The notes beneath the pieces are model-generated. The model made no database searches. It saw nothing but the letters and a program-made list of their open reading frames with translations, and was not told the origin of the DNA. From the NCBI RefSeq assembly GCF_900091595.1, contig NZ_FMCW01000032.1:1-64000 (forward strand): DNA of 64,000 bases, in the 5' to 3' direction. Shown here piece after piece: positions 1-64,000 of this stretch. The DNA is from Micromonospora haikouensis. GTDB taxonomy: Bacteria; Actinomycetota; Actinomycetes; Mycobacteriales; Micromonosporaceae. A program made the translations under genes and the position numbers. The stretch's first letter is position 1. The number at the start of each line of letters is the position of its first letter.

Positions 1-7
1 CACCCCC

Positions 8-601
8 ATGAACACGACCATCCTGCGTAAGAGCGTCCTCGGCATCGCCGGACTCGCGTTCGCCGGCGGCCTCGCCGCCGGCCCCCTCCACCACACCGGC
101 ACCGGCACTGCCGACGCCCGTCCGGTCGCCGCCGTGCAGGCCGACACGACCGTGGACGCCGGGAAGCTGATCCCCCACGGTGTGCAGGGCGCGCAGTCGC
201 GCATCGACCTCGACGCCGAGCAGACCGCCAACGCCAAGGCCATCATGGCCGCCACGAAGAAGACCGGCCTGGACGAACGCGCCGCGGTGATCTCGATCGG
301 CACCGCCCTGCAGGAGTCGAAGCTGCAGAACCTGGGTCACCTGGGTGACCGCAACGACCACGACTCCCTCGGCCTGTTCCAGCAGCGCCCGTCCAGCGGC
401 TGGGGTTCGCCGGAGCAGATCACCGACCCGCAGTACGCGACCACGGCGTTCCTCAAGGGCCTCCGACAGGTCGACGGCTGGCAGAACATGCCCCTGACCG
501 ACGCCGCCCAGACCGTCCAGGTCTCCGCCTACCCCGACGCGTACGCCCAGTGGGAACAGCAGGCCGCCGACCTCGTCACCCAGCACTGGAACAACAGCTG
601 A
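8..601 (+). CDS. Secreted lysozyme-fold (transglycosylase-like) protein
   Basis: A 197-residue exported protein that probably acts on or near peptidoglycan. Residues 1-37 look like a signal peptide: Arg/Lys near position 7, a hydrophobic run at about 10-25, small residues before ADARP. The mature part has the two short motifs of soluble lytic transglycosylases: LQESKL with Glu103-Ser104 as candidate acid, and GLFQQ at 122-126, the counterpart of GLMQ. Only 7 nt precede the ATG, so the ribosome site lies outside the window. Members of this actinobacterial family are often annotated as hypothetical or, misleadingly, as heavy metal transporter. The fold is inferred from motifs; activity is unproven. 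A hairpin follows the stop. Confidence 0.7.
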   Translation: MNTTILRKSVLGIAGLAFAGGLAAGPLHHTGTGTADARPVAAVQADTTVDAGKLIPHGVQGAQSRIDLDAEQTANAKAIMAATKKTGLDERAAVISIGTALQESKLQNLGHLGDRNDHDSLGLFQQRPSSGWGSPEQITDPQYATTAFLKGLRQVDGWQNMPLTDAAQTVQVSAYPDAYAQWEQQAADLVTQHWNNS

Positions 602-622
602 CACCACACACCCACACCACCC

Positions 623-656
623 GCCGGCCGGACCCCTGACACGGGGCCCGGCCGGC
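623..656 (+). terminator. Hairpin terminator after the lysozyme-fold gene
   Basis: Fourteen-base arms (623-636 and 643-656) with one mismatch flank the loop TGACAC. It lies 22 nt after the stop codon. There is no U tract, which is usual in actinobacteria. Confidence 0.65.
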
Positions 657-680
657 AGCGTCTCCACCTCAGCCGTCGAG

Positions 681-734
681 TGTTAGGAAGGGGCCCCTCC
701 TATACAGAAAGCGTTAACAAGGGGCCCTTCCTTG
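681..734. repeat. Double palindromic GGGGCCC repeat, Micromonospora type
   Basis: Two related palindromic units lie 10-15 nt apart: AGGAAGGGGCCCCTCCT at 686-702 and AACAAGGGGCCCTTCCTT at 716-733, the second preceded by GTTAAC. From memory this composite element recurs in intergenic regions of Micromonospora and Salinispora; I could not check copy number. No second copy was seen in this window. Its right half runs into the 3' end of the leftward cobalamin-binding gene and supplies that gene's last codons and stop. Confidence 0.75.
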
Positions 735-1346
735 CAAGCAGGCGGCGGTGGCCGCCGCCAGGGTGGTCAGGCGGATCGACGGGGGCGGCAGCGGTTCGAT
801 CCAGCCCGGCCCGGCCGCGTGCACGCGTACGCCCGGGGTGTCGCGGCCGAAGCGGACCAGTCGGTACGCGCGGCCGGTGACCGGCGTCTGCGACCAGACC
901 ACGACGGTGTGCGGACGCGCCCGGCGCACGGCGGACGCCAACGCCGTCCAGGGCAGCGCGGGCCCGAGCAGCAGCGCTCCCCGCCCGCGCTCCCGCAGGG
1001 CGGCGGCGAGCGCGTGCAGGCCGAGACAGTGGGTCTCGTGCTCGGCCCCGGCGAGCAGTACGCCGCCGGTGGGCAGTTGCCGGGCGGGCTCACGGTGGAA
1101 CACGTCCAGGCCGATGCGCACGCCCTCGGTGAGGGCGTGTTCGGTGGCGACCTCGGCCGCCGTGTGGCCCCGCAGCGCGGCGAGCAGCGGAACGCATACC
1201 TGCTGCCAGGACGCCAGCACCCCATGGTCGGCGGCCAGCGCCAGCAGCAGGGCGGCGACCTCGTTGGCGTCGAGGTCCTCGGCGGCTGCGGAGAGGCGCT
1301 TGCGCGCGGTCTCGACGGCCTCGGCCGGCATCGAGTCGGTCAGCAC
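714..1346 (-). CDS. Cobalamin (B12)-binding domain protein, no HTH
   Basis: A 210-residue protein resembling the C-terminal half of MerR/LitR/CarH regulators: a helical cap (about residues 1-85, with Glu69-His70 in the usual EH position) and a Rossmann-like B12 domain beginning near residue 95. The motif ETHCLG (104-109) matches ExHxxG, with His106 as the likely lower ligand to cobalt. The N-terminal MerR winged helix of the full-length family is missing, and the 135 nt upstream to the aminotransferase gene holds no remnant I can read. Start GTG at 1346 with a GGGGG ribosome site 7 nt upstream. The last six residues and the TAA stop are encoded by the repeat at 681-734, so the natural C-terminus was probably different. 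It could be a light- or B12-responsive partner protein or a truncated regulator. Confidence 0.7.
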   Translation of the reverse strand: MLTDSMPAEAVETARKRLSAAAEDLDANEVAALLLALAADHGVLASWQQVCVPLLAALRGHTAAEVATEHALTEGVRIGLDVFHREPARQLPTGGVLLAGAEHETHCLGLHALAAALRERGRGALLLGPALPWTALASAVRRARPHTVVVWSQTPVTGRAYRLVRFGRDTPGVRVHAAGPGWIEPLPPPSIRLTTLAAATAACLQGRAPC

Positions 1347-1481
1347 GACGTACCCCCGGGTAGACGGTCACTACCAGGGGTTCGTCCGGGCGGCGCGATT
1401 CGGATGCGGCGCGGGCGCGGCTGCCGGCGGCCAGCGCCGGCCCACGACCAGCGCCGGCCGGCGACCGGGGCGCGCGGCGGG

Positions 1482-2519
1482 TCAGCCGGTCAGCGCGTCG
1501 AGGGCCAGGTCGACGTCGGCGTCGGTGGTGTAGAGGTGGAACGACGCCCGGACCCGGCCGGCGCGCACCGCCGCCCGGATGCCCGCCCGTTCCAGTTTCT
1601 CCTGCGCGCCGGGCACCTCGACGGCGACGATCGCGCTGTCGCCGGGTGGCCGGCCCAGCCCGGCGAGGAACCGGTTGGCCAGGCGCACGTCGTGCTCGCG
1701 CACGGCCGGCACGCCGATCTCGGCGAGCAGTTCCAGGGCGGGGGCGGTGCCGATCCAGCTGAACCACGCCGGGGACTGGTCGAACCGCCGGGCGTCGGCG
1801 GCGAGCCGCAGCGGCGGGCCGTAGTAGGAGGAGAACGGGTCCTCGGCCGCGTACCAGCCGGCGCCGTCGGGTCGCAGCCGCTCGCGCAGCGCCGGCGCCA
1901 GGTAGGCCAGGGCCGACCCGCGCGGCCCCATCAGCCACTTGTACGCCCCGACGGCGACGACGTCGGCCAGGCCGGCGTCGAACGGCAGCCAGCCGCACGC
2001 CTGGGTCGCGTCGACGGCCACCAGCGCGCCGTGGGCGCGGGCGGCGGCGACGATCCGCTGGTAGTCGGCGACGGCCCCGTCGGCGGACTGCACCAGGCTG
2101 AACGCGACCAGATCGGTGTCGGCGTCGATCGCGTCGACGAGCCCGTCGAGCGGGACCGTGCGCACCCGCACCCCCCGCTCGGCCTGGGCCAGCCAGGGGA
2201 AGAGGTTGGAGGTGAACTCCACCTCGGGGGCCACGACGGTGGCGCCGGCCGGCAGGGCCGCCGCGACGGGGGCGAACAACGCGGACACCGTGCTGCCGAC
2301 CGTCACGTCGGTGGGCGCCACGCCGACCAGGCCGGCGAAGGCCGCCCGGGAGCGCCGGGTGGCGTCGTCCCAACCCTCCCAGGACGTACGTCCCGTCCGC
2401 CAGTCGGCCAGCGCCTCCTGCACCGCCGCCCAGGCCGGCTCGGGCGGCAGCCCGTAGCTGGCGGTGTTCAGCCAGCCGGGCTGCGGCTGCCACAGCTTGC
2501 GTGCCTGCTCCAACTCCAT
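1482..2519 (-). CDS. Class V aminotransferase (PLP enzyme)
   Basis: A 345-residue fold-type I PLP enzyme of the cysteine desulfurase / isopenicillin-N epimerase-like group. Lys194 in AYKWLMGPRG is the Schiff-base lysine, and Asp170 in VDATQ is the aspartate that pairs with the pyridine nitrogen. The N-terminus (WLNTASYGLPP) and the ASFHLYTT segment near the end are typical of this family. No active-site cysteine loop of true desulfurases is evident, so I do not assign a substrate. It reads in the same direction as the B12-binding gene, 135 nt upstream of it. Start ATG at 2519; the ribosome site is weak. Confidence 0.85.
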   Translation of the reverse strand: MELEQARKLWQPQPGWLNTASYGLPPEPAWAAVQEALADWRTGRTSWEGWDDATRRSRAAFAGLVGVAPTDVTVGSTVSALFAPVAAALPAGATVVAPEVEFTSNLFPWLAQAERGVRVRTVPLDGLVDAIDADTDLVAFSLVQSADGAVADYQRIVAAARAHGALVAVDATQACGWLPFDAGLADVVAVGAYKWLMGPRGSALAYLAPALRERLRPDGAGWYAAEDPFSSYYGPPLRLAADARRFDQSPAWFSWIGTAPALELLAEIGVPAVREHDVRLANRFLAGLGRPPGDSAIVAVEVPGAQEKLERAGIRAAVRAGRVRASFHLYTTDADVDLALDALTG

Positions 2520-2673
2520 GCCGCCGACGGTAGTGCGGCCGTCGCCACCTCCGTGAGCGCCAATTCACCGATGGTGGCCGCCGCCCCCGGTCGCGGCCCG
2601 CCCGAGGGGCGATCGACGCGGGGACGGCGGTGGACAGGAGCCCGGGGACGGGGGCGGCGCGGCGGCGGCCCGG

Positions 2674-3200
2674 TCAGGCGGGTGCGCCGCTGAGCGCCGG
2701 GCGCTGCGGCCCGGCCGGCGGCTGCGGGTCGTCGTCGTCCTCGTCGAGCATGGTGGCCTCGTCGAAGGGGCGGCGGCCGGCGAGCACGTCGGCGGGCCTA
2801 CGCGCGGTCGAACTCGCCGGTCCAGGTGCCGACCAGGACGGTGGCCACGGCGTTGCCGGCGAAATTGGTCAGCGCCCGCGCCTCGGACATGAACCGGTCG
2901 ATGCCGACGATCAGTCCGACGCCGTCGAGCAGGTCGGGGCGGTGCGACTGGAGGCCGCCGGCCAGGGTGGCCAGGCCCGCGCCGGTGACGCCGGCCGCAC
3001 CCTTCGAAGCAATGATCATGAACAGGAGCAGGCCGACCTGCTCGCCGATCGACATCGGCTTGCCCATGGCGTCGGCCACGAACAGCGCCGCCATGGTCAG
3101 GTAGATGGCGGTGCCGTCGAGGTTGAACGAGTAGCCGGTGGGCACGGTGATCCCGACGACGGGCTTGCTGACGCCGACGTGCTCCATCTTGGCGATGACG
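2674..3200 (-). pseudogene. dctA: dctA relic: C-terminal part of C4-dicarboxylate symporter
   Basis: Reading leftward from about 3200, the frame encodes the C-terminal third of a DctA-type dicarboxylate/cation symporter: [20 protein letters not shown], then [16 protein letters not shown] and the later [15 protein letters not shown] helix. It meets a TAG at 2798-2800, but the acidic DctA tail (LAGRRPFDEATMLDE) continues in another frame to a TGA at 2674-2676, so there is a frameshift near 2795. The N-terminal two thirds, including the start, are absent. At 3200 the homology stops exactly where the response-regulator relic begins on the other strand. It cannot make a functional carrier. Confidence 0.85.
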
Positions 3201-3463
3201 AGGTGGACCGGATGTTCGCCACCCTGCGGGGCCCGGCTGCGCACACGCTGCCAAAGGGGCTCGACGAGCAGACGCTGCGGGCGGTGCTCGGCTCGCTCGG
3301 CGGCGACGCCGGCCGGTCCGCGTCCGAGGTGGCGGGGCTGGCCGGCATCTCCCGGGTCACCGCCCGGCGGTACCTGGAGTATCTGGTGGCCGCCGAGCGG
3401 GCGGTGCGGGCGCCCCGCTACGGCACCCCGGGCCGCCCCGAGGTGGAGTACCGCCCGGCCTGA
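3201..3463 (+). pseudogene. Relic of citrate/malate-type response regulator (C-terminus)
   Basis: From about 3201 the + strand encodes the output domain of a DcuR/CitB/DctR-like response regulator: [20 protein letters not shown], then the helix-turn-helix [20 protein letters not shown] and the conserved ending [12 protein letters not shown]. The whole receiver domain is missing. An ATG at 3212 would give an 83-codon product, but no ribosome site is evident. Such regulators usually control divergently placed dctA genes, and here the two 3' ends face outward from a shared breakpoint, so one deletion most likely removed both 5' halves and the promoter region between them. Confidence 0.8.
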
Positions 3464-3511
3464 CTCGATTTCCACCTGACCAAGCCCGGCCGGACCGACC
3501 ACCGGGACCCG

Positions 3512-4435
3512 TCAGGCCGCGACGGCGACTGCGCCGAGGGCGCGGCGCAGTTCCGGCACGGCCCGGTCGAGGTCCCACCGGGCGGTCTCCGGCAGCGGAT
3601 AGTGCCGTCGCAGCTCACGAACCAGCCGCAGGCCAACCAGGTAGCCGCAGCGCTTTGGCAGGTCACCCCCGTCGGGCAGGTCCCGCATAAGGAAGTACGG
3701 TGCGTTCCGGTCGAGGTCGGTGGCATCGAGGTCTGCGATGATCCGGTCGATGATCTCCTCCCACCGAGTCCGGCATTCGGCGAGCCATGGCTCGTATCCG
3801 GGGCGGTGGAACCACAGGTACGCCTCGTCGGAAAGGCCCGGAACAGTCTCCGTGGTGACCTCGGTGGCCAACCCCTCGGCCAGCAGCGAGGCGGCAACGC
3901 CGTGCTCCGGCCAATCCCTGATGGTCGCAAGCCGGTCGTGGACGACGTGCGCGGTCTCGTGGTGCACCAGCAGCCGCTCCTCGGCCAAATCTCCGAGTTG
4001 CTCGACGGCGAGGAAGAGTGCGTACCGGCCGTCGAGGCGGTCCGCCCAGCCGTTCGCCCGGCGCAGGCCGACCAACGTCACGCACTCGATCGGATCGCGG
4101 TCATCGGCCCAGCCCAGTGCCCCGGCCACCGAGCGCACCGCATCGGGCAACTCAATCCGTAGCCGGGCAGCTCGCCTCGACAGGTCGGCCCGATCCTCGG
4201 TCAGCTGGTCCAGCACCGCAGGCAGGTCGTCGCCGCCGGACCACTCCCCCGCCCGGTCGAGGGCGGCGGCGAAAACATCCGGGTGCCGGTCGAGGTAGCG
4301 AGACCGCCACAGCTCAGACCGGCGAGCCGGGGAGGCTCCGTCGGCTGAGCGGGCGTACTCGAGATAGGTCGGGACCAGGTCGCGGACCCGCACGGACGGC
4401 TCCCCGGCAGTGATGTCGGGTGGGGTGCCGGTCAC
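3512..4435 (-). CDS. Putative zinc-dependent HExxH protein
   Basis: A 307-residue cytoplasmic-looking protein with no signal peptide. His159-Glu160-Thr-Ala-His163 (HHETAHVVH) is a gluzincin-type zinc site, and Glu187 in LLAEGLATEV is a plausible third ligand, an arrangement like that of DUF2268 predicted Zn-proteases. I do not recognise a close characterised homologue, so substrate and proteolysis are unproven. The GTG start at 4435 lies 3 nt after the dnaE stop, so it is probably translated from the dnaE transcript; there is no room for a promoter of its own between them. Confidence 0.7.
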   Translation of the reverse strand: MTGTPPDITAGEPSVRVRDLVPTYLEYARSADGASPARRSELWRSRYLDRHPDVFAAALDRAGEWSGGDDLPAVLDQLTEDRADLSRRAARLRIELPDAVRSVAGALGWADDRDPIECVTLVGLRRANGWADRLDGRYALFLAVEQLGDLAEERLLVHHETAHVVHDRLATIRDWPEHGVAASLLAEGLATEVTTETVPGLSDEAYLWFHRPGYEPWLAECRTRWEEIIDRIIADLDATDLDRNAPYFLMRDLPDGGDLPKRCGYLVGLRLVRELRRHYPLPETARWDLDRAVPELRRALGAVAVAA

Positions 4436-4438
4436 GGG

Positions 4439-7400
4439 TCAGCTCACGTTGGCCGGGCCGAGGACGCTCTTGAGGTCGCCCATGAGGGCGGTGGTGGCCG
4501 CGACCCGGAAGGGGCCGAGGCGCAGGGTGGTGGTCTTGCCGCCGTTGAGGAGCTTGACGTGCACCTCGGTGTCGCCGGGGTGCAGGACGAGGGTCTCCTT
4601 GAGGCGTTCGACCAGCGGCGGGGTGCAGCGGTGCACGGGGATGGTGAGGGTGACCGGTTTGCTGCCCGGGTTGCTGGTGACGTCGGGCAGCTGCATGTCC
4701 ATCGCCATGATGCGGGGGGTGTCGTCGCGGCGGTCGACCCGGCCCTTGACCACGACGATGGCGTCCTCGGCGATGTACTGGCCGATCACCTCGTAGGTGT
4801 TGGGGAAGAACAGGGCCTCCACGCCGCCGGCGAGGTCCTCCAGGGTGGCCGACGCCCACGCGCGGCCCTGCTTGGTGACGCGGCGCTGCACCCCGGAGAG
4901 GATGCCGGCGAGGGTGACCACCGCGCCGTCGGGGACGGTGCCCTCCTCGGAGAGGGCGGCGATGGTGCAGTCGGCCGCCGCGCCGAGGACGTGTTCGAGG
5001 CCGAACAGGGGGTGGTCGGAGACGTAGAGGCCGAGCATCTCGCGTTCGAAGGCGAGCTTGTCGCGCTTGTCCCACTCGGCCTCGCCGATGGTCGGCATGA
5101 CGGTGGTGTTGCCGCCGACGGTCTCGGTGTCGCCGAAGCCGGCGCCGAACAGGTCGTACTGGCCGACGGCCTCCTTGCGCTTGACGTCGGCGTACGCGTC
5201 GATCGCGTCGGCGTGCACGGCGAGCAGCCCCTTGCGGCTGTGGCCCATGACGTCGAACGCGCCGGCCTTGATCAGCGATTCGATGGTCTTCTTGTTGCAG
5301 ACCACCGCGTCGACCTTGGCCAGGAAGTCGTAGAAGTCGGCGTACTCGCCCTTCTCCTGGCGGCACCGCATGATCGAGGCCACCACGTTCGCCCCGACGT
5401 TGCGGATCGCCGCGAGGCCGAACCGGATGTCCTTGCCGACCGGGGTGAACGGCCCGGCCGAGGTGTTCACGTCGGGCGGGAGGACCTGGATGCCCATCCG
5501 CCGGCACTCCGACAGGTACAACGCCATCTTGTCCTTGTCGTCGCCGACGGAGGTCAGCAGCCCGGCCATGTACTCGGCCGGGTAGTGCGCCTTCAGGTAC
5601 GCCGTCCAGTACGACACCAGCCCGTACGCCGCCGAGTGCGCCTTGTTGAACGCGTACCCGGCGAACGGCACGAGGACGTCCCACACGGCCTGGATCGCCT
5701 CGTCGGAGTAGCCGCGCTCGCGGCAGCCGTCCCGGAAGGGCACGAACTCCTTGTCGAGGATCTCCTTCTTCTTCTTGCCCATCGCCCGCCGCAGCAGGTC
5801 CGCCTGGCCGAGCGTGTAGCCGGCGAGGATCTGCGCGGCGCGCTGCACCTGCTCCTGGTAGACGATCAGGCCGTGGGTGGGGGCGAGGATCTCCCGCAGC
5901 GGCTCCTCCAGCTCCGGGTGGATCGGCGTGATCTCCTGCAGGCCGTTCTTGCGCAGCGCGTAGTTGGTGTGCGAGTCCACGCCCATCGGGCCCGGTCGGT
6001 ACAGCGCGAGGACGGCGGAGATGTCCTCGAAGTTGTCCGGCTTCATCAGCCGCAGCAGCGACCGCATCGGCCCGCCGTCGAGCTGGAACACCCCCAGCGT
6101 GTCGCCGCGGGCCAGCAGGTCGTAGGCGGCCTTGTCGTCCAGGTCCAGGCCCAGCAGGTCCAGGTCCTTGCCGTGGTTGAGCTGGATGTTCTTCACCGCG
6201 TCGTCGATGATCGTGAGGTTGCGCAGGCCGAGGAAGTCCATCTTCAACAGCCCGAGCGACTCGCACGTCGGGTAGTCGAACTGGGTGATGATCACCCCGT
6301 CGGAGTCGCGCCGCATCAGCGGGATGTGCTCGATGATCGGCTCCGCCGACATGATCACCCCGGCGGCGTGCACACCGGTCTGCCGGATCAGCCCCTCGAT
6401 GCCCTTCGCCGTGTCGATGACCTTCTTGACGTCCGGGTCCGACTCGTACAGGCCCCGGATCTCCCCCGCCTCCGCGTAGCGCGGGTGCTTCGGGTCGAAG
6501 ATGCCCGACAGCGGAATGTCCTTGCCCATCACCGCCGGCGGCATCGCCTTGGTGATCCGGTCCCCCACCGCGTACGGAAAACCCAGCACCCGCGCCGAGT
6601 CCTTGATCGCCGCCTTCGCCTTGATCGTGCCGAACGTGGCGATCTGCGCGACCTTGTCCTCACCCCACTTGTCGGTGACGTACTTGATCACCTCACCGCG
6701 CCGACGCTCGTCGAAGTCGATGTCGACATCCGGCATCGAGACCCGCTCGGGGTTGAGGAACCGCTCGAAGATCAGCCCGTGCGGGATCGGGTCCAGGTCC
6801 GTGATCCCCAACGCGTACGCGACCAGGGAACCCGCCGCCGAGCCACGGCCCGGGCCCACCGCGATGCCCTGGTTCTTCGCCCACTGGATGAAGTCGGCGA
6901 CCACGAGGAAGTACGACGGGAAGCCCATCTGGATGATGACACCCAGCTCGTACTCCGCCTGCACCACGTGGCCCTCGGGGACCCCGCCCGGGAACCGCCG
7001 GGCGAGACCCTTGAAGGTCTCCTTGCGGAACCACGACTCCTCCGTCTCCCCCTCCGGGATCGGGAAGCGCGGCATCAGGTTGTGGAACTCGAACATCCCC
7101 GCCGGGTCGACCTTTTCGGCGACCAGCAACGTGTTGCGGCAGCCCTGGAGCCACAGCTCGGAGGAGTCGACGGCGCGCATCTGGTCGGCGGACTTGATGA
7201 AGTAGCCGCCGCCCTCGAAGCGGAACCGGTTGGGGTCGGCGATGTTGCTGCCGGTCTGCACGCAGAGCAGGACGTCGTGCGCCTCGGCCTGCGCCTCGTG
7301 GGTGTAGTGCGAGTCGTTGGTCACCACCGGCGGGATGCCGAGCTTCTTGCCGATCTCGGTGAGCCCCTCGCGGACCCGGCGCTCGATGTCGAGGCCGTGG

Positions 7401-7975
7401 TCCATCAGCTCCAGGAAGTAGTTGTCCTTGCCGAAGATGTCCTGGTATGCCGACGCGACCTTGATCGCCTCGTCGAACTGGCCCAGCCGCAGCCGGGTCT
7501 GCACCGCGCCGGAGGGGCACCCGGTGGTGGCCATGATCCCCTCGGCGTGCTCGGCGATCAGCTCCATGTCCATCCGGGGCCACTTGACGTAGTGGCCCTC
7601 CATGGAGGCGCGCGAGTTGAGGGTGAACAGGTTGTGCAGGCCGGTCCTGTTCGCCGCCCACATCGTCATGTGGGTGATCGCGCCGTTACCGGAGACGTCG
7701 TCGCTCTTCTGCTCCGGCCGGCCCCACTTCACCCGCGCCTTGTGATAGCGCGACTCCGGCGCCACGTACGCCTCGACGCCGAGGATCGGGGTGATCCCGG
7801 CGGCCATGGCCTGCTTGTAGAAGTCGTTCGCGCCGTGCATGTTGCCGTGGTCGGTCATCGCGACCGCCGGCATGCCGAGCCGGTTGGCCTCGGCGAAGAG
7901 GTCCTTCAGCCGGGCCGCACCGTCGAGCATCGAGTACTCGGTGTGCACGTGCAGATGCGCGAACGAATCGCCCAT
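4439..7975 (-). CDS. dnaE: DNA polymerase III alpha subunit
   Basis: The replicative polymerase, 1178 residues from the ATG at 7975. That start gives the family N-terminus [19 protein letters not shown], whereas the same frame stays open further upstream without homology. Order of domains: PHP domain with HLHVHTEYS at the start; polymerase palm with [11 protein letters not shown] near residue 414 (the metal-binding aspartates); helix-hairpin-helix fingers; an internal sliding-clamp motif QYDLF near residue 937; and a C-terminal OB domain ([20 protein letters not shown]). Length and motifs fit DnaE1 rather than the shorter DnaE2. It is a core gene in a region otherwise rich in accessory and decayed genes. 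A GGGGGGCG stretch 5-12 nt before the ATG is the likely ribosome site. Confidence 0.98.
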
Positions 7976-8144
7976 GCGTGGCGCCCCCCCGGGTCGGATC
8001 ATGGGTTGTCGAGATCGGTCGGCCCACCCTATCGCCGGGGGATCGGGGACCTCCAGCAGCCGCGCGGGGCGGAACCGCCCGGGTGGCAAGGATCTCCCCA
8101 GCCAAGGCGGCGACGGCTCCGGCCCGATGCCGACCGGCCCGCGC

Positions 8145-8750
8145 TCACCCGCCGGTCGGCGGGGCGGGCAGCCCGGCCGCAATCCGTTCCAGCGTGTCGC
8201 GGATCGCGTCGGACAGGGAGGTGGCCCGCGACGAGTCGACCCAGAACTCGACCGCGACCCGGACCGCGTTGACCACCATCGTGGCCAGCAACCTCGGGTA
8301 GATGTCGTCGTGCGGCGCCATCCCGAGCCGCTCGGCGATTCCCTCGGCGAGCGCCGTCTCCCGCGCGGCGTGGGCCTTCAGGTACTCGCCGCCCAGCGGC
8401 GAGGTCGCCACCGCGAGGCGCACCTTGGTCACCAGGTCGCGGTCCAGGTTGTCCCAGGCGAGGAAGGCCGCGAGCATCGCGTTAACCACGGCCTGGGTCA
8501 GCGGTTCGTCCGCCGGCCGGGAGCGCAGTTGCTCGCGGATCGCCACGGACCGGTCGAGGTCGGCGGCGTACAGGGCCTCGTTCTTGCTGTGGAAGTAGTT
8601 GTTGAACGAGCGGGTGGACATGCCCGCCCGGGCGGCGATGTCCTCCACCCGCACGTTGTCCCAGCCCCGCTCGACCGCGAGGCCGAGGGCCGCCTCGCTG
8701 AGCATCCGCCGGACGGCGGCCGCCTTGCTGGCCCGAATCGTCGTCGACAC
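8145..8750 (-). CDS. TetR-family transcriptional regulator
   Basis: A 201-residue regulator from the GTG at 8750 (an upstream ATG at 8807 is possible but would run the protein through the operator-like sequence). The N-terminal HTH reads [20 protein letters not shown], the standard TetR helix 2-3 pattern. The C-terminal ligand domain is all helical with no recognised pocket. It follows the aldo-keto reductase and MFS genes on the same strand and probably represses them or itself; inverted repeats lie just upstream of its start at 8781-8805. Confidence 0.85.
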
Positions 8751-8780
8751 GCAGACAGGGTGACACGCCGCTGCAGCCTC

Positions 8781-8805
8781 GGCAACCTGTTGCCCGGAAG
8801 GCAAC
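8781..8805. promoter_or_regulatory. Candidate TetR operator, overlapping GGCAAC inverted repeats
   Basis: GGCAACCTGTTGCC (8781-8794, six-base arms) overlaps GTTGCCCGGAAGGCAAC (8789-8805, six-base arms), so three GGCAAC half-sites alternate in orientation about 31-50 nt upstream of the tetR start. The position fits autoregulation; binding is inferred. Confidence 0.5.
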
Positions 8806-8886
8806 AACGCAGGTCAAAGGCGCTTCAAGGGCTCCGAGCTGATGGAGCTGAGCGACCGGGAGCTTCCCTCAGGCGTGGCTCCCGCG

Positions 8887-9759
8887 CTACTCGGACAGGG
8901 CGGCCATGTCCTCGTCGGTGAGGGCAAGGCCGGCCGCCGCGATGTTCTCGGTGAGGTGGTCCAGCACGCTGGTGCCGGGGATGGCCAGGATCGCCGGCGA
9001 CACGGCGAGCAGCCACGCGAGCGCGACCTGCCGGGTCGTCGCTCCGTGGCGCTCCGCGACGGCCTTGAGCCGGTCGTGGTCGATGGGCGCGCCACCGCCG
9101 CCGACCGGGAAGAACGGCACGTACGCGATGCCGTCCTTCGCGCACCGGGCGACGAGCTCGGAGTCACCACGGAAGTGCACGTGGAACTGGTTCTGCACGG
9201 CCGCGACCGGGGCGATGGCCTGCGCCTCGGCAAGCTGCTCCGCGTCGACGTTGCTCACGCCGAGATGCCGGATGAGGCCCTCCTCGCGAAGCTGCGCGAG
9301 GGCCGCGAAACGGTCCCCGATCGACACGCCGCCCGGTGCCGCCGTCGCGCCGCCCACCCGCAGGTAGACCAGGTCGAGGCGGTCCACCCCGAGACGGCGC
9401 AGGTCCTCCTCGACGAGCTGGCGGAGCTGGTCGGGCTTGGCCTCCGCGGTCGGCACCACCCCGCCCTCGATCACCGGGCCCACCTTGGTGGCGATCACCA
9501 GATCGGCGGGGTACGGGGAGAGCGCCTGCCGGATGACCTCGTGCGAGTGGAGGTCACCGAACCCGTAGAAGCCGGCCGTGTCGATGTGGTTCACCCCGCT
9601 GTCGACCGCGCTGCGCAGCACCGTGGCGGCAGTCTCGGGATCGCGCACGGAGCCGCCGAACGCCAGCCGCATCGCGCCGAAGCCGAGCCGGCGCACGGGC
9701 AGGTCACCGCCGAGCGTCAGCGTCCCGGCGGCCTCGGCCGTGATGGAGTTCGCAGTCAT
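8887..9759 (-). CDS. Aldo/keto reductase, PdxI (YdbC)-like
   Basis: A 290-residue NADPH-dependent (beta/alpha)8 oxidoreductase. Asp60 and Tyr65 (NHIDTAGFYG) and Lys92 (IATKVG) of the catalytic tetrad are present. The usual histidine is replaced in DLVYLRVGG, as I recall for the E. coli YdbC/PdxI pyridoxal reductase, whose sequence it resembles overall (YVPFFPVGG, AWLL, IPGTS). Pyridoxal or another small aldehyde is therefore a plausible substrate. Strong ribosome site AGGAAAACAGGAAC ahead of ATG 9759. It lies 65 nt after the MFS gene and ahead of tetR, forming a likely stress or detoxification group. Confidence 0.85.
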   Translation of the reverse strand: MTANSITAEAAGTLTLGGDLPVRRLGFGAMRLAFGGSVRDPETAATVLRSAVDSGVNHIDTAGFYGFGDLHSHEVIRQALSPYPADLVIATKVGPVIEGGVVPTAEAKPDQLRQLVEEDLRRLGVDRLDLVYLRVGGATAAPGGVSIGDRFAALAQLREEGLIRHLGVSNVDAEQLAEAQAIAPVAAVQNQFHVHFRGDSELVARCAKDGIAYVPFFPVGGGGAPIDHDRLKAVAERHGATTRQVALAWLLAVSPAILAIPGTSVLDHLTENIAAAGLALTDEDMAALSE

Positions 9760-9824
9760 GTTCCTGTTTTCCTTTCCAGATCAACGAGAAGTCGAGAAGA
9801 CCGGTGACGCCGTCCCGGTCCCGC

Positions 9825-11297
9825 TCACGCGGGTTGCGCCTGGGCAACCTTCTTGTCCTGGGCGCCGGGGGTCGCCGGGATCCGCCCGGGCAACAGCAGC
9901 GCCGGTACGATCGCGAGCGCGAGGAAGCCGGCACTCCACCAGAACGCGTGGTGGTAGGCGTTCGCGAGACTGTCCAGGTCGGACCCGGCGGTCTGTTTGG
10001 TCAGCTGGATCTGCAGCACCAGGCTGATCACCGCCGTGCCGGTCGAGAGGCCGAGCTGCTGGACGATCCGCGAGGCGCCGGTGGCGCGGGCGATCTGCTG
10101 CGGCGGCAGCCCGACGTAGAGGGCCGTCGACATGGTCAGGGTGACCATCGCGAGCCCCACCCCGGACAGGAGCATGGCGAGCACGATGAACACCCGCCCG
10201 GTGCTGGCGTAGAACTGCGTGAACGCGACCGTTCCGGTGAAGGTCAGGGCCAGGCCGACGGTCCCCACCAGCCTCGCGCCGAGCCGGTTGAACACGCGGC
10301 TGAGCACGACGGAGGTGAGCGCCGAGCCCACACCGAAACCGACCAGGAGAAGGCCGGCGCCCATCGGGCTCTCGCCGTGCACCTGCTGCAGGAACAGCGG
10401 CTGCACGATCCCGGCGCCCATCGTGAGCGCCGCCAGCAACGTCAACGCGCTGGCCGCCGCGAAGTTCCTGTACTTGAACAGCCGCATCGACACCAGGGCC
10501 TCGATGTTCGGCCGGGCGGCGTGCAGGATGAACCCGGCGATCAGCACGACGCCCGTGACGAGCGGCGCGACGACCAGGGGGTCGCCGAGGCCGCCGGCGG
10601 CCGCCCGGGAGAGGCCGAAGACCACGGCCACCAGGCCGGGCACCAGCAGCACCACGCCGAGCACGTCCAGCGCGGCGCGGGCCTCCTCCTTGAAGTTGGG
10701 CAGGTTGCGGCCGGCCAGGAAGAAGGCGATCAGCCCGATCGGGATGTTGATGAGGAACATCCACCGCCAGCTGAAGTCGTCGACGATGACGCCGCCCACG
10801 ACGGGGCCGAGCGTGGGGCCGATCACGCCCGGGATGGCCATCAGCCCCACCAGACGCGCGCGGTGCTCGGCGCCGGCGACCCGCATCAGCATCGCCTGCC
10901 CGACGGGGACCATCATGCCGCCGCCGAGGCCCTGCACCACCCGCGCGAAGATCAGCGTCTCGATGTTGACGGCGACGCCGCACAGCACCGAGCCGACGAG
11001 GAAGACGACGAGCGAGACGGTCCACATTCTGCGGGTGCCGAACCGGTCGGCCGCCCAGCCGGCGATCGGCATGCCCACCATCAGCGCGAGCAGGTAGCCG
11101 GTCACGACCCACTGGAGGGTCGACACGGAGACGGAGAGCTCACCGGAGAGGGTGTTCAGCGCGATGCCCACCATGGTTCCATCGAGCTGCATCAGCAGAA
11201 GGCCGACCAGGACCACCACGGCGATCTTCTGCAGCTCCTTGGGCAGGGGCGCGTCCCCGCCTGCCGCACGAGGTTCAGTCGATCGTTTTCTCAGCAT
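9825..11297 (-). CDS. MFS drug exporter, DHA2 (EmrB/QacA) family
   Basis: A 490-residue integral membrane antiporter, probably with 14 transmembrane helices. The first helices carry MQLDGTMVGIALNTL (helix 1 motif of DHA2) and AADRFGTRRMW (motif A between helices 2 and 3), and GPVVGGVI matches antiporter motif C near helix 5. The ATG at 11297 is preferred: GGGGGC lies 8 nt ahead and the frame upstream has no membrane character. Substrate unknown. It shares strand with the downstream reductase and TetR gene, suggesting an inducible efflux unit. Confidence 0.88.
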   Translation of the reverse strand: MLRKRSTEPRAAGGDAPLPKELQKIAVVVLVGLLLMQLDGTMVGIALNTLSGELSVSVSTLQWVVTGYLLALMVGMPIAGWAADRFGTRRMWTVSLVVFLVGSVLCGVAVNIETLIFARVVQGLGGGMMVPVGQAMLMRVAGAEHRARLVGLMAIPGVIGPTLGPVVGGVIVDDFSWRWMFLINIPIGLIAFFLAGRNLPNFKEEARAALDVLGVVLLVPGLVAVVFGLSRAAAGGLGDPLVVAPLVTGVVLIAGFILHAARPNIEALVSMRLFKYRNFAAASALTLLAALTMGAGIVQPLFLQQVHGESPMGAGLLLVGFGVGSALTSVVLSRVFNRLGARLVGTVGLALTFTGTVAFTQFYASTGRVFIVLAMLLSGVGLAMVTLTMSTALYVGLPPQQIARATGASRIVQQLGLSTGTAVISLVLQIQLTKQTAGSDLDSLANAYHHAFWWSAGFLALAIVPALLLPGRIPATPGAQDKKVAQAQPA

Positions 11298-11510
11298 CAC
11301 ACGCCCCCGAACCAGCGCTTGCGTCTCGGCCTCAACACTGAGTGAGGCTTCCACAACGTTGCCGAGCACGCAACTATGTGCCGATTACGCACGTCGGGTT
11401 CGTGTCGGGCGTCGGGCGGGCCGCGCGGCGGCGACCACGACGTACGCTCCCGGACCTGCCCCGCGACGGCGCGGGCGCACGCGACTTGCGGGCCGACCGG
11501 GGAGAAACCC

Positions 11511-11546
11511 TTGCCCCGCACCGGAAGTGGCCCTAGTTTGCATTGA
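11511..11546 (+). promoter_or_regulatory. Probable leaderless promoter of the M23-fold gene
   Basis: TTGCCC at 11511-11516 and TAGTTT at 11534-11539 are 17 bp apart. The expected transcription start, 7 nt after the -10 box, is the A of the ATG at 11546. No Shine-Dalgarno sequence precedes the ATG. Confidence 0.6.
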
Positions 11547-12373
11547 TGATCCTCAACGAGGAGCCTCACCCTGACCTACAGGATGTCAGCCACGGCGAGC
11601 TGCGGCCGGAGGATCTCGCCGGCGTCGCCTATCTGCGAGGACTCTCGAGGCGGGGGTTCATCACGGGCGCCGCGTTGGCGGCGTCCGGGGTGTCGGCCGC
11701 CTTTGCCCTGCTGCCCGACACCGCCCGGGCTGCCGGCAGCTATCAGCGGCCATGCGGGAACGTCCGCATCTCGAGCTCCTGGCAGGACCACCGGAACCGG
11801 ACGCCCCCCTCGGGTGAGCCGGGCACCGACTACGCGGTCGGCACCGGCACGCCCGTCATGGCCGCGGCCAACGGCACGATCCGTTTCGTGAAGACCGACA
11901 CCTCCACCGCGACCGGGCGTGTCGTGGGCATGGCCCACGACGACGGCAACTACACCCGGCACCTGCACCTCTCGTCGATCGCCGTCTCGACCGGTCAACG
12001 CGTGTCGCGCGGACAGACGATCGCATACTCCGGCGCCTCGGCGAACGGCAGTGACCACGGCGTCGGGCCGCATGTGCACACCAGCCTCTGGCTGAACACC
12101 GCAAGCCCGACGAACTTCGGCGCCACGGCGGACTTCGAGAACTACGCCGGGGACGCCGCCACCCCCGACCCCACCGACCAGGAGGTAGACGACGTGTTCA
12201 TCGCGAACGTGAAGGGCAGCTGGTATCTGGTGGTCCCCCAGGGCACCGGCAAGCCGCGGGCAGTGGTCCTCGGCGGCGACAGCAACGCCGCCGCTTCCGG
12301 CATCCCCGTGCTGAACTTCAGCTGGGACCCGTCGATCAGTGCGCTCCGGGCCGCGGTCGACGGCATCGGTTGA
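11546..12373 (+). CDS. Tat-exported M23/LytM-fold protein with altered zinc site
   Basis: A 275-residue protein. A twin-arginine signal SRRGFITGAALAASG starts at residue 34 and the mature protein at about 64. Residues 70-195 form an M23 (LytM) fold: Asp95, His139/His141 in HLHLS, and His176-Val-His178 are all at expected places. However, the first zinc ligand, histidine in HxxxD, is Glu91 here (GEPGTD). The last 70 residues (WYLVVPQGTGKPRAVVLGGD onward) form a short extra domain reminiscent of phage lysin tails. It may still bind metal with an acidic ligand, or may be a non-catalytic cell-wall protein. Translation probably starts from a leaderless transcript. Confidence 0.8.
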   Translation: MILNEEPHPDLQDVSHGELRPEDLAGVAYLRGLSRRGFITGAALAASGVSAAFALLPDTARAAGSYQRPCGNVRISSSWQDHRNRTPPSGEPGTDYAVGTGTPVMAAANGTIRFVKTDTSTATGRVVGMAHDDGNYTRHLHLSSIAVSTGQRVSRGQTIAYSGASANGSDHGVGPHVHTSLWLNTASPTNFGATADFENYAGDAATPDPTDQEVDDVFIANVKGSWYLVVPQGTGKPRAVVLGGDSNAAASGIPVLNFSWDPSISALRAAVDGIG

Positions 12374-12481
12374 GGTAGCTCGGCCGGCGCGGCGCCCGGG
12401 GCTGGCCCGCGCCGAACGCGATGAAGTCCGGCAGTGGCGGGGGCGCACTACGCTGCGGCCGACTTCATCGAAAGGAACAAC

Positions 12482-13150
12482 ATGCGCAGGACGCTGCTGC
12501 CGCTGGCCGCGCTCGCCCTGGTCCTCGTGGCGGGCGGTTGCACGATCGAGATCAACGACGGCGCCGCGCCGGGCCCCGGCGACACCACGACGCCGGCGGA
12601 CTCGCCGGTGGCCGAAGAGCCGTTCGGCGACGGCAGCAGCGAGAACGACAACGTCTCGCCGACCGCCGCGCCGCCTGCGAAGGTTCCCGCGCTGACCTGC
12701 GACCAGGTGGCCGAATCGGAGCTGGGCAGCACGAAGGTGCGATACAACGACTACCCCGACCCGATCCCGCTGACCGAGGGGCGCTGGGCCGGCGAGGACG
12801 GCGTGGTGGTCGCCCTGCAGCCGCCGTGCGCGATCGGCGACATGACCGGCGACGGCGCCGCCGACGCGGTGCGCGCGATCATGCTCGACGGCGGCGGGAC
12901 GGGCAAGTTCTGGGGCATCGTGCTCTGGCGCAACGTCAAGGGCGCCCCGGCCTACGTCGGCACGGTCGACCTCGGCGACCGCACCCCGGTCGAGAAGGTC
13001 ACCATCGGTGCCGGCCAGGCGCAGGTGGTCTACCTGACCCGACCCGACGACGCCTCGATGGTCGAGCTGGTGATCGAGCGGACGGCCACCTACCGGCTCA
13101 TCGACGGCAAGCTGGAGGAGATCGGGTACGTCGACAAGCCGCACTCCTAG
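12482..13150 (+). CDS. Lipoprotein, function unknown
   Basis: A 222-residue lipoprotein: short basic N-terminus, hydrophobic helix, lipobox VAGGC with Cys20, then a low-complexity Pro/Thr/Ser/Glu linker to about residue 65. The folded part contains GDMTGDGAADAV, a calcium-loop-like DxxGDGxxD pattern as in FG-GAP or dockerin repeats, present once. Start ATG 12482 has AAAGGA 6 nt upstream. Homologues in Micromonospora are, as far as I recall, uncharacterised. It stands alone and is followed by a strong hairpin. Confidence 0.75.
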   Translation: MRRTLLPLAALALVLVAGGCTIEINDGAAPGPGDTTTPADSPVAEEPFGDGSSENDNVSPTAAPPAKVPALTCDQVAESELGSTKVRYNDYPDPIPLTEGRWAGEDGVVVALQPPCAIGDMTGDGAADAVRAIMLDGGGTGKFWGIVLWRNVKGAPAYVGTVDLGDRTPVEKVTIGAGQAQVVYLTRPDDASMVELVIERTATYRLIDGKLEEIGYVDKPHS

Positions 13151-13197
13151 CCCGCGTCCACTCTGGGTCTGAGCGCGGCCATCCGTGCGGAACGCCG

Positions 13198-13235
13198 CCC
13201 CACCTCCCCAGCCGTCGGCGGCTGCGGGGGTGGGG
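13198..13235 (+). terminator. Hairpin terminator after the lipoprotein gene
   Basis: Seventeen-base arms (13198-13214 and 13219-13235) pair at 15 positions around the loop TCGG, 47 nt after the stop. Confidence 0.7.
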
Positions 13236-13291
13236 TTCGCGCGTTGCCTGGTTCGCCCTGACCCCGGGGTCTGCGTGTGCGACAGTGGTCC

Positions 13292-13690
13292 ATGCCGCTG
13301 AACACATATCACCTCAGAGCTTCGATCGCCGTGTCCGACATACAACGGGCGGTCGCGTTCTACGAAGGCCGGCTGGGCCTACGGCCGCTGCGGTCGGGCC
13401 CCAGCGCCGACATCGCCGGCGGCAGCCGCGTCTATGGTTCCGGCGGCGTGGCGGCGCTGAACGTCTACCAGTCGGTCACCGCCGGGAAGAGCCCGGCGAC
13501 GCTGGCGACATGGTATGTCGACGACATCGAGCGGATCGTCGACGAGCTCGCCTCGGCCGGCGTCGGGTTCATCCGGTACGACCAGCTCGACCACGACGCC
13601 AGAGGAATCACCGCCCGGACCGGCGGTGGACGTATCGCCTGGTTCCAGGATCCGGACGGCAACACCTTCGCCGTCGAATCCGACGTCTGA
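13292..13690 (+). CDS. VOC (glyoxalase/bleomycin resistance) family protein
   Basis: A 132-residue VOC-superfamily protein with the paired beta-alpha-beta-beta-beta modules: SIAVSDIQRAVAFYEGRLGL at the start of the first and WYVDDIERIVDELASAGVGF at the start of the second. The ending WFQDPDGNTFAVES is the classic VOC strand that carries the last metal ligand (Glu). A first-strand histidine is not obvious, so the metal site may be incomplete. ATG at 13292 is preferred over a GTG at 13277. Substrate unknown; no operon partner. Confidence 0.8.
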   Translation: MPLNTYHLRASIAVSDIQRAVAFYEGRLGLRPLRSGPSADIAGGSRVYGSGGVAALNVYQSVTAGKSPATLATWYVDDIERIVDELASAGVGFIRYDQLDHDARGITARTGGGRIAWFQDPDGNTFAVESDV

Positions 13691-13725
13691 CGCCCCGAGC
13701 CAGGGCCCGGCGGCGTCGGACCGCC

Positions 13726-13761
13726 TTGCTTGATACAGCCACGGATGTACTATCCGGGATG
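13726..13761 (+). promoter_or_regulatory. Probable leaderless cmtR promoter
   Basis: TTGCTT (13726-13731), 16 bp, TACTAT (13748-13753), with the GTG start codon beginning 7 nt after the -10 box. GATAC and TACTATC half-sites flank the spacer and could be the regulator's own operator. Confidence 0.55.
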
Positions 13762-14090
13762 TGGAGACGTTGACCCACGGGCAGGTGCTGGCCCGGTTCG
13801 GCCACGCCCTGTCCGACCCCACCCGGGCCCGCCTGCTGCTGGCGCTGCGCGACGGCCCCGGCTACCCGGCGCAGCTCGCCGACCTGCTCGGCACCACCCG
13901 GCAGAACCTGTCCAACCACCTGACCTGCCTGCGCGGCTGCGGCCTCGTCGTGGCCGCCCCCGAAGGCCGCCGCACCCGCTACGAGCTCGCCGACCCGCGC
14001 CTCGCCCACGCCCTCGGCGACCTGCTCGGCCTCGTGCTCGCCGTCGACCCCGCCGCCTGCCCCGACGCCGCCACGAAGGGCTGCTGCTGA
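13761..14090 (+). CDS. cmtR: CmtR-type ArsR/SmtB metal-sensing repressor
   Basis: A 109-residue winged-helix repressor closely resembling Mycobacterium tuberculosis CmtR, the Cd(II)/Pb(II) sensor. The recognition helix TTRQNLSNHLTCLRGCGLVV holds Cys56 and Cys60, and the tail VDPAACPDAATKGCC holds Cys100, equal to the three metal thiolates of CmtR (57, 61, 102); two more cysteines end the chain. Metal binding should release DNA. The GTG start at 13761 is probably leaderless. A TGATG overlap leads into a very short downstream frame, suggesting that the regulated transporter gene has been lost. Confidence 0.88.
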   Translation: METLTHGQVLARFGHALSDPTRARLLLALRDGPGYPAQLADLLGTTRQNLSNHLTCLRGCGLVVAAPEGRRTRYELADPRLAHALGDLLGLVLAVDPAACPDAATKGCC

Positions 14091-14137
14091 TGACCCTGCC
14101 CCTGGTCCAGGCCCCGGCCGGCCCTGCTTCACGCTGA
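14089..14137 (+). pseudogene. Possible 5' stub of a lost cmtR-linked transporter gene
   Basis: The cmtR stop overlaps an ATG at 14089 (TGATG), a typical translational coupling, but the frame ends after 15 codons (MTLPLVQAPAGPASR). Metal-efflux genes such as cation diffusion facilitators often follow cmtR-like genes. The stub is too short for homology, so this rests on context only. Confidence 0.3.
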
Positions 14138-14173
14138 GCTGCCTGAGCGCGGGCCGCGGACCTGGCGCAGCAG

Positions 14174-14995
14174 TCAGTGGCGGCTGTCCCGGCGGAGGAA
14201 GCCCGACAGCAGTTGCCGGAACTCGTGCGGGTGCTCGATCGCCGGCACGTGCCCGCACCGGCCGAGCACGTGCAGCCGGACATCGGCCAGGTGTTCGAGC
14301 AGGGGCAGGGTCGACGTCGCGAGCGGAGTGACCCGGTCATCGGCGCCGTGCACGAGCAGCACGGGCGCGCGGATCGCGGCCAGCGTCTGCGTCGAGAGGG
14401 TGAGGTCGTCGGCCCATCGCGCCCTGGGTGGCGGGAACAACGACGCGAACGCGGCCGCACCCGCCCGCATCGCGGCGGCGCGGGTCTCGACGGCCGCGTC
14501 GGTCACGAGCGCCTGGTCGAGGACGAGTCGACTCAGCATGTCCCGGGCCCCGGGCGGGCCGGCGGGGGCGGCCCAGATCGCGTCGAGGTCGGCGGACAGC
14601 GGCGCCCCGGGGGCGCCCATCGTCGAGACCGCCACGACACGGCTGACCTGCTCGGGGCGCGCGGCCGCCAACGCCAGCGCGACGGCGCCGCCCATGGAGT
14701 GCCCCACGACCGCGTAGTGCTCGACACCGAGAGCGTCCATCAGGCCGGCGGCCTGCTCCGTCCACAGCCTGAGCCCGCCCCTGGAGCCCGCCGGGACGGG
14801 GGTGCGGCCGAATCCCGCCTGGTCAGGGGCCAGCACGCGCCAGGACGCGCCCAGCGCCTGCGCCGTCGCCGCCCAGGCTCCGGACCCGGTCGTGCCGGGT
14901 CCGGAGCCGTGCAGCATCAACACCGCGGGCCCGGCGCCGCTCTCGAAGACGTGGACGGGGAAGCCGTCGACGGTGACGGTCCGCAGTGCCGTCAC
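14174..14995 (-). CDS. Alpha/beta hydrolase
   Basis: A 273-residue soluble alpha/beta hydrolase of the meta-cleavage-product hydrolase / haloperoxidase-like group. Oxyanion loop LHGSGPGTTG near residue 29; nucleophile Ser100 in GHSMGG; acid Asp219 or Asp220 in HGADDRV; and His249 in GRCGHVPAIEHP. Start GTG at 14995. It lies 19 nt after the DJ-1 gene on the same strand, so the two are probably cotranscribed. The HGSGPG motif suggests C-C or ester hydrolysis of a small carbonyl compound, but no ring-cleavage genes are nearby. Confidence 0.85.
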   Translation of the reverse strand: MTALRTVTVDGFPVHVFESGAGPAVLMLHGSGPGTTGSGAWAATAQALGASWRVLAPDQAGFGRTPVPAGSRGGLRLWTEQAAGLMDALGVEHYAVVGHSMGGAVALALAAARPEQVSRVVAVSTMGAPGAPLSADLDAIWAAPAGPPGARDMLSRLVLDQALVTDAAVETRAAAMRAGAAAFASLFPPPRARWADDLTLSTQTLAAIRAPVLLVHGADDRVTPLATSTLPLLEHLADVRLHVLGRCGHVPAIEHPHEFRQLLSGFLRRDSRH

Positions 14996-15014
14996 CGGGG
15001 CAGGCCGGGTGTGC

Positions 15015-15584
15015 TCATGCCGACGCGGGGTCGACGGACTTCGAGAAGACCTCCATCATCGCCCTGCCGAACTGCGGCATGTCGGGCCAGCCCCGGCAGG
15101 AGACGAGGTTGCCGTCCACGACGTCGGGGGCGTCGATGACCGTCGCGCCCGCGTTCTCCATGTCCCCGGTGATCGGGGGGAAGCACGCCGTCTTCCGGCC
15201 CTTCAGCAGCCCGTACACCGCCGGGACCTGCGCGCCGTGGCACACCAGCGCGATGGGGAGGTTGCGGGCGAAGAAATGCTCGGTGATGCGCCTGACGTCG
15301 GCGTCGACCCGGATCCACTCGGGGGCACGCCCCCCGGGGATGATGAGGGCGTCGTAGCGCTCGACGTCGACCTCGGCCCAGGGCACGTCGACCGGCAGCT
15401 TCCGGCCGTTCTTCTCCACGTAGGCGTCGGAGTTGGGGTCGAACTCGTGGATGACCAGTTGCACGTCGCGCAGCGTCCGGGACGAGACGTCGACGTCCCA
15501 GCCGCCCTCCTGGACGCGGTAGTAGGGATACATGGTGTCGAGTTCCTCGGCGGCGTCGCCGGTCAGGAGCAGCGCTCTGGGCAC
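15015..15584 (-). CDS. DJ-1/PfpI family protein
   Basis: A 189-residue flavodoxin-like DJ-1/PfpI protein. The nucleophile elbow is ALVCHGAQ with Cys115-His116, and DALIIPGGRAPEW (78-90) supplies the oxyanion region. Relatives act as glyoxalase-III or deglycase-like enzymes, or have unknown roles. The GTG at 15584 is chosen because AGGAG lies 7 nt before it. First gene of a probable two-gene unit with the hydrolase. Confidence 0.87.
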   Translation of the reverse strand: MPRALLLTGDAAEELDTMYPYYRVQEGGWDVDVSSRTLRDVQLVIHEFDPNSDAYVEKNGRKLPVDVPWAEVDVERYDALIIPGGRAPEWIRVDADVRRITEHFFARNLPIALVCHGAQVPAVYGLLKGRKTACFPPITGDMENAGATVIDAPDVVDGNLVSCRGWPDMPQFGRAMMEVFSKSVDPASA

Positions 15585-15671
15585 CTGCTTCTCCTCGTGT
15601 CTGGTGGCGGTGAGGCGGACGCGATCCAATCCGATCCGATTGGGCTAGCATTCCCCTGCCCCGCCCGCCCG

Positions 15672-16415
15672 TCAAGCCTCAACCGCCATCGCGTCCGCAC
15701 CCTCGACCTCGTCGAACAGTCGCCGGAAGCGCTCGCCGGACCGCAGGATGTGCCGCCGCATCGCGTAGGCGGCGGCGTCGGGGTCACGCGCGGCGATCGC
15801 GGCCACGACCTCCTCGTGCTCGGCCATGGCCAGGTGGGTGACCTGGGTGTCGTGGTGCAGCCGGAAGAGGTGCACGTGACTGTGCAGGCGGGCGAGCGTC
15901 TCGCGGATGACCTGGTTCCCCGCGCTCAGCGCGACCAGATCGTGGAAGGCGGCGTCGCGCAGCCCGAAGGCGCCGTAGGCCAGGGGCCCGCTGCCCCCCT
16001 CCAGCTCCGCCATCTCCTCCAGCATCCGTCGCAGCCCGGCCACCTGCGGCAAGGAGGCGCGTTCGGCGGACCTGCGCGCCGCCGCCGGCTCCAGGAGCAG
16101 GCGGACCTCGAGCATGTCTTCGAATCGGTTCCGGGTGATCTGGGGGGGAATGCGGTAGCCGGCATGGGGCACCCGCACGACCAGGCCCTCGGCCTCCATG
16201 CGGTTCAGAGCGTCGCGGATCGGCGTCTGCGAGACCCCCAGCTCCCGCGCCAGGACGTCGATCGTGACACGGGAGCCAGGCTCGATCCGTAGCGACATCA
16301 GCTGTCCGAGCAGCGTGTCGTACACCTCGTCGGCGAGCCGACCGCCGGATCTGCCCGACGACGTCCCACCCGTCACGACCCTACGGCCCCGCGCGGTCAT
16401 CGCTTCGTCGTCCAT
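15672..16415 (-). CDS. GntR-family (FCD domain) transcriptional regulator
   Basis: A 247-residue regulator from ATG 16415 (an ATG at 16400 is also possible). The winged helix includes LARELGVSQTPIRDALNRME, the FadR-subfamily recognition helix. The C-terminal FCD domain keeps its metal/ligand residues: Asp and His in RDAAFHDL, His in LHSHVHL, His in AEHEEVV and His in RRHILRS. FCD regulators usually sense small carboxylates. It is divergent from the ABC importer and dehydrogenases at 16.8-25.1 kb and is the best candidate to control them. Confidence 0.88.
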   Translation of the reverse strand: MDDEAMTARGRRVVTGGTSSGRSGGRLADEVYDTLLGQLMSLRIEPGSRVTIDVLARELGVSQTPIRDALNRMEAEGLVVRVPHAGYRIPPQITRNRFEDMLEVRLLLEPAAARRSAERASLPQVAGLRRMLEEMAELEGGSGPLAYGAFGLRDAAFHDLVALSAGNQVIRETLARLHSHVHLFRLHHDTQVTHLAMAEHEEVVAAIAARDPDAAAYAMRRHILRSGERFRRLFDEVEGADAMAVEA

Positions 16416-16797
16416 CGTGACGTGAGGTCCTTTCCTGCATCTTCGGGAACCTGTTGACACCAGTCACCACGCTGCGACATGCTGACGCCCCGCTCGATCG
16501 TATAGGAAATCCGACGAGCGCCCGTCATTCTGCACCGCCGGAACCACCTGCCACCGCTCCACTCGATCACCTGACGCTCCCACGAGCATGCTCGACACCC
16601 CTCCCCGGTCGTCACCGGCCCGGACGGGTCGAAGGGCCGCTCGACGGCGCGCGGACCCGGCGCGTCCCGGCGCGCTCGCGACGCCGACCCCCGCGGGTCG
16701 GCCCCGCGACAGCCCGGCAACACGCCTGAACGACCGGCACCTGCTCGGCGAAGCACCTAGCGAGGCTCCACACCCCCACCAGAAAGCAGGCCAGAAG
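16416..16797. promoter_or_regulatory. Divergent intergenic region with gntR promoter
   Basis: This 382-nt gap between gntR and the ABC importer holds no convincing gene. On the - strand TGACGG (16527-16522), 17 bp, TATACG (16504-16499) is a good promoter for gntR. The GATCGTATAGG sequence at 16496-16506 over the -10 box resembles half of a FadR-type GTnnnAC operator. A + strand TTGACA at 16454 lacks a matching -10 box, so the importer promoter is not located. Confidence 0.4.
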
Positions 16798-18234
16798 ATG
16801 CGGCATCCGAAGCTGACAGGACGATTGTCCGTTCCCGGGCGAAAGGCGCGGCTGGCGACGGCGGCCATGCTGCTGGTCGCCACGACCATGGCGGCCTGCG
16901 GCGACGGCCAGGACGACGGCGACGCGAAGGCGGGCGCCCCCAAGGCACCGGCGACCATCCCGGAGCTCACCAAGGACCCGCTGACCCTCAGCTTCATCTG
17001 GTTCGACTGGCCCCCCGCGCACGCTCTGGAAGACTTCGCGAACGCGGAGTACAAGAAGGAGCGGCCGAACGCGACCATCAAGGTCAACACCGTGCCGAAC
17101 GCGAACTGGCACGACGCGATGTTCACCCAGTTCGCCGCGCACAAGACCGACTTCGACATCGCGATCCTGGACTCGCAACACATCGGCGAGGCCGTGACGA
17201 ACGGCAACATCCTCGACCTCACCGACTTCGTCAAGAACAACATCGACGTCAATGCCTACAACCCCTACCTCCTGGCGGCCTACGGCCAGTTCCCCCAGGC
17301 GGAGACCGGCAAGCGCGACGAGAACGCCAGCCTGTACGGGCTGCCGCTGCTCGGCGACACCTGGACGATGATCTACCGCAAGGACCTGATCGGCGACAAG
17401 CCGCCGCAGACCTGGGACGAGATGATCTCGGTCGCCGGGAAGTGCCAGGCGGACAACCCGGGCGTCAGCGGGCTGGCGTTCCACCAGGCCAACGGCTCCG
17501 ACGCCGCGGCCGTCACCTACAACACGGTCAACGGCATCTACGGCGGCAACCTCTGGGACCCCAAGACGCGCAAGATCGACGGCGTCCTCAACGACGCCGC
17601 GGGCCAGGAGGCGATGGACGTCCTGGTCAACAAGATGAAGCCGCTGACCGCCAAGGGCTCCGGCAACTGGTTCATCGACGAGGTGAACGCGGCGGTCGCC
17701 CAGGGCAAGGCATGCATCGCGTTCAACTGGATCGCCGCGAGCGGCGGCCTGCTCGACCCGAAGCAGTCGACGCTCGGCACCACGCGGGAGCAGATCCTCG
17801 ACAAGCTGGGCTTCGCCACCCTGCCGAGCCAGAAGACGAACCTCGTCCCCCTCGGCGGCATGGGGATGCACGTGTCGGCCTACTCCCCCGCGGCGAACCA
17901 GGCGGAGGCGCTGAACTTCATGAAGTGGTTCGAGCGGCCCGACATCCAGAAGAAGTGGGCCGCGGCCGGTGGCGTGCCGGCGCGTACGGACGCCCTGGAG
18001 TCGCCCGAGTTCCTCAACGCCGGGCCGTTCAACAAGGTGTACGCCGACTCGGTTCCCCGGATGCGGGACATGTGGAACGTGCCCGAGTACGCGCGCCTGG
18101 TCGACATCGAGAACACCAACGTGAACGCGGCCCTCAACGGCGCGAAGAAGCCGAAGGACGCGCTCGACGACATCGCCCGGGAGCAGCAGAGCGTGCTCGA
18201 CTCGAGCGGTCGCAAGGGCGGCGGCGGACTGTGA
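16798..18234 (+). CDS. ABC importer substrate-binding lipoprotein (family 1 type)
   Basis: A 478-residue extracellular solute-binding lipoprotein. The start is ATG 16798, after AGAAAGCAGG; lipobox TMAAC places the lipidated Cys near residue 37. The fold is that of carbohydrate (CUT1) binding proteins: LTLSFIWFDWPPAH as the first strand, an LPLLGDTWTMIYRKDL hinge segment, PPQTWDEM, and WAAAGGVPARTDAL near the end. It overlaps the first permease gene by 4 nt (GTGA) and heads a five-gene transporter unit. Substrate cannot be read from sequence; neighbouring dehydrogenases suggest an alcohol or polyol-like compound. Confidence 0.9.
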   Translation: MRHPKLTGRLSVPGRKARLATAAMLLVATTMAACGDGQDDGDAKAGAPKAPATIPELTKDPLTLSFIWFDWPPAHALEDFANAEYKKERPNATIKVNTVPNANWHDAMFTQFAAHKTDFDIAILDSQHIGEAVTNGNILDLTDFVKNNIDVNAYNPYLLAAYGQFPQAETGKRDENASLYGLPLLGDTWTMIYRKDLIGDKPPQTWDEMISVAGKCQADNPGVSGLAFHQANGSDAAAVTYNTVNGIYGGNLWDPKTRKIDGVLNDAAGQEAMDVLVNKMKPLTAKGSGNWFIDEVNAAVAQGKACIAFNWIAASGGLLDPKQSTLGTTREQILDKLGFATLPSQKTNLVPLGGMGMHVSAYSPAANQAEALNFMKWFERPDIQKKWAAAGGVPARTDALESPEFLNAGPFNKVYADSVPRMRDMWNVPEYARLVDIENTNVNAALNGAKKPKDALDDIAREQQSVLDSSGRKGGGGL

Positions 18235-19181
18235 GTGAGCCCGTCCCTCTGACGACCGACGGCCCCGGGCAGGTGGCGTCCGCGACACCGCCTGCCCGGG
18301 GCCGGTCCCCCCGGCTGGGCGACCGCGGGCTCGCCGTGGCCTTCATCTCCCCCGCGCTGCTGCTGTTGCTCGCGATGTCGGTGTTCCCGTTGCTGTGGGC
18401 GTTGTACCTGTCGTTCACCGACTACTCGGCCACCCGCGGCGGGCCCGCCAACTTCGTCGGGTTCGGCAACTACACGGCCATCCTGACGTCGGCGCAGGTC
18501 CACACGAGGGCCCTGACGACGTTGATCTACGTGGTCGGCGCGGTCTCCCTGCAGACCGTGCTCGGCTTCACCATCGCCTACCTGATCTCCCGGCGTACGC
18601 ACGGGCGAGGACTGCTGACCACACTGTTCATGGTCCCGATGATGCTGTCGCCGGTCGTGGTCGGGCTGTTCTGGCGATTCATGCTCGACGCGCAGTTCGG
18701 CGTGGTCAACAGCATGCTCGGCTCGATCGGCCTGGAGCAGGTGGAGTGGCTCACCCGGCAGCGGACGGCACTGGTCTCGCTGATCGTGGTCGACACCTGG
18801 CAGTGGACGCCCTTCATCATGCTCATCGCACTCGCGGGCCTCACCGCGGTGCCCAGGTACCTGTACGAGGCCGCCTCGATCGACCGGGCGTCCGAGTGGT
18901 TCCGGTTCCGCACCATCACCCTTCCGCTGGTGTGGCCGCTGCTCCTCATCGCCGTGTTGTTCCGGGCCATCGAGGCGTTCCGGCTGTTCGACCTCGTCTA
19001 CATCCTCACCAACGGGGGCCCGGGGGTCTCCACCGAGACGTTGTCGTTCCACGTCTACAAGGTCGCGTTCCTGGGCTTCAACACCGGCACCGCCTCAGCG
19101 TACGGAATCCTCATGGTCCTCGTCGTCGTCGTCCTCACGCAGCTCTACCTGCGCTACCTGAACAAGCTCAAGGAGGGCTGA
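18231..19181 (+). CDS. ABC sugar-type permease, MalF-like
   Basis: A 316-residue inner-membrane permease with about six helices, starting at the GTG that overlaps the binding-protein stop. The EAA loop that contacts the ATPase reads YLYEAASIDRASEWFRFRTI, with the typical G replaced by S in EAAxxD(G/R)A. It forms the channel with the next gene's product. Its stop overlaps the next ATG (TGATG). Confidence 0.92.
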   Translation: MSEPVPLTTDGPGQVASATPPARGRSPRLGDRGLAVAFISPALLLLLAMSVFPLLWALYLSFTDYSATRGGPANFVGFGNYTAILTSAQVHTRALTTLIYVVGAVSLQTVLGFTIAYLISRRTHGRGLLTTLFMVPMMLSPVVVGLFWRFMLDAQFGVVNSMLGSIGLEQVEWLTRQRTALVSLIVVDTWQWTPFIMLIALAGLTAVPRYLYEAASIDRASEWFRFRTITLPLVWPLLLIAVLFRAIEAFRLFDLVYILTNGGPGVSTETLSFHVYKVAFLGFNTGTASAYGILMVLVVVVLTQLYLRYLNKLKEG

Positions 19182-20092
19182 TGGCCGTCTCCGTCGACGA
19201 GGCCGTGTCCGCAGCTCCTGCCCGGGATCACACGCCCCCCGCGCGCCGCTTCGGCGGCCGGGGCCGCCCCGCGCTGGAGGTCGTGCTGCTGACCGTGCTG
19301 GCCGTCGTGATGCTCTTCCCGGTGCTGTGGATGATCGAGACGTCCATCAAGGACAACCGGGACGTCTACGCCATCCCGGCGAAGTTCTTCGACTTCAACG
19401 TCACCCTGGACCACTTCAAGGACGTGTTCGTCGCCCCCGACGGCGGTCGGTCGGCCCTGTCCGTCTCGTTCCTCAACTCCGTGGTGGTCGCCGGGGTCTC
19501 CACGGTGCTGGCCACCGTGCTGGGGGTCCCGGCGGCCTGGGCCTACTCACGGTTCACGCTGAAGGCCAAGAAGGACCAGCTGTTCTTCATCCTGTCCACC
19601 CGCTTCATGCCGCCCGTGGTGGTCGTGATCCCGATCTTCCTCATGTACCGCCAGGTCGGGCTCATCGACAGCAAGCTCGGCCTGATCCTCATCTACGCCG
19701 CGTTCAACGTCCCGTTCACGATCTGGATGATGAAGGGGTTCGTCGACGAGGTGCCCGCGGAGTACGAGGACGCCGCGATGCTCGACGGCTACACCCGTCT
19801 GCAGGCGTTCTGGAAGTTCACCCTCCCCCTGCTCGTGCCCGGCATCGCCGCGACGGCGGTCTTCGCCCTCATCTTCTCCTGGAACGAGTTCGTGTTCGCC
19901 ATCTTCCTCACCTCCAGCGACGAGGTCCGGACGGCCCCACCCGCCATCGCCGGCCTCATCGGCGGCACCACCGTGGACTGGGGTCTGGTAGCCGCCGCCT
20001 CCGTCGTGTTCGCCCTGCCGGTGCTCGTCTTCGCCTACCTGGTGCGCAAGCACCTCGTCGCCGGCGTGACGCTCGGGGCGGTGCGACGCTGA
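19181..20092 (+). CDS. ABC sugar-type permease, MalG-like
   Basis: A 303-residue second permease. Six predicted helices begin at about residue 31 (VVLLTVLAVVMLFPVLWM). The EAA motif is EYEDAAMLDGYTRLQAFWKF, with helix signature PLLVPGIAATAVF following. Overlaps its neighbours by 1 nt on each side (TGATG), so expression is coupled along the unit. Confidence 0.93.
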   Translation: MAVSVDEAVSAAPARDHTPPARRFGGRGRPALEVVLLTVLAVVMLFPVLWMIETSIKDNRDVYAIPAKFFDFNVTLDHFKDVFVAPDGGRSALSVSFLNSVVVAGVSTVLATVLGVPAAWAYSRFTLKAKKDQLFFILSTRFMPPVVVVIPIFLMYRQVGLIDSKLGLILIYAAFNVPFTIWMMKGFVDEVPAEYEDAAMLDGYTRLQAFWKFTLPLLVPGIAATAVFALIFSWNEFVFAIFLTSSDEVRTAPPAIAGLIGGTTVDWGLVAAASVVFALPVLVFAYLVRKHLVAGVTLGAVRR

Positions 20093-21159
20093 TGGCCGGC
20101 ATCGAGGTGACCGCCCTGCACAAGCGCTACCCGGACGGAACGGTCGCGGTCGAACACGTGGACCTGTCCATCGGCGACGGCGAGCTGTTCGTGATGCTCG
20201 GCCCGTCGGGCTGCGGCAAGACGACCACGCTGCGGGCCATCGCCGGCCTGGAGCGGCAGACGACGGGCGACATCCGCATCGGCGACACGCTGGTCAACGA
20301 CCTGCCGCCCGCCGAGCGCGACATCGCCATGGTGTTCCAGTTCTACGCGCTCTACCCGCACCTGAGGACCCGCGACAACCTGGCGTTCCCCCTGCGCGCC
20401 GAGGGGCTGCCCAAGCCGGAGGTGCAGGCGCGGGTCGCCGAGGCCGCCCGGCTGATGCGGCTCGATCCGCTGCTGGACCGGCGACCGCGCCAGCTGTCCG
20501 GCGGGGAGCAGCAGCGCGTCGCGCTGGCCCGCGCCCTGGTGCGACGACCACGCGCCTTCCTCATGGACGAACCTCTCACCAACCTGGACGCGGAGCTGAG
20601 GGCGGACATGCGTACGGAGATCAAGCACCTGCAGGGGGAACTGGGGGCGACCATGGTCTACGTCACCCACGACCAGGTCGAGGCGATGTCGCTCGGTCAT
20701 CGGATCGCCATCCTCAACAAGGGCCGCGTCGAGCAGGTCGGCACGCCGCTGGAGGTCTACGACCGTCCGGCGAGCCTCTTCTGCGCCGCGTTCATCGGCT
20801 CCCCGCCGATCAACCTGATCGAGGTGGAGGTGGCCGACGGGAGCCTGCGCGGTCAGGGCGGCCTGGCCCTCACGCCACCGTCGGGCCTGCCGCGCGACCG
20901 TCGCCTGGTCGCCGGCGTCCGGCCGGAGGCGCTGGAGGTCACCGCGCCCGGGGCGGAACGTTCGATCCCGGCCCGCGTGGTCTCGGCCGAGTGGCTGGGC
21001 GACGAGATCATCTACGTGGTCGACCACGGCGGTCAACGCGACGTGCGGGTTCGGATGCCACCGACCGTCCGGTTCGCCGCTGACGCACCGGTCGGGCTGC
21101 GGCACACCGGCGGAACCCCGGCGGTCTACGACGTGCGCACGGAAGAGCTGGTGGCCTGA
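20092..21159 (+). CDS. ABC importer ATPase 1 (MalK/UgpC-like, canonical)
   Basis: A 355-residue nucleotide-binding subunit with every standard motif: Walker A GPSGCGKTT (37-45), Q-loop VFQFYALYPH, signature LSGGEQQR, Walker B RAFLMDEP, D-loop, and switch His193 in VYVTHDQVEA. The C-terminal 100 residues form the OB-fold regulatory domain of the MalK group. It is one of two ATPase genes in the same unit, an arrangement known from the rhizobial glycerol importer GlpSTPQV. Confidence 0.93.
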   Translation: MAGIEVTALHKRYPDGTVAVEHVDLSIGDGELFVMLGPSGCGKTTTLRAIAGLERQTTGDIRIGDTLVNDLPPAERDIAMVFQFYALYPHLRTRDNLAFPLRAEGLPKPEVQARVAEAARLMRLDPLLDRRPRQLSGGEQQRVALARALVRRPRAFLMDEPLTNLDAELRADMRTEIKHLQGELGATMVYVTHDQVEAMSLGHRIAILNKGRVEQVGTPLEVYDRPASLFCAAFIGSPPINLIEVEVADGSLRGQGGLALTPPSGLPRDRRLVAGVRPEALEVTAPGAERSIPARVVSAEWLGDEIIYVVDHGGQRDVRVRMPPTVRFAADAPVGLRHTGGTPAVYDVRTEELVA

Positions 21160-22235
21160 TGGGTACCGTGGCAGTGGACGGGCTGCGCAAGTCCTTCGGC
21201 AAGGTCCAGGCCCTCGACGGGGTGACGCTGGACGTGCCGGACGGTTCGTTCTTCGTCGTGCTCGGGCCCTCCGGGGCAGGCAAGACGACGACCCTGCGGG
21301 CGATCGCCGGCCTCGACAGGCTCGACGCAGGGTCGGTGCACCTGGACGGCAGGGACGCGACCGGTGACGCCCCGGCCGCCCGCGACCTGGCCATGGTCTT
21401 CCAGAACTACGCCCTCTACCCGCGACGCACGGCGTACGAGAACATCGCCTCGCCGCTGCGGGCACGCCGCTGTTCCGCGAGCGAGATCGCCGCCGCCGTC
21501 GAGCGGATGTCGAGCCTGCTGCACATCGAACGCCTGCTGCAGCGGCGTCCCGCGCAGTTGTCGGGCGGTGAGATGCAGCGGGTCGCCCTGGCCCGGGCGC
21601 TGGTCCGTAGCCCGCGCGCGTTCCTCATGGACGAGCCGCTGACGAACCTCGACCTCAAGCTCCGCGTCGAGATGCGCACCGAGCTCACCCGCATCCACCG
21701 CAGCCTCGGAGCGACCTTCGTCTACGTGACCAACGACCAGGTCGAGGCCCTGTCCATGGCCGACCAGGTCGCGGTCCTCAAGGAGGGGAAGGTGCAACAG
21801 GTCGGCACGCCGACCGAGGTGTACGAGCGGCCAGCCAACCAGTGGGTCGCCGGTTTCGTCGGGAGCCCGCCGATCAGCCTGCTCGCCTGCCGAGCGGAGG
21901 GAGACCGGCTGATCGGTGCGGGAGGCTGGACGCTGCCCCGGCCCCGCTGGACCACGGCGCAGGACGGTCGTGCGCTGCTGCTGGGCCTGCGCGCGGAGGA
22001 CCTGTCCATCGAACAGCGCGGGGACGCGTCGCTGTCGGGGGAACTCTACGGACTTGAGCCGCTCGGTGACCGGACGGTGGTCGACGTCCTCGTGGGGACG
22101 GAGGTCCTCAAGGTCAAGGCACGACCCACCGTCACCGGCACGCCGGGCGAGCGGCTGCAGGTCACGGTCGACCTGGACCGTGCGCACCTGTTCGACGCGG
22201 AGACCGGGCTGTCGCTGTCCGCGGCCGGACGGTAG
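21159..22235 (+). CDS. ABC importer ATPase 2, switch histidine replaced by Asn
   Basis: A 358-residue paralogue of the previous product with Walker A GPSGAGKTT (37-45), signature LSGGEMQR and Walker B RAFLMDEP intact. The H-switch reads VYVTNDQVEA: codon AAC at about 21733 makes Asn192 where histidine is expected. The OB domain is also shortened relative to ATPase 1. Together they imply a heterodimeric motor with one normal and one impaired hydrolysis site. Starts at an ATG overlapping the previous stop by 1 nt. Confidence 0.92.
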   Translation: MGTVAVDGLRKSFGKVQALDGVTLDVPDGSFFVVLGPSGAGKTTTLRAIAGLDRLDAGSVHLDGRDATGDAPAARDLAMVFQNYALYPRRTAYENIASPLRARRCSASEIAAAVERMSSLLHIERLLQRRPAQLSGGEMQRVALARALVRSPRAFLMDEPLTNLDLKLRVEMRTELTRIHRSLGATFVYVTNDQVEALSMADQVAVLKEGKVQQVGTPTEVYERPANQWVAGFVGSPPISLLACRAEGDRLIGAGGWTLPRPRWTTAQDGRALLLGLRAEDLSIEQRGDASLSGELYGLEPLGDRTVVDVLVGTEVLKVKARPTVTGTPGERLQVTVDLDRAHLFDAETGLSLSAAGR

Positions 22236-22332
22236 CCGCGCGGCCGACGGGGGCGGGCGGCCCGTCCGGTGCGCGCACGGCGCGATCGCCGGGACGCCGG
22301 ACATCACCAAGATCATCACAGGAGGCGACGCA

Positions 22333-23793
22333 GTGAGTGACCCGACGAACGTCCTGGCCCCCGAGCACCGGCGGCTGCGGATCGGCGACACCTGGCGCGA
22401 CGCCGCAAGCGGAGCCACCTTCGCCGTCGAGGACCCGGCCACCGGCCAGACCATCGCCGAGGTGGCGGACGCCGGTGTCGCCGACGTGCTCGCCGCGCTG
22501 GACGCGGCGAGCACGGCGATGGCGCGGTGGGCGGCGACCCCGCCGCGGAAGCGGTCGGAGCTGTTGACCGCGACGCACCGGGCGCTGACCGGGCGATCCG
22601 AGGAGGTCGCCCGGCTGATCACGCTCGAGATGGGCAAGCCGCTCGCCGAGGCTCGGGCAGAGGTGGCCTACGGCGCCGAGTTCTTCCGTTGGTTCGCCGA
22701 GGAGGCGGTGCGCGTCGAGGGGCGCTACAGCACCGCGCCCGCGGGTGGCTACCGCATCCTCACCGTGCCGAAGCCGGTCGGACCGTGCGTCTTCGTGACG
22801 CCCTGGAACTTCCCGCTGGCCATGGGCGCCCGCAAGATCGCCCCCGCGCTGGCCGCCGGTTGCACGACGATCACCAAGCCGGCAGCCCAGACGCCGCTCA
22901 CCATGCTGTTGCTGGCCCGCATCATGGAGGAGGTCGGCGTTCCCCCGGGCGTCGTCAACGTGGTGACCACCAAGCGCTCCGGCGAGGTGGTCTCCGCGCT
23001 GCTGGCCGACGGTCGGACCCGCAAGCTCTCCTTCACCGGGTCGACCGAGGTCGGGCGCGTGCTGCTCCGGCAGGCTGCGGACAACGTGCTGCGTACCTCC
23101 ATGGAGCTGGGCGGCAACGCGGCCCTGATCGTGTGTGCGGACGCCGACCTGGACGTCGCGCTCGACGGTGCCATGGTCGCCAAGATGCGCAACATCGGGG
23201 AGTCCTGCATCGCGGCCAACCGGATCTACGTCGAGGAGCCGGTGCGCGAGGAGTTCACGGCGCGCTTCGCCGAGCGGATGAGCGCGCTCTCGGTGGGCCA
23301 CGGTCTCGACGACGGCGTGCACGTCGGTGCGTTGATCGACGACGCCTCGGTCACCAGGATCGACGAGCTCGTCGCCGACGCGGTCGAGCGCGGCGCCCGG
23401 GTCCTGGTGGGCGGCGCGCGCCCGGACGGGCCGGGCCACTTCTACCCGCCCACGGTCCTCGTCGACGTGCCCGAGGACGCGCGGATGCTGAGGGAGGAGA
23501 TCTTCGGCCCGGTGGCGCCGATCATCCCGTTCACGTCCGACGACGAGGTGCTGGCGAAGGCCAACGACACCGAGCACGGCCTCGTCGGCTACGTCTTCAC
23601 CCGTGACCTTGCGCGGGCGCTCCGGTTCGCCGAGGGGCTGGACACGGGGATGATCGGCATCAACCGTGGCCTGATCTCGGACCCGTCGGCCCCGTTCGGG
23701 GGCGTGAAGCAGTCCGGGATCGGCAAGGAGGGGTCGCACGAGGGCATCCTCGAATACCTCGACCTCACCTACGCGGCGATCGACCTGCCGTGA
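22333..23793 (+). CDS. NAD(P)-dependent aldehyde dehydrogenase, SSADH-like
   Basis: A 486-residue class 3 aldehyde dehydrogenase superfamily member. Asn159 (VTPWNFP), general base Glu258 (MELGGNA) and nucleophile Cys292 (GESCIAANR) are all present; cofactor loop FTGSTEVGR at 234-242. The sequence style (PFGGVKQSGIGKEGSHEG) is that of succinate-semialdehyde dehydrogenase-like enzymes, but substrate is not certain. Start GTG 22333 after AGGAGG at 22320-22325. It follows the transporter by 97 nt and probably oxidises an aldehyde made by the neighbouring alcohol dehydrogenase. Confidence 0.93.
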   Translation: MSDPTNVLAPEHRRLRIGDTWRDAASGATFAVEDPATGQTIAEVADAGVADVLAALDAASTAMARWAATPPRKRSELLTATHRALTGRSEEVARLITLEMGKPLAEARAEVAYGAEFFRWFAEEAVRVEGRYSTAPAGGYRILTVPKPVGPCVFVTPWNFPLAMGARKIAPALAAGCTTITKPAAQTPLTMLLLARIMEEVGVPPGVVNVVTTKRSGEVVSALLADGRTRKLSFTGSTEVGRVLLRQAADNVLRTSMELGGNAALIVCADADLDVALDGAMVAKMRNIGESCIAANRIYVEEPVREEFTARFAERMSALSVGHGLDDGVHVGALIDDASVTRIDELVADAVERGARVLVGGARPDGPGHFYPPTVLVDVPEDARMLREEIFGPVAPIIPFTSDDEVLAKANDTEHGLVGYVFTRDLARALRFAEGLDTGMIGINRGLISDPSAPFGGVKQSGIGKEGSHEGILEYLDLTYAAIDLP

Positions 23794-23919
23794 CCGGCCT
23801 CCACCCGGGGGCGCCTGGGCCACCCGGACGACCCGACCTCGCCGACGCCGTCCCGGTCCCGCAGGTGACCCGGACGCCCGCCCAGCACATCGCCGCCGAC
23901 GTTCCGGAGAGGCACCGAC

Positions 23920-25149
23920 ATGCTTGAGACCGTCCGCGGACCACGCCAGCTGATCGTGGGCGAAGGGGTCGCGCAGAACATCCCACGAGTGGTGGCCGAG
24001 AGCGGCTCGCGGGTCCTGATCGTGACCGACCGGATTCTCCTCGGGCAGCCGGGCGTGGCCGGGATCGTGGCCGCCGTGCGGGAGAAGGTCGAGGCCGTCG
24101 CGGTGTTCTCCGACGCGACCCCGGACGTGCCACTCACCGATGTCGACCTGGCCGTCTCGGCCGCCGCCGAGGTGGACGCCGACGTCATCCTCGCCATCGG
24201 CGGCGGCACGGTGATCGACCTCGCCAAGATCGTCGGCGTCATCCGGCGCCACGGTGGGACGCCACGCGACTTCTACGGCGAGTCGAAGGTGCCGGGGCCG
24301 ACGTTCCCTCTCGTCGCGGTCCCGACGACGTCCGGCACCGGCTCCGAGCTCACCCCCGTCTCGGTGTTGACCGACCCGGACCGCGCGCTGAAGGTGGGGG
24401 TCTCCAGCGTCCACATCGTGCCCGACTTCGCCATCGTCGACCCCGAACTCACCTACACCTGCCCCGCGACCGTCACCGCCCACTCCGGCATCGACGCCTT
24501 CTGCCACGCGGTGGAGAGCTACACCGCGCGGCCCCGGGCCCACGCACCACGCGACCCGGTGGAGCAGGTGTTCCTCGGCCGCAACCCGGTCACCGACCAC
24601 TACGCGCTCCGGGCCGCCGAGCGGATCGCCCGCAGCCTGCGTCGTGCCGTCCGGGACGGCGGCGACACGGACGCGCGCGCGGACATGTCCTACGGGTCCA
24701 TGCTCGCCGGGCTCGCCTTCTCCCACGCGGGCAACGCGGCCCCGCACGCTCTCCAGTACCCCATCGGCGCGGCCACCCACACGCCGCACGGCCTGGGCGT
24801 CGGGCTGCTGCTGCCGTACGCGCTGGACGCGGCCAGGGATGCCGTCGTCGACCGGCTGGCCGTCCTCGCCGGGGCGTGCGGGCTCGACGTGGCCGACGCC
24901 TCGGACGCCGAGGCCGCGGACGCGTTCCTCACCTGGCTCGACGGGCTCCTCGCCGACATCGGCATCCCTGCCACCCTGGCGGACATCGGCGTGGCCCGCG
25001 CCGACCTCCCGCGCTTCGCCGAGATGGCCGGTGGCGTCACCCGCCTGATCCAGAACCATCCGGGCCCGACCGACACCGCCAGCCTGACCGCGATCCTCGA
25101 AGCGGCCTGGACCGGGGACCGGACCCGACACGTCCGGAGTCCGGGCTGA
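23920..25149 (+). CDS. Iron-containing (group III) alcohol dehydrogenase
   Basis: A 409-residue dehydroquinate-synthase-fold oxidoreductase. NAD-binding GGGTVID at about 93-99 and TTSGTGSE at about 141-148; metal ligands are Asp in SGIDAFCHA, His in the same helix region, and His in AATHTPHG. Overall it resembles hydroxyacid-oxoacid transhydrogenase / 4-hydroxybutyrate dehydrogenase-type enzymes. The likely pathway is imported alcohol to aldehyde (this enzyme) to acid (the upstream dehydrogenase). ATG 23920 has GGAGAGG 8 nt before it. Ends 18 nt from the convergent response-regulator gene. Confidence 0.92.
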   Translation: MLETVRGPRQLIVGEGVAQNIPRVVAESGSRVLIVTDRILLGQPGVAGIVAAVREKVEAVAVFSDATPDVPLTDVDLAVSAAAEVDADVILAIGGGTVIDLAKIVGVIRRHGGTPRDFYGESKVPGPTFPLVAVPTTSGTGSELTPVSVLTDPDRALKVGVSSVHIVPDFAIVDPELTYTCPATVTAHSGIDAFCHAVESYTARPRAHAPRDPVEQVFLGRNPVTDHYALRAAERIARSLRRAVRDGGDTDARADMSYGSMLAGLAFSHAGNAAPHALQYPIGAATHTPHGLGVGLLLPYALDAARDAVVDRLAVLAGACGLDVADASDAEAADAFLTWLDGLLADIGIPATLADIGVARADLPRFAEMAGGVTRLIQNHPGPTDTASLTAILEAAWTGDRTRHVRSPG

Positions 25150-25167
25150 GCCGCCGCGTCCGTGCCC

Positions 25168-25848
25168 TCAGTTGTCGGGCAGGGTGTCGCCGGGCCTGAC
25201 CATGTGGTGCCGGTAGGCGAAGACCACCAGTTGGGCCCGGTCACGCGCGCGCAACTTGCTCATCGTGCGGTTGATGTGCGTCTTGACCGTCAGCGGAGAC
25301 AGGTGGAGCCGTCGGGCGATGGCGTCGTTGGACAGCCCGTGCGCGACCAGGAGCAGGATCTCCTTTTCCCGACCGGTGACCAGCTCGAGCTCCGGGAGCC
25401 TCCTCGTCGGCGGCTGGAGGTGATGGACCAGCCGGCTGATCAACCCGCTGGTGGCCCGCGGCGACAGCAGCGCCTCTCCGCCGGCGACCACCCGGATGGC
25501 GTTGACCAGGTCGCTGGGCGCCACGTTCTTGCCCAGGAAGCCGCTCGCCCCGGCCTGGAGGGCGTAGATCACGTTGTCGTCGTTGTCGAACGTGGTGAGA
25601 ACCAGCACCCGCACGCCGGCGAGGCGCTCGACGGCGCCGGTGCGACGGGTCGCCTCGATGCCGTCCAGGATCGGCATGCGGATGTCCATCAGAACGACGT
25701 CTACCTGGCCCCGGTGGCACCGGTCGGCGGCAGCACGGCCGTCGGCGGCCTCGCCGACGACCTCCGGCCCCACCTCCGCCTCGATGATCATTCTGAAGCC
25801 TGCGCGGATGAGCGCCTGGTCGTCGGCCAGCAGAACGCGGATGCTCAC
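25168..25848 (-). CDS. NarL/LuxR-family response regulator (orphan)
   Basis: A 226-residue two-component regulator. Receiver domain: acidic Asp9/Asp10, phospho-acceptor Asp55 (VVLMDIRMP), Thr/Ser at 84-86 and Lys107 (GFLGKN). Output domain: LVTGREKEILLLVAHGLSND followed by LHLSPLTVKTHINRTMSKL, a standard LuxR helix-turn-helix. Start GTG 25848 with GGGGGATG just before. The kinase gene directly upstream is broken, so the protein has lost its natural partner, although the regulator itself looks intact. Confidence 0.93.
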   Translation of the reverse strand: MSIRVLLADDQALIRAGFRMIIEAEVGPEVVGEAADGRAAADRCHRGQVDVVLMDIRMPILDGIEATRRTGAVERLAGVRVLVLTTFDNDDNVIYALQAGASGFLGKNVAPSDLVNAIRVVAGGEALLSPRATSGLISRLVHHLQPPTRRLPELELVTGREKEILLLVAHGLSNDAIARRLHLSPLTVKTHINRTMSKLRARDRAQLVVFAYRHHMVRPGDTLPDN

Positions 25849-25849
25849 G

Positions 25850-26153
25850 TCACATCCCCCGCAGGGCCACGGGCGGCGGCGCGGCGTGGGGGTTGAGGCG
25901 GTTGACCGCCCGTTCATCGGTGGGCAACTCGGCATGGACGCGGAACAGGCCGCCGTCGACCGGGCCGGCGACGATCGTGCCGTGTGCAGCCGCGGCCCGC
26001 TCCTGCATGCCGAGCAGACCGAAGCCGAAGCCGGGCCGGCAGCCGCCGGGGCGCGCCGCGCTGTCGGTGCCGTACGGCGAATCCCATGGCGCGCAGCCCG
26101 GCCAGCAGTTCCTGCAGGCGTTCCACGCCGGGCGCCGCTGCCGGCGCCTGCTT
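25850..26153 (-). pseudogene. Wrecked sensor histidine kinase gene
   Basis: Two kinase pieces survive in different frames. Near 26126-26036 the linker before the ATPase domain reads ERLQELLAGLRAMGFAVRHR then GAPRRLPA. From about 26035 to the stop at 25850 the end of a NarX/DesK-type ATPase domain reads GFGFGLLGMQERAAAHG, VDGGLFRVHAELP and a Pro/Ala-rich tail. The N box, G1 box and everything N-terminal, including the phospho-accepting His helix, are gone. The 5' end abuts the PKS stop codon (26154) in the same frame, so the polyketide genes occupy the place of the kinase N-terminus. Its stop lies 1 nt before the regulator's GTG. Confidence 0.8.
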
Positions 26154-29100
26154 TCAGAGGGCGGCCGGCGCGACGCTCCGTTCCTCGTCTTCGGAGATCA
26201 ACAGCGCGGTCAGGTGGTCGGCGATGGCGGTGACGGTCGGTTGGTGCCACAGCAGCGCCGCCGGGAGCACCCTGCCGAACCGGCTTTCCAGGCTCCGCCG
26301 TACGACGATGGTCATCACCGAATCCAAGCCCTGCTCGGACAGGGAGCGGCGGGGATCCAGATCCTCGCCGGACCTTCCCATCTCGGCGACGATCCGTTCG
26401 GTGACCTCCGCCAGGAGGCGGCTGCGCAGCGCCTCGGGGGCCAGGCCACTGAGGTCGGCGACCTGGCCTGATCCGACCTGCGCCGCGTCGTCCGCGCCGA
26501 CGCCGGCCACCGTCTCGGTCAGCACGGCGGGCCGCTCCATGCCGGGTTCCCCGGGAAGGACACGCAGCACGGTGAACTGCCCCGCGCCATGCCGATGCGC
26601 CCAGTCCCACGCGTCGAACGCCTCCCGCACGGAGATCGCGCCCACCCCGCGGGCCCGCAGTTCGAGATCGACGACCTCGTTGACCGACATGCCCTTGGAC
26701 CGCCACGACGTCCAGCCGAGGCTGAGGGTGACGTCGCCGGCGGTGGCCTGCCGGAGGGCCGCGAGCGCGTCGAGGAAGACGTTGGCCGGTCCGTAGGTGC
26801 TCTGGCCGGGCAGGCCGAGCAGCTGCCCGCACGACGAGAAGAACACCAGGAAGTCGAGGGTGCCCGGAGGGAACAGCTCGTGCAGCGTCCACGCGCCCGC
26901 GGCCTTCGGCCGCAGGACCGTGCGCACCGACTCCTCGTCGACGTCGGCGAGCATCCGGTTGTCGAGCACGCCGGCGGCATGGACGACGCCACGGATCGGT
27001 GGGAGCCCCAGCGTGTCGGTGTCGAGCAACGCGGCGGCCCGCTCGGCGTCCGCGATGTCCAGGGCGACCGAGCGGACGGTGACGCCGAGCGCTTCCAGGT
27101 CGCGTACCACCTTGATCTTCGCACGTTGGCCGTCGTCGGCCGGGTGGTCCCAGGTGGCCCGCGGCGGCAACGCGCGGCGACCGGTCAGCACCAGACGTCG
27201 GGCGCCACGCTCGACCAGCCACTGAGCGACCTCCAGCCCGAGCGCGCCCAGTCCACCGGTGATCAGATACGTGCCGTCCGCCTGGCAGGTGAACGGCGCA
27301 CGGGTCGGCGCGCCGTCCACTGCGGTGATCCTCGCGACCTCGGGGGCACCGTCCCGCAACGAGATCACGTCCTCGGCCGGGTCTGCCCCGAACAGGCGGA
27401 GCACGAGGTCGGCGGGCACGTCGTCGGCGCACGACACGTCGAGGGTGCCGCCCCACAGCTGCGGAAGCTCGTTGCGCAGCACCCGTCCCAGCCCCCAGAG
27501 CGGGGCCAACGCGAGGCTGCGCTCGGTGCGGCCGTCCCGCACGCCCGTGGTCAGGCACCACAGCCGCGGCGCCTGCGCCGGAGGACCGCCGGCGAGGTGC
27601 CGTGCCGCCGAGGCCAGCAGCCAGGTGGCTCGGGTCGCCGCCTCGGCCGGGGCGCCGGACACCGACGGCAGCAGCAGCACGTCCGTCGACGCACCCGGTG
27701 CCGGCACCAGCCGGTCGAGTGCGGCGGGATCGGACACGACGCGTACCGGCGCACCGGCCGCCGACAGGCGCTCCTGCCAGTCGCCCGCCGCCCGCGCGTC
27801 GGCGGCGACCAGGACCACCTCGCGGCGATGCGGTTGCCCGCCCGCCTCCGCAAGCTCCAGCCTCCGCCAGACCGTCTCGTGGACCAGGTGCTGCGGCGCC
27901 ACGGAGTCGGCCGGGACGTCCTGCATACCCGCGTACCGCAGGCCGGTCAGCGTGGCCAGCACGGCACCGTGCCCGTCGCCGATCGACACGTCCACGAGGT
28001 CCGGGCCGGCGTCGCTCACGACGACGTCGATGACGGCCGTCTCCGGCGGCTCGCCGACGATGCGGACTTCCCGCACCCCGGCGACCATTCGCAGGGCGGG
28101 CACCGGATCCGCCACCGGAGCGACGGACAGGGCGGCGTCGAGCATCGGCGCCCACGTCCCCATGGGGTGGTCGGGCCGCGCGGCACGGACCCGGGCGCGC
28201 AGCCCGCGGGCGCCGCGGCGCAGCTCCTCGACGGTCCAGTCGAACGCCATGGTGGGTACGCCCACCGAGGCGAGCTGCCGCGCGACGATCGCCGGGTCCT
28301 CGGCGGTGGTGTCCAGGCCCTCCGGCGGCGGCATCGGCGGCGGCAGGGGCGCTGCGGCCTGCGGCGCCGGGACGAGCGCGCTGGTGTGGACGAGCCAGGG
28401 TCGTCCGGTGCCGGGGTCCTGCGTCTGCGCCTGCCGCTGCGATGCCAGCCGCAGCACGCCGTCGGCGTAGCTGACCTGGACCTCCCGGTGTTCGTCGGTG
28501 AGGGGCACCCGGAGGGAGACGTCCCTGAGCACGGGTCTGCCCTCGCCGTCCGCGGCGGCCCGCAGCAGCGTGTTGATCAGGATGGCGGCGGGGACGATCT
28601 CGACGCCGTTGATCGTGTGACTGCCCGGGTACGGTCGGCACGACTCGTCCAGCAGGGTCCGCCACAGCCGCATGCCGTGTCCACCGACGGGAACCTCGGT
28701 GCCGAGCAGGGTGTGCGAGTCACTGTCGTGGCAGAGCCCGAGCCCGGCGCCCCTGGGCCGGGATTCACGCCAGAGCGGGCGGCGCTGCCAGGCGACGGTG
28801 GGCAGGGCGGCCAGCCCGCCCACCGGCTGCAACGTCGCCCAGTCGAGCGCGATGCCGTGGCAGTACAGGGCTCCGGCGTTGGCCAGCAGCGTCGCCCGTT
28901 CGGGCCGGTTGCGCCGCAGCGACGTGCCGACGAGGGCGTCGGCGTGCGTGTCCGCCAGTGCCTCGCGGATCGAGTGGGCCACCACCGGATGGCCGGAGAT
29001 CTCCACGAACGTGTGGTGGCCGTCCTCGGCCGCCGCCAGGACCGCCGCGGCGAGCCGGACCGGGCTCCGCAGGTTGGCGGCCCAGTAGGCGCCGTCCACG

Positions 29101-31424
29101 AACGGCGTGGTGCACGGCTGCGGCATCGAGGTGCTGTACATCGGGATCCGCGGCGACGCGGGCGACAGGCCCGACGCCGCCTCGGCGAGCTCGGCGAGCA
29201 GCGGCTCCATGTGCGGGCTGTGGAAGGCGACGTCGGAGGCGACGCGCCGGACGTCGACGTCCTCGGCGGCCCACCGCCCCATGACCTCCGCCACCGCGGC
29301 GGGGTCTCCGGCGACCACGGTCGACACGGGTGAGGAGGCGATGGCGGCCACCACGTCGGCGCGTCCGGACAACCGGCGGGTCACCTCGTCGAAGCCCAGC
29401 CCGACCATCGCCATGGCGCCCTGCCCGGCGACCCGGCGCAGCAGCCGCGACCGCCGGCAGATCAGCACCCCGCCCTCCTCGAGGGTCAGCGCGCCGCTGA
29501 CGACCGCTGCGGCGATCTCGCCGACGGAGTGTCCGATGACGGCGTCCGGCGTGACGCCGTAGGAGTTCCAGACCGCCGCGAGGCCGACCTGCAGCACGAA
29601 GATCATCGTCTGGATCCGGTCGACGTCCACGAGGTCGCCCTCGGCGAGGACCGACCGCGGCGAGAAGCCGATCTCGCGCAGGAAGACGGGGGTCAGCGTG
29701 TCGACGACGGCGGCGAACGCCGGTTCGGTGGCGAGCAGTTCCCGGCCCATCCCGGTCCACTGGGAGCCGTGCCCCGAGAAGACCCAGACCACGCCCTTCC
29801 CCGGGCCGGGAGGCACGGCGCCCGAGGCGGCGCCCTCCCCCGGCGTGCCGTCGGCGACGTGGCGCAGCCGCGTGACGAGTTCGTCCCGGTCCGCCGCCAC
29901 CACCGCCGCCCGGCGGCCCAGATGCGACCGCCGCAGCGCCAGGGTGTGGCCCACGTCGGCGAGCGTTGCCTCGGCGGTGCGGTCCGACAGCCACGCCGCC
30001 AGGTCACCCGCCTGCTGCCGCAGCGCGGCCTCCGACGCCGCGGACAGCGGGAACAGCAGCCCTGCGGCGGTCGCGGCGGGCTCCCTTCGCGCCGGCGGCG
30101 GGGCCTGTTCCAGCACGAGGTGGGCGACGGTTCCGCCGTACCCGAAGGCGGACACGCCGGCCCGGCGCGGATGGTCGGTCCGGGGCCAGGCGGTCGGTTC
30201 GGTGACCACGCGCAGACCGGCGTCGTCCCAGTCGATCGCGGGGTTGCCGGTGGTGTGGTGCAGCGTCGGCGGTATCTCGCCGTGGCCCAGCGCGAGCACC
30301 GCCTTGATGACCCCGGCCGCGCCGGCGCCGGCTTCGAGGTGGCCGATGTTGGACTTGACCGAGCCGATGAGGCAGGGCCGGCCGGGTTCCCTGCCCGCGC
30401 CGTACACGGCGCTCAGCGCGGACGCTTCGAGCGGATCGCCGAGCCTGGTGCCCGTGCCGTGGGCCTCGACGTAGTCGACGGACCGCGGGTCCACCCCGGC
30501 CTGCGCGCAGGCGCGGGCCAGCACGTGCCGCTGCGCGTCGGCGTTGGGCGCCATGATGCCGTTGGTACGCCCGTCCTGGTTGACGGCGCTACCCAGGATG
30601 GTCGCCAGCACCCGGTCGCCGTCCCGGTACGCGTCGCCGAGGCGCTTGAGCACCAGGACGCCGGCGCCCTCGCCGCGCCCGTACCCGTCCGCCGTGCTGT
30701 CGAACGACTTGCACCGCCCGTCCGGGGCGGTGGCTCCTGCGGCGTCCAGGGTGAGGGTGAGCCCCGGGGAGATGATGAGGTTGACGCCGGCGGCCAGCGC
30801 CACCGGGCTCTCGCCCGTCCGCACGCTCTGACAGGCCAGGTGCAGGGCCACCAGCGACGCCGAGCACGCCGTGTCGACGGCCAGGCTCGGCCCCCGCAGG
30901 TCCAGGGCGTACGAGATCCGGTTGGCCACCGCGCACATGGCGGAGCCGATGCCGGTCCACGCCTCGATGGTGGGCAGGTGCTCCAGGAGGCGCCGCCCGT
31001 AGTCGTCGGAGCCGACGCCCACGAAGACGCCGGCGTCGCTGGCCGCCAGGGACTGCGGGGGGATCCCGGCGTGCTCGAGCGCCTCCCAGGCGACTTCGAG
31101 CAGGAGCCGCTGCTGGGGGTCCATCAGTTCGGCCTCGCGGGGGCTGAGCCCGAAGAACTCGGCGTCGAAGCCCTCGATGTCCGGCAGAAAGCCGCCCCAG
31201 CGGGTGGCCCGCCGCAGGGCGGCGGCGAAGTCGCCCCCCAGGTCGGCATAGACCTGCCACCGCCGCTCCGGCAGCAGGCCGATGCCGTCCCGTCCGGCGC
31301 GCAGCAGCTCCCAATAGCTCGCCGGGCTCGTGGCGCCGCCGGCGAACCGGCATCCGACGCCGATCACCGCCACCGGACCGGTGTCGGCCAGAGCGGATCG
31401 TCCGGGGCCTTCCGTACCGACCAT
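26154..31424 (-). CDS. Iterative type I PKS, 6-methylsalicylate-synthase type
   Basis: A single-module polyketide synthase of 1756 residues. KS: Cys187 (DTACSAS), His322 (HGTGT), His362 (NIGHLE). AT: Ser633 (GHSVGE) and VAFH at 732-735, close to the malonyl-specific HAFH. DH/TH-type domain: His936 in HTINGVEIVP and Asp1096. KR: GGLGALG from 1390, with Ser1530 or Ser1531 and Tyr1544. ACP: Ser1702 in GLDSVM. The order KS-AT-DH-KR-ACP with no thioesterase, and the length, match bacterial 6-methylsalicylic acid synthases such as ChlB1, which I recall at about this size. The retained KR argues for 6-methylsalicylate rather than orsellinate. ATG 31424 follows GGTGAGG. A KASIII-like acyltransferase gene precedes it by 73 nt. 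Confidence 0.9.
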   Translation of the reverse strand: MVGTEGPGRSALADTGPVAVIGVGCRFAGGATSPASYWELLRAGRDGIGLLPERRWQVYADLGGDFAAALRRATRWGGFLPDIEGFDAEFFGLSPREAELMDPQQRLLLEVAWEALEHAGIPPQSLAASDAGVFVGVGSDDYGRRLLEHLPTIEAWTGIGSAMCAVANRISYALDLRGPSLAVDTACSASLVALHLACQSVRTGESPVALAAGVNLIISPGLTLTLDAAGATAPDGRCKSFDSTADGYGRGEGAGVLVLKRLGDAYRDGDRVLATILGSAVNQDGRTNGIMAPNADAQRHVLARACAQAGVDPRSVDYVEAHGTGTRLGDPLEASALSAVYGAGREPGRPCLIGSVKSNIGHLEAGAGAAGVIKAVLALGHGEIPPTLHHTTGNPAIDWDDAGLRVVTEPTAWPRTDHPRRAGVSAFGYGGTVAHLVLEQAPPPARREPAATAAGLLFPLSAASEAALRQQAGDLAAWLSDRTAEATLADVGHTLALRRSHLGRRAAVVAADRDELVTRLRHVADGTPGEGAASGAVPPGPGKGVVWVFSGHGSQWTGMGRELLATEPAFAAVVDTLTPVFLREIGFSPRSVLAEGDLVDVDRIQTMIFVLQVGLAAVWNSYGVTPDAVIGHSVGEIAAAVVSGALTLEEGGVLICRRSRLLRRVAGQGAMAMVGLGFDEVTRRLSGRADVVAAIASSPVSTVVAGDPAAVAEVMGRWAAEDVDVRRVASDVAFHSPHMEPLLAELAEAASGLSPASPRIPMYSTSMPQPCTTPFVDGAYWAANLRSPVRLAAAVLAAAEDGHHTFVEISGHPVVAHSIREALADTHADALVGTSLRRNRPERATLLANAGALYCHGIALDWATLQPVGGLAALPTVAWQRRPLWRESRPRGAGLGLCHDSDSHTLLGTEVPVGGHGMRLWRTLLDESCRPYPGSHTINGVEIVPAAILINTLLRAAADGEGRPVLRDVSLRVPLTDEHREVQVSYADGVLRLASQRQAQTQDPGTGRPWLVHTSALVPAPQAAAPLPPPMPPPEGLDTTAEDPAIVARQLASVGVPTMAFDWTVEELRRGARGLRARVRAARPDHPMGTWAPMLDAALSVAPVADPVPALRMVAGVREVRIVGEPPETAVIDVVVSDAGPDLVDVSIGDGHGAVLATLTGLRYAGMQDVPADSVAPQHLVHETVWRRLELAEAGGQPHRREVVLVAADARAAGDWQERLSAAGAPVRVVSDPAALDRLVPAPGASTDVLLLPSVSGAPAEAATRATWLLASAARHLAGGPPAQAPRLWCLTTGVRDGRTERSLALAPLWGLGRVLRNELPQLWGGTLDVSCADDVPADLVLRLFGADPAEDVISLRDGAPEVARITAVDGAPTRAPFTCQADGTYLITGGLGALGLEVAQWLVERGARRLVLTGRRALPPRATWDHPADDGQRAKIKVVRDLEALGVTVRSVALDIADAERAAALLDTDTLGLPPIRGVVHAAGVLDNRMLADVDEESVRTVLRPKAAGAWTLHELFPPGTLDFLVFFSSCGQLLGLPGQSTYGPANVFLDALAALRQATAGDVTLSLGWTSWRSKGMSVNEVVDLELRARGVGAISVREAFDAWDWAHRHGAGQFTVLRVLPGEPGMERPAVLTETVAGVGADDAAQVGSGQVADLSGLAPEALRSRLLAEVTERIVAEMGRSGEDLDPRRSLSEQGLDSVMTIVVRRSLESRFGRVLPAALLWHQPTVTAIADHLTALLISEDEERSVAPAAL

Positions 31425-31497
31425 TGGCGTGCCTCACCTTCTGACGACAGGGCATCGTTCCCTGCGCGCCGAGCTGACCAGCAGGGGCGGGACCGGC

Positions 31498-32541
31498 TCA
31501 GCCGAGCCAGGCGGGGCGGTGCAGGATCTTGATGACGGCGCTGGACGCGGTCATCCCGGGTCCGAGGCCGAACAGCAGCACGTGGTCCCCCGCGTCGAGT
31601 TCCCCCGCGGTCAGCAGGTGGTCCAGGGAGACGATCTGGTCGCTGGCGCCGATATGCCCGACGGTACGACCGAAGTCCCACGTCGACCGGGACAGGGGCA
31701 GCCCGAGCATCGCGAGGTAGCGGTTCTCGATGATCTCCCGGGAGAAGTTCATGATGGCGATCCGGGTGACGTCGTCGGTCGTGATGCCCGCCTCGGCGAG
31801 GTTGCGCCCGACGACGTCGGGGACCGTCTGGTACACCCGGTCCCACACCGCGGTGCTCCCCGTCTCGGCCATGGCCTTCGCGTTGAAGGAGTCGCCACGG
31901 GCGGCGAAGTCGAGGTCCCGGCCGACGAGGCAACCGGGCGGGAACAGCGCTTCGCCGCTGCGGTGCACCTCCTCCGCCTCGGGGACGGTCGTCGAGCACA
32001 CCGAGAGCAGCTGGGCGAAACCGGGTTCCTTGCCGAGGAGCACCGCGCAGGCGGCGTCGCCGAGGACGAAGCCCGTACCCGTGCGCCACCGGTCGATCAG
32101 CGGGGTGCCGAAGTTGTCGGACGCGACGAGCAGGGCCGTCTGCCGTTCGGGAAGGGCACGCAGGTAGCTGGCTGCCATCTCCAGCGCCCCGAACATGCCG
32201 TTGCAGCCCTGCCGGATCTCGACCCCGAGCGCCCTGTCGCAGCCGAGGTTGCGCTGGACGAAGAACTGCGGCTGCCAGCCGTCGGGGCCCTGGTGCCAGG
32301 AGTCCGCGTACAGGATGAGATCGGTCTCCTCCGGCTGCCTGCCGCAGCGCTTGAACGCCTCCTGGGCCGCGGCGAGCGCCATCTCCGGTGCCGAGATCAT
32401 GCCCGCGACCGCAGCACCGCCCAGACCGTGCGCCTGGACCTCGGCCCGCGGGTACAGGCCCCGTTGCACGGCCTGTTCGACGGTCACCGTCTGCGGCAGG
32501 AACACGCCGAGCCCGTTGAGATACATGTCGGAGGTACGCAC
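31498..32541 (-). CDS. KASIII-like acyltransferase, ChlB3/PokM2-like
   Basis: A 347-residue thiolase-fold protein. Cys113 in IRQGCNGMFG is the acyl-accepting cysteine. The KASIII histidine motif (HQAN) is replaced by MNFSRE, and the final GN(T/S)S motif reads GHIGASD, so two of the Cys-His-Asn triad residues are changed, as is common in KASIII-like proteins that move aryl or acyl groups instead of condensing them. In chlorothricin-type pathways such a protein takes 6-methylsalicylate from the PKS and hands it to another carrier. GTG 32541 has AAGGAG 6 nt before it. Probably cotranscribed with the PKS. No acceptor, carrier or tailoring genes follow. Confidence 0.85.
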   Translation of the reverse strand: MRTSDMYLNGLGVFLPQTVTVEQAVQRGLYPRAEVQAHGLGGAAVAGMISAPEMALAAAQEAFKRCGRQPEETDLILYADSWHQGPDGWQPQFFVQRNLGCDRALGVEIRQGCNGMFGALEMAASYLRALPERQTALLVASDNFGTPLIDRWRTGTGFVLGDAACAVLLGKEPGFAQLLSVCSTTVPEAEEVHRSGEALFPPGCLVGRDLDFAARGDSFNAKAMAETGSTAVWDRVYQTVPDVVGRNLAEAGITTDDVTRIAIMNFSREIIENRYLAMLGLPLSRSTWDFGRTVGHIGASDQIVSLDHLLTAGELDAGDHVLLFGLGPGMTASSAVIKILHRPAWLG

Positions 32542-32960
32542 CGTGTCTCCTTCGATTCAACGATCATGGGCGGGCGGATCGGTGCACGCCGTACGTGCTC
32601 GTCTCCCGACGCGCCACTTGCCGGCCACGGCACTGGTGCAGACCGTGATCGAACGCGATGTGCGGACCCTGGAGGAGGTGACGTCGAGGGCGTCCAGGGT
32701 CGAGAACCGGTCACGGTCGGCCGCCGGCAGCGGGATCGTGATGGTCTCACCGGCCTTGACTCTCGTCGCACCGATTCCGCCCCCGCACCTTCGGCAACGT
32801 CACTGTCACCCACGGTAGGCATTCGGCGGGCATGATTCAAGTGCTTCGATACTTCAAAGCGGCGTCGGACCGCCCTCCCGGCACGAGCAAGCTGGACCCT
32901 GCGCCCGATCCCGCAGCCAGGGGGCCGGTTGTCTCTCAGGCCCGACCCTCACCTCCGGGA
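32542..32960. other. Gap with no gene seen
   Basis: This 419-nt stretch upstream of the acyltransferase gene has no frame with recognisable protein content on either strand. It should contain the promoter of the PKS pair, but I see no convincing -35/-10 pair. The less GC-rich patch around 32832-32870 is the most promoter-like part. Confidence 0.4.
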
Positions 32961-33146
32961 ACCTTCGTGAACCCGGGCTTCACCTCGCACATCGTCGAGG
33001 TCTCCGACGTCGAGAGCCGGGCCATCCTGGACCTGCTCTACGCCCACCGCGACTACGGATCCGAACGGCGGGTCACGCATCGCATCACCCTGCGCGGGGA
33101 CATCCCCCGCGGACCGCAGGACCAGCCGCGCTCCCTGGATGGTTGA
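32961..33146 (+). pseudogene. tauD: tauD relic (taurine dioxygenase C-terminus, internal deletion)
   Basis: The + frame reads TFVNPGFTSHIVEVSDVESR then AILDLLYAHRDYGSERRVTH and RITLRGDIPRG, the end of a TauD/TfdA Fe(II)/2-oxoglutarate dioxygenase. Between LLYAH and DYGSERR about 30 residues are missing; in the family this part carries the DNRxTQH segment with the distal iron-binding histidine. The N-terminal two thirds, with the first HxD motif, are also gone. It is therefore 5' truncated and internally deleted. Stop TGA at 33144-33146. Confidence 0.75.
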
Positions 33147-33191
33147 CGATCCCCACTGGCGCGTCGATCGCGAGGCCGGCGTCGTCAGTCC

Positions 33192-33485
33192 CGAGAGACC
33201 ACCGAACATGCCTGGGCCGATGCCGAAGCCAAAGTCGCCGACACGGCCAAGGGCGGGGGCGCCGCACGCGGAGAGGTCCTCGACGGCAACCTCCACCCCA
33301 CCCCCGGCACATTCGGTGGCGGCGGAGCGGGCACCACCTCGCTGGTCGGCTCGGCTGAGGACGTGGCGAACCCGCTGCGCAAACACCAGCGGCTGGGCGG
33401 CACCCACTTCGTGCTCTCCGACACGCCCCACCTTCCCGAAGTCGGACGTCAGGGCGACCAACTGCTGCCCCCGCTGCGCACCTGA
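33192..33485 (+). pseudogene. ssuD: ssuD relic (alkanesulfonate monooxygenase C-terminus)
   Basis: The last 97 codons of an FMNH2-dependent alkanesulfonate monooxygenase remain: TTEHAWADAEAKVADTAKG, ARGEVLDGNLH, FGGGGAGTTSLVGSAEDVA, LGGTHFVLSDTPHLPEVGRQ and a TGA at 33483-33485. These match the SsuD ending closely, whereas the (beta/alpha)8 barrel N-terminus and start codon are absent. It follows the tauD relic by 45 nt on the same strand, so both appear to be leftovers of one sulfonate-sulfur operon. Confidence 0.8.
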
Positions 33486-33597
33486 GCCGGAACTTGGTGG
33501 TGACGGAGGTGCTGGTCAGCCGAGCAGGACTCGATCGTGTCAAGCACCCTGCCGGGGGCGGGGACGACTCGCGCCCCCACCCCGTCGCGTTGGCCGG

Positions 33598-35190
33598 TCA
33601 GCCCGTGCGCCACTTCTGGTTGGCCGTTCCGGCGCAGTCCCAGAGCTGGAGCCTCGCGCCGTCGTTGCCGTTCGCGTCCTTGATGTCGACGCACTTGTCG
33701 GCCTGAAGGTTGACCAGGTCTCCGGCCGCGTTCAGGGTGAACTGCTGGGCGCCGGTGCCGTTGCAGGTGTAGAGCTGCACCACCGCTCCGTTCGCTGTCG
33801 ACCCGGCGTCGATGTCCATGCACTTGTTGTTCTGGCTCTTCAGGGCCGTGCCGCTGAGGAGCCACTTCTGCGCGTTGGTGTTGTTGCAGTTCCACATCTG
33901 CAACGGCGCGCGGTCGACGAAGTTGGAGCTCGGCACGTCGATGCACTTGTTGTTCCAGGTGCTGACCACGGGCACTCCGGTGGTCGGGTTGCCGCCGGTA
34001 CCGCCGGTGAACGGGCTGAGGATCAGTCCGGCCGAACGTGGGTCGCCGTCGTGCACCAGCGACTCGAATCCGCCGACGTCGTCGAAGGCGAACGCGTACG
34101 CCCGACCGTCGGTCATGTTGGCGTGGATCAGGCGGGCGTACTGGTTGGTGGGGCTGTTGCGGTAGAAGTCGGCGGCGTTGGTGGTGGGCTGGGTGTCGAT
34201 GGTGCCGAGCGTGCCCCGGTTGAGCGCGGCGCAGAGCGTACGCGAGATCGGGCCGACCACCTGGTCGTTCGGCGCAGGTAGGTCGCCGTCGCAGCCCCAG
34301 ACGCTGGCCGAGGAGGGCCGGTTGAAGGAGGCGACCACCTGGCCGCTGCCGTTGGTGAAGGTCATGGTGTTGCCCGACGTGCGGCCGTAGTACCTGGTGG
34401 CCGGCTGGTCGGCGAAGGGCGCCACGGTCAGGGTCTTCGTGGTGTACGCGTTCCAGGCGGAGGCGACGTAGGAGTCCAGGTAGGTGGTGCTCAGCAGGCC
34501 GACCCCGGCCGCCTTGCCCGGAGCCAGGACGCGCAGCACGGTCCCGTCGGAGCGGGTGTGGACGGTGTTGACCCAGCCCGGCTGCGCCCGGATCCCGTCG
34601 ATGACCGCGTTGCGGCCGTTGGCCGCCACGTCGCCGGTGCGCCTGGTGACACCGTTGGCGCCGGTCACGGTGACCGCGTGCGGGATCGCGAACATGTCGA
34701 CCTGAGAACTGTTGAGCCACAGGCCGGAGTCGTTGTAGGTGAACTCGCTCCAGTCGAAGAGGATGTCGCGGTTCGCGTCACCGGCCGCCCAGGGCGCGGG
34801 CTGCACCAGCCCGTCCGGGGTGAGGAAGAACTTCAGCTTCTGCCCGAGGGCGAAGTAGACCCGGCCGGAGAAGCCACGGGGGAACTGGAGGGTGGTGCTG
34901 CCGCCGTTGCCGGGGCCCGGTATGGAGACGTCCGGCGCGGGCGACGGCGGGATCTGCCCGCCGGTCCACGGCGCGAAGGCGCCGCCCGAGGTGACGTAGC
35001 CGAGCCGGCCGGTGGACAGCTGGACGCCGATGACATAGAGGTGGACCGCGTCGCCGCGGCCGGTGGTGTTGGTGACGGTGACGGGCAGCAACGCCGGTCC
35101 GACCGCGTGGGCGGGCGTGGCGACGACGGCGGCCGCGAGGCCGGCGAGCAGTGCGGACGCGGCGGCAAGCAGCTTTCTTCGGAGACGCAT
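33598..35190 (-). CDS. Secreted GH64 beta-1,3-glucanase with ricin-type CBM13
   Basis: A 530-residue exported enzyme. Signal peptide 1-29 (RRKLLAAASALLAGLAAAVV, cleavage after AHA). Residues 30-390 form a GH64 laminaripentaose-producing type glucanase; DWSEFTYND near 145 carries the likely catalytic Glu. Residues 400-530 form a beta-trefoil lectin with QxW-type repeats AQKW, AQQF and NQKW. It should cut fungal or algal beta-1,3-glucan outside the cell. ATG 35190 follows GAGGTG. A LacI-type palindrome overlaps the likely transcription start, so glucan-derived sugars may induce it. Confidence 0.93.
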   Translation of the reverse strand: MRLRRKLLAAASALLAGLAAAVVATPAHAVGPALLPVTVTNTTGRGDAVHLYVIGVQLSTGRLGYVTSGGAFAPWTGGQIPPSPAPDVSIPGPGNGGSTTLQFPRGFSGRVYFALGQKLKFFLTPDGLVQPAPWAAGDANRDILFDWSEFTYNDSGLWLNSSQVDMFAIPHAVTVTGANGVTRRTGDVAANGRNAVIDGIRAQPGWVNTVHTRSDGTVLRVLAPGKAAGVGLLSTTYLDSYVASAWNAYTTKTLTVAPFADQPATRYYGRTSGNTMTFTNGSGQVVASFNRPSSASVWGCDGDLPAPNDQVVGPISRTLCAALNRGTLGTIDTQPTTNAADFYRNSPTNQYARLIHANMTDGRAYAFAFDDVGGFESLVHDGDPRSAGLILSPFTGGTGGNPTTGVPVVSTWNNKCIDVPSSNFVDRAPLQMWNCNNTNAQKWLLSGTALKSQNNKCMDIDAGSTANGAVVQLYTCNGTGAQQFTLNAAGDLVNLQADKCVDIKDANGNDGARLQLWDCAGTANQKWRTG

Positions 35191-35217
35191 GGCGACACCT
35201 CGCTGGAGACGGGACGG

Positions 35218-35263
35218 GAGAGCGCTCTCTCAGCAGGGTCCGACTGTTAACAATGTTTGTCAA
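35218..35263 (-). promoter_or_regulatory. GH64 promoter with LacI-type operator palindrome
   Basis: On the - strand a perfect TTGACA -35 box lies at 35263-35258; 17 bp further the -10 position is GACCCT (35240-35235), which is weak. The perfect palindrome GAGAGCGCTCTC (35218-35229) sits at the expected transcription start. It resembles the CebR/LacI-family operator core GGGAGCGCTCCC of actinobacterial glycoside hydrolase genes. Confidence 0.6.
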
Positions 35264-35336
35264 TAGGTGCCTGCTCCAGCCCGCCCCGCCGACGGTGACG
35301 TCGTGCGCGACGGCGACCCCCGCACGGGTGACCTGG

Positions 35337-35381
35337 CCGGGTGGCCACCGGCGCAGCGGTGCTGCGCCGGCGGCCACCCGG
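35337..35381 (-). terminator. Strong hairpin terminator after the X-Pro peptidase gene
   Basis: Twenty-base arms (35337-35356 and 35362-35381) with one mismatch surround a five-base loop, 7 nt after the peptidase stop at 35389. It should insulate the glucanase promoter from readthrough. Confidence 0.8.
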
Positions 35382-35388
35382 GGACCGG

Positions 35389-37284
35389 TCAGAGACCGGC
35401 CGCGTGGGCGGCGGTGGTGCCGCCGACCACCGGAAGAACGATCTTGCTGCTCTTCAGGGCGACGTTGATGTTCGCGGCGGTGGTGTCCGCCTGGCTGGAG
35501 TACTGCGGGTAGCTGGCCACGATGATCACGCCGATCCGGTGGCCCGGCTTGAAGACGTAGTCCTCCGGCAGCAGCGGGAAGGTGAAGTTGTACGACTCCC
35601 CCACCACCAGCGGCACGGCGGTGCGGATGGACTGCCGGTTCTGGGCGTCCATGATGCCCTTGGTGACCAGCTCGTAGTCGGCCGTGGCGACCCGCTTGGC
35701 GGTCTGCTTGTAGCAGCCGTCGTCGGTCGGGCTGTTCAGCCCCCAGCAGTCCTCGGTGGCCAGGGTGATGATGCCCTCGCCGGAGGCCCGGTGCGCCACC
35801 CGCTCGTCGGTGCCGTAGTCGACCAGGATCGCCCCGAAGTTGGTGTCGGTCTGGTCGGCCGAGGCCCGCAGCTGCACCGTCGGCGTGCCCGAGATGTGCA
35901 GGGGCGCGGTCAGCGGCGCGGACAGGAACGCCAGCCGGTTCGGCTGCACCGTGTCCGGGTTGAGGATCATCGTGTTCTGGCTCTGGGTGCGGCTGTCCTG
36001 GAACGCGCCGGTCGCCGGCTTGGCGGTCGGCACCAGCTTCAGGCCGCCGGCCCCGGTGGTGCCGGGCTGGAGGAACACCTCGGTGTCGGCCTTGCCGGGG
36101 ATCGGCCAGTCGGCATGGGTCTCCCACACGTCGGCGGCCCGCTCCAGGTCGACCCGGGGCTCGTCCATGATCCCGTTGGCCACCCCGTGCAGCCAGAAGT
36201 CGAACCACCGGTGCAGGGTGGACACCCAGACCGCGCGGCGCGAGTCGAACGGGTCGACGTGCCCCTCCTGGGAGAGCCACAGCTTGCGCGGGATGTTGTT
36301 CTCCGCCAGGGCATACCAGAACTTGCTGAAGTGGTCCGGGCGGACGTTGTCGTCGTTGAGACCGTGGTAGAGCAGCACGCTGGCGGTCATGTTGGGGACC
36401 TTCTTGACGTAGCTGCGCTCGTTCCAGAAGGCGGTGTAGTCGCCGTGCTCGTCGCCGTCGGCGGCGGCCATCGCGTCGCGCACCGGCTTGCAGTAGTCCC
36501 GCCGCTCCGGGTTGGTGACCGTGTTGGCCAGCGACGCCACGTAGCTGTTGCCCCGGGTGACCACCCCGTTGCTGCGCACGTAGTCGTAGTACTCGGTGGG
36601 GCCGCTGATCGGCACCACCGTGGTCAGGCCCTTGACGCCGGTCACCGCCGTCGCCATGGCCAGCGAGCCGTCGTACGACTTGCCGATCATGCCCGACTTG
36701 CCGTTGTGCCAGTCGGCGGTGACCACCTGGCCGGCCGCGTTGCGCGCGGTGGCCCGGCCGTTGAGCCAGTTGATCGCCTGCTTGGCGCTGAGATTGTCCT
36801 GGTTGGCGTTGGTGGTGGGGCAGCCGGTGGAGTTGTTGGTGCCCACCATGTCCAGCAGGATCACCGCGTAGCCGCGCGGCACGAAGTAGTTGTCGTAGAA
36901 CAGCGGCCACCTGTCGAGCAGGCCGTCGCCGTCCAGGTCGGCCTTGCACTCGGACTCGTTGCCCCGGCAGACCGTCGAGTAGTAGGGGCTGGCGTCCATG
37001 ATGACCGGCACCTTGAGCCCGTTCGCGGTGGCCGCCGGTCGCATCAGGTCGAACGCGATGATGTCGCGCAGACCGTCGTTGTCGCTGTCGAAGGTGGAGT
37101 CGATGAACAGGCGTTCCCGGATGGCGTCGGCGTAGCCGAACACCGGCTGGGTGACCCCGTCCTGGACCACGATCGCCGGTGCGTCCGACGCCGCCACCGC
37201 CCGTGGCGCCGCGCCCAGGGCGGCGAGCAGCACCGCGGCCAGTACGGCCGCCCCGGCGCGAAGGGGTGTTCCCGTTGCAGCCAT
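35389..37284 (-). CDS. Secreted Xaa-Pro dipeptidyl-peptidase (S15)
   Basis: A 631-residue exported serine peptidase releasing X-Pro dipeptides. Signal peptide about 1-31. The CocE/PepX alpha/beta-hydrolase core begins near residue 60 (IIAFDLMRP, VIMDASPYY). The nucleophile Ser is in GMIGKSYDGSLAMA; Asp in YHGLNDDNV; His in SQEGHVDPF. The C-terminal jelly-roll domain carries TPTVQLRASADQTDTNFG. ATG 37284 follows AAGGAG at good distance. Actinobacterial relatives are secreted S15 prolyl peptidases. Monocistronic with its own terminator. Confidence 0.9.
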   Translation of the reverse strand: MAATGTPLRAGAAVLAAVLLAALGAAPRAVAASDAPAIVVQDGVTQPVFGYADAIRERLFIDSTFDSDNDGLRDIIAFDLMRPAATANGLKVPVIMDASPYYSTVCRGNESECKADLDGDGLLDRWPLFYDNYFVPRGYAVILLDMVGTNNSTGCPTTNANQDNLSAKQAINWLNGRATARNAAGQVVTADWHNGKSGMIGKSYDGSLAMATAVTGVKGLTTVVPISGPTEYYDYVRSNGVVTRGNSYVASLANTVTNPERRDYCKPVRDAMAAADGDEHGDYTAFWNERSYVKKVPNMTASVLLYHGLNDDNVRPDHFSKFWYALAENNIPRKLWLSQEGHVDPFDSRRAVWVSTLHRWFDFWLHGVANGIMDEPRVDLERAADVWETHADWPIPGKADTEVFLQPGTTGAGGLKLVPTAKPATGAFQDSRTQSQNTMILNPDTVQPNRLAFLSAPLTAPLHISGTPTVQLRASADQTDTNFGAILVDYGTDERVAHRASGEGIITLATEDCWGLNSPTDDGCYKQTAKRVATADYELVTKGIMDAQNRQSIRTAVPLVVGESYNFTFPLLPEDYVFKPGHRIGVIIVASYPQYSSQADTTAANINVALKSSKIVLPVVGGTTAAHAAGL

Positions 37285-37421
37285 GCAGTCTCCTTGAATG
37301 TCCCGAGAACCGCACGCTATGGGCCGACCGACCGGCACCACCACCTGCACCTGTAGGAACTTTGCCCACGCCGCTCCGACGACGCCGACGCGACGAGCCC
37401 GACGGCGGTGTGCCGCGCCCG

Positions 37422-38333
37422 TCAGTCCCGGTAGCCCCACTGCCGCAGCGGCTTGTCCAGCACCCGTTCCACGGCGGCGAGCTGCGCGTCGCCCAACTCC
37501 TCGTGGTAGGCGGCCTGCCGACCGGCGTGGAACCGGTACCGCCCGAAGCCCTTCTCGAACGCCGGCGACCAGTCCAGGTCGAGGAAGTCGAGCATCCGGG
37601 CCACCTCGCCGCGCGGGTCGGCGAGCAGGTCCTCGTAGCGCACGTCGAGCCACTGCGCCTCGGGGTGCGCCGCGCGGGCCTCGGCGAAGGAGTCCATCAG
37701 CATCTTCCAGCCCAGCGCGGCGAGCACCGGGAACGACCTGTCGTACTCCTCCCATTCCCGGCGCAGATCGGTCGGCAGTGGGCCGAGGAACCAGTTGTCC
37801 GGCCCTCGCCAGCCGTCCCACCAGCCCATCTGGAGCCAGGAGTTGGTCACCGCCCGGCCGTCGCGGACCACGTTGACCACCCGCAGCTCCGGGTAGCCGG
37901 CCCGCAGGAACCCGGTCCTCGGCCAACCGGTCACGTGGTGCAGCAGCAGCCGGCAGCCCTGCCGGGCGATCCGGGCGTCGAAGAAGGCGCGCAGCCGCCG
38001 CCGCAGGTACGGGGTGAGATCCTCGGCGGTCAGGTCCCGGCACGGGCGGGAGAACCCGGCAAGCACGTGCCGGTCCAGCAGGTGGTACGCCTCCGACGGG
38101 GCGACCCGCAGCCGGCCCTTCTCCAGCAACCGGCGGCTGTGCCGCAGCGAGGTCATCCCCGCCGGGCGGGGCGCGGAGCGCCGGTACAGCGGGCCGTTGA
38201 GCCGGCCGGTCAGGTTGAGCCGGGACAGCTTGTCGTCGACACCGGAGACGAACCCGACCCCGGGGTGCCGGGACAGCAGCTCCTGCACCAGGGTCGACCC
38301 GCACCGCCCGGTGCCCACCACCACCGCCAACAT
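37422..38333 (-). CDS. Sulfotransferase 1
   Basis: A 303-residue PAPS-dependent sulfotransferase-like protein. The 5'-phosphosulfate loop is GTGRCGSTLV (7-16) and the 3'-phosphate motif is VVNVVRDGRAVTNSW. No signal or membrane segment, so it should act in the cytoplasm, probably on lipid-linked or nucleotide-linked sugars. Starts 3 nt after the end of sulfotransferase 2 and is last in the leftward unit glycosyltransferase - sulfotransferase 2 - sulfotransferase 1. Acceptor unknown. Confidence 0.88.
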   Translation of the reverse strand: MLAVVVGTGRCGSTLVQELLSRHPGVGFVSGVDDKLSRLNLTGRLNGPLYRRSAPRPAGMTSLRHSRRLLEKGRLRVAPSEAYHLLDRHVLAGFSRPCRDLTAEDLTPYLRRRLRAFFDARIARQGCRLLLHHVTGWPRTGFLRAGYPELRVVNVVRDGRAVTNSWLQMGWWDGWRGPDNWFLGPLPTDLRREWEEYDRSFPVLAALGWKMLMDSFAEARAAHPEAQWLDVRYEDLLADPRGEVARMLDFLDLDWSPAFEKGFGRYRFHAGRQAAYHEELGDAQLAAVERVLDKPLRQWGYRD

Positions 38334-38336
38334 CGC

Positions 38337-39392
38337 TCAGCCCTCCTCGTGCCGGGCCGGCCCCGACCGCCCGACGCCCACCGGCCGCCCACCGGCCGCA
38401 GCCGGCCCACCCTGCGCGGGCCGCCCGTCGCCCGCCGACCGGTCGGCCCCCGCCGGGCCCGGGGCACCCCGCCGCCACGGGTAGCCGAACCGGCGCAGCC
38501 CCGCCGCGGTCAGCACGGTGACCAGCGCGTACGACCAGCGGGACAGGTCACGCCGCCACTGCACGTCGGCGGTGATCGGCACCGGACCGGTCCGGTGCCG
38601 GGACGGGTTGCCGGCCACCGAGTGCGTCGGCGTCAGCCGGACCGTCGCCGGGCCGGTGAACGGGCCCCCGTCGGGGTCGACCCCGGCGAAGTCGGCGATC
38701 CGGCGCAGCGTCGGCTCCGGGTCGGCGGTCAGGTCCTCGTAGCGCACCCGCAGGTAGCCCCCCGGGGCACTGTCACCCCACAGCCGGACGGTCACGGTGT
38801 TCCACACCAGCCAGAGCAGGGCCGCCTTCCATGCCGGCGGCCGGCTCATCAGCTCCGGATCGGTGTCGCCGTCGAGCCCCCGGCGACGACGCCAGGAGAA
38901 GGCGGTGGCCCGGGGGTCGCGGACCAGGTGCAGCACCCGCAGGTCGATGCCGGGCAGCGCGCCGACCAACGCGCCGTACGGGGGCAGCTTCGACGAGTCG
39001 ACCACCACCCGGGCCCCGGTGTGCCGGGCCACGGCCGCGTACAGGTCGGCCAGCGCCGCGTCGTCGGGATGCGCGGGCACCGGCCGGACCCCCCGCCGGT
39101 GGCGACGCAGCAGCGCCGGCAGCCCGCGCATCCGCAGCCGGCCCCGCAGTCCGGCGGCGATCGTGGCGGCCCGCTCCACCGGCAGTTCCCGGGCCACCGC
39201 GCGCCACAGCGGGCAGTCCCGCAGCGGCCGGCCGCAGCCGCACGGCCGGTTCTCCACCTCGCCGCGCTGCCACAGGTAGCGCAGCTCCCCGGCGGCGAAG
39301 ACCCCGTCGTACTGCCCGAGGACGGTGGTGACCAGGGTGCTGCCGCTGCGTCCGCTGCCGGCCAGGTAGAGGACCCGCACCGGCGGGTTCAC
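38337..39392 (-). CDS. Sulfotransferase 2 with cysteine cluster
   Basis: A 351-residue sulfotransferase. PAPS loop GSGRSGSTLV (12-21), 3'-phosphate motif LHLVRDPRATAFSW, and a conserved Cys group CGCGRPLRDCPLW soon after the loop, which is typical of one sulfotransferase subfamily and may bind metal. The C-terminal 40 residues are Gly/Pro/Arg-rich and probably disordered. GTG at 39392 overlaps the glycosyltransferase stop by 4 nt, so translation is coupled. Confidence 0.88.
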   Translation of the reverse strand: MNPPVRVLYLAGSGRSGSTLVTTVLGQYDGVFAAGELRYLWQRGEVENRPCGCGRPLRDCPLWRAVARELPVERAATIAAGLRGRLRMRGLPALLRRHRRGVRPVPAHPDDAALADLYAAVARHTGARVVVDSSKLPPYGALVGALPGIDLRVLHLVRDPRATAFSWRRRRGLDGDTDPELMSRPPAWKAALLWLVWNTVTVRLWGDSAPGGYLRVRYEDLTADPEPTLRRIADFAGVDPDGGPFTGPATVRLTPTHSVAGNPSRHRTGPVPITADVQWRRDLSRWSYALVTVLTAAGLRRFGYPWRRGAPGPAGADRSAGDGRPAQGGPAAAGGRPVGVGRSGPARHEEG

Positions 39393-40633
39393 ACCGGCTC
39401 CCGCACGGTCCGCGCGGCGGTCGCGTAGACCTCCCGCAACCGGGTCAGGTGCGCCTGCGGGGAGAAGTCCCGCTCCACCCGCGCCCGGCCGGCCCGCCCC
39501 ATCCGGTACGCCCGCGCCGGGTCGGCGAGCACCCGGGCCAGCCCGGCGGCCAGCGCGACCGGATCGTCGGCGGGCACCACCTCGCCGTCCACGCCGGCGG
39601 TGACCAGCTCGGGCAGCCCGCCCAGGTCGGAGGCGACCACCGGCACCCCGCAGCCGTACGCCTCCAGCACCGCCATCGGCTGGTTCTCGTTCCACCGGGA
39701 CGGCACCGCCACCACCGTGGCGGAGCGGACCAGCTCGTGCAGCCGGGCCTTGTCCAGCCGGCCGTGGAACCGGACCCGGCCGGGGGCCCGCCGCCGGGCC
39801 AGCTCGGTCAGCCCGTCGCGGGCCGGGCCGTCCCCGGCCACCTCCAGCACGACGTCGTCGGGCAGTCGGGTGAGCGCCTCGATGAGCACGTCGACGCCCT
39901 TCTCCGGGGCCAGCCGGCCGGCGAAGACCACCGGCCCGCCGGGGGCCGCCTTCACCGCCGTCGCGGCGACGTCGACGAAGTGCGACACCACGTGCATCCG
40001 GTCGGGGAAGACACCGGCCCGGCGCATCACGTCGGCCAGGAACCGGCTGGGGCTGACGAACGCCTGCACCGGCCCGTACGCCCGGGTGGTGCGGTGCAGC
40101 CAGGACTCGACGGCCAGCAGCGAGCTGGCCCCGAACGATCCGTCCTTGCAGCGGCGACGGGCCGCGCGCAGCGGACCGCCGGTCACGCAGGCGTCGCAGA
40201 CCGCCCCCCGGTCGAGCATCTGGTAGCTGGGGCAGGCCAGCTTGTAGTCGTGCAGGGTCATCACCGCCGGCACCCGGGCGGCCCGCACCGCCGCCAGCAC
40301 CGACGGGGAGAGCTGGTGGTAGATGTTGTGCAGGTGGACCACGTCGGGTCGGAACTCGTCGAGCACCCGGGCCAGGCCACGCCGGCTGGCCGGCGACCAG
40401 ATCATCCGGGCCGCCACCGCCGCCCGGGGGCCCGCGCCGCGCGGCGCCGGGTCCAGCTCCACCCGGGGCGGGAAGTGCCGGGCGTACGGGGTGGGGGCGT
40501 CGTTGTCCGGGTGGGTCATGCCAAAGAAGGCCACCTCGTCGCCGTCGCCCCGTTGCAGCTCGGCGACGTCGAGCAGGTAACCCTCGGCGCCGCCGCGCCG
40601 GTAGAGGAACTTGTTGACATGGAGGACACGCAT
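39389..40633 (-). CDS. GT4 glycosyltransferase
   Basis: A 414-residue GT-B retaining glycosyltransferase starting at ATG 40633 (GGAGCGGG upstream). N-terminal acceptor domain: HVNKFLYRRGGAEGYLLDVA. Between domains lies a cysteine group (KLACPSYQM, VCDACVTG, RRRCKDGS) seen in a GT4 subgroup and likely to bind zinc. C-terminal donor domain: FAGRLAPEKGVDVLIEAL and the nucleotide-sugar motif ENQPMAVLEAYGCGVPVVAS. It probably adds a sugar to the polyprenyl-linked repeat unit. First gene of the leftward three-gene unit. Confidence 0.9.
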   Translation of the reverse strand: MRVLHVNKFLYRRGGAEGYLLDVAELQRGDGDEVAFFGMTHPDNDAPTPYARHFPPRVELDPAPRGAGPRAAVAARMIWSPASRRGLARVLDEFRPDVVHLHNIYHQLSPSVLAAVRAARVPAVMTLHDYKLACPSYQMLDRGAVCDACVTGGPLRAARRRCKDGSFGASSLLAVESWLHRTTRAYGPVQAFVSPSRFLADVMRRAGVFPDRMHVVSHFVDVAATAVKAAPGGPVVFAGRLAPEKGVDVLIEALTRLPDDVVLEVAGDGPARDGLTELARRRAPGRVRFHGRLDKARLHELVRSATVVAVPSRWNENQPMAVLEAYGCGVPVVASDLGGLPELVTAGVDGEVVPADDPVALAAGLARVLADPARAYRMGRAGRARVERDFSPQAHLTRLREVYATAARTVREPV

Positions 40634-40768
40634 CGGCCCGCTCCGGGGGTGGCTGCTGCGGTTCGTCGGGGTCCAGGGGTGGGGTGGTCGCCCCGGACGG
40701 CAGCGGTGACCAGGGGCCCCACCGTATGCACCAGCCACGTCGTGAGTCCAGCTCATGATCCCCAAGCT

Positions 40769-40811
40769 GACCACACGGCCCATCGCCGGTCGACCACACG
40801 GCCACGTGGCC
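40769..40811. promoter_or_regulatory. Direct repeats and palindrome in the divergent sulfation promoter region
   Basis: GACCACACGGCC occurs twice (40769-40780 and 40792-40803), 23 bp apart start to start, about two helical turns. The second copy overlaps the perfect palindrome GGCCACGTGGCC (40800-40811). It lies between the divergently read glycosyltransferase and sulfotransferase 3 genes and could coordinate both arms. No regulator gene is nearby. Confidence 0.5.
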
Positions 40812-40872
40812 ACCCGTGATGATCTGCCGGTACCGTGTGCCCCACCCCGCCTGACGTGCCCGAGGAGGACCG

Positions 40873-41808
40873 GTGCCCCACCCCGACGAGCCCTCGGCGC
40901 TGGCGTACACCGCCCGACGGGTCCGCCGGCACCTGCGCTGGGCGCGCACCGAGGGCGTCCGGCGGCTGATCGAGGAGGACCGGCTCGACCCGGTCGACCG
41001 GGCCCGCACCGCGCTGGCGAAGTGGCGCTGGCGGCGGGCCCATCCCGGGCCGCCCGGCCGGGCCGTCCCGGTCTACCTGGTGGGCCTGCAACGCTCCGGC
41101 ACCAACATGCTGACCCGGGGGCTGGACGCCGACCCGTCGGTGGAGGTCCGCAACGAGAACGACCGGGCCGTGTTCCACCGCTTCCGGTTGCGCCCCGACC
41201 CGGTGCTCGGCGCCGTCATCCGCCGCAGCCGGCACCGGTACGTGCTGGTCAAGCCGCTGTGCGACACGCACCGGGTGGACGAGTTGCTCGGCCTGGCCGG
41301 GGTCGCGCCGGGGCGGGCGCTGTGGGCGTACCGGGACGTCGACGACCGGGCCCGCTCCGAGGTGGCGAAGTTCGGCGACGCCAACCTGCGGGCGCTGCGG
41401 GCGATCGCCGACGGCACGATCGGGGACCGCTGGCAGGGGCAGCGCCTGGACGCGCCGATGCGGGACCTGGTCGCCGGCTTCGACTACGACCGGATGACCC
41501 CGCACACCGCCGCCGCCCTGTTCTGGTACGTGCGCAACTCGTTGTACTTCTCCCTCGGGCTGGCCGACCGCCCGGACACCCTGCTCTGCTCGTACGACCT
41601 GCTGGTCGCCGACCCGGCGGGGTCCACCCGGCGGCTGTGCGCCTTCCTCGACCTGCCGTACGACCCGGTGCTGCACGCGCACGTCGGCGCGCGCACCCCG
41701 GCGCGGCCCCGGCTGGAGATCGACGCCCGGGTACGGGCGCTCTGCACCACCCTGGCCGGGCGGCTGGACGCGGCGGCCGGCCGGCAGGAGGCGGTGGACC
41801 ATGGCTGA
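40873..41808 (+). CDS. Sulfotransferase 3
   Basis: A 311-residue sulfotransferase-fold protein with a basic N-terminal extension of about 65 residues. PAPS loop VGLQRSGTNMLTRGLD begins near residue 69. The 3'-phosphate region is unusual: WAYRDVDDRARSEV replaces the usual xxxRDPRxxxxS, keeping Arg-Asp. GTG 40873 has GAGGAGG 5 nt upstream. It overlaps the next sulfotransferase gene by 8 nt. Of the five it is the least certain in activity. Confidence 0.8.
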   Translation: MPHPDEPSALAYTARRVRRHLRWARTEGVRRLIEEDRLDPVDRARTALAKWRWRRAHPGPPGRAVPVYLVGLQRSGTNMLTRGLDADPSVEVRNENDRAVFHRFRLRPDPVLGAVIRRSRHRYVLVKPLCDTHRVDELLGLAGVAPGRALWAYRDVDDRARSEVAKFGDANLRALRAIADGTIGDRWQGQRLDAPMRDLVAGFDYDRMTPHTAAALFWYVRNSLYFSLGLADRPDTLLCSYDLLVADPAGSTRRLCAFLDLPYDPVLHAHVGARTPARPRLEIDARVRALCTTLAGRLDAAAGRQEAVDHG

Positions 41809-42601
41809 ACCGCACACCCCGGCGGCGCGGACGGGGGCGGCCCGGGGGCCGATCTTCCTGGTCGGCTGCCAGCGGTCCGGCACCACGATGCTGCGGCTGG
41901 TGCTCGACTCGCACTCCCGGGTCAGCTGCGGCCCGGAGACCCGGTTCCTGGCCGACATGCAACGCATCGTCGGGCGGGACTGGGAGCGGCTGGCCCGCTT
42001 CGGGTTCCCCCGGGAATACTGGCTGGGCCGCATCGCCGACTTCTTCGGCGGCATCCAGGCCGACTACGCCCGGTCCCGGGGAAAGACCCGCTGGGCCGAC
42101 AAGACGCCGCTCTACGCGCTGTCCATCGACTTCCTGGCCGAGGTCTTCCCCGACGCGCAGTTCGTGCACGTCGTGCGGGACGGCCGGGACGTGGTGGTGT
42201 CGCACCGCAAGCGGTTCGGCTACTGGTCGGCGGTGAAGTGCGTGGTGAAGTGGCCGCGCTACATCCGCATCGCCCGCGCCTCCGGGGCCCGGCTGCCGGC
42301 CGACCGCTACCACGAACTGCGCTACGAGGAGACGGTCACCGACCCGGAGAAGGCCATGCGGGGCCTGTTCGAGTTCCTCGGCGAACCCTGGGAGGCGGGC
42401 GTGCTCGACTACGACGGCAAGCAGCACGACGTGGCGGGCAAGTACACCGCCGAGGCGGATCGTCGGCGGGCCGCCGCCGGCACCGACGCCCCGATCTACG
42501 GCTCCCGGGTCGGCACCTACCGCCGGGAACTGGACCCCTTCCTGCGGGTGCTGGTCCGGATCTTCTCCGGTGCCACCCTGCGCGAACTGGGCTACCGGTG
42601 A
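41801..42601 (+). CDS. Sulfotransferase 4
   Basis: A 266-residue sulfotransferase with clean motifs: PAPS loop VGCQRSGTTMLRLVLDSH (21-38), 3'-phosphate motif VVRDGRDVVVSHRKR, and the late RYEETVTDPEKAMRGLFEFL segment common to the family. Cytoplasmic. Overlaps sulfotransferase 3 by 8 nt and the glycoside hydrolase gene by 4 nt (GTGA). Confidence 0.9.
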   Translation: MAEPHTPAARTGAARGPIFLVGCQRSGTTMLRLVLDSHSRVSCGPETRFLADMQRIVGRDWERLARFGFPREYWLGRIADFFGGIQADYARSRGKTRWADKTPLYALSIDFLAEVFPDAQFVHVVRDGRDVVVSHRKRFGYWSAVKCVVKWPRYIRIARASGARLPADRYHELRYEETVTDPEKAMRGLFEFLGEPWEAGVLDYDGKQHDVAGKYTAEADRRRAAAGTDAPIYGSRVGTYRRELDPFLRVLVRIFSGATLRELGYR

Positions 42602-44082
42602 GCCGCCGGACCGGGCGGCCGGTGCTGCTCGCCGGGGTGCTGCTGGCCGCCCTGGTCGCCGGGGCGGCCTGTTCGGACGAGCCCGCCCCCCGCCCGGCCC
42701 CGTCGGCGACCGGCCCGTCGGCGGCCACCCCGTCGGCCGGTGCCACCGGCGCGCCACCGGCCGGCGCGACGGCCCGCAACCCGTTCGGCGCGCACTGGGA
42801 CTGGTCCCGCTACGACCAGTTCGTGCCCTACCTGGAGAAGCTCTCCGGCTCGGCGACCTACCACGAGCTGAGCTGGTGCGACATCGAGAAGACCCAGGGC
42901 AGCCCGGACTTCTCGGCGGTGGACCGGATCGCCGAGCGCAGCCGGCAGCTCGGCATCACCCTGCACCTGAAGATCCGCACCGGGGTCTGCTGGGCCACCG
43001 GCGGGACGGCGAAGTTCACCCGGGGGCAGGCCAACAAGACCGAGTCGGCGATACCCCGGGACCTCGCCGCCTACCAGGCGTTCGTCCGCGCCCTGGTGCA
43101 GCGGTACGCCCCGTACGGGGTCCGCGAGTACGCCATCGAGAACGAGGTCAACGCGCAGCAGTACTGGGCGGGCAGCCCCGAGGACTACCGCCGGCTGGTC
43201 ACCGCCGCCGCCGAGGCGATCCGGTCGGCCGACCCGCAGGCCACGGTGGTCGACTCGGGCATGAGCAGCGTGGCGTACGGAATGGGGGTGGCCGACCGGC
43301 TGCTGCGGGCCGGGCAGCCGGACCAGGCCGTTGCCGCCTACCAGGCGTACTTCCAGCGGCGGGTCGGCACCCGGGGGCGGCTGATTCCGGCGGTCGCCGA
43401 CCCGACGGCGTTGCGCGCAGCGCTGGACAACACGCAGAACTCCCGCAACCTGGCCTACCTGGCGGTCACCGAGAAGCTGCTCGACGACCGGGTGGTCGAC
43501 GTCCGGCAACTGCACTTCTACGAGCACTTCTCCGGGGTGCCGGCGCTGCTGGACTACCTGCGCGCGGAGACCCCGGCCGGGGTGCCGGTGCAGGCGTGGG
43601 AGGTCGGCCAGTTCTGGAAGGACGGCGCGGACGACGCCGCGGCCCGGGGCGACGAGATGGTCAAGGTGGTCAGTCTGCTGGTCGCCGGGGGCATCCACGA
43701 GGTGCTCTGGCTGCCGCTGGCGTACAACCCCGACAACCGGGCCGGCGCGGAGGTCCGCTACGGCCTGCTCGACCCGGACGGCACCCAGCGGCAGGCCGGC
43801 GCGATGCTGGCCGCCCTGGCGGCGGCGGCCCGGGACGCGACCGTCGAGCCCGTGAACGCCAAGGGGCTGACCGGGGTGGCGTTCCGCCGGGGTGCGGAGA
43901 GCACCCTGGTGGTCTGGTCGACCACCGGGGGCACCGTGTCGCTGCCGGCCACCGCCGGGGTGACCGGCGGCCCGGTCGGTGCCGACCCGGCCGCCCGCAC
44001 CGGCGCGCTGCCGATCGGGCCGAGCCCGGTGCTGCTGCGCGCGAACGGCGACCCGGCCGGCGTCCTCGCCCCGATCCGCTGA
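42598..44082 (+). CDS. Lipoprotein glycoside hydrolase, PslG/GH39-like clan A fold
   Basis: A 494-residue lipoprotein. Lipobox AGAAC with Cys25, then a Pro/Ala/Thr linker to residue 60. A (beta/alpha)8 barrel follows: NPFGAHWDW, LHLKIRTGV, acid/base Glu183 after Asn182 (YAIENEVN), and nucleophile Glu335 (VQAWEVGQFW). The clan A pattern and context recall PslG, the GH39 endoglycosidase encoded in the Pseudomonas Psl polysaccharide cluster. It may trim or release the polymer at the cell surface. Translationally coupled to sulfotransferase 4. Its stop is 12 nt from that of the convergent sulfotransferase 5 gene. Confidence 0.82.
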   Translation: MSRRTGRPVLLAGVLLAALVAGAACSDEPAPRPAPSATGPSAATPSAGATGAPPAGATARNPFGAHWDWSRYDQFVPYLEKLSGSATYHELSWCDIEKTQGSPDFSAVDRIAERSRQLGITLHLKIRTGVCWATGGTAKFTRGQANKTESAIPRDLAAYQAFVRALVQRYAPYGVREYAIENEVNAQQYWAGSPEDYRRLVTAAAEAIRSADPQATVVDSGMSSVAYGMGVADRLLRAGQPDQAVAAYQAYFQRRVGTRGRLIPAVADPTALRAALDNTQNSRNLAYLAVTEKLLDDRVVDVRQLHFYEHFSGVPALLDYLRAETPAGVPVQAWEVGQFWKDGADDAAARGDEMVKVVSLLVAGGIHEVLWLPLAYNPDNRAGAEVRYGLLDPDGTQRQAGAMLAALAAAARDATVEPVNAKGLTGVAFRRGAESTLVVWSTTGGTVSLPATAGVTGGPVGADPAARTGALPIGPSPVLLRANGDPAGVLAPIR

Positions 44083-44094
44083 CGCGGTGGCCGT

Positions 44095-44940
44095 TCACCA
44101 GGTGCGGGACCAGCCGAGCAGGGCGGCGAGGCGGGCGTTGTGCGGGGCGAACCCGGCGGACAGCTCGGCCCGCAACTCGGCGGTGAGCTGGGACGGGCCG
44201 GTGTCCGCCCGGCGGGTGTGCCGGGCGAACTCCGCCGGGGCGTACGGGGCCAGCCCGAGGAACCGCAGCACGCCCGCGTAGGCGGTCGCCGGGTCGGCGT
44301 ACAGGTCCTCGCTGCGGATCACGTGCAGCCGTTCGGCGGGCAGGTGGGCGTACCAGCGGTCGAGCTGCTCGGCGTAGCGGCCCCGGGCGGCGTAGGAGAA
44401 GTTGCGCAGCGCGTGGTGGGCCGCCGGGGTGTCCGGCCCGTCGGCCAGCGCTGCGTCCAGCCGCCCCGGCTCGGCGGCGAGCGCCTCGGCGAAGCCCAAC
44501 GGCTCCAGCCCGTACGAGCGGGTGTGCAGGTAGTGCGAGTAGGCCCGCTCGACCGGGTCGCGCAGCAGCGCCACGAACCGGGCCTCGGGCAGCGTCGCCG
44601 CCACCCGGGCCGGCACGCCGGGGTGGAAAAGGTAGTAGGGGCTGGCCTCGAAGCTGCGTCGGCCGGGGGCGGCCGGTGGGAAGTGCGCCCGGTACCAGCG
44701 CGGCCCTCGACCGTAGTGCAGGCTGAAGAACTGGAGTTCCTTGCCGGTGGCGGCCCGCACGTCGGGGTGCGCGGCGAGGTAGTGGTGCAGCGAGGTGGTG
44801 CCGCACCGCTGCCCGCCGATGATCAGGAAATCGGGCAGCGCGCCGACCGCGCCGGGCCGCGCCGCCCGCGCCCAGGCGCGGGTGCCGCGTACCATCCGGC
44901 GCAGTCGGTCCACGGTGGCCCGCCGCGGCCCCGCGCTCAC
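44095..44940 (-). CDS. Sulfotransferase 5, heparan-sulfate type
   Basis: A 281-residue sulfotransferase of the PF00685 type used for heparan sulfate and related glycans. PAPS loop FLIIGGQRCGTTSLHHYL (38-55), then KELQFFS and the 3'-phosphate motif FVALLRDPVERAYSHYLH. The GKELQFF segment contains the lysine and glutamate positions expected for the catalytic site. GTG 44940 overlaps the flippase stop by 4 nt, tying sulfation to the polysaccharide-export unit. Confidence 0.92.
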   Translation of the reverse strand: MSAGPRRATVDRLRRMVRGTRAWARAARPGAVGALPDFLIIGGQRCGTTSLHHYLAAHPDVRAATGKELQFFSLHYGRGPRWYRAHFPPAAPGRRSFEASPYYLFHPGVPARVAATLPEARFVALLRDPVERAYSHYLHTRSYGLEPLGFAEALAAEPGRLDAALADGPDTPAAHHALRNFSYAARGRYAEQLDRWYAHLPAERLHVIRSEDLYADPATAYAGVLRFLGLAPYAPAEFARHTRRADTGPSQLTAELRAELSAGFAPHNARLAALLGWSRTW

Positions 44941-46505
44941 CGCGACACCGCCCGGCCGGCCTCGTCGACGACCGGGGCGGGACCGTCCCCGGCGGCGTCG
45001 GGCGGGCCGCCGCGACGGCGTCGGCGGGCCAGGGTGCGCAGCACCATCACGTCCTCCCGGCTGAGGCCCAGTGCCAGCACGGTCCCCAGGTAGACGGCCA
45101 CGATCGCGGTCAGCCCGGCGGCCGGCCGCCCCGGCCAGCCCGGCACCAGCCAGCGCACCAGCAGCCCGGCGAGCAGCGCGGCCACCCCGGCGGCCAGCCC
45201 CTTGGCCATCCCGACGGTGAACGGCAGCGCGCCGGTCAGGTGGCGGACCTGCACCACCCGGGCGACGTTGACCACGATCAGCGAGGCGCTCCACGCCGCC
45301 GCCGCGCCGACGATCCCGTACGCCGGGATGAGCCACAGGTTGAGCAGCACGTTGAGCAGCAGGGCGGCCAGGTTGTCGGCCATGTTGAGGGCCACCCGGC
45401 CGGACATGTTCAGCACCGTGCCACACGGGCCGGTGGCCGCGTTGACCAGCTGGCCGAGGGCGAGGATCACGGTCACCGCCGCGCCGGTGGCGACCTCGCC
45501 GCCGAAGACGCGCAGCAGGTCGCCGGGGAGGACCAGCAGCGCCACGAACGCCGGCAGCGACAGCCGGACGACCCAGCCGGTGGCCACCGCGTAGACCCGG
45601 CGGACGTCGTCGAGGTCCCCCCGGTGGTGGAGGTGCGCCAGGTACGGCCCGAACGCGGCGTTGACCGGCGCGAGGACGAAGATGGCGACGGTGACCAGCC
45701 GGGTGGCGACGTTGTAGACGCCGATGTCCGGGTTGGCGAAGAAGCCGAGCAGCAGGGTGTCGACCCAGATCAGCCCGGTCGACGACAGCGACGACACCCA
45801 GCTGACCGTGGAGAAGCGGAACAGCTCCCCCGGCCGGTGCACCGGGCGGGCCGGCGGCACCCGGCGCACCATCCGGCCCAACGCCAGCAGGGCGAGCAGG
45901 GCGGCCGACCAGCCGGCCACCACCAGCGCCCAGAAGGCCCCGGTCAGCCCCACCCCGGTGCCCAGGGCGAGCGCGGTGAGCAGCAGTCGGGCGCCCGGCT
46001 CGTAGAGCTGGCCGATGAAGGTGAACGGCCGCTGGGTACGCCAGCCCCGGGTCGCCGCGAGGGCCGCCTCGCAGACCGTCGAGGCGGGCAGGGTGAGCGC
46101 GACCAGCCGCAGGCCGGTGACCAGCCCCGGGTCGTGCAGCCGGTCGGCGAGCCAGGGCGCGCCCGCCGCCAGCGCCCCGGCGAGGACGACCGACGAGCCG
46201 GCCGAGACGGCCAGTCCCAACCGGATGGTGCCGCGCAGCGCCGGGGCGTCCGCGTCGGCCAGGTGCACCGCCACGAACCGGGTGAGGCCGGCCCGGAACC
46301 CGGACAGCGACAGCAGCCCGGCCAGCGACAGCACCGCGTAGCACTGGGCGTACCGGCCGACCTCCCGGATGCCCAGCACCCGCGCCAGCAGCAGCATGAT
46401 CAGGAAGACCGCCGCCTGGCTGAGCAGGGCGCCGAGCAGGTTGAGCCCGCCGCCCCGGGCCATTCCCCGGACGTGCTGGTCGCCCCGCGCGGACCCTTCC
46501 GGCAC
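44937..46505 (-). CDS. Wzx-like polysaccharide flippase (MOP superfamily)
   Basis: A 522-residue membrane protein with 12-14 predicted helices, beginning GLNLLGALLSQAAVFLIMLL. It has the MOP-superfamily layout (RYAQCYAVLSLAGLLSLSGF; ATRLVTVAIFVLAPV; LNVLLNLWLIPAYGIVGAA) of Wzx O-antigen and capsule flippases. It should move the lipid-linked repeat unit across the membrane. GTG 46505 lies 6 nt after the chain-length gene. The C-terminal tail after residue 490 is charged and cytosolic. Confidence 0.88.
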   Translation of the reverse strand: MPEGSARGDQHVRGMARGGGLNLLGALLSQAAVFLIMLLLARVLGIREVGRYAQCYAVLSLAGLLSLSGFRAGLTRFVAVHLADADAPALRGTIRLGLAVSAGSSVVLAGALAAGAPWLADRLHDPGLVTGLRLVALTLPASTVCEAALAATRGWRTQRPFTFIGQLYEPGARLLLTALALGTGVGLTGAFWALVVAGWSAALLALLALGRMVRRVPPARPVHRPGELFRFSTVSWVSSLSSTGLIWVDTLLLGFFANPDIGVYNVATRLVTVAIFVLAPVNAAFGPYLAHLHHRGDLDDVRRVYAVATGWVVRLSLPAFVALLVLPGDLLRVFGGEVATGAAVTVILALGQLVNAATGPCGTVLNMSGRVALNMADNLAALLLNVLLNLWLIPAYGIVGAAAAWSASLIVVNVARVVQVRHLTGALPFTVGMAKGLAAGVAALLAGLLVRWLVPGWPGRPAAGLTAIVAVYLGTVLALGLSREDVMVLRTLARRRRRGGPPDAAGDGPAPVVDEAGRAVSR

Positions 46506-46511
46506 CCCCGC

Positions 46512-47597
46512 CTACCGGTGCCGGGAGTTCTGCTCGGGCACGGTCGCCGTGACGGCCGGCAGCACCACCGTGTCGTCGCTGCCGCGCCCCCCACCGGCCG
46601 GAGCCGCCCGACCGACGGCCGACGGCTGGCCGGCCCGGCGGCTGCGCGACAGCCACTCCAGCACCGCGACCAGGAGCACGGCCAGCAGCAGGCCGGCGCC
46701 GAGCACCGGGAGCACCAGGCCGACCAACGCCTTCACCCGGGACACCGGCTGCACCTCGCCGACGCTGGTCACCTTCTCCGGGTCGGCGGCCTGGGACTGG
46801 GCGCGGGCCTGTTGCAGCCGCTGCCGGGCCGAGGCCAACGCGCTGGCGGCGCTGTCCCGTTGCGCGATCAGCGCCTGGTAGTCGGGCAGCTTCGGGCCGA
46901 GCCCGTCGAGCCGCTTCTGCCCGGCGCTGATCGACTCGGCGGCGGCGTCGGCCCCCCGGGAGTTGCCGACCGCCTGCATCTGCAACTGCTGCTGCCGCAG
47001 GCTGGCGATCTCCTGGAGGGTCGACTGGTAGAGCTTGTCCGGCTGGCTGACCTTGTTGGCCTTCTCCCAGTCGTTGATCGCCCGGGTGGCGGTGGTCAGC
47101 TCGTCGGTGGCCGTCTTCACCTCGTCGGTGGCGATGCCGACCTGGCTGGCGAAGAGGAAGGCCAGGGCCCGCTTGCCGGTCGAGGCGAGCACCGGGTCGA
47201 CCGTGGACCGGTCGGCGGCGGTGTAGGTCACGGTGAGCTGGCTGCTCGCGCCGACCTGCTTGACCGCCAGCCCGCCGCGCAGCGTGTCGGCGGGCACCCC
47301 GGTGTCGGCCGCCACCTGGTCGACCACCTGCGGGGAGGTCACCGCCGCGGCGAAGGCCGCCGCGAACTGGTTGGCCGCCTGGGTGCCGGTGTACTGCTGG
47401 GCCGCGCTGCCGCCGACCAGGGCGGGCGCGGCGACGTACGAGGTGGCCGCGTACTGCTGCGGGCCGAGCAGGACGACCAGCGCGGCCGCCGCCCCGGCCA
47501 CCAGCGGAATGCCCACCAGCAGCCAGAGTCGACGCCGCGCGACCCGCAGATAGTCGACGATCTCCACCCTGCCGCTCCCCACTGCTCGTTGCTTCAT
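46512..47597 (-). CDS. Wzz-like chain-length / polysaccharide co-polymerase
   Basis: A 361-residue protein with two membrane helices (about 23-44 and 290-318) around a long coiled, Ala/Gln-rich extracytoplasmic part (LASARQRLQQARAQSQAA; SLRQQQLQMQAV). The N-terminus VEIVDYLRVARRRLWLL is the Wzz/CpsC pattern. There is no fused tyrosine kinase domain and none beside it, only a short cytosolic tail, so regulation by BY-kinase would need a partner elsewhere. ATG 47597 overlaps the ligase stop (ATGA). Confidence 0.85.
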   Translation of the reverse strand: MKQRAVGSGRVEIVDYLRVARRRLWLLVGIPLVAGAAAALVVLLGPQQYAATSYVAAPALVGGSAAQQYTGTQAANQFAAAFAAAVTSPQVVDQVAADTGVPADTLRGGLAVKQVGASSQLTVTYTAADRSTVDPVLASTGKRALAFLFASQVGIATDEVKTATDELTTATRAINDWEKANKVSQPDKLYQSTLQEIASLRQQQLQMQAVGNSRGADAAAESISAGQKRLDGLGPKLPDYQALIAQRDSAASALASARQRLQQARAQSQAADPEKVTSVGEVQPVSRVKALVGLVLPVLGAGLLLAVLLVAVLEWLSRSRRAGQPSAVGRAAPAGGGRGSDDTVVLPAVTATVPEQNSRHR

Positions 47598-49093
47598 CGG
47601 TTGTGCCACCCGGTGCCCACCGGTCGGGGCGTCGCCACCCGGGTCGGCTCGGCCGGTAGCCCCCGGGCGACCGCGCCGGCTGCCGCGGCGAACGCCGCGA
47701 AGTACCACAGGGTCACCACGTTCGAGATCACGTTGGACGCCGCGCTGACCGCGACGAAGGCGACCGCGCAGCCCAGGAAACCGATCGCGATCCCCCGGCC
47801 GAGGCTCCCCGGTGGGGCCCGGCGCAGCGCGTTCAGCCCGGTGTGCAGACACAGCGCCAGCATCGCCAGGTACGCCAGCAGCCCGGCCAGCCCGGTCTCC
47901 ACGTACGCGCGCAGGAAGTCGTTGTGTGGCTTCTTCGCCTCGTCGGCCTCGAACTTGGTCATGTTGGGGCCGATCCCGGTGACCGGGTTGCGGTTGGCCA
48001 GCGACACGATCTCCGACCAGTAGCCGACCCGCCAGGCGAGGGTGTTGCCGGTCGGGCCGCCGCCCACGGCGGTGCTGTCGGCGAGCTGCCCGAAGCGGTG
48101 CGCCACGCTCGGCAGCAGGGCCACCCCGGCCACCGCGACCAGGCAGAGCGCCACCAGCATCCGCCGGCTGCGGTGCAGCACCGCCACCACCAGCAGGCCC
48201 AGTCCCGCGCCGAGGATCGCGCTGCGGGTGTTGGTGAGCAGCAGGAACAGCAACGACGCGGCGAGCAACGCGCCGAGGCCGAGCCGGAGCCGGCGGCTCA
48301 GGTAGCGGTAGATGCCGAACCCGAAGATCACCATGAACATCAGGTAGCGGCCGAAGGTGGTGGACTGGCCGAACGGCCCGCTGATCCGGGTGAAGCCCCC
48401 CTTGACCTCGGCCGGTGGGTGGCCGAGCAGGGACAGCACGACGGTGTAGCCGACCGCCAGCGCCAGCGAGGCGTACGCGGCGAGCAGCACCCGGCGGACC
48501 GCCGGCAGGTCCGGCATCAGTTGCTCCAGGACCACGAACATCACCACCACGGTGCCGATCCGCAGCGACTCCAGGGCGCTGGGCACCGGCTGGGCGGCCC
48601 CCGCCGCGCTGACCAGGGAGGTGGCCCCGACCAGCAGCATCGCCACGCCGAGCGGCGAGCCGCGCAGCCGGCCCCGCTGGCGCAGCTGGGCGGCGAGCCA
48701 GAGCCCGGCGGCGAGCAGGAACAGCACCGCGAGGATCGTCGACGGATCCATCGCCCGGGTCGCCGCCGCGCCGTCGGCCCGGCCGGCCGTCGGGCCGCTG
48801 AGCTTGAACAGGTCGACGCAGGAGCGGACCGCCAGCATCAGCAGCACGTACGCCGCGAACCGGGTCAGCGCGAGCACGCCGACGGCCAGCCCGGCGAGGA
48901 CCGCCAGGGGCAGCACCGCGCCGACCCGGCCGCCACCGGTGGCGGCCAACCCGACGGCGACCGCCGCCACGGCGCAGAGCAGGGCCGCGCCGACGGTCAG
49001 CAGGCGGGCGGTCGGATCACCGGCGGCCCACCGGCGCCGCCCGTCGGCGGGCAGGGCGAGGTCACTCTCCGTGCCGTGTCGCTGTCCGTCCAC
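47594..49093 (-). CDS. O-antigen ligase / polymerase (WaaL/Wzy-like) membrane protein
   Basis: A 499-residue polytopic protein with about 12 helices, a Wzy_C-type signature in the large loop (TGIGPNM, then KKPHNDFLRAYVETGLAG) and conserved Arg in LTNTRSAILGAG. In Gram-positive polysaccharide clusters such proteins polymerise the repeat unit on the outer face of the membrane. Start GTG 49093. It lies 64 nt after the GT4 gene and overlaps the chain-length gene by 4 nt. Confidence 0.85.
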   Translation of the reverse strand: MDGQRHGTESDLALPADGRRRWAAGDPTARLLTVGAALLCAVAAVAVGLAATGGGRVGAVLPLAVLAGLAVGVLALTRFAAYVLLMLAVRSCVDLFKLSGPTAGRADGAAATRAMDPSTILAVLFLLAAGLWLAAQLRQRGRLRGSPLGVAMLLVGATSLVSAAGAAQPVPSALESLRIGTVVVMFVVLEQLMPDLPAVRRVLLAAYASLALAVGYTVVLSLLGHPPAEVKGGFTRISGPFGQSTTFGRYLMFMVIFGFGIYRYLSRRLRLGLGALLAASLLFLLLTNTRSAILGAGLGLLVVAVLHRSRRMLVALCLVAVAGVALLPSVAHRFGQLADSTAVGGGPTGNTLAWRVGYWSEIVSLANRNPVTGIGPNMTKFEADEAKKPHNDFLRAYVETGLAGLLAYLAMLALCLHTGLNALRRAPPGSLGRGIAIGFLGCAVAFVAVSAASNVISNVVTLWYFAAFAAAAGAVARGLPAEPTRVATPRPVGTGWHNR

Positions 49094-49157
49094 CGCTCGC
49101 CGACCACTCGTTTCCAGGGAACTGTTGCCGGTCGCCGCCGACGGCCGGAAGGACGGC

Positions 49158-50450
49158 CTAATCTAACGGTCGCCGAGGTCGGGAGACATGGGCCGTTACG
49201 CCGACCGTGGGCGACCCAACGTCCGGTTCCCCCCGGCGGGGGGCGCGCAGAGCCAGCGAGAAGTAGAGTTCCTCCAGCTCACGGGCGGCGGCGTCCCAGC
49301 TGTACTCGGCGAGCACCCGGTCCCGCAGCAGCGCGGCGCCGGCCCGTTCGGCAGGCAGGTCGGCGGTCACCGTGTGCAACGCGCGGCGCAGGTCGTCGAC
49401 GTCGCCGTCGCGGAACAGCCGCTGCCCCGGGCCGTCGCGGTCGAGCATCTCGCGGTGGGGTTCGATGTCGCTGGCCACCACCGGCAGGCCGTACGAGGCG
49501 GCCTCCAGCACGGTCAGCGGCAGCCCCTCCAGGCGGGACGGCTGCACGAAGGCCGCCGCGTGCGAGTACAGCTCGGCCAGCACGTCGCCGTAGACGAAGT
49601 CGGTGAACACGATGCGCGGGTCGTCACCGGCGGCGGCGCGGAGCTGGGCGACGTACCCGTCGGTGAAGGCCGAACCGCCGACGATGGCCAGCCGCAGGTC
49701 GGTCGGCAGCTGACGGAACGCCCGCACGAGCAGGTCGGCGGCCTTCTCCGGGACGAGCCGGCCGACCAGCAGCAGATAGTTGCCGGGGCGCAGGCCGAAC
49801 CGGGACAGTTCCCGGGGCGGCAGGTGGGTGGGGGCGACCACCCCGTTGGGGATGTAGCGGGCGGGCCGGCCGAACCGGCTGGCGTAGTGCGCGGCCAGGC
49901 CCCGCGACACGGTCACCCGGGCGTCGGGCAGGTGCCCGCTGAGCCGGTACGCGGTGCCGAGCACGGCCCGCGCCGCCCGGCCCCACTTGTCGCGCTGGTT
50001 GTCCAGCCCGTGCACGGTGAGCACCACCCGGGCCCGGGAGGCGTACCGGGCCAGCGGCGCGGTCAGCACCGGGCCGAGGCCGTGGTAATGCACGATGTCG
50101 GGGCGCTCGGCCAGCGCCGCCACGGTGGAGGTGGCCGAGTGCACGATGGCGTCGAGGTGCTTGCTGGACACGGTGCGGGCCCGCCGTAACCGGATGCCCC
50201 GGTGCCGGGTCTCCTCGACCGCGCCGTAGCTGTCCCGGCAGTAGACGGTCACCTCGTGGCCGAGGCCGGCCAGCCGGCTGGCCATCTCCTCGACGTGCCG
50301 TTCGATCCCCCCGTAGGTGGCCGGCACGCCCTTCTGGCCGATCATCGCCACCCGCAGGGGACGCCAGCCCGGCGGGCAGGTCACGCCCGGCCCCGGGCGG
50401 TCGGGGCGAGGCTGTCCCCCTCGGTCGGCGGCATCGTTACGGAACGGCAC
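49158..50450 (-). CDS. GT4 glycosyltransferase, rhamnosyltransferase-like
   Basis: A 430-residue GT-B enzyme. The acceptor domain begins VAMIGQKGVPATYGGIERHV, a hallmark of GT4 enzymes in capsule and O-antigen clusters, some of which transfer rhamnose. Donor domain: LLLVGRLVPEKAADLLVRAF and SRLEGLPLTVLEAASYGLPV. Start GTG 50450 with AGGGGGG 4 nt ahead; the first 30 residues have no homology and the true start could be slightly downstream. Head of the leftward export unit. Confidence 0.9.
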   Translation of the reverse strand: MPFRNDAADRGGQPRPDRPGPGVTCPPGWRPLRVAMIGQKGVPATYGGIERHVEEMASRLAGLGHEVTVYCRDSYGAVEETRHRGIRLRRARTVSSKHLDAIVHSATSTVAALAERPDIVHYHGLGPVLTAPLARYASRARVVLTVHGLDNQRDKWGRAARAVLGTAYRLSGHLPDARVTVSRGLAAHYASRFGRPARYIPNGVVAPTHLPPRELSRFGLRPGNYLLLVGRLVPEKAADLLVRAFRQLPTDLRLAIVGGSAFTDGYVAQLRAAAGDDPRIVFTDFVYGDVLAELYSHAAAFVQPSRLEGLPLTVLEAASYGLPVVASDIEPHREMLDRDGPGQRLFRDGDVDDLRRALHTVTADLPAERAGAALLRDRVLAEYSWDAAARELEELYFSLALRAPRRGEPDVGSPTVGVTAHVSRPRRPLD

Positions 50451-50639
50451 GGTCCCCCCTCGTTTTCGCTGCGTGCCGGGGCGGGGCGTGGCCCCGGGCG
50501 CACGGGACGCTAGATCATCGACGATCGGCCGGCCACTGGCCGGTCAGTCAGACCTGGCCGGCCACCGTCGCCACCGGCCGGGTCGGGCGCCTGCGGGTGC
50601 CGCCCGGCCGGGTGCCGGTGGCCGCCCCGGTGCCGGTGC

Positions 50640-50676
50640 GACGCCGGGAGGACGGAGTCTCCGTCCTCCCGGCGTC
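50640..50676 (-). terminator. Perfect hairpin terminator after the ThuA fusion gene
   Basis: Perfect 17-base arms (50640-50656 and 50660-50676) with a three-base loop, 12 nt after the stop at 50689. Confidence 0.85.
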
Positions 50677-50688
50677 CGGGCGGTGACG

Positions 50689-53600
50689 TCAGGAGGTCGG
50701 GCCGCCGAACTCCACCCAGTTGAGGTTGAACAGGCTGGTCGTGGGTCCGCCGGAGACGGGCTTGAAGACCAGGTAGAGCGCGTGCGTGCCGGCCGCCTGG
50801 CTGACCGGGAAGGTCTGGCTGGCCCAGGCGCTGGTGCCGGTGGTCGCGTTGAGCGTCGCGCTGGTCACCAGCTCACCGGTCGGCGAGTCGAGCCGCAGCT
50901 CGACGATGCCGCGCGGGGTTCCGGCGGTGGCCGTGGAGCCACCGGCGTACCGGAAGGTGATCGTGTCGATCCCGCCCAGGTTGATCGGGGCGAGCGCGAT
51001 GTGGTCGCCGTTGTCGATGCCGGCCACGTGCTGGCCGCCACCGGCGTCGGTGGTGTTCGCCAGGGTGACGCCCTGCTGCACCTGGGCGAACTCGGCCTGC
51101 TGCCGGAAGGTCTGCAGGACCACCTGGTCGAGGGAGGACAGCGCCGGCTGGCCGTTGGCGCCCGTGTCGGTGTAGGTGGCGCTGATCGCGCCGTACAGGT
51201 AGCCGCCGGCGTGGTCGGCGCCGTCGGCCGGGGTCTCGAAGGAGCCGGAGCAGCCGTTGGCGTCACTCATGCCGTGGCCGTGGGTGTCGTGGCCCAGCAC
51301 GAACGAGACCGTGACCCGGCTGCAGTCGATCGGGCCGTCCTCGGGGTCGGTCACGGTGACCGTCCACGGCACGGTGTCACCCCAGTTGAAGAAGGTGCCC
51401 GACAGCGGTGAGGTGACCTTCACGGTGGGCGCGGTGTTGCCCACCGTGATCTCGCGGGTGAGCACCGCCGTCTTGCCGCTGGAGTCGGTGACCGTCAGCT
51501 TGGCGGTGAAGACCCCGTTGGTGGTGTAGGTGTGCGACGCGTCCCGCTGGGTCGAGTCGGTGGTGCCGTTGCCGTCGAAGTCCCAGGCGTAGGTGATGGT
51601 CTCACCCGGGTCCGCGTCGTAGGAGCCCTCGGCGGAGAACTGCACGGTCAGCGGCGCCTGGCCGGAGGTCGGGCTGGCGTGCAGCTCGGCCACCGGCGCC
51701 CGGGTGCCCTTGGCGTAGCGGATCACCGACAGCGCGGCGTCCGGGTTGGCCCGGAAGAAGCCGTCGCCGTACTCCAGCAGGTAGAGGTTGCCGTCCGGGC
51801 CGAACTCCATGTCCATCGGGTTGTCGAAGACGAAGCCCGGCAGGAACTGCTCCACCCCGACCAGCTTGCCGCTGCCGTTGGTGCGCATCATGAAGATCTT
51901 GTCCCGGGTGAACTCCCCGAAGACCACCGCGTCCTGGTAGTACTCCGGGAACTTGGTCTCGGAGGCCAGCGCCGCGTCGTACTTGTAGACCGGGCCGCCC
52001 ATCGGGCCGACGCCACCGGTGCCGAGCACCGGCCACGTGAACTCACACGTGCCGGGCGGAGTGGCCAGGTACGCCTCGGCGCAGGTGGTGGTGGCCCGGA
52101 AGGTGTAGTTGAGCTGCGGGTCCTGCACCGGCGGGAGGACCTGCCGGCCGGTGTTGCGCGGCGAGTCGTTCACCGGAGCGGCGCAGTTGAACGCGCCCTT
52201 GGACTGCTTGGTGACGAAGTCGTAGTCGATGTACGGCAGCGTCGGCGAGTAGCAATACGGCCAGCCGAAGTTGCCGGCCTTGTTGGTGGCGATCCACCGA
52301 CCGGTGCCCTCCGGTCCCCGGGCCGGGTTCGGCACCTGCGAGTCCGGCGAGTAGTCGCCGATGTAGACGAAGCCGCGGGAGTCCACGTCGAAACGGAACG
52401 GGTTGCGCAGACCCATCAGGAAGATCTCCGGGCGGGTCTGGTCGTCGCGGTCCTCGGACTCGGGGAAGAGGTTGCCGGCCGGGATGCTGTACGACCCGTC
52501 CGCCTTCACCTTGATCCGCAGCACCTTGCCCCGCAGGTCGTTGGTGTTGCCGGCGGACCGCTGGGCGTCGTAGCCCGGCCCCTGGGTCGGCGACTCGTTG
52601 ATCGGGGTGAAGCCGTCCGAGCCACCGGCGTTGGTGTCGTCACCGGTGACCAGGTAGAGCAGCCCCTTGCCGTCGAACTTGACCTCACCGGCGACGTGGC
52701 AGCAGATGCCCCGGTCGGTGTCGACCTTCATGATCTTCTGCTCGCTGGCCAGGTCCAGGTGCGGGGTCGGCTCCTCCACGAACTTGAACCGGGAGAGCTG
52801 GTTGTGGCCCTTGTAGACGTCCCACGCGGTCGGGTCGGCGCTGGTCGCCGGCGCGTCCGTGGTGGGGGTGTCGAGTTTCGGCGCGTAGTAGGCGTACACC
52901 CACTTGTCGGTGGCGAAGTCCGGGCCGACGGTGACCGACTGGAGGCCGTCCTCGTCGTGCTGGTAGACGGGAATGGTGGTGATCACCGGGCTGGCGCCGG
53001 TCTCCGGGTCGTACAGCCGGATCTCACCGGCCCGGGTGTTGTGCAGCACCCGACCGTCGGGCAGCACCGACAGGGTCATCGGCTCGCCCGGCTCGTCGTT
53101 GAGGATGACCTTCTCGTAGTTGGCCTTGACCGTCGCGCCGCAGTCCCCCTCGACCATGCCGGCCGACCACTGGATCGCGCCGAGCAGGTGCTTGCGGAAC
53201 GCGCCGTTGGCGTACGTGTCGGCGGAGTCGCCGAGCCCGGTGTAGAACGACCGGCCCCCCTGGAAGTCCTTGCACCAGGAGATCGGGTGGTCGTAGCCCA
53301 TGGTGCCGCCGGTGAACGTCTTCTCGTCCACCGTGGCCAGCACGTGCGCGGCGCCCCGGACGTTGGTGGTGAAGTTGTACCACTGGTCGTTCAGGCTGAT
53401 CTGCCGGGCGAGCGGCTTGCTCGCCGGGTGCGCCCGGTCGGCCACGTCGATGCTCGCCGGCCCGCTCGACGCGGTGCCGGCGGCGGTGGTGCCGACGATG
53501 TCGCGGTAGAACGTCCACGACGGTTCGGCCTCGACCGCGGCGTGCACGCCGAGGTAGCCACCACCGTTGCGGATGTAGCGCTCGAAGGCCGCCTCCTGGC

Positions 53601-53907
53601 TGCCGTTGAGCACGTCGCCGGTGGTGTTGAGGAAGACCACCGCGCCGTAGCTGGCCAGGTTGTCGTCGGAGAACGCGGTCGAGTTCTGGGTGACGTCGAC
53701 GGTGAAGCCGTTGCCGTTGCCCAGGGTGCGGATCGCGTTGACGCCCTTGTCGATCGACGGGTGGCGCTCACCGTCGGTCTTGGTGAACACCAGGACGCTG
53801 GTCCTGTCCTGGGCCGGCTGGGCCAACGCCGGGGCGGTCGCGGCGAGCGGGACGACGATCCCGACTCCTGCGATCGCGGCGAGCCATCGGTGTACCGATC
53901 TTGCCAT
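50689..53907 (-). CDS. Secreted ThuA - glucose/sorbosone dehydrogenase - PKD - CBM fusion
   Basis: A 1072-residue exported protein from ATG 53907 (GGAGGAACC upstream). Signal peptide 1-29. Residues about 37-260: ThuA-like domain (RTSVLVFTKTDGERHPSIDK; GGYLGVHAA). Residues about 270-690: soluble PQQ-type glucose/sorbosone dehydrogenase beta-propeller (PMTLSVLPDGRVLHNTRAGE; EIFLMGLRNPFRFDVDSRG; MDMEFGPDGNLYLLEYGDG). A PKD domain follows (ASPTSGQAPLTVQFSAEGSY; YAWDFDGNG), and the last 140 residues resemble a CBM6. The ThuA domain has no proven reaction. It probably works with the neighbouring TIM-barrel protein on an oxidised sugar outside the cell. Confidence 0.88.
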   Translation of the reverse strand: MARSVHRWLAAIAGVGIVVPLAATAPALAQPAQDRTSVLVFTKTDGERHPSIDKGVNAIRTLGNGNGFTVDVTQNSTAFSDDNLASYGAVVFLNTTGDVLNGSQEAAFERYIRNGGGYLGVHAAVEAEPSWTFYRDIVGTTAAGTASSGPASIDVADRAHPASKPLARQISLNDQWYNFTTNVRGAAHVLATVDEKTFTGGTMGYDHPISWCKDFQGGRSFYTGLGDSADTYANGAFRKHLLGAIQWSAGMVEGDCGATVKANYEKVILNDEPGEPMTLSVLPDGRVLHNTRAGEIRLYDPETGASPVITTIPVYQHDEDGLQSVTVGPDFATDKWVYAYYAPKLDTPTTDAPATSADPTAWDVYKGHNQLSRFKFVEEPTPHLDLASEQKIMKVDTDRGICCHVAGEVKFDGKGLLYLVTGDDTNAGGSDGFTPINESPTQGPGYDAQRSAGNTNDLRGKVLRIKVKADGSYSIPAGNLFPESEDRDDQTRPEIFLMGLRNPFRFDVDSRGFVYIGDYSPDSQVPNPARGPEGTGRWIATNKAGNFGWPYCYSPTLPYIDYDFVTKQSKGAFNCAAPVNDSPRNTGRQVLPPVQDPQLNYTFRATTTCAEAYLATPPGTCEFTWPVLGTGGVGPMGGPVYKYDAALASETKFPEYYQDAVVFGEFTRDKIFMMRTNGSGKLVGVEQFLPGFVFDNPMDMEFGPDGNLYLLEYGDGFFRANPDAALSVIRYAKGTRAPVAELHASPTSGQAPLTVQFSAEGSYDADPGETITYAWDFDGNGTTDSTQRDASHTYTTNGVFTAKLTVTDSSGKTAVLTREITVGNTAPTVKVTSPLSGTFFNWGDTVPWTVTVTDPEDGPIDCSRVTVSFVLGHDTHGHGMSDANGCSGSFETPADGADHAGGYLYGAISATYTDTGANGQPALSSLDQVVLQTFRQQAEFAQVQQGVTLANTTDAGGGQHVAGIDNGDHIALAPINLGGIDTITFRYAGGSTATAGTPRGIVELRLDSPTGELVTSATLNATTGTSAWASQTFPVSQAAGTHALYLVFKPVSGGPTTSLFNLNWVEFGGPTS

Positions 53908-54198
53908 CTGGTTCCTCCGGTGGGGGGACGATGTGCTGCCTGCTCCGGGCGGGACGCCGGGGCCACCCGGGTGGTGTGTGTTGCGTCTGGCTCTCTCATG
54001 GGGTACGGGACGACGCCGTCCCGATCCCGTGCGGTTCGCCGACCGGAGAGCTGCGTACGGCCTGGGCCCGTGCCGGGGGCGCGCGGCAGCGCGGCACGGG
54101 GTCACGGGTCGGAAGAGGTGACGGGCTACGGGGGGCGGTACGCCCGGTCGCCGTCCGGGGCCGCCTTGCGGCGCGGACGGTCGGAGCGGGCCCCGGGA

Positions 54199-54232
54199 GG
54201 TGACGGTCGCGTCGGGGGACGCGACCGCCACC
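54199..54232 (-). terminator. Hairpin terminator after the TIM-barrel gene
   Basis: Fifteen-base arms (54199-54213 and 54218-54232) with one mismatch and a GGGG loop, 54 nt after the stop. It separates this gene from the ThuA fusion gene, which must have its own promoter in 53908-54198. Confidence 0.75.
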
Positions 54233-54286
54233 TGGGTGCCGGCGGCGGTGTGGCCGGGCGGTGCCCAGCTACGGCCGCCGGACGGG

Positions 54287-55399
54287 TCAGTCGTTGGTGT
54301 AGATGGTCAGGTCGGCCATGTTGGCGTAGCTGAGCCGGGCGAAGTCCAGCGACTGGCCCGGGTTGGCGGTGCCGCCGGGGGCGGTGTCCATCTCCCAGTT
54401 GGCGTGGTGGAAGTCCGACTCGCCGATGGTCTGGAAGAACTGCTGGAAGTTGATGTCGCCCTCACCGAGCGGGATCATCTCATAGCCGTTGGGCAGCGCG
54501 GTGTTGCGGTTGCCGTCCTTGGCGTGGAACAGCGGGAACCGCTTGGTGCGCCGGGCCACGTTCAGGATCGGGTCGAACAGCGAGGTCTTCTGCTGGCCGG
54601 CCGAGTTGGTGTACGTGGTGTGCTTGTGCCGCGCCACGTACGCCCAGTAGATGTCGCACTCGAAGAAGACGTACTTCGGGTCGGTCTTGGCGAAGAAGTA
54701 CTCCAGCCGGCGCACGCCGGAGGAGCGGGTGGGCTTGCCGTTGGCGTCCAGCGGGCCGCTGTCGAGCAGGAACGAGTAGGCCACGTCGTGGTTGTGGGTG
54801 TAGAGGCGCATCTTGCGCTCCTTGGCCTGCCGGCCGAGCTCGTTCCACAGGTCGGCCGCGGCGTCCCAGTCGGACTGGTAGGCGCTGTTGGTCGGGTCGC
54901 TGCCGGTGCCGATGTTCTTCATGCCGAGTTCCTCGGCGATGTCGAGTTGCTGCTGGAAGGTGTCCGCCCGGATGCTCGTGTGGGTGCCGTTGGCGACCAG
55001 CCCGTTGTCGTCCAGGATCTTGCGGATCTCCGTCGGGGTGATCTGCCGGCCCAGGATCGAGGTGTGCTGGTTGTAGCCGGCGAACTCGATCTCCTTGTAG
55101 CCCATCTCGGCCAGGCTGGCGAGCACCCGCTCGAAGCCGTAGGGCACGCCGCTGTCGTCCGGGGCGGCGGAGATCCGGTCCCGGACGCTGTAGAGGATGA
55201 TGCCCCGGTTCTGCGCCGGGATGAGCGGGTCGACCCGCCACTTGCCGTCCGCGCGGGCGGGACCGTTGGTCTGGAGCACCGGCAGGCCGGCCGCGCCGAG
55301 CACGGCGGCGGCGCCGGCCGACGCGGCCAGCAGCCGACGGCGGGTGACCTGGGCGCGGTACTGGGGGTCGGAGGCCATACGGCGCTGATCCTCGTTCAC
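54287..55399 (-). CDS. Tat-exported sugar isomerase/epimerase-like TIM barrel
   Basis: A 370-residue protein of the xylose isomerase-like / AP endonuclease 2 TIM-barrel family. A twin-arginine signal TRRRLLAASAGAAAVLGAAG lies near residues 19-38. The barrel carries metal-ligand candidates Glu in YKEIEFAGY, His in LYTHNHDV, Asp/Glu in FFECDIYW, His in FPLFHAKDG and a late Glu in NWEMDTA. GTG 55399 is preferred to GTG 55408 because AAAGGTGG sits 5 nt before it. Export of such an enzyme suggests extracytoplasmic sugar conversion together with the ThuA/dehydrogenase fusion. Confidence 0.85.
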   Translation of the reverse strand: MNEDQRRMASDPQYRAQVTRRRLLAASAGAAAVLGAAGLPVLQTNGPARADGKWRVDPLIPAQNRGIILYSVRDRISAAPDDSGVPYGFERVLASLAEMGYKEIEFAGYNQHTSILGRQITPTEIRKILDDNGLVANGTHTSIRADTFQQQLDIAEELGMKNIGTGSDPTNSAYQSDWDAAADLWNELGRQAKERKMRLYTHNHDVAYSFLLDSGPLDANGKPTRSSGVRRLEYFFAKTDPKYVFFECDIYWAYVARHKHTTYTNSAGQQKTSLFDPILNVARRTKRFPLFHAKDGNRNTALPNGYEMIPLGEGDINFQQFFQTIGESDFHHANWEMDTAPGGTANPGQSLDFARLSYANMADLTIYTND

Positions 55400-55823
55400 A
55401 ATTTCCACCTTTCGAAAGCGGCCCTGCGGACCGTGGAGACGTGCGAAGTCCTACTAGGAGGGTCGAAGGACCTGCGCCGCCGAATACGCGTGGCCGGGTA
55501 GATGGCTGGTCGATCAAGGGGTGATGTCAACCGTGTTACGTCCGTGAACCGGACACTAACGGCGACCGCCAGCTAAAGATAGACCTCGAACGGAGAAACT
55601 TTTGTTCGTGCGAACAGAAGTTCCCGATGGTCGGCGAGGAGCCGCCGGACGGTCGCCCGCACCGGCCTCCCCCGTCGATCCACCGACCCCCACCAGCGCG
55701 AACACCGACCGTGACGGGAATCCGAGGACCCGGGCACGCCGCAGGGCGCGGCGTCGACCTCCCGTCGATTCGACGCCGCGCCCGCACGAGCCGGCGGGGA
55801 CCGGCCGTCACCATCCGGGGCGG
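55400..55823. promoter_or_regulatory. Intergenic region with TGTTCGTGCGAACA palindrome
   Basis: No gene is supported in these 424 nt. A 14-bp near-palindrome TGTTCGTGCGAACA lies at 55603-55616, and a - strand TTGACA at 55530-55525 could be a -35 box for the TIM-barrel gene, though its -10 partner (AGCCAT) is poor. The half-sites are GTTC-N4-GAAC, the reverse of the actinobacterial LexA order, so this is not read as an SOS box. Confidence 0.4.
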
Positions 55824-56405
55824 CTACCCGGAGCCGGCCAGCACCAGTTCCCCGAGCCGCTGCTCCAGCGCCGCCGCGTCCAGCCCGCCGGGCCACCCGC
55901 GCAGCAGCGCGCCGCCCTTGGCGACCAGCACGACGGCCGGTGGCTCCCGCACCGCGTACGACCGCCAGATCGTCTGCTGCTCGTCCACGACGACGGGATA
56001 CTCCACCCGGTGCGCACGCAGGTAGTCCTGCAACTCGTCGGCCTGGTCGGCGCCCGCCACCCCGACGAAGACCACCCGGTCCCGGTAGCGGCGGGCGAGG
56101 TCGCTCAGCGCGTCCTGCCGGTCGACGCAGGTGGTGCACCAGGAGCTGAAGAAGGTGAACACCACCGGCCGGTCGGCCCACAGCCGGGCGGCGGTGAGCG
56201 GGGTGCCGTCGGTCAGCCCACCGGTGAACGCGGGGGCGGCCGGCGCGGTGCCGGGCGCCGGGCGCAGCGCCAGGTCGGCGGGGACCGGGCCGGGCAACGT
56301 CGACGCGCCGCCGGCGAGCGCCGGTGCGGGCTCGGCGGCCGGCCGGGCGGTGCAGCCGGCCAGCACCAGCACCGCCAGCAGCGGCGCGAGCAGCCGCCGC
56401 CTCAC
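55824..56405 (-). CDS. TlpA/ResA-like thioredoxin lipoprotein
   Basis: A 193-residue lipoprotein: lipobox VLAGC with Cys18, Pro/Ala-rich linker to residue 55, then a thioredoxin fold with redox motif Cys90-Thr-Thr-Cys93 (FFSSWCTTC) and the cis-Pro segment REPPAVVLV. Likely a membrane-anchored thiol reductant or oxidant for exported proteins or haem and copper proteins. GTG 56405 overlaps the upstream lipoprotein stop by 4 nt, so the two are coupled. Confidence 0.87.
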   Translation of the reverse strand: MRRRLLAPLLAVLVLAGCTARPAAEPAPALAGGASTLPGPVPADLALRPAPGTAPAAPAFTGGLTDGTPLTAARLWADRPVVFTFFSSWCTTCVDRQDALSDLARRYRDRVVFVGVAGADQADELQDYLRAHRVEYPVVVDEQQTIWRSYAVREPPAVVLVAKGGALLRGWPGGLDAAALEQRLGELVLAGSG

Positions 56406-56854
56406 GCCGGCACCACCGCCACCAGCGCCGGACCCTCGCTGGTGTCCGGGGTCAGGTCGAGCGCCGGCCGGCCGGCCACCTCCAGCCGGTACCCGGTCCG
56501 CTGCGGCACCTGCACCGGCACCGCGAACTCGCAGTAGGTCGGCACCCGCTCCACCCCGAGGTCCTCGGCGAAGGCGGCCACCGCCGTGCCCGCCGGCAGC
56601 GTCCCGGTGACCAGGGCCGCCCCGGCGGGGTCGAGCACCCGGAACGGCGCCCGGTGGTGGAAGTAGAGGTACGGTCCGGTGCCGGCGCAGTCCACGCCCT
56701 CGGCCCGGATGTTGATGTCGCGGACCAGCACCCGGACGGTGGTCGGGGTGACCGCCTCCGGTTCGGCGTCGGGGCCGCCGCAGCCGGCGGCGCCGGCCAG
56801 CAGCAGGACCGCCAGCGCGCCGACGCCGCGGCGGGCGCTCGTGGTCAGCCGCAC
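56402..56854 (-). CDS. Small lipoprotein paired with TlpA-like protein
   Basis: A 150-residue lipoprotein from GTG 56854 (GGGGAGGAG upstream). Lipobox AGAAGC with Cys25. The mature part is beta-rich with only two cysteines (GVDCAG and PTYCEF), about 55 residues apart, which could form a disulfide handled by the adjacent thioredoxin. I do not recognise a family. Coupling to the TlpA gene suggests a common extracytoplasmic job. Confidence 0.7.
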   Translation of the reverse strand: MRLTTSARRGVGALAVLLLAGAAGCGGPDAEPEAVTPTTVRVLVRDINIRAEGVDCAGTGPYLYFHHRAPFRVLDPAGAALVTGTLPAGTAVAAFAEDLGVERVPTYCEFAVPVQVPQRTGYRLEVAGRPALDLTPDTSEGPALVAVVPA

Positions 56855-56875
56855 GTGGTCTCCTCCCCACCCGTG

Positions 56876-56915
56876 CCGTGGGTCCGTGGCGGCCTGCGCC
56901 ACCACGGACCCACGG
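56876..56915 (-). terminator. Perfect hairpin terminator after the M6 protease gene
   Basis: Perfect 14-base arms (56876-56889 and 56902-56915) around a 12-nt loop, 16 nt after the protease stop. Confidence 0.8.
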
Positions 56916-56931
56916 CGTCGGTCGATTCCGG

Positions 56932-58977
56932 TCAGGACTTCTCCACCCGGCACTGCTTGGTCACCGTCTTCGACGGGTCGCTCTCCGAGGTCGCGGTGAG
57001 CTTGACGAAGCCGGTGTCCGCCGCGGCGGCGGTGGCCCCCACCGACACCCGGACGGTGGTGGACTTGCCGAACTGGGCGGTGGCCAGCGGGTTGGGCAGC
57101 CAGGTCCGCCAGCCCGTGCCGGCCACCTCCGCCGAGAGCCGGTAGACGTCCGACTTCAGGTACGCGGTCGCGTTCTCCGGGTGCTGCTGCCCACCGGCGG
57201 AGTAGACGCCGCTGTTGGTCAGCTCGAACGAGCAGGTCACGCCCCGGTTGGTGGGCTTGCCGGTGCTGGTCACCTCGCCCTTGCCCAGGGTCACGCCGTG
57301 CGTGCTCGGCCCCCCGGTGCCGTCCAGCGACCGCACCGCCACCGTGTACGACAGCGAGCCGGCCGCGTCCCGCTTGAGGTCGATGATGTAGAAGTGCAGC
57401 CGGTTGGCCTCGTCGACGTACTCGTACTGGCTGCCGGTGTCCGCCCCGGCGTGGAACAGCGCGTCGGAGAGCTGCCGGTAGTCACCCATGGTGATCTTCT
57501 GCGGGGTGCCGTCCGGCCGGTAGAAATCGATCATGTCGATGTCCTGCGGGTTGGCGTCCACCACCCACTGGAACGGTGCGCTGTCGGCGTTCTTGGTCTT
57601 GCTCAGCAGCACGCCCCGGTCCGGGGTGAACGAGTCCGCGCCCATCCGGTCGACGACCTCGACCGTGTAGTTGTTGAAGCTCCCGCCGTCGCACAGCGGG
57701 TTCGTGGCGACCGTGCAGGCCGGCGAGAGGTCCTTGTTCAGGGCGATGTTCACCCCGGTCAGCCCCTTCGGGCCGGCGTCGACCGCACGGGCGGTCACCT
57801 GGGCGACGACCAGGCCCGAGGAGGCCAGCGCCTCCCGGGACAGCCGCAGCACGTGCTCCTCACCGAGCAGGCCGATCTTGAGCTTGTCCCGCACCGTGTG
57901 CAGCGACCCCATCGAACCGCCGTTGGTCGGCGGGATCTGCCAGCGGGTGTGCGGGCCGCCGGGTCCGTTGAACGAACCGCGCGACATCATGCTCCAGATG
58001 CCGGTGTACGCCCTTCGTAACGGCTCGCCGTACGGGTTGTTGTAGTTGTCGCCGATGCCGAGCAGGTGGGTCAGCTCGTGGGCGTACACCCCCATGCCGG
58101 AGCTCTCCCCCTGGGTGGAGGAGCCGGAACCGGCGTTGGGCCACAACGTCGCCGCCGCCTTCCAGGAGGTCCACTCCACGTAGCGGGTCTTGGCCCAGTT
58201 CGGCAGGTTCGGGTCCGGCGGGCCCCAGGAATCCGGCACGTCCTCCTTGTTCTGGAAGATCATCTGCCCGAACTCCTGCCAGGTGGACGACTCGTCCTGC
58301 CCGGCGCTGAGGATGAAGACCAGCTCGTACTGGTTGGCGACCTCGTCACCGACCGCCGCCCGCCAGGCGCCCAGCCCGTCGGTGCGGATGTTCTTGTTGC
58401 AGGTGTCCCCGCTCGGGCAGGCGCCGGGGTTGAAGCTGTTGTCCAGCCCGTACTGGTAGGACTTCGCCGGCATCTGGTACGGCCCGAACCCGGCCAGGTC
58501 CACGCCGTAGCGCCCGTTGGAGTCCTGCATCCAGTACTCGTGCAGGGTGTGCCCCTTGTTCAGGGTGTTCGGGGTGTTGAGGAAGTCCTGGTAGAACTTC
58601 GGCACGTCGGCGCGGGGGATGTTGGCCGCGACGGACTGGGGGTTGCCGAAGACCGTGGAGCGGGCCCGCTGGGAAACCGCGAACGTCTGGTCGGGATAGT
58701 CGAGCGCGACCAGGGCGATCTTGAAGTTGCGGATCGAGCCCCGCACGCTCGGATCGGCCCAGTTCTTGCCGGGAACCGCCTGGTAGTCGTCCCAGGTCAT
58801 GGTGTCGGGGTTCTGCCACGCCTGCGGGTCGAGGACCTGGAACGGCGCGGTGCCGCCGGCCGGATTGGCCGGGGCCGCGGCGGCCTGCGTCGAGGCGGTC
58901 GCCACGAGCGTGCCGGCCAGGACCGCGGCCAGCACGCGACGCCGCAGTCGGGGGGTGTTGCGGGGAGCACGGTGCAC
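56932..58977 (-). CDS. Secreted M6 (immune inhibitor A-like) metalloprotease
   Basis: A 681-residue exported protease. Signal peptide about 1-34. The zinc site is HELTHLLGIGD near residue 300, the HExxHxxGxxD/H metzincin form of M6 peptidases, with a following SMMSRGSFNG (Met-turn). N-terminal to it lies a propeptide-like region (residues 35-110). The C-terminal 250 residues are beta-rich. GTG 58977 follows AGAGGTGAA. It has its own terminator, so it is probably monocistronic. Confidence 0.9.
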   Translation of the reverse strand: MHRAPRNTPRLRRRVLAAVLAGTLVATASTQAAAAPANPAGGTAPFQVLDPQAWQNPDTMTWDDYQAVPGKNWADPSVRGSIRNFKIALVALDYPDQTFAVSQRARSTVFGNPQSVAANIPRADVPKFYQDFLNTPNTLNKGHTLHEYWMQDSNGRYGVDLAGFGPYQMPAKSYQYGLDNSFNPGACPSGDTCNKNIRTDGLGAWRAAVGDEVANQYELVFILSAGQDESSTWQEFGQMIFQNKEDVPDSWGPPDPNLPNWAKTRYVEWTSWKAAATLWPNAGSGSSTQGESSGMGVYAHELTHLLGIGDNYNNPYGEPLRRAYTGIWSMMSRGSFNGPGGPHTRWQIPPTNGGSMGSLHTVRDKLKIGLLGEEHVLRLSREALASSGLVVAQVTARAVDAGPKGLTGVNIALNKDLSPACTVATNPLCDGGSFNNYTVEVVDRMGADSFTPDRGVLLSKTKNADSAPFQWVVDANPQDIDMIDFYRPDGTPQKITMGDYRQLSDALFHAGADTGSQYEYVDEANRLHFYIIDLKRDAAGSLSYTVAVRSLDGTGGPSTHGVTLGKGEVTSTGKPTNRGVTCSFELTNSGVYSAGGQQHPENATAYLKSDVYRLSAEVAGTGWRTWLPNPLATAQFGKSTTVRVSVGATAAAADTGFVKLTATSESDPSKTVTKQCRVEKS

Positions 58978-59102
58978 GGGTTCACCTCTCGTCGGGAGGG
59001 ACGCGGCCGCCGGTGACCGGTGTCCCGAGGGTGACTGCCGGGACAGCCGTGCACCGGGCCGCGCAGCGAATCTAGGAGGCCGGGCCGGGGCGGGTCACCG
59101 TG

Positions 59103-59140
59103 CAGATGTCGGCAGGTGAACCGGCGGCTTCCGACACCTG
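59103..59140. other. Inverted repeat between M6 protease and DapA-like genes
   Basis: Ten-base arms CAGATGTCGG (59103-59112) and CCGACACCTG (59131-59140), matching at nine positions with an 18-nt spacer. It could terminate the DapA-like transcript or be an operator 126 nt upstream of the protease start; the sequence does not decide. Confidence 0.35.
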
Positions 59141-59231
59141 AAGGACCGGCAGCCGGTCGTGACCGGCCGGGCCCCGGCCCGGACCGACCGGCCCGGCCCG
59201 CCCCGGCACCGCGCGGAGCAGCCCGGACGGC

Positions 59232-60149
59232 TCAGCGGGGACGGCCGTCGGCAACCGGGTCGACGGTGACGGACAGGGCCCGGACCAGGTCCCGGCGCAG
59301 CCGGGCGGCGACCGGCGGCGGCAGCGGGCCGCGCGGCGGGCGGCACCGTCCACCGAACCGCCCGGCACAGTCCATCGCCAGCTTGATCGCCTGCACCGCC
59401 TCCGGCCGGGAGCCCCAGCCGAACGCCGGGTGCAGCTCGGCGTAGAGCGGCAACGCGCGGGCCAGGTCACCGGCGGCACAGAGGTCGTAGAGGCGCAGGG
59501 CCTGCCGGGGCAGCGCGTTGGACAGCCCGGCGACCCAGCCCCGGGCCCCGCACAACACGAGTTCCAGCAGCACGTCGTCCGCGCCGGCCAGCACGTCCAC
59601 GTGCGGGCAGAGGTCCCTGATCCGGTGCACCCGTCGGACGTCGCCGGAGAACTCCTCGACCGCGACGATCCCGTCGGTCTCCGCGACCCAGGCGAGCAGC
59701 TCCGGGGTGAGGTCCACCCGGGTGTCGTACGGGTCGTTGTGGGCCACCACCGGCAGGCCGACGGCGGTCACCTCCCGGTAGTGGGCGACCACGTCGGCGT
59801 CGCCGGCAGGGTAGCCGTCCGGGGGTGGGGCGAGCACCCCGTGCGCCCCGGCGGCGGCGGCCTGCTCCGCCCAGCGGCGGGACTGCCGGCTGCCGTACCC
59901 GCCGACGCCGGGCAGCACCGCGCAGCCGGGCGGCGCGGCCTGCACCGTCGCCCGCACCACGTCGGCCCGCTCGTCGTCGGACAGCGCCCGGTACTCCCCC
60001 ACCGACGCGCACGGGGTCACCCCGTGACACCCCGCCTCGGCCAGCCAGCGCACGTGCTCCTGGAGCCGGTCGAAGTCGACGCCGAGGTCGTCGCGGAACG
60101 GTGTGGTGATGGCGACCAGCACCCCCCGCCAGGGCCTACCAGCTGTCAC
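59232..60149 (-). CDS. DapA-family protein lacking catalytic Tyr and Lys
   Basis: A 305-residue (beta/alpha)8 protein of the dihydrodipicolinate synthase / N-acetylneuraminate lyase family, from GTG 60149 with GGAGGGAA upstream. The active-site pattern is altered: the YNxP tyrosine is His137 (VVAHNDPYDTR), and the Schiff-base lysine of VxxKE is Glu165 (IVAVEEFSGD). The phosphate/carboxylate loop is also changed (CASVGEYR). Aldolase chemistry by the usual Schiff base is therefore not possible. It may be a binding or regulatory protein. It is divergent from a PucR-type regulator, its probable controller. Confidence 0.85.
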   Translation of the reverse strand: MTAGRPWRGVLVAITTPFRDDLGVDFDRLQEHVRWLAEAGCHGVTPCASVGEYRALSDDERADVVRATVQAAPPGCAVLPGVGGYGSRQSRRWAEQAAAAGAHGVLAPPPDGYPAGDADVVAHYREVTAVGLPVVAHNDPYDTRVDLTPELLAWVAETDGIVAVEEFSGDVRRVHRIRDLCPHVDVLAGADDVLLELVLCGARGWVAGLSNALPRQALRLYDLCAAGDLARALPLYAELHPAFGWGSRPEAVQAIKLAMDCAGRFGGRCRPPRGPLPPPVAARLRRDLVRALSVTVDPVADGRPR

Positions 60150-60370
60150 TCGGGCGTTCCCTCCTGCGCGCCGGCGGCCCGCTGCCCACCGCACCGGAAC
60201 CCTACGATCGGCGATCACGGCGGCGCTTCGGACAATTGCCGGAACAGTCGCCATGGGGGCCGTCCTTTTGTCGGTAGATCCCCGGTGGACCTTGCGCCCG
60301 GGGCCACCGGCCGCAGATGGTAGGGCACCGGCTGTCGCACCCCTGCCGCGCAGCCAACCAGGGGAGATCC

Positions 60371-61603
60371 ATGCACGGTGAGCTTCAACGCATAGTCGAT
60401 GCCGTCGCCGCCCGGGTGGGGCGTCCCGCCCTCATCGAGGACCGGCGGCAGCGGGTGGTCGTCTACAGCGAACACGACGGGCCGATGGACGAGGTGCGCC
60501 GGATGTCGATCCTGCGCCGGCAGACCACCCCCGAGGTGATCGCCTGGTTCCGCCGGATGGGCGTGCTCACCGCCCGTGAGCCGGTGCGCACCCCGGCCGA
60601 CGTCGACCTCGACCTGCTCCCCCGGGTCTGCGTGCCGATCTGGCACGACGACCTGCTGCTCGGGTTCGTCTGGTTCATCGACGACGACGGGTCGATGACC
60701 GACGCCGACATCGCCACCGCGACCAGCGCCTTCACCGACCTGTCGCTGGCCCTCTACCGGGAGAACCTGCTCGGCGAGCTGGCCTCGCAGCGGGAGTCGG
60801 AGGCCACCCGGACGCTGCTGGTGGAGAGCCCGCAGGCCCGCGCGCACGCCGTCCGGGCGCTGCTGGAGGAGGGCACGGTCGCCGGTGACGGCCCCACCAC
60901 CGCCGTGGTGGTCCAGCTCGTCCCCGCCGCCGGGCGGCACCCCGACGAGGTGGCCCGGATCGCGCTGGAGCAGGCGCTGGTGGCGACCCGGCGGTGGCTC
61001 GGCGTGCGGGAGTCGCTGCACATGGTCTGGCCCGACCACGGGGTGCTGCTGATCTGTGGCGGCCGGATCGCCGGCCAGCCCACCCTGGAGGCCGCCGCCG
61101 AGCATCTCGACGAGGCGCTGGGCCAGGCGACCCGGGGGCTGTCCTCGGTGGAACGGACGGTGACCGGGATCGGCCAGTCCCGCCCGGGGCTGGCCGACGC
61201 GGTGCAGTCCTACCGGGAGGCGGTGCAGGCGGCCCGGGTCGGGGTGCAGCTGCCGGCGCTCGGCCGGGTCGTCTCCTGGGCCGGCCTGGGCATCTACCGG
61301 GTGCTGTCCCAGCTCGACGGCCGGCACCTCGACATCGCCGGGGTGCACCCCGGGTTGGAGCGGCTACTGCACGACGACGCCCACCAGGTGCTGCTGGAGA
61401 CCCTGGAGGCGTACCTTGACCTGGCCGGCAACGCCCACGCGACCGCCGAGAAGCTGCGGCTGCACCGGACCACCCTCTACTACCGGCTGCAACGGGTCGA
61501 GCAGCTCGCCGACACCGACCTCAAAGACGGCAACGAACGGTTGTGCCTGCACCTGGCGATGAAGCTCGGTCGGCTCGCCGGCCACTACCGGTCGGCGTCC
61601 TGA
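60371..61603 (+). CDS. PucR/CdaR-type transcriptional regulator
   Basis: A 410-residue regulator from ATG 60371 (GGGGAG 5 nt upstream). A GAF-like sensory part covers about residues 30-150, a GGDEF-like CdaR middle part about 180-300, and the C-terminal PucR HTH reads LEAYLDLAGNAHATAEKLRL then HRTTLYYRLQRVEQL. Such regulators usually control catabolism of purines, amino acids or related compounds. The 221-nt gap to the divergent DapA-like gene has no clear operator. Confidence 0.87.
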   Translation: MHGELQRIVDAVAARVGRPALIEDRRQRVVVYSEHDGPMDEVRRMSILRRQTTPEVIAWFRRMGVLTAREPVRTPADVDLDLLPRVCVPIWHDDLLLGFVWFIDDDGSMTDADIATATSAFTDLSLALYRENLLGELASQRESEATRTLLVESPQARAHAVRALLEEGTVAGDGPTTAVVVQLVPAAGRHPDEVARIALEQALVATRRWLGVRESLHMVWPDHGVLLICGGRIAGQPTLEAAAEHLDEALGQATRGLSSVERTVTGIGQSRPGLADAVQSYREAVQAARVGVQLPALGRVVSWAGLGIYRVLSQLDGRHLDIAGVHPGLERLLHDDAHQVLLETLEAYLDLAGNAHATAEKLRLHRTTLYYRLQRVEQLADTDLKDGNERLCLHLAMKLGRLAGHYRSAS

Positions 61604-61984
61604 CCGTCGCCGCCGGACCGGCCGTCCGGAGAGGACACCCGAGCCGCCGCGCTGTGACAGTCCGTGTCCGGCCGGACAGATCATTGACAGATCCGAGCGG
61701 GCACGGCCAGGATGGGCGCACCGATCGGCAACGGCCCCACGACCTACCGTAACCAGGTACGCCCCCCGCCCGTCACGCAGACCGGATCGGCGCCGGTCCG
61801 TCGCCTCCGCGCGTCCGGAGGACACCCCCGTGTCCCCCGTCGTCGGCGGAGTGGACGTCGTGTTCGGTCACCCACCGTCGCCCGACTGTCGGCGTCCGAC
61901 CTCCCCGTTTCGCACACCCGCCCGACGGCGGGCGCTGCCGCGCGCCGTCGGCCGGTCTCGCACCCCCAGGAAAGGTGGCCCGAG
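61604..61984. promoter_or_regulatory. Intergenic region with TGTCCGGCCGGACA operator candidate
   Basis: These 381 nt carry no convincing gene. A perfect 14-bp palindrome TGTCCGGCCGGACA (61665-61678) lies 5 nt ahead of a TTGACA -35 box (61684-61689); the -10 position is weak (CAGGAT at 61709 with 19-bp spacing). A related inverted repeat CCGGACCGGCCGTCCGG lies at 61613-61629. Together they look like a two-site operator for the carboxypeptidase gene. Confidence 0.5.
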
Positions 61985-64000
61985 ATGTCCCGTTCCGCGT
62001 TCCCCCGCCGCTGGCGGCGGCTACCCGCCGCCACGGCCGCCGGCGTGGCGTTGCTGCTGCTCGCCGGCCCGGCGACCGCCGGCACCGCCGCCCCGCCCGA
62101 CCGGGAGGCCGACGCCCCGGTCGCGCTCGAACGTTCCGCCGACGAGCAGGCCGACGTGGTGGAGGTGACGGTCGACGGCACCGCCCAACTCGACGCGCTG
62201 GTCGCCACCGGCATCGACCTCGACCACCACGTCACTCCCACCGAGGCGGGCATCGTGGTGCACGCCGTGGTCACCCCGACCGAGGTCGCCGGGCTGAAGC
62301 GGATGGGTTACCAGGTCGGCGCCGTGCTGCACGACGCCGACGACTCCGCGCAGCGGATCAGCGAGCGGGACGCCACGATCGCCGCCCATCAGGCCGAGAA
62401 CCGGGCGTACACGGCGACCCTGGAGCGCAGCGCCGCCGCCTCCGACGTGAAGATCATCCGGGCCGACTACTACACCTCCGGCACCAACCAGGTGCTCTCG
62501 GTCGAGGCCAAGTGGGCCCAGGGGCAGACCTCCGCCAGCACGCTGACCGTGGCCCGGGACAGCGGCCCCGGCACCGAGATCGGCTCCGGCGGCACCCAGA
62601 ACATCTCCCGGTTCGTCGACGCCGGGGTCTACCTCTACCACCGGGGCGCCGCCGCCGTCACCGCCCGGCCGGAGCGCATCCAGATCACCAGCCCCACCGG
62701 CGACGTGGCGGTCGCCGAGGTCAAGGAGTGGCTGCCGATCCCGGCCGACAGCCCGGAGGGCCCCGGCTACCAGAAGGACTTCGTCACCAGCTACCTCACC
62801 CCGACCGAGCTGTACGACCGGATCAAGCGGCTGGCCGACGCCTACCCGCAGCTCGCCGAGGTGGTGAAGCTGCCCTACCAGACCAACGGGTACCGGCGTA
62901 AGGCGCAGGTCGTGCTGGGTGGGACCACCGCCACCCGGGTCGCGGTGGACTCGCTCGCCTGGGGGCACGAGGGCGGCAACGACATCACCGTCGAGCTGGC
63001 CGCCCCGGGCGCGGCCGACCAGCCGCTTTCGGTCACGGTGACCGGCAAGGCCATCCGGGTCAGCCTGGCCACCGACGCCGCCGGGGCGGTGACCAGCACC
63101 GCCGCCCAGGTCGCCGCGGCGCTGACGGCCGAGGCGGGTGCGCTGGTCACGGCGTACACCTATCGGGGGGACGCCGGCGCCGGGGTGGTCGCGCCGGTCG
63201 CGCCGACGCCGCTGTCGGACAACCTGAAGGCGCCGGCCGGGGTCTCCCGCGACCCGCACCCGGTGTACGCCATCCGGATCGGCAAGTACCGCGACGGCTC
63301 CCGCACCGGGGTCCTCGCCTACGCTCAGGAGCACGCTCGAGAGTGGGTGCCGCCGCTGGTGACCATCGAGACCGCCGAGCGACTGCTGCGCAACCACGCC
63401 ACCGACGAGAACACCAAGCAGCTGCTGCGCACCCTGGACATCTGGATCGTCCCGTCGATCAATCCGGACGGCGGGCACTACTCGTTCTACGACTACGCCT
63501 CGCAGCGCCGCAACATGACCAACCACTGTGCGCCGGGCGGTGCCACCGACGCGCTGGCCCGTAACTCGTGGGGCGTGGACAACAACCGCAACTACACCGA
63601 GTACAGCCTCTTCGACGGCTACTCGGGGGCGTCGGCGAGCTGCACCAGCGACACCTACGCCGGGCCGAGCGAGCTGTCCGAGCCGGAGAACCGCAACGTC
63701 GACTGGCTGGCCCAGCGGCCGAACATGAAGTTCTCGATGAACCTGCACTCCTCCGGCAACTACTTCATGTGGTCGCCGGGCGCGTACGCCACCCCGGGCC
63801 GGATCTCCGCGCCCCGGCCGACGCTGGCCGAGGAGTCGTTCTTCTGGGGCGCGTCGTCGCGCATCCTCACCGCGATCAAGCGGCACCGCAACATGGCGGT
63901 CACCCCGGCCCGGACCGGCCCGATCTCCGACGTGCTGTACTCGGCGGCCGGCAACTCCGGCGACATGCTCTGGTACAAGTACGGCATCTACGCCTGGAAC
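61985..64000 (+). CDS. Secreted M14 zinc carboxypeptidase (3' end outside window)
   Basis: The first 672 residues of an exported carboxypeptidase; the frame is open at the window end. Signal peptide about 1-33. ATG 61985 follows AGGAAAGGTGG. Pro-region and Ig-like part to about 275, then the M14 fold: LTPTELYDRIKRLADAYPQL, HxxE zinc motif His450-Ala-Arg-Glu453, INPDG, and His588 in MNLHSSGNY as third ligand. About 100 residues (roughly 310-415, rich in Ala/Val/Thr) are inserted between the first M14 strand and the HARE motif. The catalytic Glu lies beyond the window. Confidence 0.9.
   Translation, partial: MSRSAFPRRWRRLPAATAAGVALLLLAGPATAGTAAPPDREADAPVALERSADEQADVVEVTVDGTAQLDALVATGIDLDHHVTPTEAGIVVHAVVTPTEVAGLKRMGYQVGAVLHDADDSAQRISERDATIAAHQAENRAYTATLERSAAASDVKIIRADYYTSGTNQVLSVEAKWAQGQTSASTLTVARDSGPGTEIGSGGTQNISRFVDAGVYLYHRGAAAVTARPERIQITSPTGDVAVAEVKEWLPIPADSPEGPGYQKDFVTSYLTPTELYDRIKRLADAYPQLAEVVKLPYQTNGYRRKAQVVLGGTTATRVAVDSLAWGHEGGNDITVELAAPGAADQPLSVTVTGKAIRVSLATDAAGAVTSTAAQVAAALTAEAGALVTAYTYRGDAGAGVVAPVAPTPLSDNLKAPAGVSRDPHPVYAIRIGKYRDGSRTGVLAYAQEHAREWVPPLVTIETAERLLRNHATDENTKQLLRTLDIWIVPSINPDGGHYSFYDYASQRRNMTNHCAPGGATDALARNSWGVDNNRNYTEYSLFDGYSGASASCTSDTYAGPSELSEPENRNVDWLAQRPNMKFSMNLHSSGNYFMWSPGAYATPGRISAPRPTLAEESFFWGASSRILTAIKRHRNMAVTPARTGPISDVLYSAAGNSGDMLWYKYGIYAWN

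Follow-up and report, generated by a model that had tools for sequence, protein, structure and literature searches.

A conserved eleven-gene set with five sulfotransferases in Micromonospora haikouensis, predicted to direct export of a sulfated surface polysaccharide

Gene content of the locus

Codon-model gene calling combined with Pfam analysis identified eleven genes at 37422-50450 of the window, the 64,000-nucleotide stretch of the Micromonospora haikouensis genome that was analyzed. They were arranged in three packed arms (Table 1) and encoded five PAPS-type sulfotransferases (ST-A to ST-E), two GT4-type glycosyltransferases, Wzx, Wzz, and Wzy_C proteins, and a lipoprotein-like hydrolase, which was the gene content given in the original prediction. 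The tight packing with overlaps of 4-8 nt that had been proposed was also evident from the coordinates: 4 nt between ST-B and GT4a, 8 nt between ST-C and ST-D, and 4 nt between ST-E and Wzx, the last being the expected overlap of a sulfotransferase gene with the flippase gene.

Table 1. Features of the eleven-gene locus, with positions in the window
Feature	Position	Strand	Length and evidence
ST-A sulfotransferase	37422-38333	-	303 aa; PF13469 81.9 bits
ST-B sulfotransferase	38337-39392	-	351 aa; PF13469 53 bits
GT4a, GT4-type glycosyltransferase	39389-40633	-	414 aa; PF00534 120 bits, PF13439 65 bits
Divergent intergenic region GT4a / ST-C	40634-40872		sequence read
ST-C sulfotransferase, most divergent	40873-41808	+	311 aa; PF13469 43.3 bits
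ST-D sulfotransferase	41801-42601	+	266 aa; PF13469 142 bits
Glycoside hydrolase-like lipoprotein	42598 or 42622 to 44082	+	494 aa (GTG 42598) or 486 aa (42622)
ST-E, heparan-sulfate-sulfotransferase-like	44095-44940	-	281 aa; Pfam
Wzx-type flippase	44937-46505	-	522 aa; PF01943 75.7 bits
Wzz-type chain length protein	46512-47567	-	351 aa; PF02706 30.8 bits (cut-off 25.5)
Wzy_C / O-antigen-ligase family membrane protein, probable polymerase	47594-49093	-	499 aa; PF04932 74.2 bits
GT4b, GT4-type glycosyltransferase	49158-50450	-	430 aa; 397 aa from inner start; PF13692 92 bits, PF13439 88 bits (shorter form)

The gene caller placed the start of GT4b at 50351, but a better ribosome-site-like sequence is associated with the GTG at 50450, which in our reading is probably the start. 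About 12 hydrophobic spans were found in the Wzy_C protein by a simple count, and no kinase domain was found in Wzz by Pfam. NCBIfam analysis of ten proteins, all but GT4b, gave nothing above cut-off among the matches listed (for GT4a, the best 25 of 35). An ACP synthase III-type gene was located at 31498-32541, outside the eleven-gene set.

Conservation across the Micromonosporaceae

The distribution of these genes was analyzed in 200 Micromonosporaceae genomes from 44 genera. Wzz was present in 29 of the 200 genomes, and these carriers belonged to 10 of the 44 genera. ST-D, at 73% identity or higher, was found in the same 29 genomes, and ST-A was found in 30: those 29 and G180, which contained relatives of ST-A and ST-E without the remaining genes. 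At the genus level, 28 of 151 genomes (M. haikouensis itself included) had Wzx at 73% identity or higher, one of them as a contig-end fragment.

All eleven genes were present in 47 of the 48 other core-bearing genomes examined, and the single exception was at a contig end. Genes were counted at an identity of at least 50% and any coverage, so that the ST-A of G093 covers 42% and the GT4a of G205 51% of the query. Two genus carriers, G028 (contig edge) and G052 (fragment), were left out of this count, and each genome was counted once where named copies existed (L051-L056, and L057 as a copy of G271). Six of the aligned stretches contained a stop (ST-B in G049 and G271; GT4b in G110, G122, and G256; Wzx in G134), which may mean that the alignment ran beyond the end of the gene or that the copy is broken. 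In other genera the eleven genes recurred at 54-85% identity. Because of this recurrence, and because four of the eight PF00685 matches in the whole 7.58-Mb genome were in this locus, the grouping is not attributed to chance. A variable capsule locus with exchangeable genes was rejected, since the same eleven genes recur, and a small-metabolite cluster was disfavored, as there was no core biosynthetic enzyme among the eleven genes and the flanks differed between genera.

The set divides into an assembly module (ST-A, ST-B, and GT4a, with the divergently oriented ST-C, ST-D, and hydrolase genes) and an export module (ST-E, Wzx, Wzz, Wzy, and GT4b). The order of the export module was kept in all 40 distinct genomes mapped, window included; in two of them, Wzy and GT4b were separated by two additional ORFs. 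An S15 peptidase gene flanked some of the loci. The distance from Wzz to ST-A was 17-47 kb in the six genomes in which it was measured, and in G224 and G312 the two genes were on different contigs. Trees of the two modules gave a distance correlation of r = 0.98 over the 46 taxa common to both (49 in the export tree), a value from trees without support values and one that relatedness by descent inflates. That the trees agree even though the modules can be tens of kb apart points to a single pathway. The sulfotransferases and the export genes behave as a single unit of inheritance even where they are unlinked, which argues against sulfotransferases that are unrelated to the export genes. Such nearly all-or-none inheritance over ten genera is unusual, as is the ratio of five sulfotransferases to two glycosyltransferases. 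In six genomes from two genera, a copy resembling ST-E (65-72%) was located apart from the export module; these copies, together with G180, indicate that such enzymes can serve elsewhere.

The five sulfotransferases

Profile analysis confirmed the assignment of the five proteins to sulfotransferase families: all five passed PF13469 and four passed PF00685, with ST-C below the cut-off of the latter (18.9 vs 22 bits). None of the five had membrane spans by a simple count. PAPS-binding motifs were conserved within each of ST-A to ST-E in alignments from which copies with a stop or with coverage of 80% or less were excluded. These included a GTGRCGS loop and RDGRAV motif in ST-A (48 aligned sequences), GRSGSTL and VRDPR in ST-B (46 sequences), and VGLQRSGTNML and DRARSEV in ST-C (48 sequences). 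Recent duplication of one sulfotransferase was rejected, since identity among the five does not exceed about 31% in any aligned stretch of at least 100 residues.

In the PDB, ST-E matched an uncharacterized bacterial sulfotransferase (3rnl, 1.2e-26) and 13 heparan sulfate sulfotransferase sequences, with 3-O- and N-sulfotransferases at 3e-24 to 2e-17, and by sequence it resembles glycan sulfotransferases. ST-B was 36-37% identical to two sulfotransferases of another locus in the same genome, on contig C18. ST-C had no match in a PDB sequence search at E 0.1. The best solved relatives of ST-D were protein-tyrosine sulfotransferases, with values up to 2e-18, and the same class led the fold search with the model of ST-A, which had a sulfotransferase fold and only short, weak matches to the PDB by sequence. 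The affinities of ST-D and ST-A, and the lack of recent duplication among the five enzymes, are what would be expected if the export genes made a polysaccharide that only some of the enzymes (ST-E, perhaps ST-B) sulfate, while ST-D and others sulfate matrix proteins or peptides. However, ST-A and ST-D were co-inherited with Wzz as tightly as the export genes were, no candidate secreted substrate protein common to all the loci was noticed apart from the hydrolase, and this division of labor is considered unlikely.

The hydrolase lipoprotein

The hydrolase had an LAGC lipobox-like consensus, and two glutamates, E183 (after N182) and E335, were invariant in 40 of 40 sequences and are the predicted catalytic pair. 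Pfam matches were only below cut-offs, and a profile search of the PDB recovered a GH39 xylosidase (4.8e-4) and PslG (3.8e-3). When the AlphaFold model (mean pLDDT 87.6) was compared with the PDB using Foldseek, the top three matches were all PslG (E 3e-21 to 1e-20), at a query TM of 0.59-0.60 and 17-18% identity.

This fold bears on whether the product is a polymer. The Wzy_C family (PF04932) holds ligases as well as polymerases, only two glycosyltransferases are linked to the set, and actinobacteria make sulfated lipids, all of which would suit a short sulfated glycolipid or lipid-linked oligosaccharide, with the Wzy_C protein acting as a ligase. Against this, Wzz adjoined Wzy_C in 40 of the 40 genomes mapped and a PslG-like hydrolase suggests a polymer, leaving the glycolipid explanation improbable.

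Comparison with known systems

Psl, the system from which the structural matches of the hydrolase come, is not known to have sulfotransferases. PslG of Pseudomonas aeruginosa is described as an endoglycosidase encoded within the exopolysaccharide cluster psl (PMC11912335). The sulfated polysaccharides of bacteria have been attributed chiefly to cyanobacteria (PMC8205485, PMC13390465), although there are also marine proteobacterial examples (PMC11641403). The xss cluster of Synechocystis 6803, which directs synthesis of synechan, is also of the Wzx/Wzy type with sulfotransferases, and sulfate in its product was shown chemically. In the account of that cluster, two sulfotransferases and eight glycosyltransferases roughly fit a product of 8 sugars to 2 sulfates (PMC8205485), whereas the ratio of sulfotransferases to glycosyltransferases in the window is 5:2. 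Vibrio sp. KMM 8419 has sulfotransferase genes in a polysaccharide locus and a sulfated capsule of known structure, but it is Gram-negative, exports by an ABC transporter, and has PAPS-making genes in the locus, a feature that the study of this strain treats as a hallmark (PMC11641403). The window set contained no APS kinase or other PAPS-making genes, and the single APS kinase match genome-wide was on contig C32. PAPS synthesis genes are likewise unlisted for the synechan cluster in the available text of PMC8205485.

The original prediction held that no Micromonospora system of this composition had been described, and this needs amending. A literature search by title and abstract start, with subscription journals mostly outside its coverage, found no report of sulfated polysaccharide biosynthesis in Micromonospora among the papers listed, but a two-sulfotransferase cluster, wps-1, which is the nearest described counterpart, was published in June 2026 from a member of the same family, Actinoplanes missouriensis (PMC13390465). 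As described there, wps-1 is predicted to make a sulfated polysaccharide, its deletion results in distorted sporangia and no spore release, and sporangia are likewise impaired when an adjoining gene of the sulfate adenylyltransferase/APS kinase type is deleted (PMC13390465). In common with the window set, it has Wzx, Wzy, and Wzz together with sulfotransferases and a glycoside hydrolase. In addition to its two sulfotransferases, its parts include GT2, GT26, GH26, a methyltransferase, and a kinase-like protein (PMC13390465); the window set has five sulfotransferases, two GT4 enzymes, and a PslG-like hydrolase, and Pfam analysis of the eleven genes did not match the wps-1 part list.

The shared kinds of parts, and the presence of relatives of ST-E (41%) and Wzx (35%) in the wps-1-like C18 locus, might suggest that the window holds the sporangium-matrix system in another gene order. 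This is disfavored and very improbable, given the differences in glycosyltransferase families, hydrolase family, and sulfotransferase number. Furthermore, the separate C18 locus of the same genome (17 genes called, ten scanned with Pfam) resembles wps-1 more closely in gene order and composition, and the window set is therefore regarded as a second system. Distribution also separates the two: C18-type sulfotransferases, counted as any ST-E match and mostly 41-50% identical among the matches listed, were found in 183 of the 200 genomes, versus 29 for the window set.

Proposed pathway

The eleven genes probably encode one biosynthetic pathway, a Wzx/Wzy-type route for export of a surface polysaccharide predicted to be multiply sulfated. 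The earlier reading of such a product gained genetic support from co-inheritance, the relatives of ST-E, and the PslG fold. A PF02397 phosphoglycosyltransferase encoded elsewhere would prime undecaprenyl phosphate; none was found in the locus, and there were three elsewhere in the genome. At least three were present in each of 50 genomes checked (28 carriers and 22 non-carriers), and because they were as common in non-carriers (22/22), their presence is permissive only. GT4a and GT4b would then extend a short repeat unit of, by gene count, about three sugars. ST-A to ST-E may sulfate the lipid-linked unit from PAPS in the cytosol, with ST-E perhaps the last to act before Wzx, as its 4-nt overlap and fixed order suggest. 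Wzx would flip the sulfated unit, the Wzy_C protein would polymerize it under the control of Wzz, roles in keeping with their families, and the PslG-like lipoprotein may trim or release chains outside the membrane.

A more specific and tentative proposal is that the product is heparin-like, with up to five sulfates per approximately three sugars, one added by each enzyme before Wzx, and that the flippase or polymerase takes only the fully sulfated unit. Such a requirement would explain why five enzymes and the export genes have been kept together across ten genera even where the modules are unlinked. The set is lopsided, with five sulfotransferases against two linked glycosyltransferases, and some of the enzymes may use other acceptors.

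The gene counts lead to a testable prediction of the ratio of sulfate to sugar. If the pathway is as proposed, a conserved five-sulfotransferase system in actinobacteria would widen the known range of producers, so far mainly cyanobacteria, offer a compact source of glycan sulfotransferases from different lineages, and provide a deletable system in which to ask why developing actinomycetes might sulfate surface polymers.

Regulation

The divergent intergenic region at 40634-40872 probably holds the regulatory sites of both arms. The distance between the aligned ends of GT4a and ST-C was 222-325 nt in 39 of the 46 loci having both genes together. There was no sigma-70 consensus match in this region, and a promoter and terminator scan gave nothing above shuffled sequences. 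Control by bldA through TTA codons was considered and was unsupported. GT4b has two TTA codons, and any TTA was found in the GT4b of 12 of 48 relatives; eight of those 12, close Micromonospora, had one near codon 395-396, and only two had one at codon 55.

Gene content of the locus

The original prediction of an export locus with five sulfotransferases was confirmed. Codon-model gene calling combined with Pfam searches recovered eleven genes in three arms, and the predicted coordinates and overlaps were correct. The interpretation of these genes as a locus for a sulfated polysaccharide was supported on genetic grounds, from which a sulfated product may be inferred. The genome is 7.58 Mb and of Micromonospora type, and the lipoprotein-like hydrolase encoded in the window shares 98% identity with proteins listed under the name Micromonospora haikouensis.

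Gene runs and single genes in the window and on C18, another contig of the same genome (ST, sulfotransferase; GT4, GT4-type glycosyltransferase; L050, C18:31000-50900)
Feature	Position	Genes, in order	Direction	Evidence
S15-family peptidase gene	window 35389-37233
Left arm		GT4a, ST-B, ST-A	leftward from middle	gene calling, Pfam
Middle arm		ST-C, ST-D, hydrolase	rightward	gene calling, Pfam
Right arm		GT4b, Wzy_C, Wzz, Wzx, ST-E	leftward	gene calling, Pfam
GT4b gene	window 49158-50351
C18 locus	L050 2465-16941	Wzz-like, DUF3048, Wzy_C, unassigned 413-aa protein, sulfotransferase, Wzx, GH26-like

Four of the eight PF00685 matches in the genome fell within the locus, and the fifth sulfotransferase, ST-C, was recognized through PF13469. 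In each of the five, a glycine-rich 5' loop and a 3' motif containing RD are conserved across 46-50 aligned sequences, those of the window included. Identity among the five was at most about 31% over stretches of at least 100 residues, indicating that they belong to different lineages and are not copies of one. Sequence searches of the PDB gave 14 matches to ST-E, of which 13 are heparan sulfate 3-O- or N-sulfotransferases and the remaining one is a sulfotransferase from a bacterium (3rnl). ST-D matched best to protein-tyrosine sulfotransferases (7 of 10 matches), and ST-B to a polyketide-synthase sulfotransferase domain (1.6e-11). Matches to ST-A were short and weak, and ST-C had none at E 0.1. 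The structural model of ST-A (mean pLDDT 81.0) has a sulfotransferase fold, with tyrosylprotein sulfotransferases heading the fold-search list.

The hydrolase matched Pfam families solely below their cut-offs. A model built from a 40-sequence alignment (mean pLDDT 87.6) had PslG as its three best PDB fold matches (E 3e-21 to 1e-20, query TM 0.59-0.60), with GH39 enzymes ranking next. E183, within an NE motif, and E335 were invariant in all 40 sequences, a pattern that retaining clan GH-A enzymes also show, and the alignment consensus contained a lipobox-like LAGC. PslG is described as an endo-beta-glucanase whose gene lies within the Psl exopolysaccharide cluster (PMC11912335).

Distribution and inheritance of the two modules

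Outside Micromonospora the genes often form two separate modules, one for assembly (ST-A, ST-B, GT4a, ST-C, ST-D, hydrolase) and one for export (ST-E, Wzx, Wzz, Wzy_C, GT4b), with differing flanking genes. Other genes lie between them, the distance from Wzz to ST-A being 17-47 kb in the six genomes measured, or the modules fall on different contigs of the assembly, as in G224 and G312.

The two modules nevertheless occur in the same genomes. Wzz was found in 29 of 200 sampled family genomes, spread over 10 of 44 genera, and ST-A in 30, the same 29 plus G180. ST-E at 64% identity or more had this same distribution, including G180, while weaker ST-E relatives were nearly ubiquitous (any match in 183 of 200 genomes, mostly 41-50% among the matches listed). 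ST-D matched 84 of 200 genomes at threshold, reaching at least 73% identity solely in the 29 Wzz genomes (next best, 41%). Within the genus, Wzx at 73% identity or more was present in 28 of 151 sampled genomes, the window's own included and one being a contig-end fragment; the remaining matches were 32-35% identical. In tblastn searches of fetched regions, 47 of 48 core-bearing relatives had the full eleven-gene set, the exception being a 9.8-kb contig.

Module trees of 46 taxa had patristic distances correlated at 0.98. This indicates shared history rather than function, because relatedness of the taxa alone raises the correlation. In both trees, inferred without support values, the Micromonospora copies split into two distinct clades, and one of these stood next to another genus (g10). 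That ST-A and Wzz are both missing from the same 170 of 200 family genomes is a stronger fact than the tree correlation. Judged by inheritance, the view that the eleven genes act as one pathway is supported.

A tentatively wps-1-like locus in the same genome

The wps-1 cluster of Actinoplanes missouriensis, a member of the same family, combines two sulfotransferases with Wzx, Wzy and Wzz as well as GT2, GT26 and GH26; normal sporangia require the cluster, and its authors consider sulfation to await proof (PMC13390465). The gene order of the C18 locus recalls that described for WpsK, J, I, H, G and E (PMC13390465), with the Wzz-like and GH26-like proteins both just under the Pfam cut-off. A GT2 gene and two further, ST-B-like sulfotransferase genes lie near this run. 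Two points speak against full identity with wps-1: the C18 locus has three sulfotransferases versus two, and neither a GT26 nor a methyltransferase was seen among the 10 of 17 genes scanned with Pfam. Matched by description, the C18 locus is tentatively termed wps-1-like. Nearly all family genomes searched seem to contain a relative of its sulfotransferase. In nine genomes for which the places of both Wzx and ST-E matches were listed (the window's own, G009, G021, G033, G053, G073, G098, G135 and G142), the distant Wzx and the ST-E-like gene of this C18 type adjoin. Since the C18 locus is separate and in the same genome, the window locus represents a second system, one that is rarer and richer in sulfotransferases.

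Proposed pathway

The protein families suggest a pathway whose acceptors, step order and product are inferred. A PF02397 enzyme encoded outside the locus would initiate a lipid-linked repeat; the window's genome has three, and all 50 genomes tested for the family had it, whether or not they carry the locus. GT4a and GT4b would extend the repeat, and up to five sulfotransferases would sulfate it in the cytosol using PAPS (the genome encodes one APS kinase). Wzx would then flip the sulfated repeat, the Wzy_C protein and Wzz would polymerize it, and the hydrolase may trim or release the polymer. For synechan, two sulfotransferases and eight glycosyltransferases are described as roughly matching two sulfates per eight sugars (PMC8205485). 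If this ratio applied here, the polymer would be predicted to be far more sulfated than synechan.

Relatives beyond the family and neighboring genes

ST-A matches were found in 10 of 396 phylum genomes, two of them Micromonospora. Two loci on short contigs of small-genome actinobacteria of one genus (L117 and L119) had adjacent relatives of ST-A, ST-E, GT4a and Wzx at 43-55% identity, and L117 additionally one of ST-B; these groups may represent a pared-down form of the pathway. A protein search with ST-A also reached metagenome bins named as Nocardioidaceae and Propionicimonas, at 67-68%.

A conserved run follows the export module in 12 of 20 family-wide loci (L068-L074, L077, L078, L083, L085 and L086), encoding, in order, a polyprenyl synthase, a type I phosphodiesterase, a TIM barrel (absent from L074), a TatD-like hydrolase, one unassigned protein and mostly another TIM barrel. 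This arrangement is reminiscent of the Ebo cluster. In L098 (from G180) and L109 (from G256), a 67% ST-E relative directly follows genes sized like this run, with no Wzx of the window type within the fetched stretch.

Among 13 arm-bearing loci from other genera, 6 (L092-L097) also have a relative of the S15-family peptidase (76-83%) beside the assembly module. In G116 (L036) and G012 (L037), two genes lie between the hydrolase and ST-E, where the middle arm gives way to the right arm: one encodes a PP2C-type phosphatase, and the other has helix-turn-helix-like matches that stay under the Pfam cut-offs. The GT4b gene contains two TTA codons, and only one other called gene of the window has any; the codon near the C-terminus is common to 8 of 48 relatives examined, and the other to 2 of 48.
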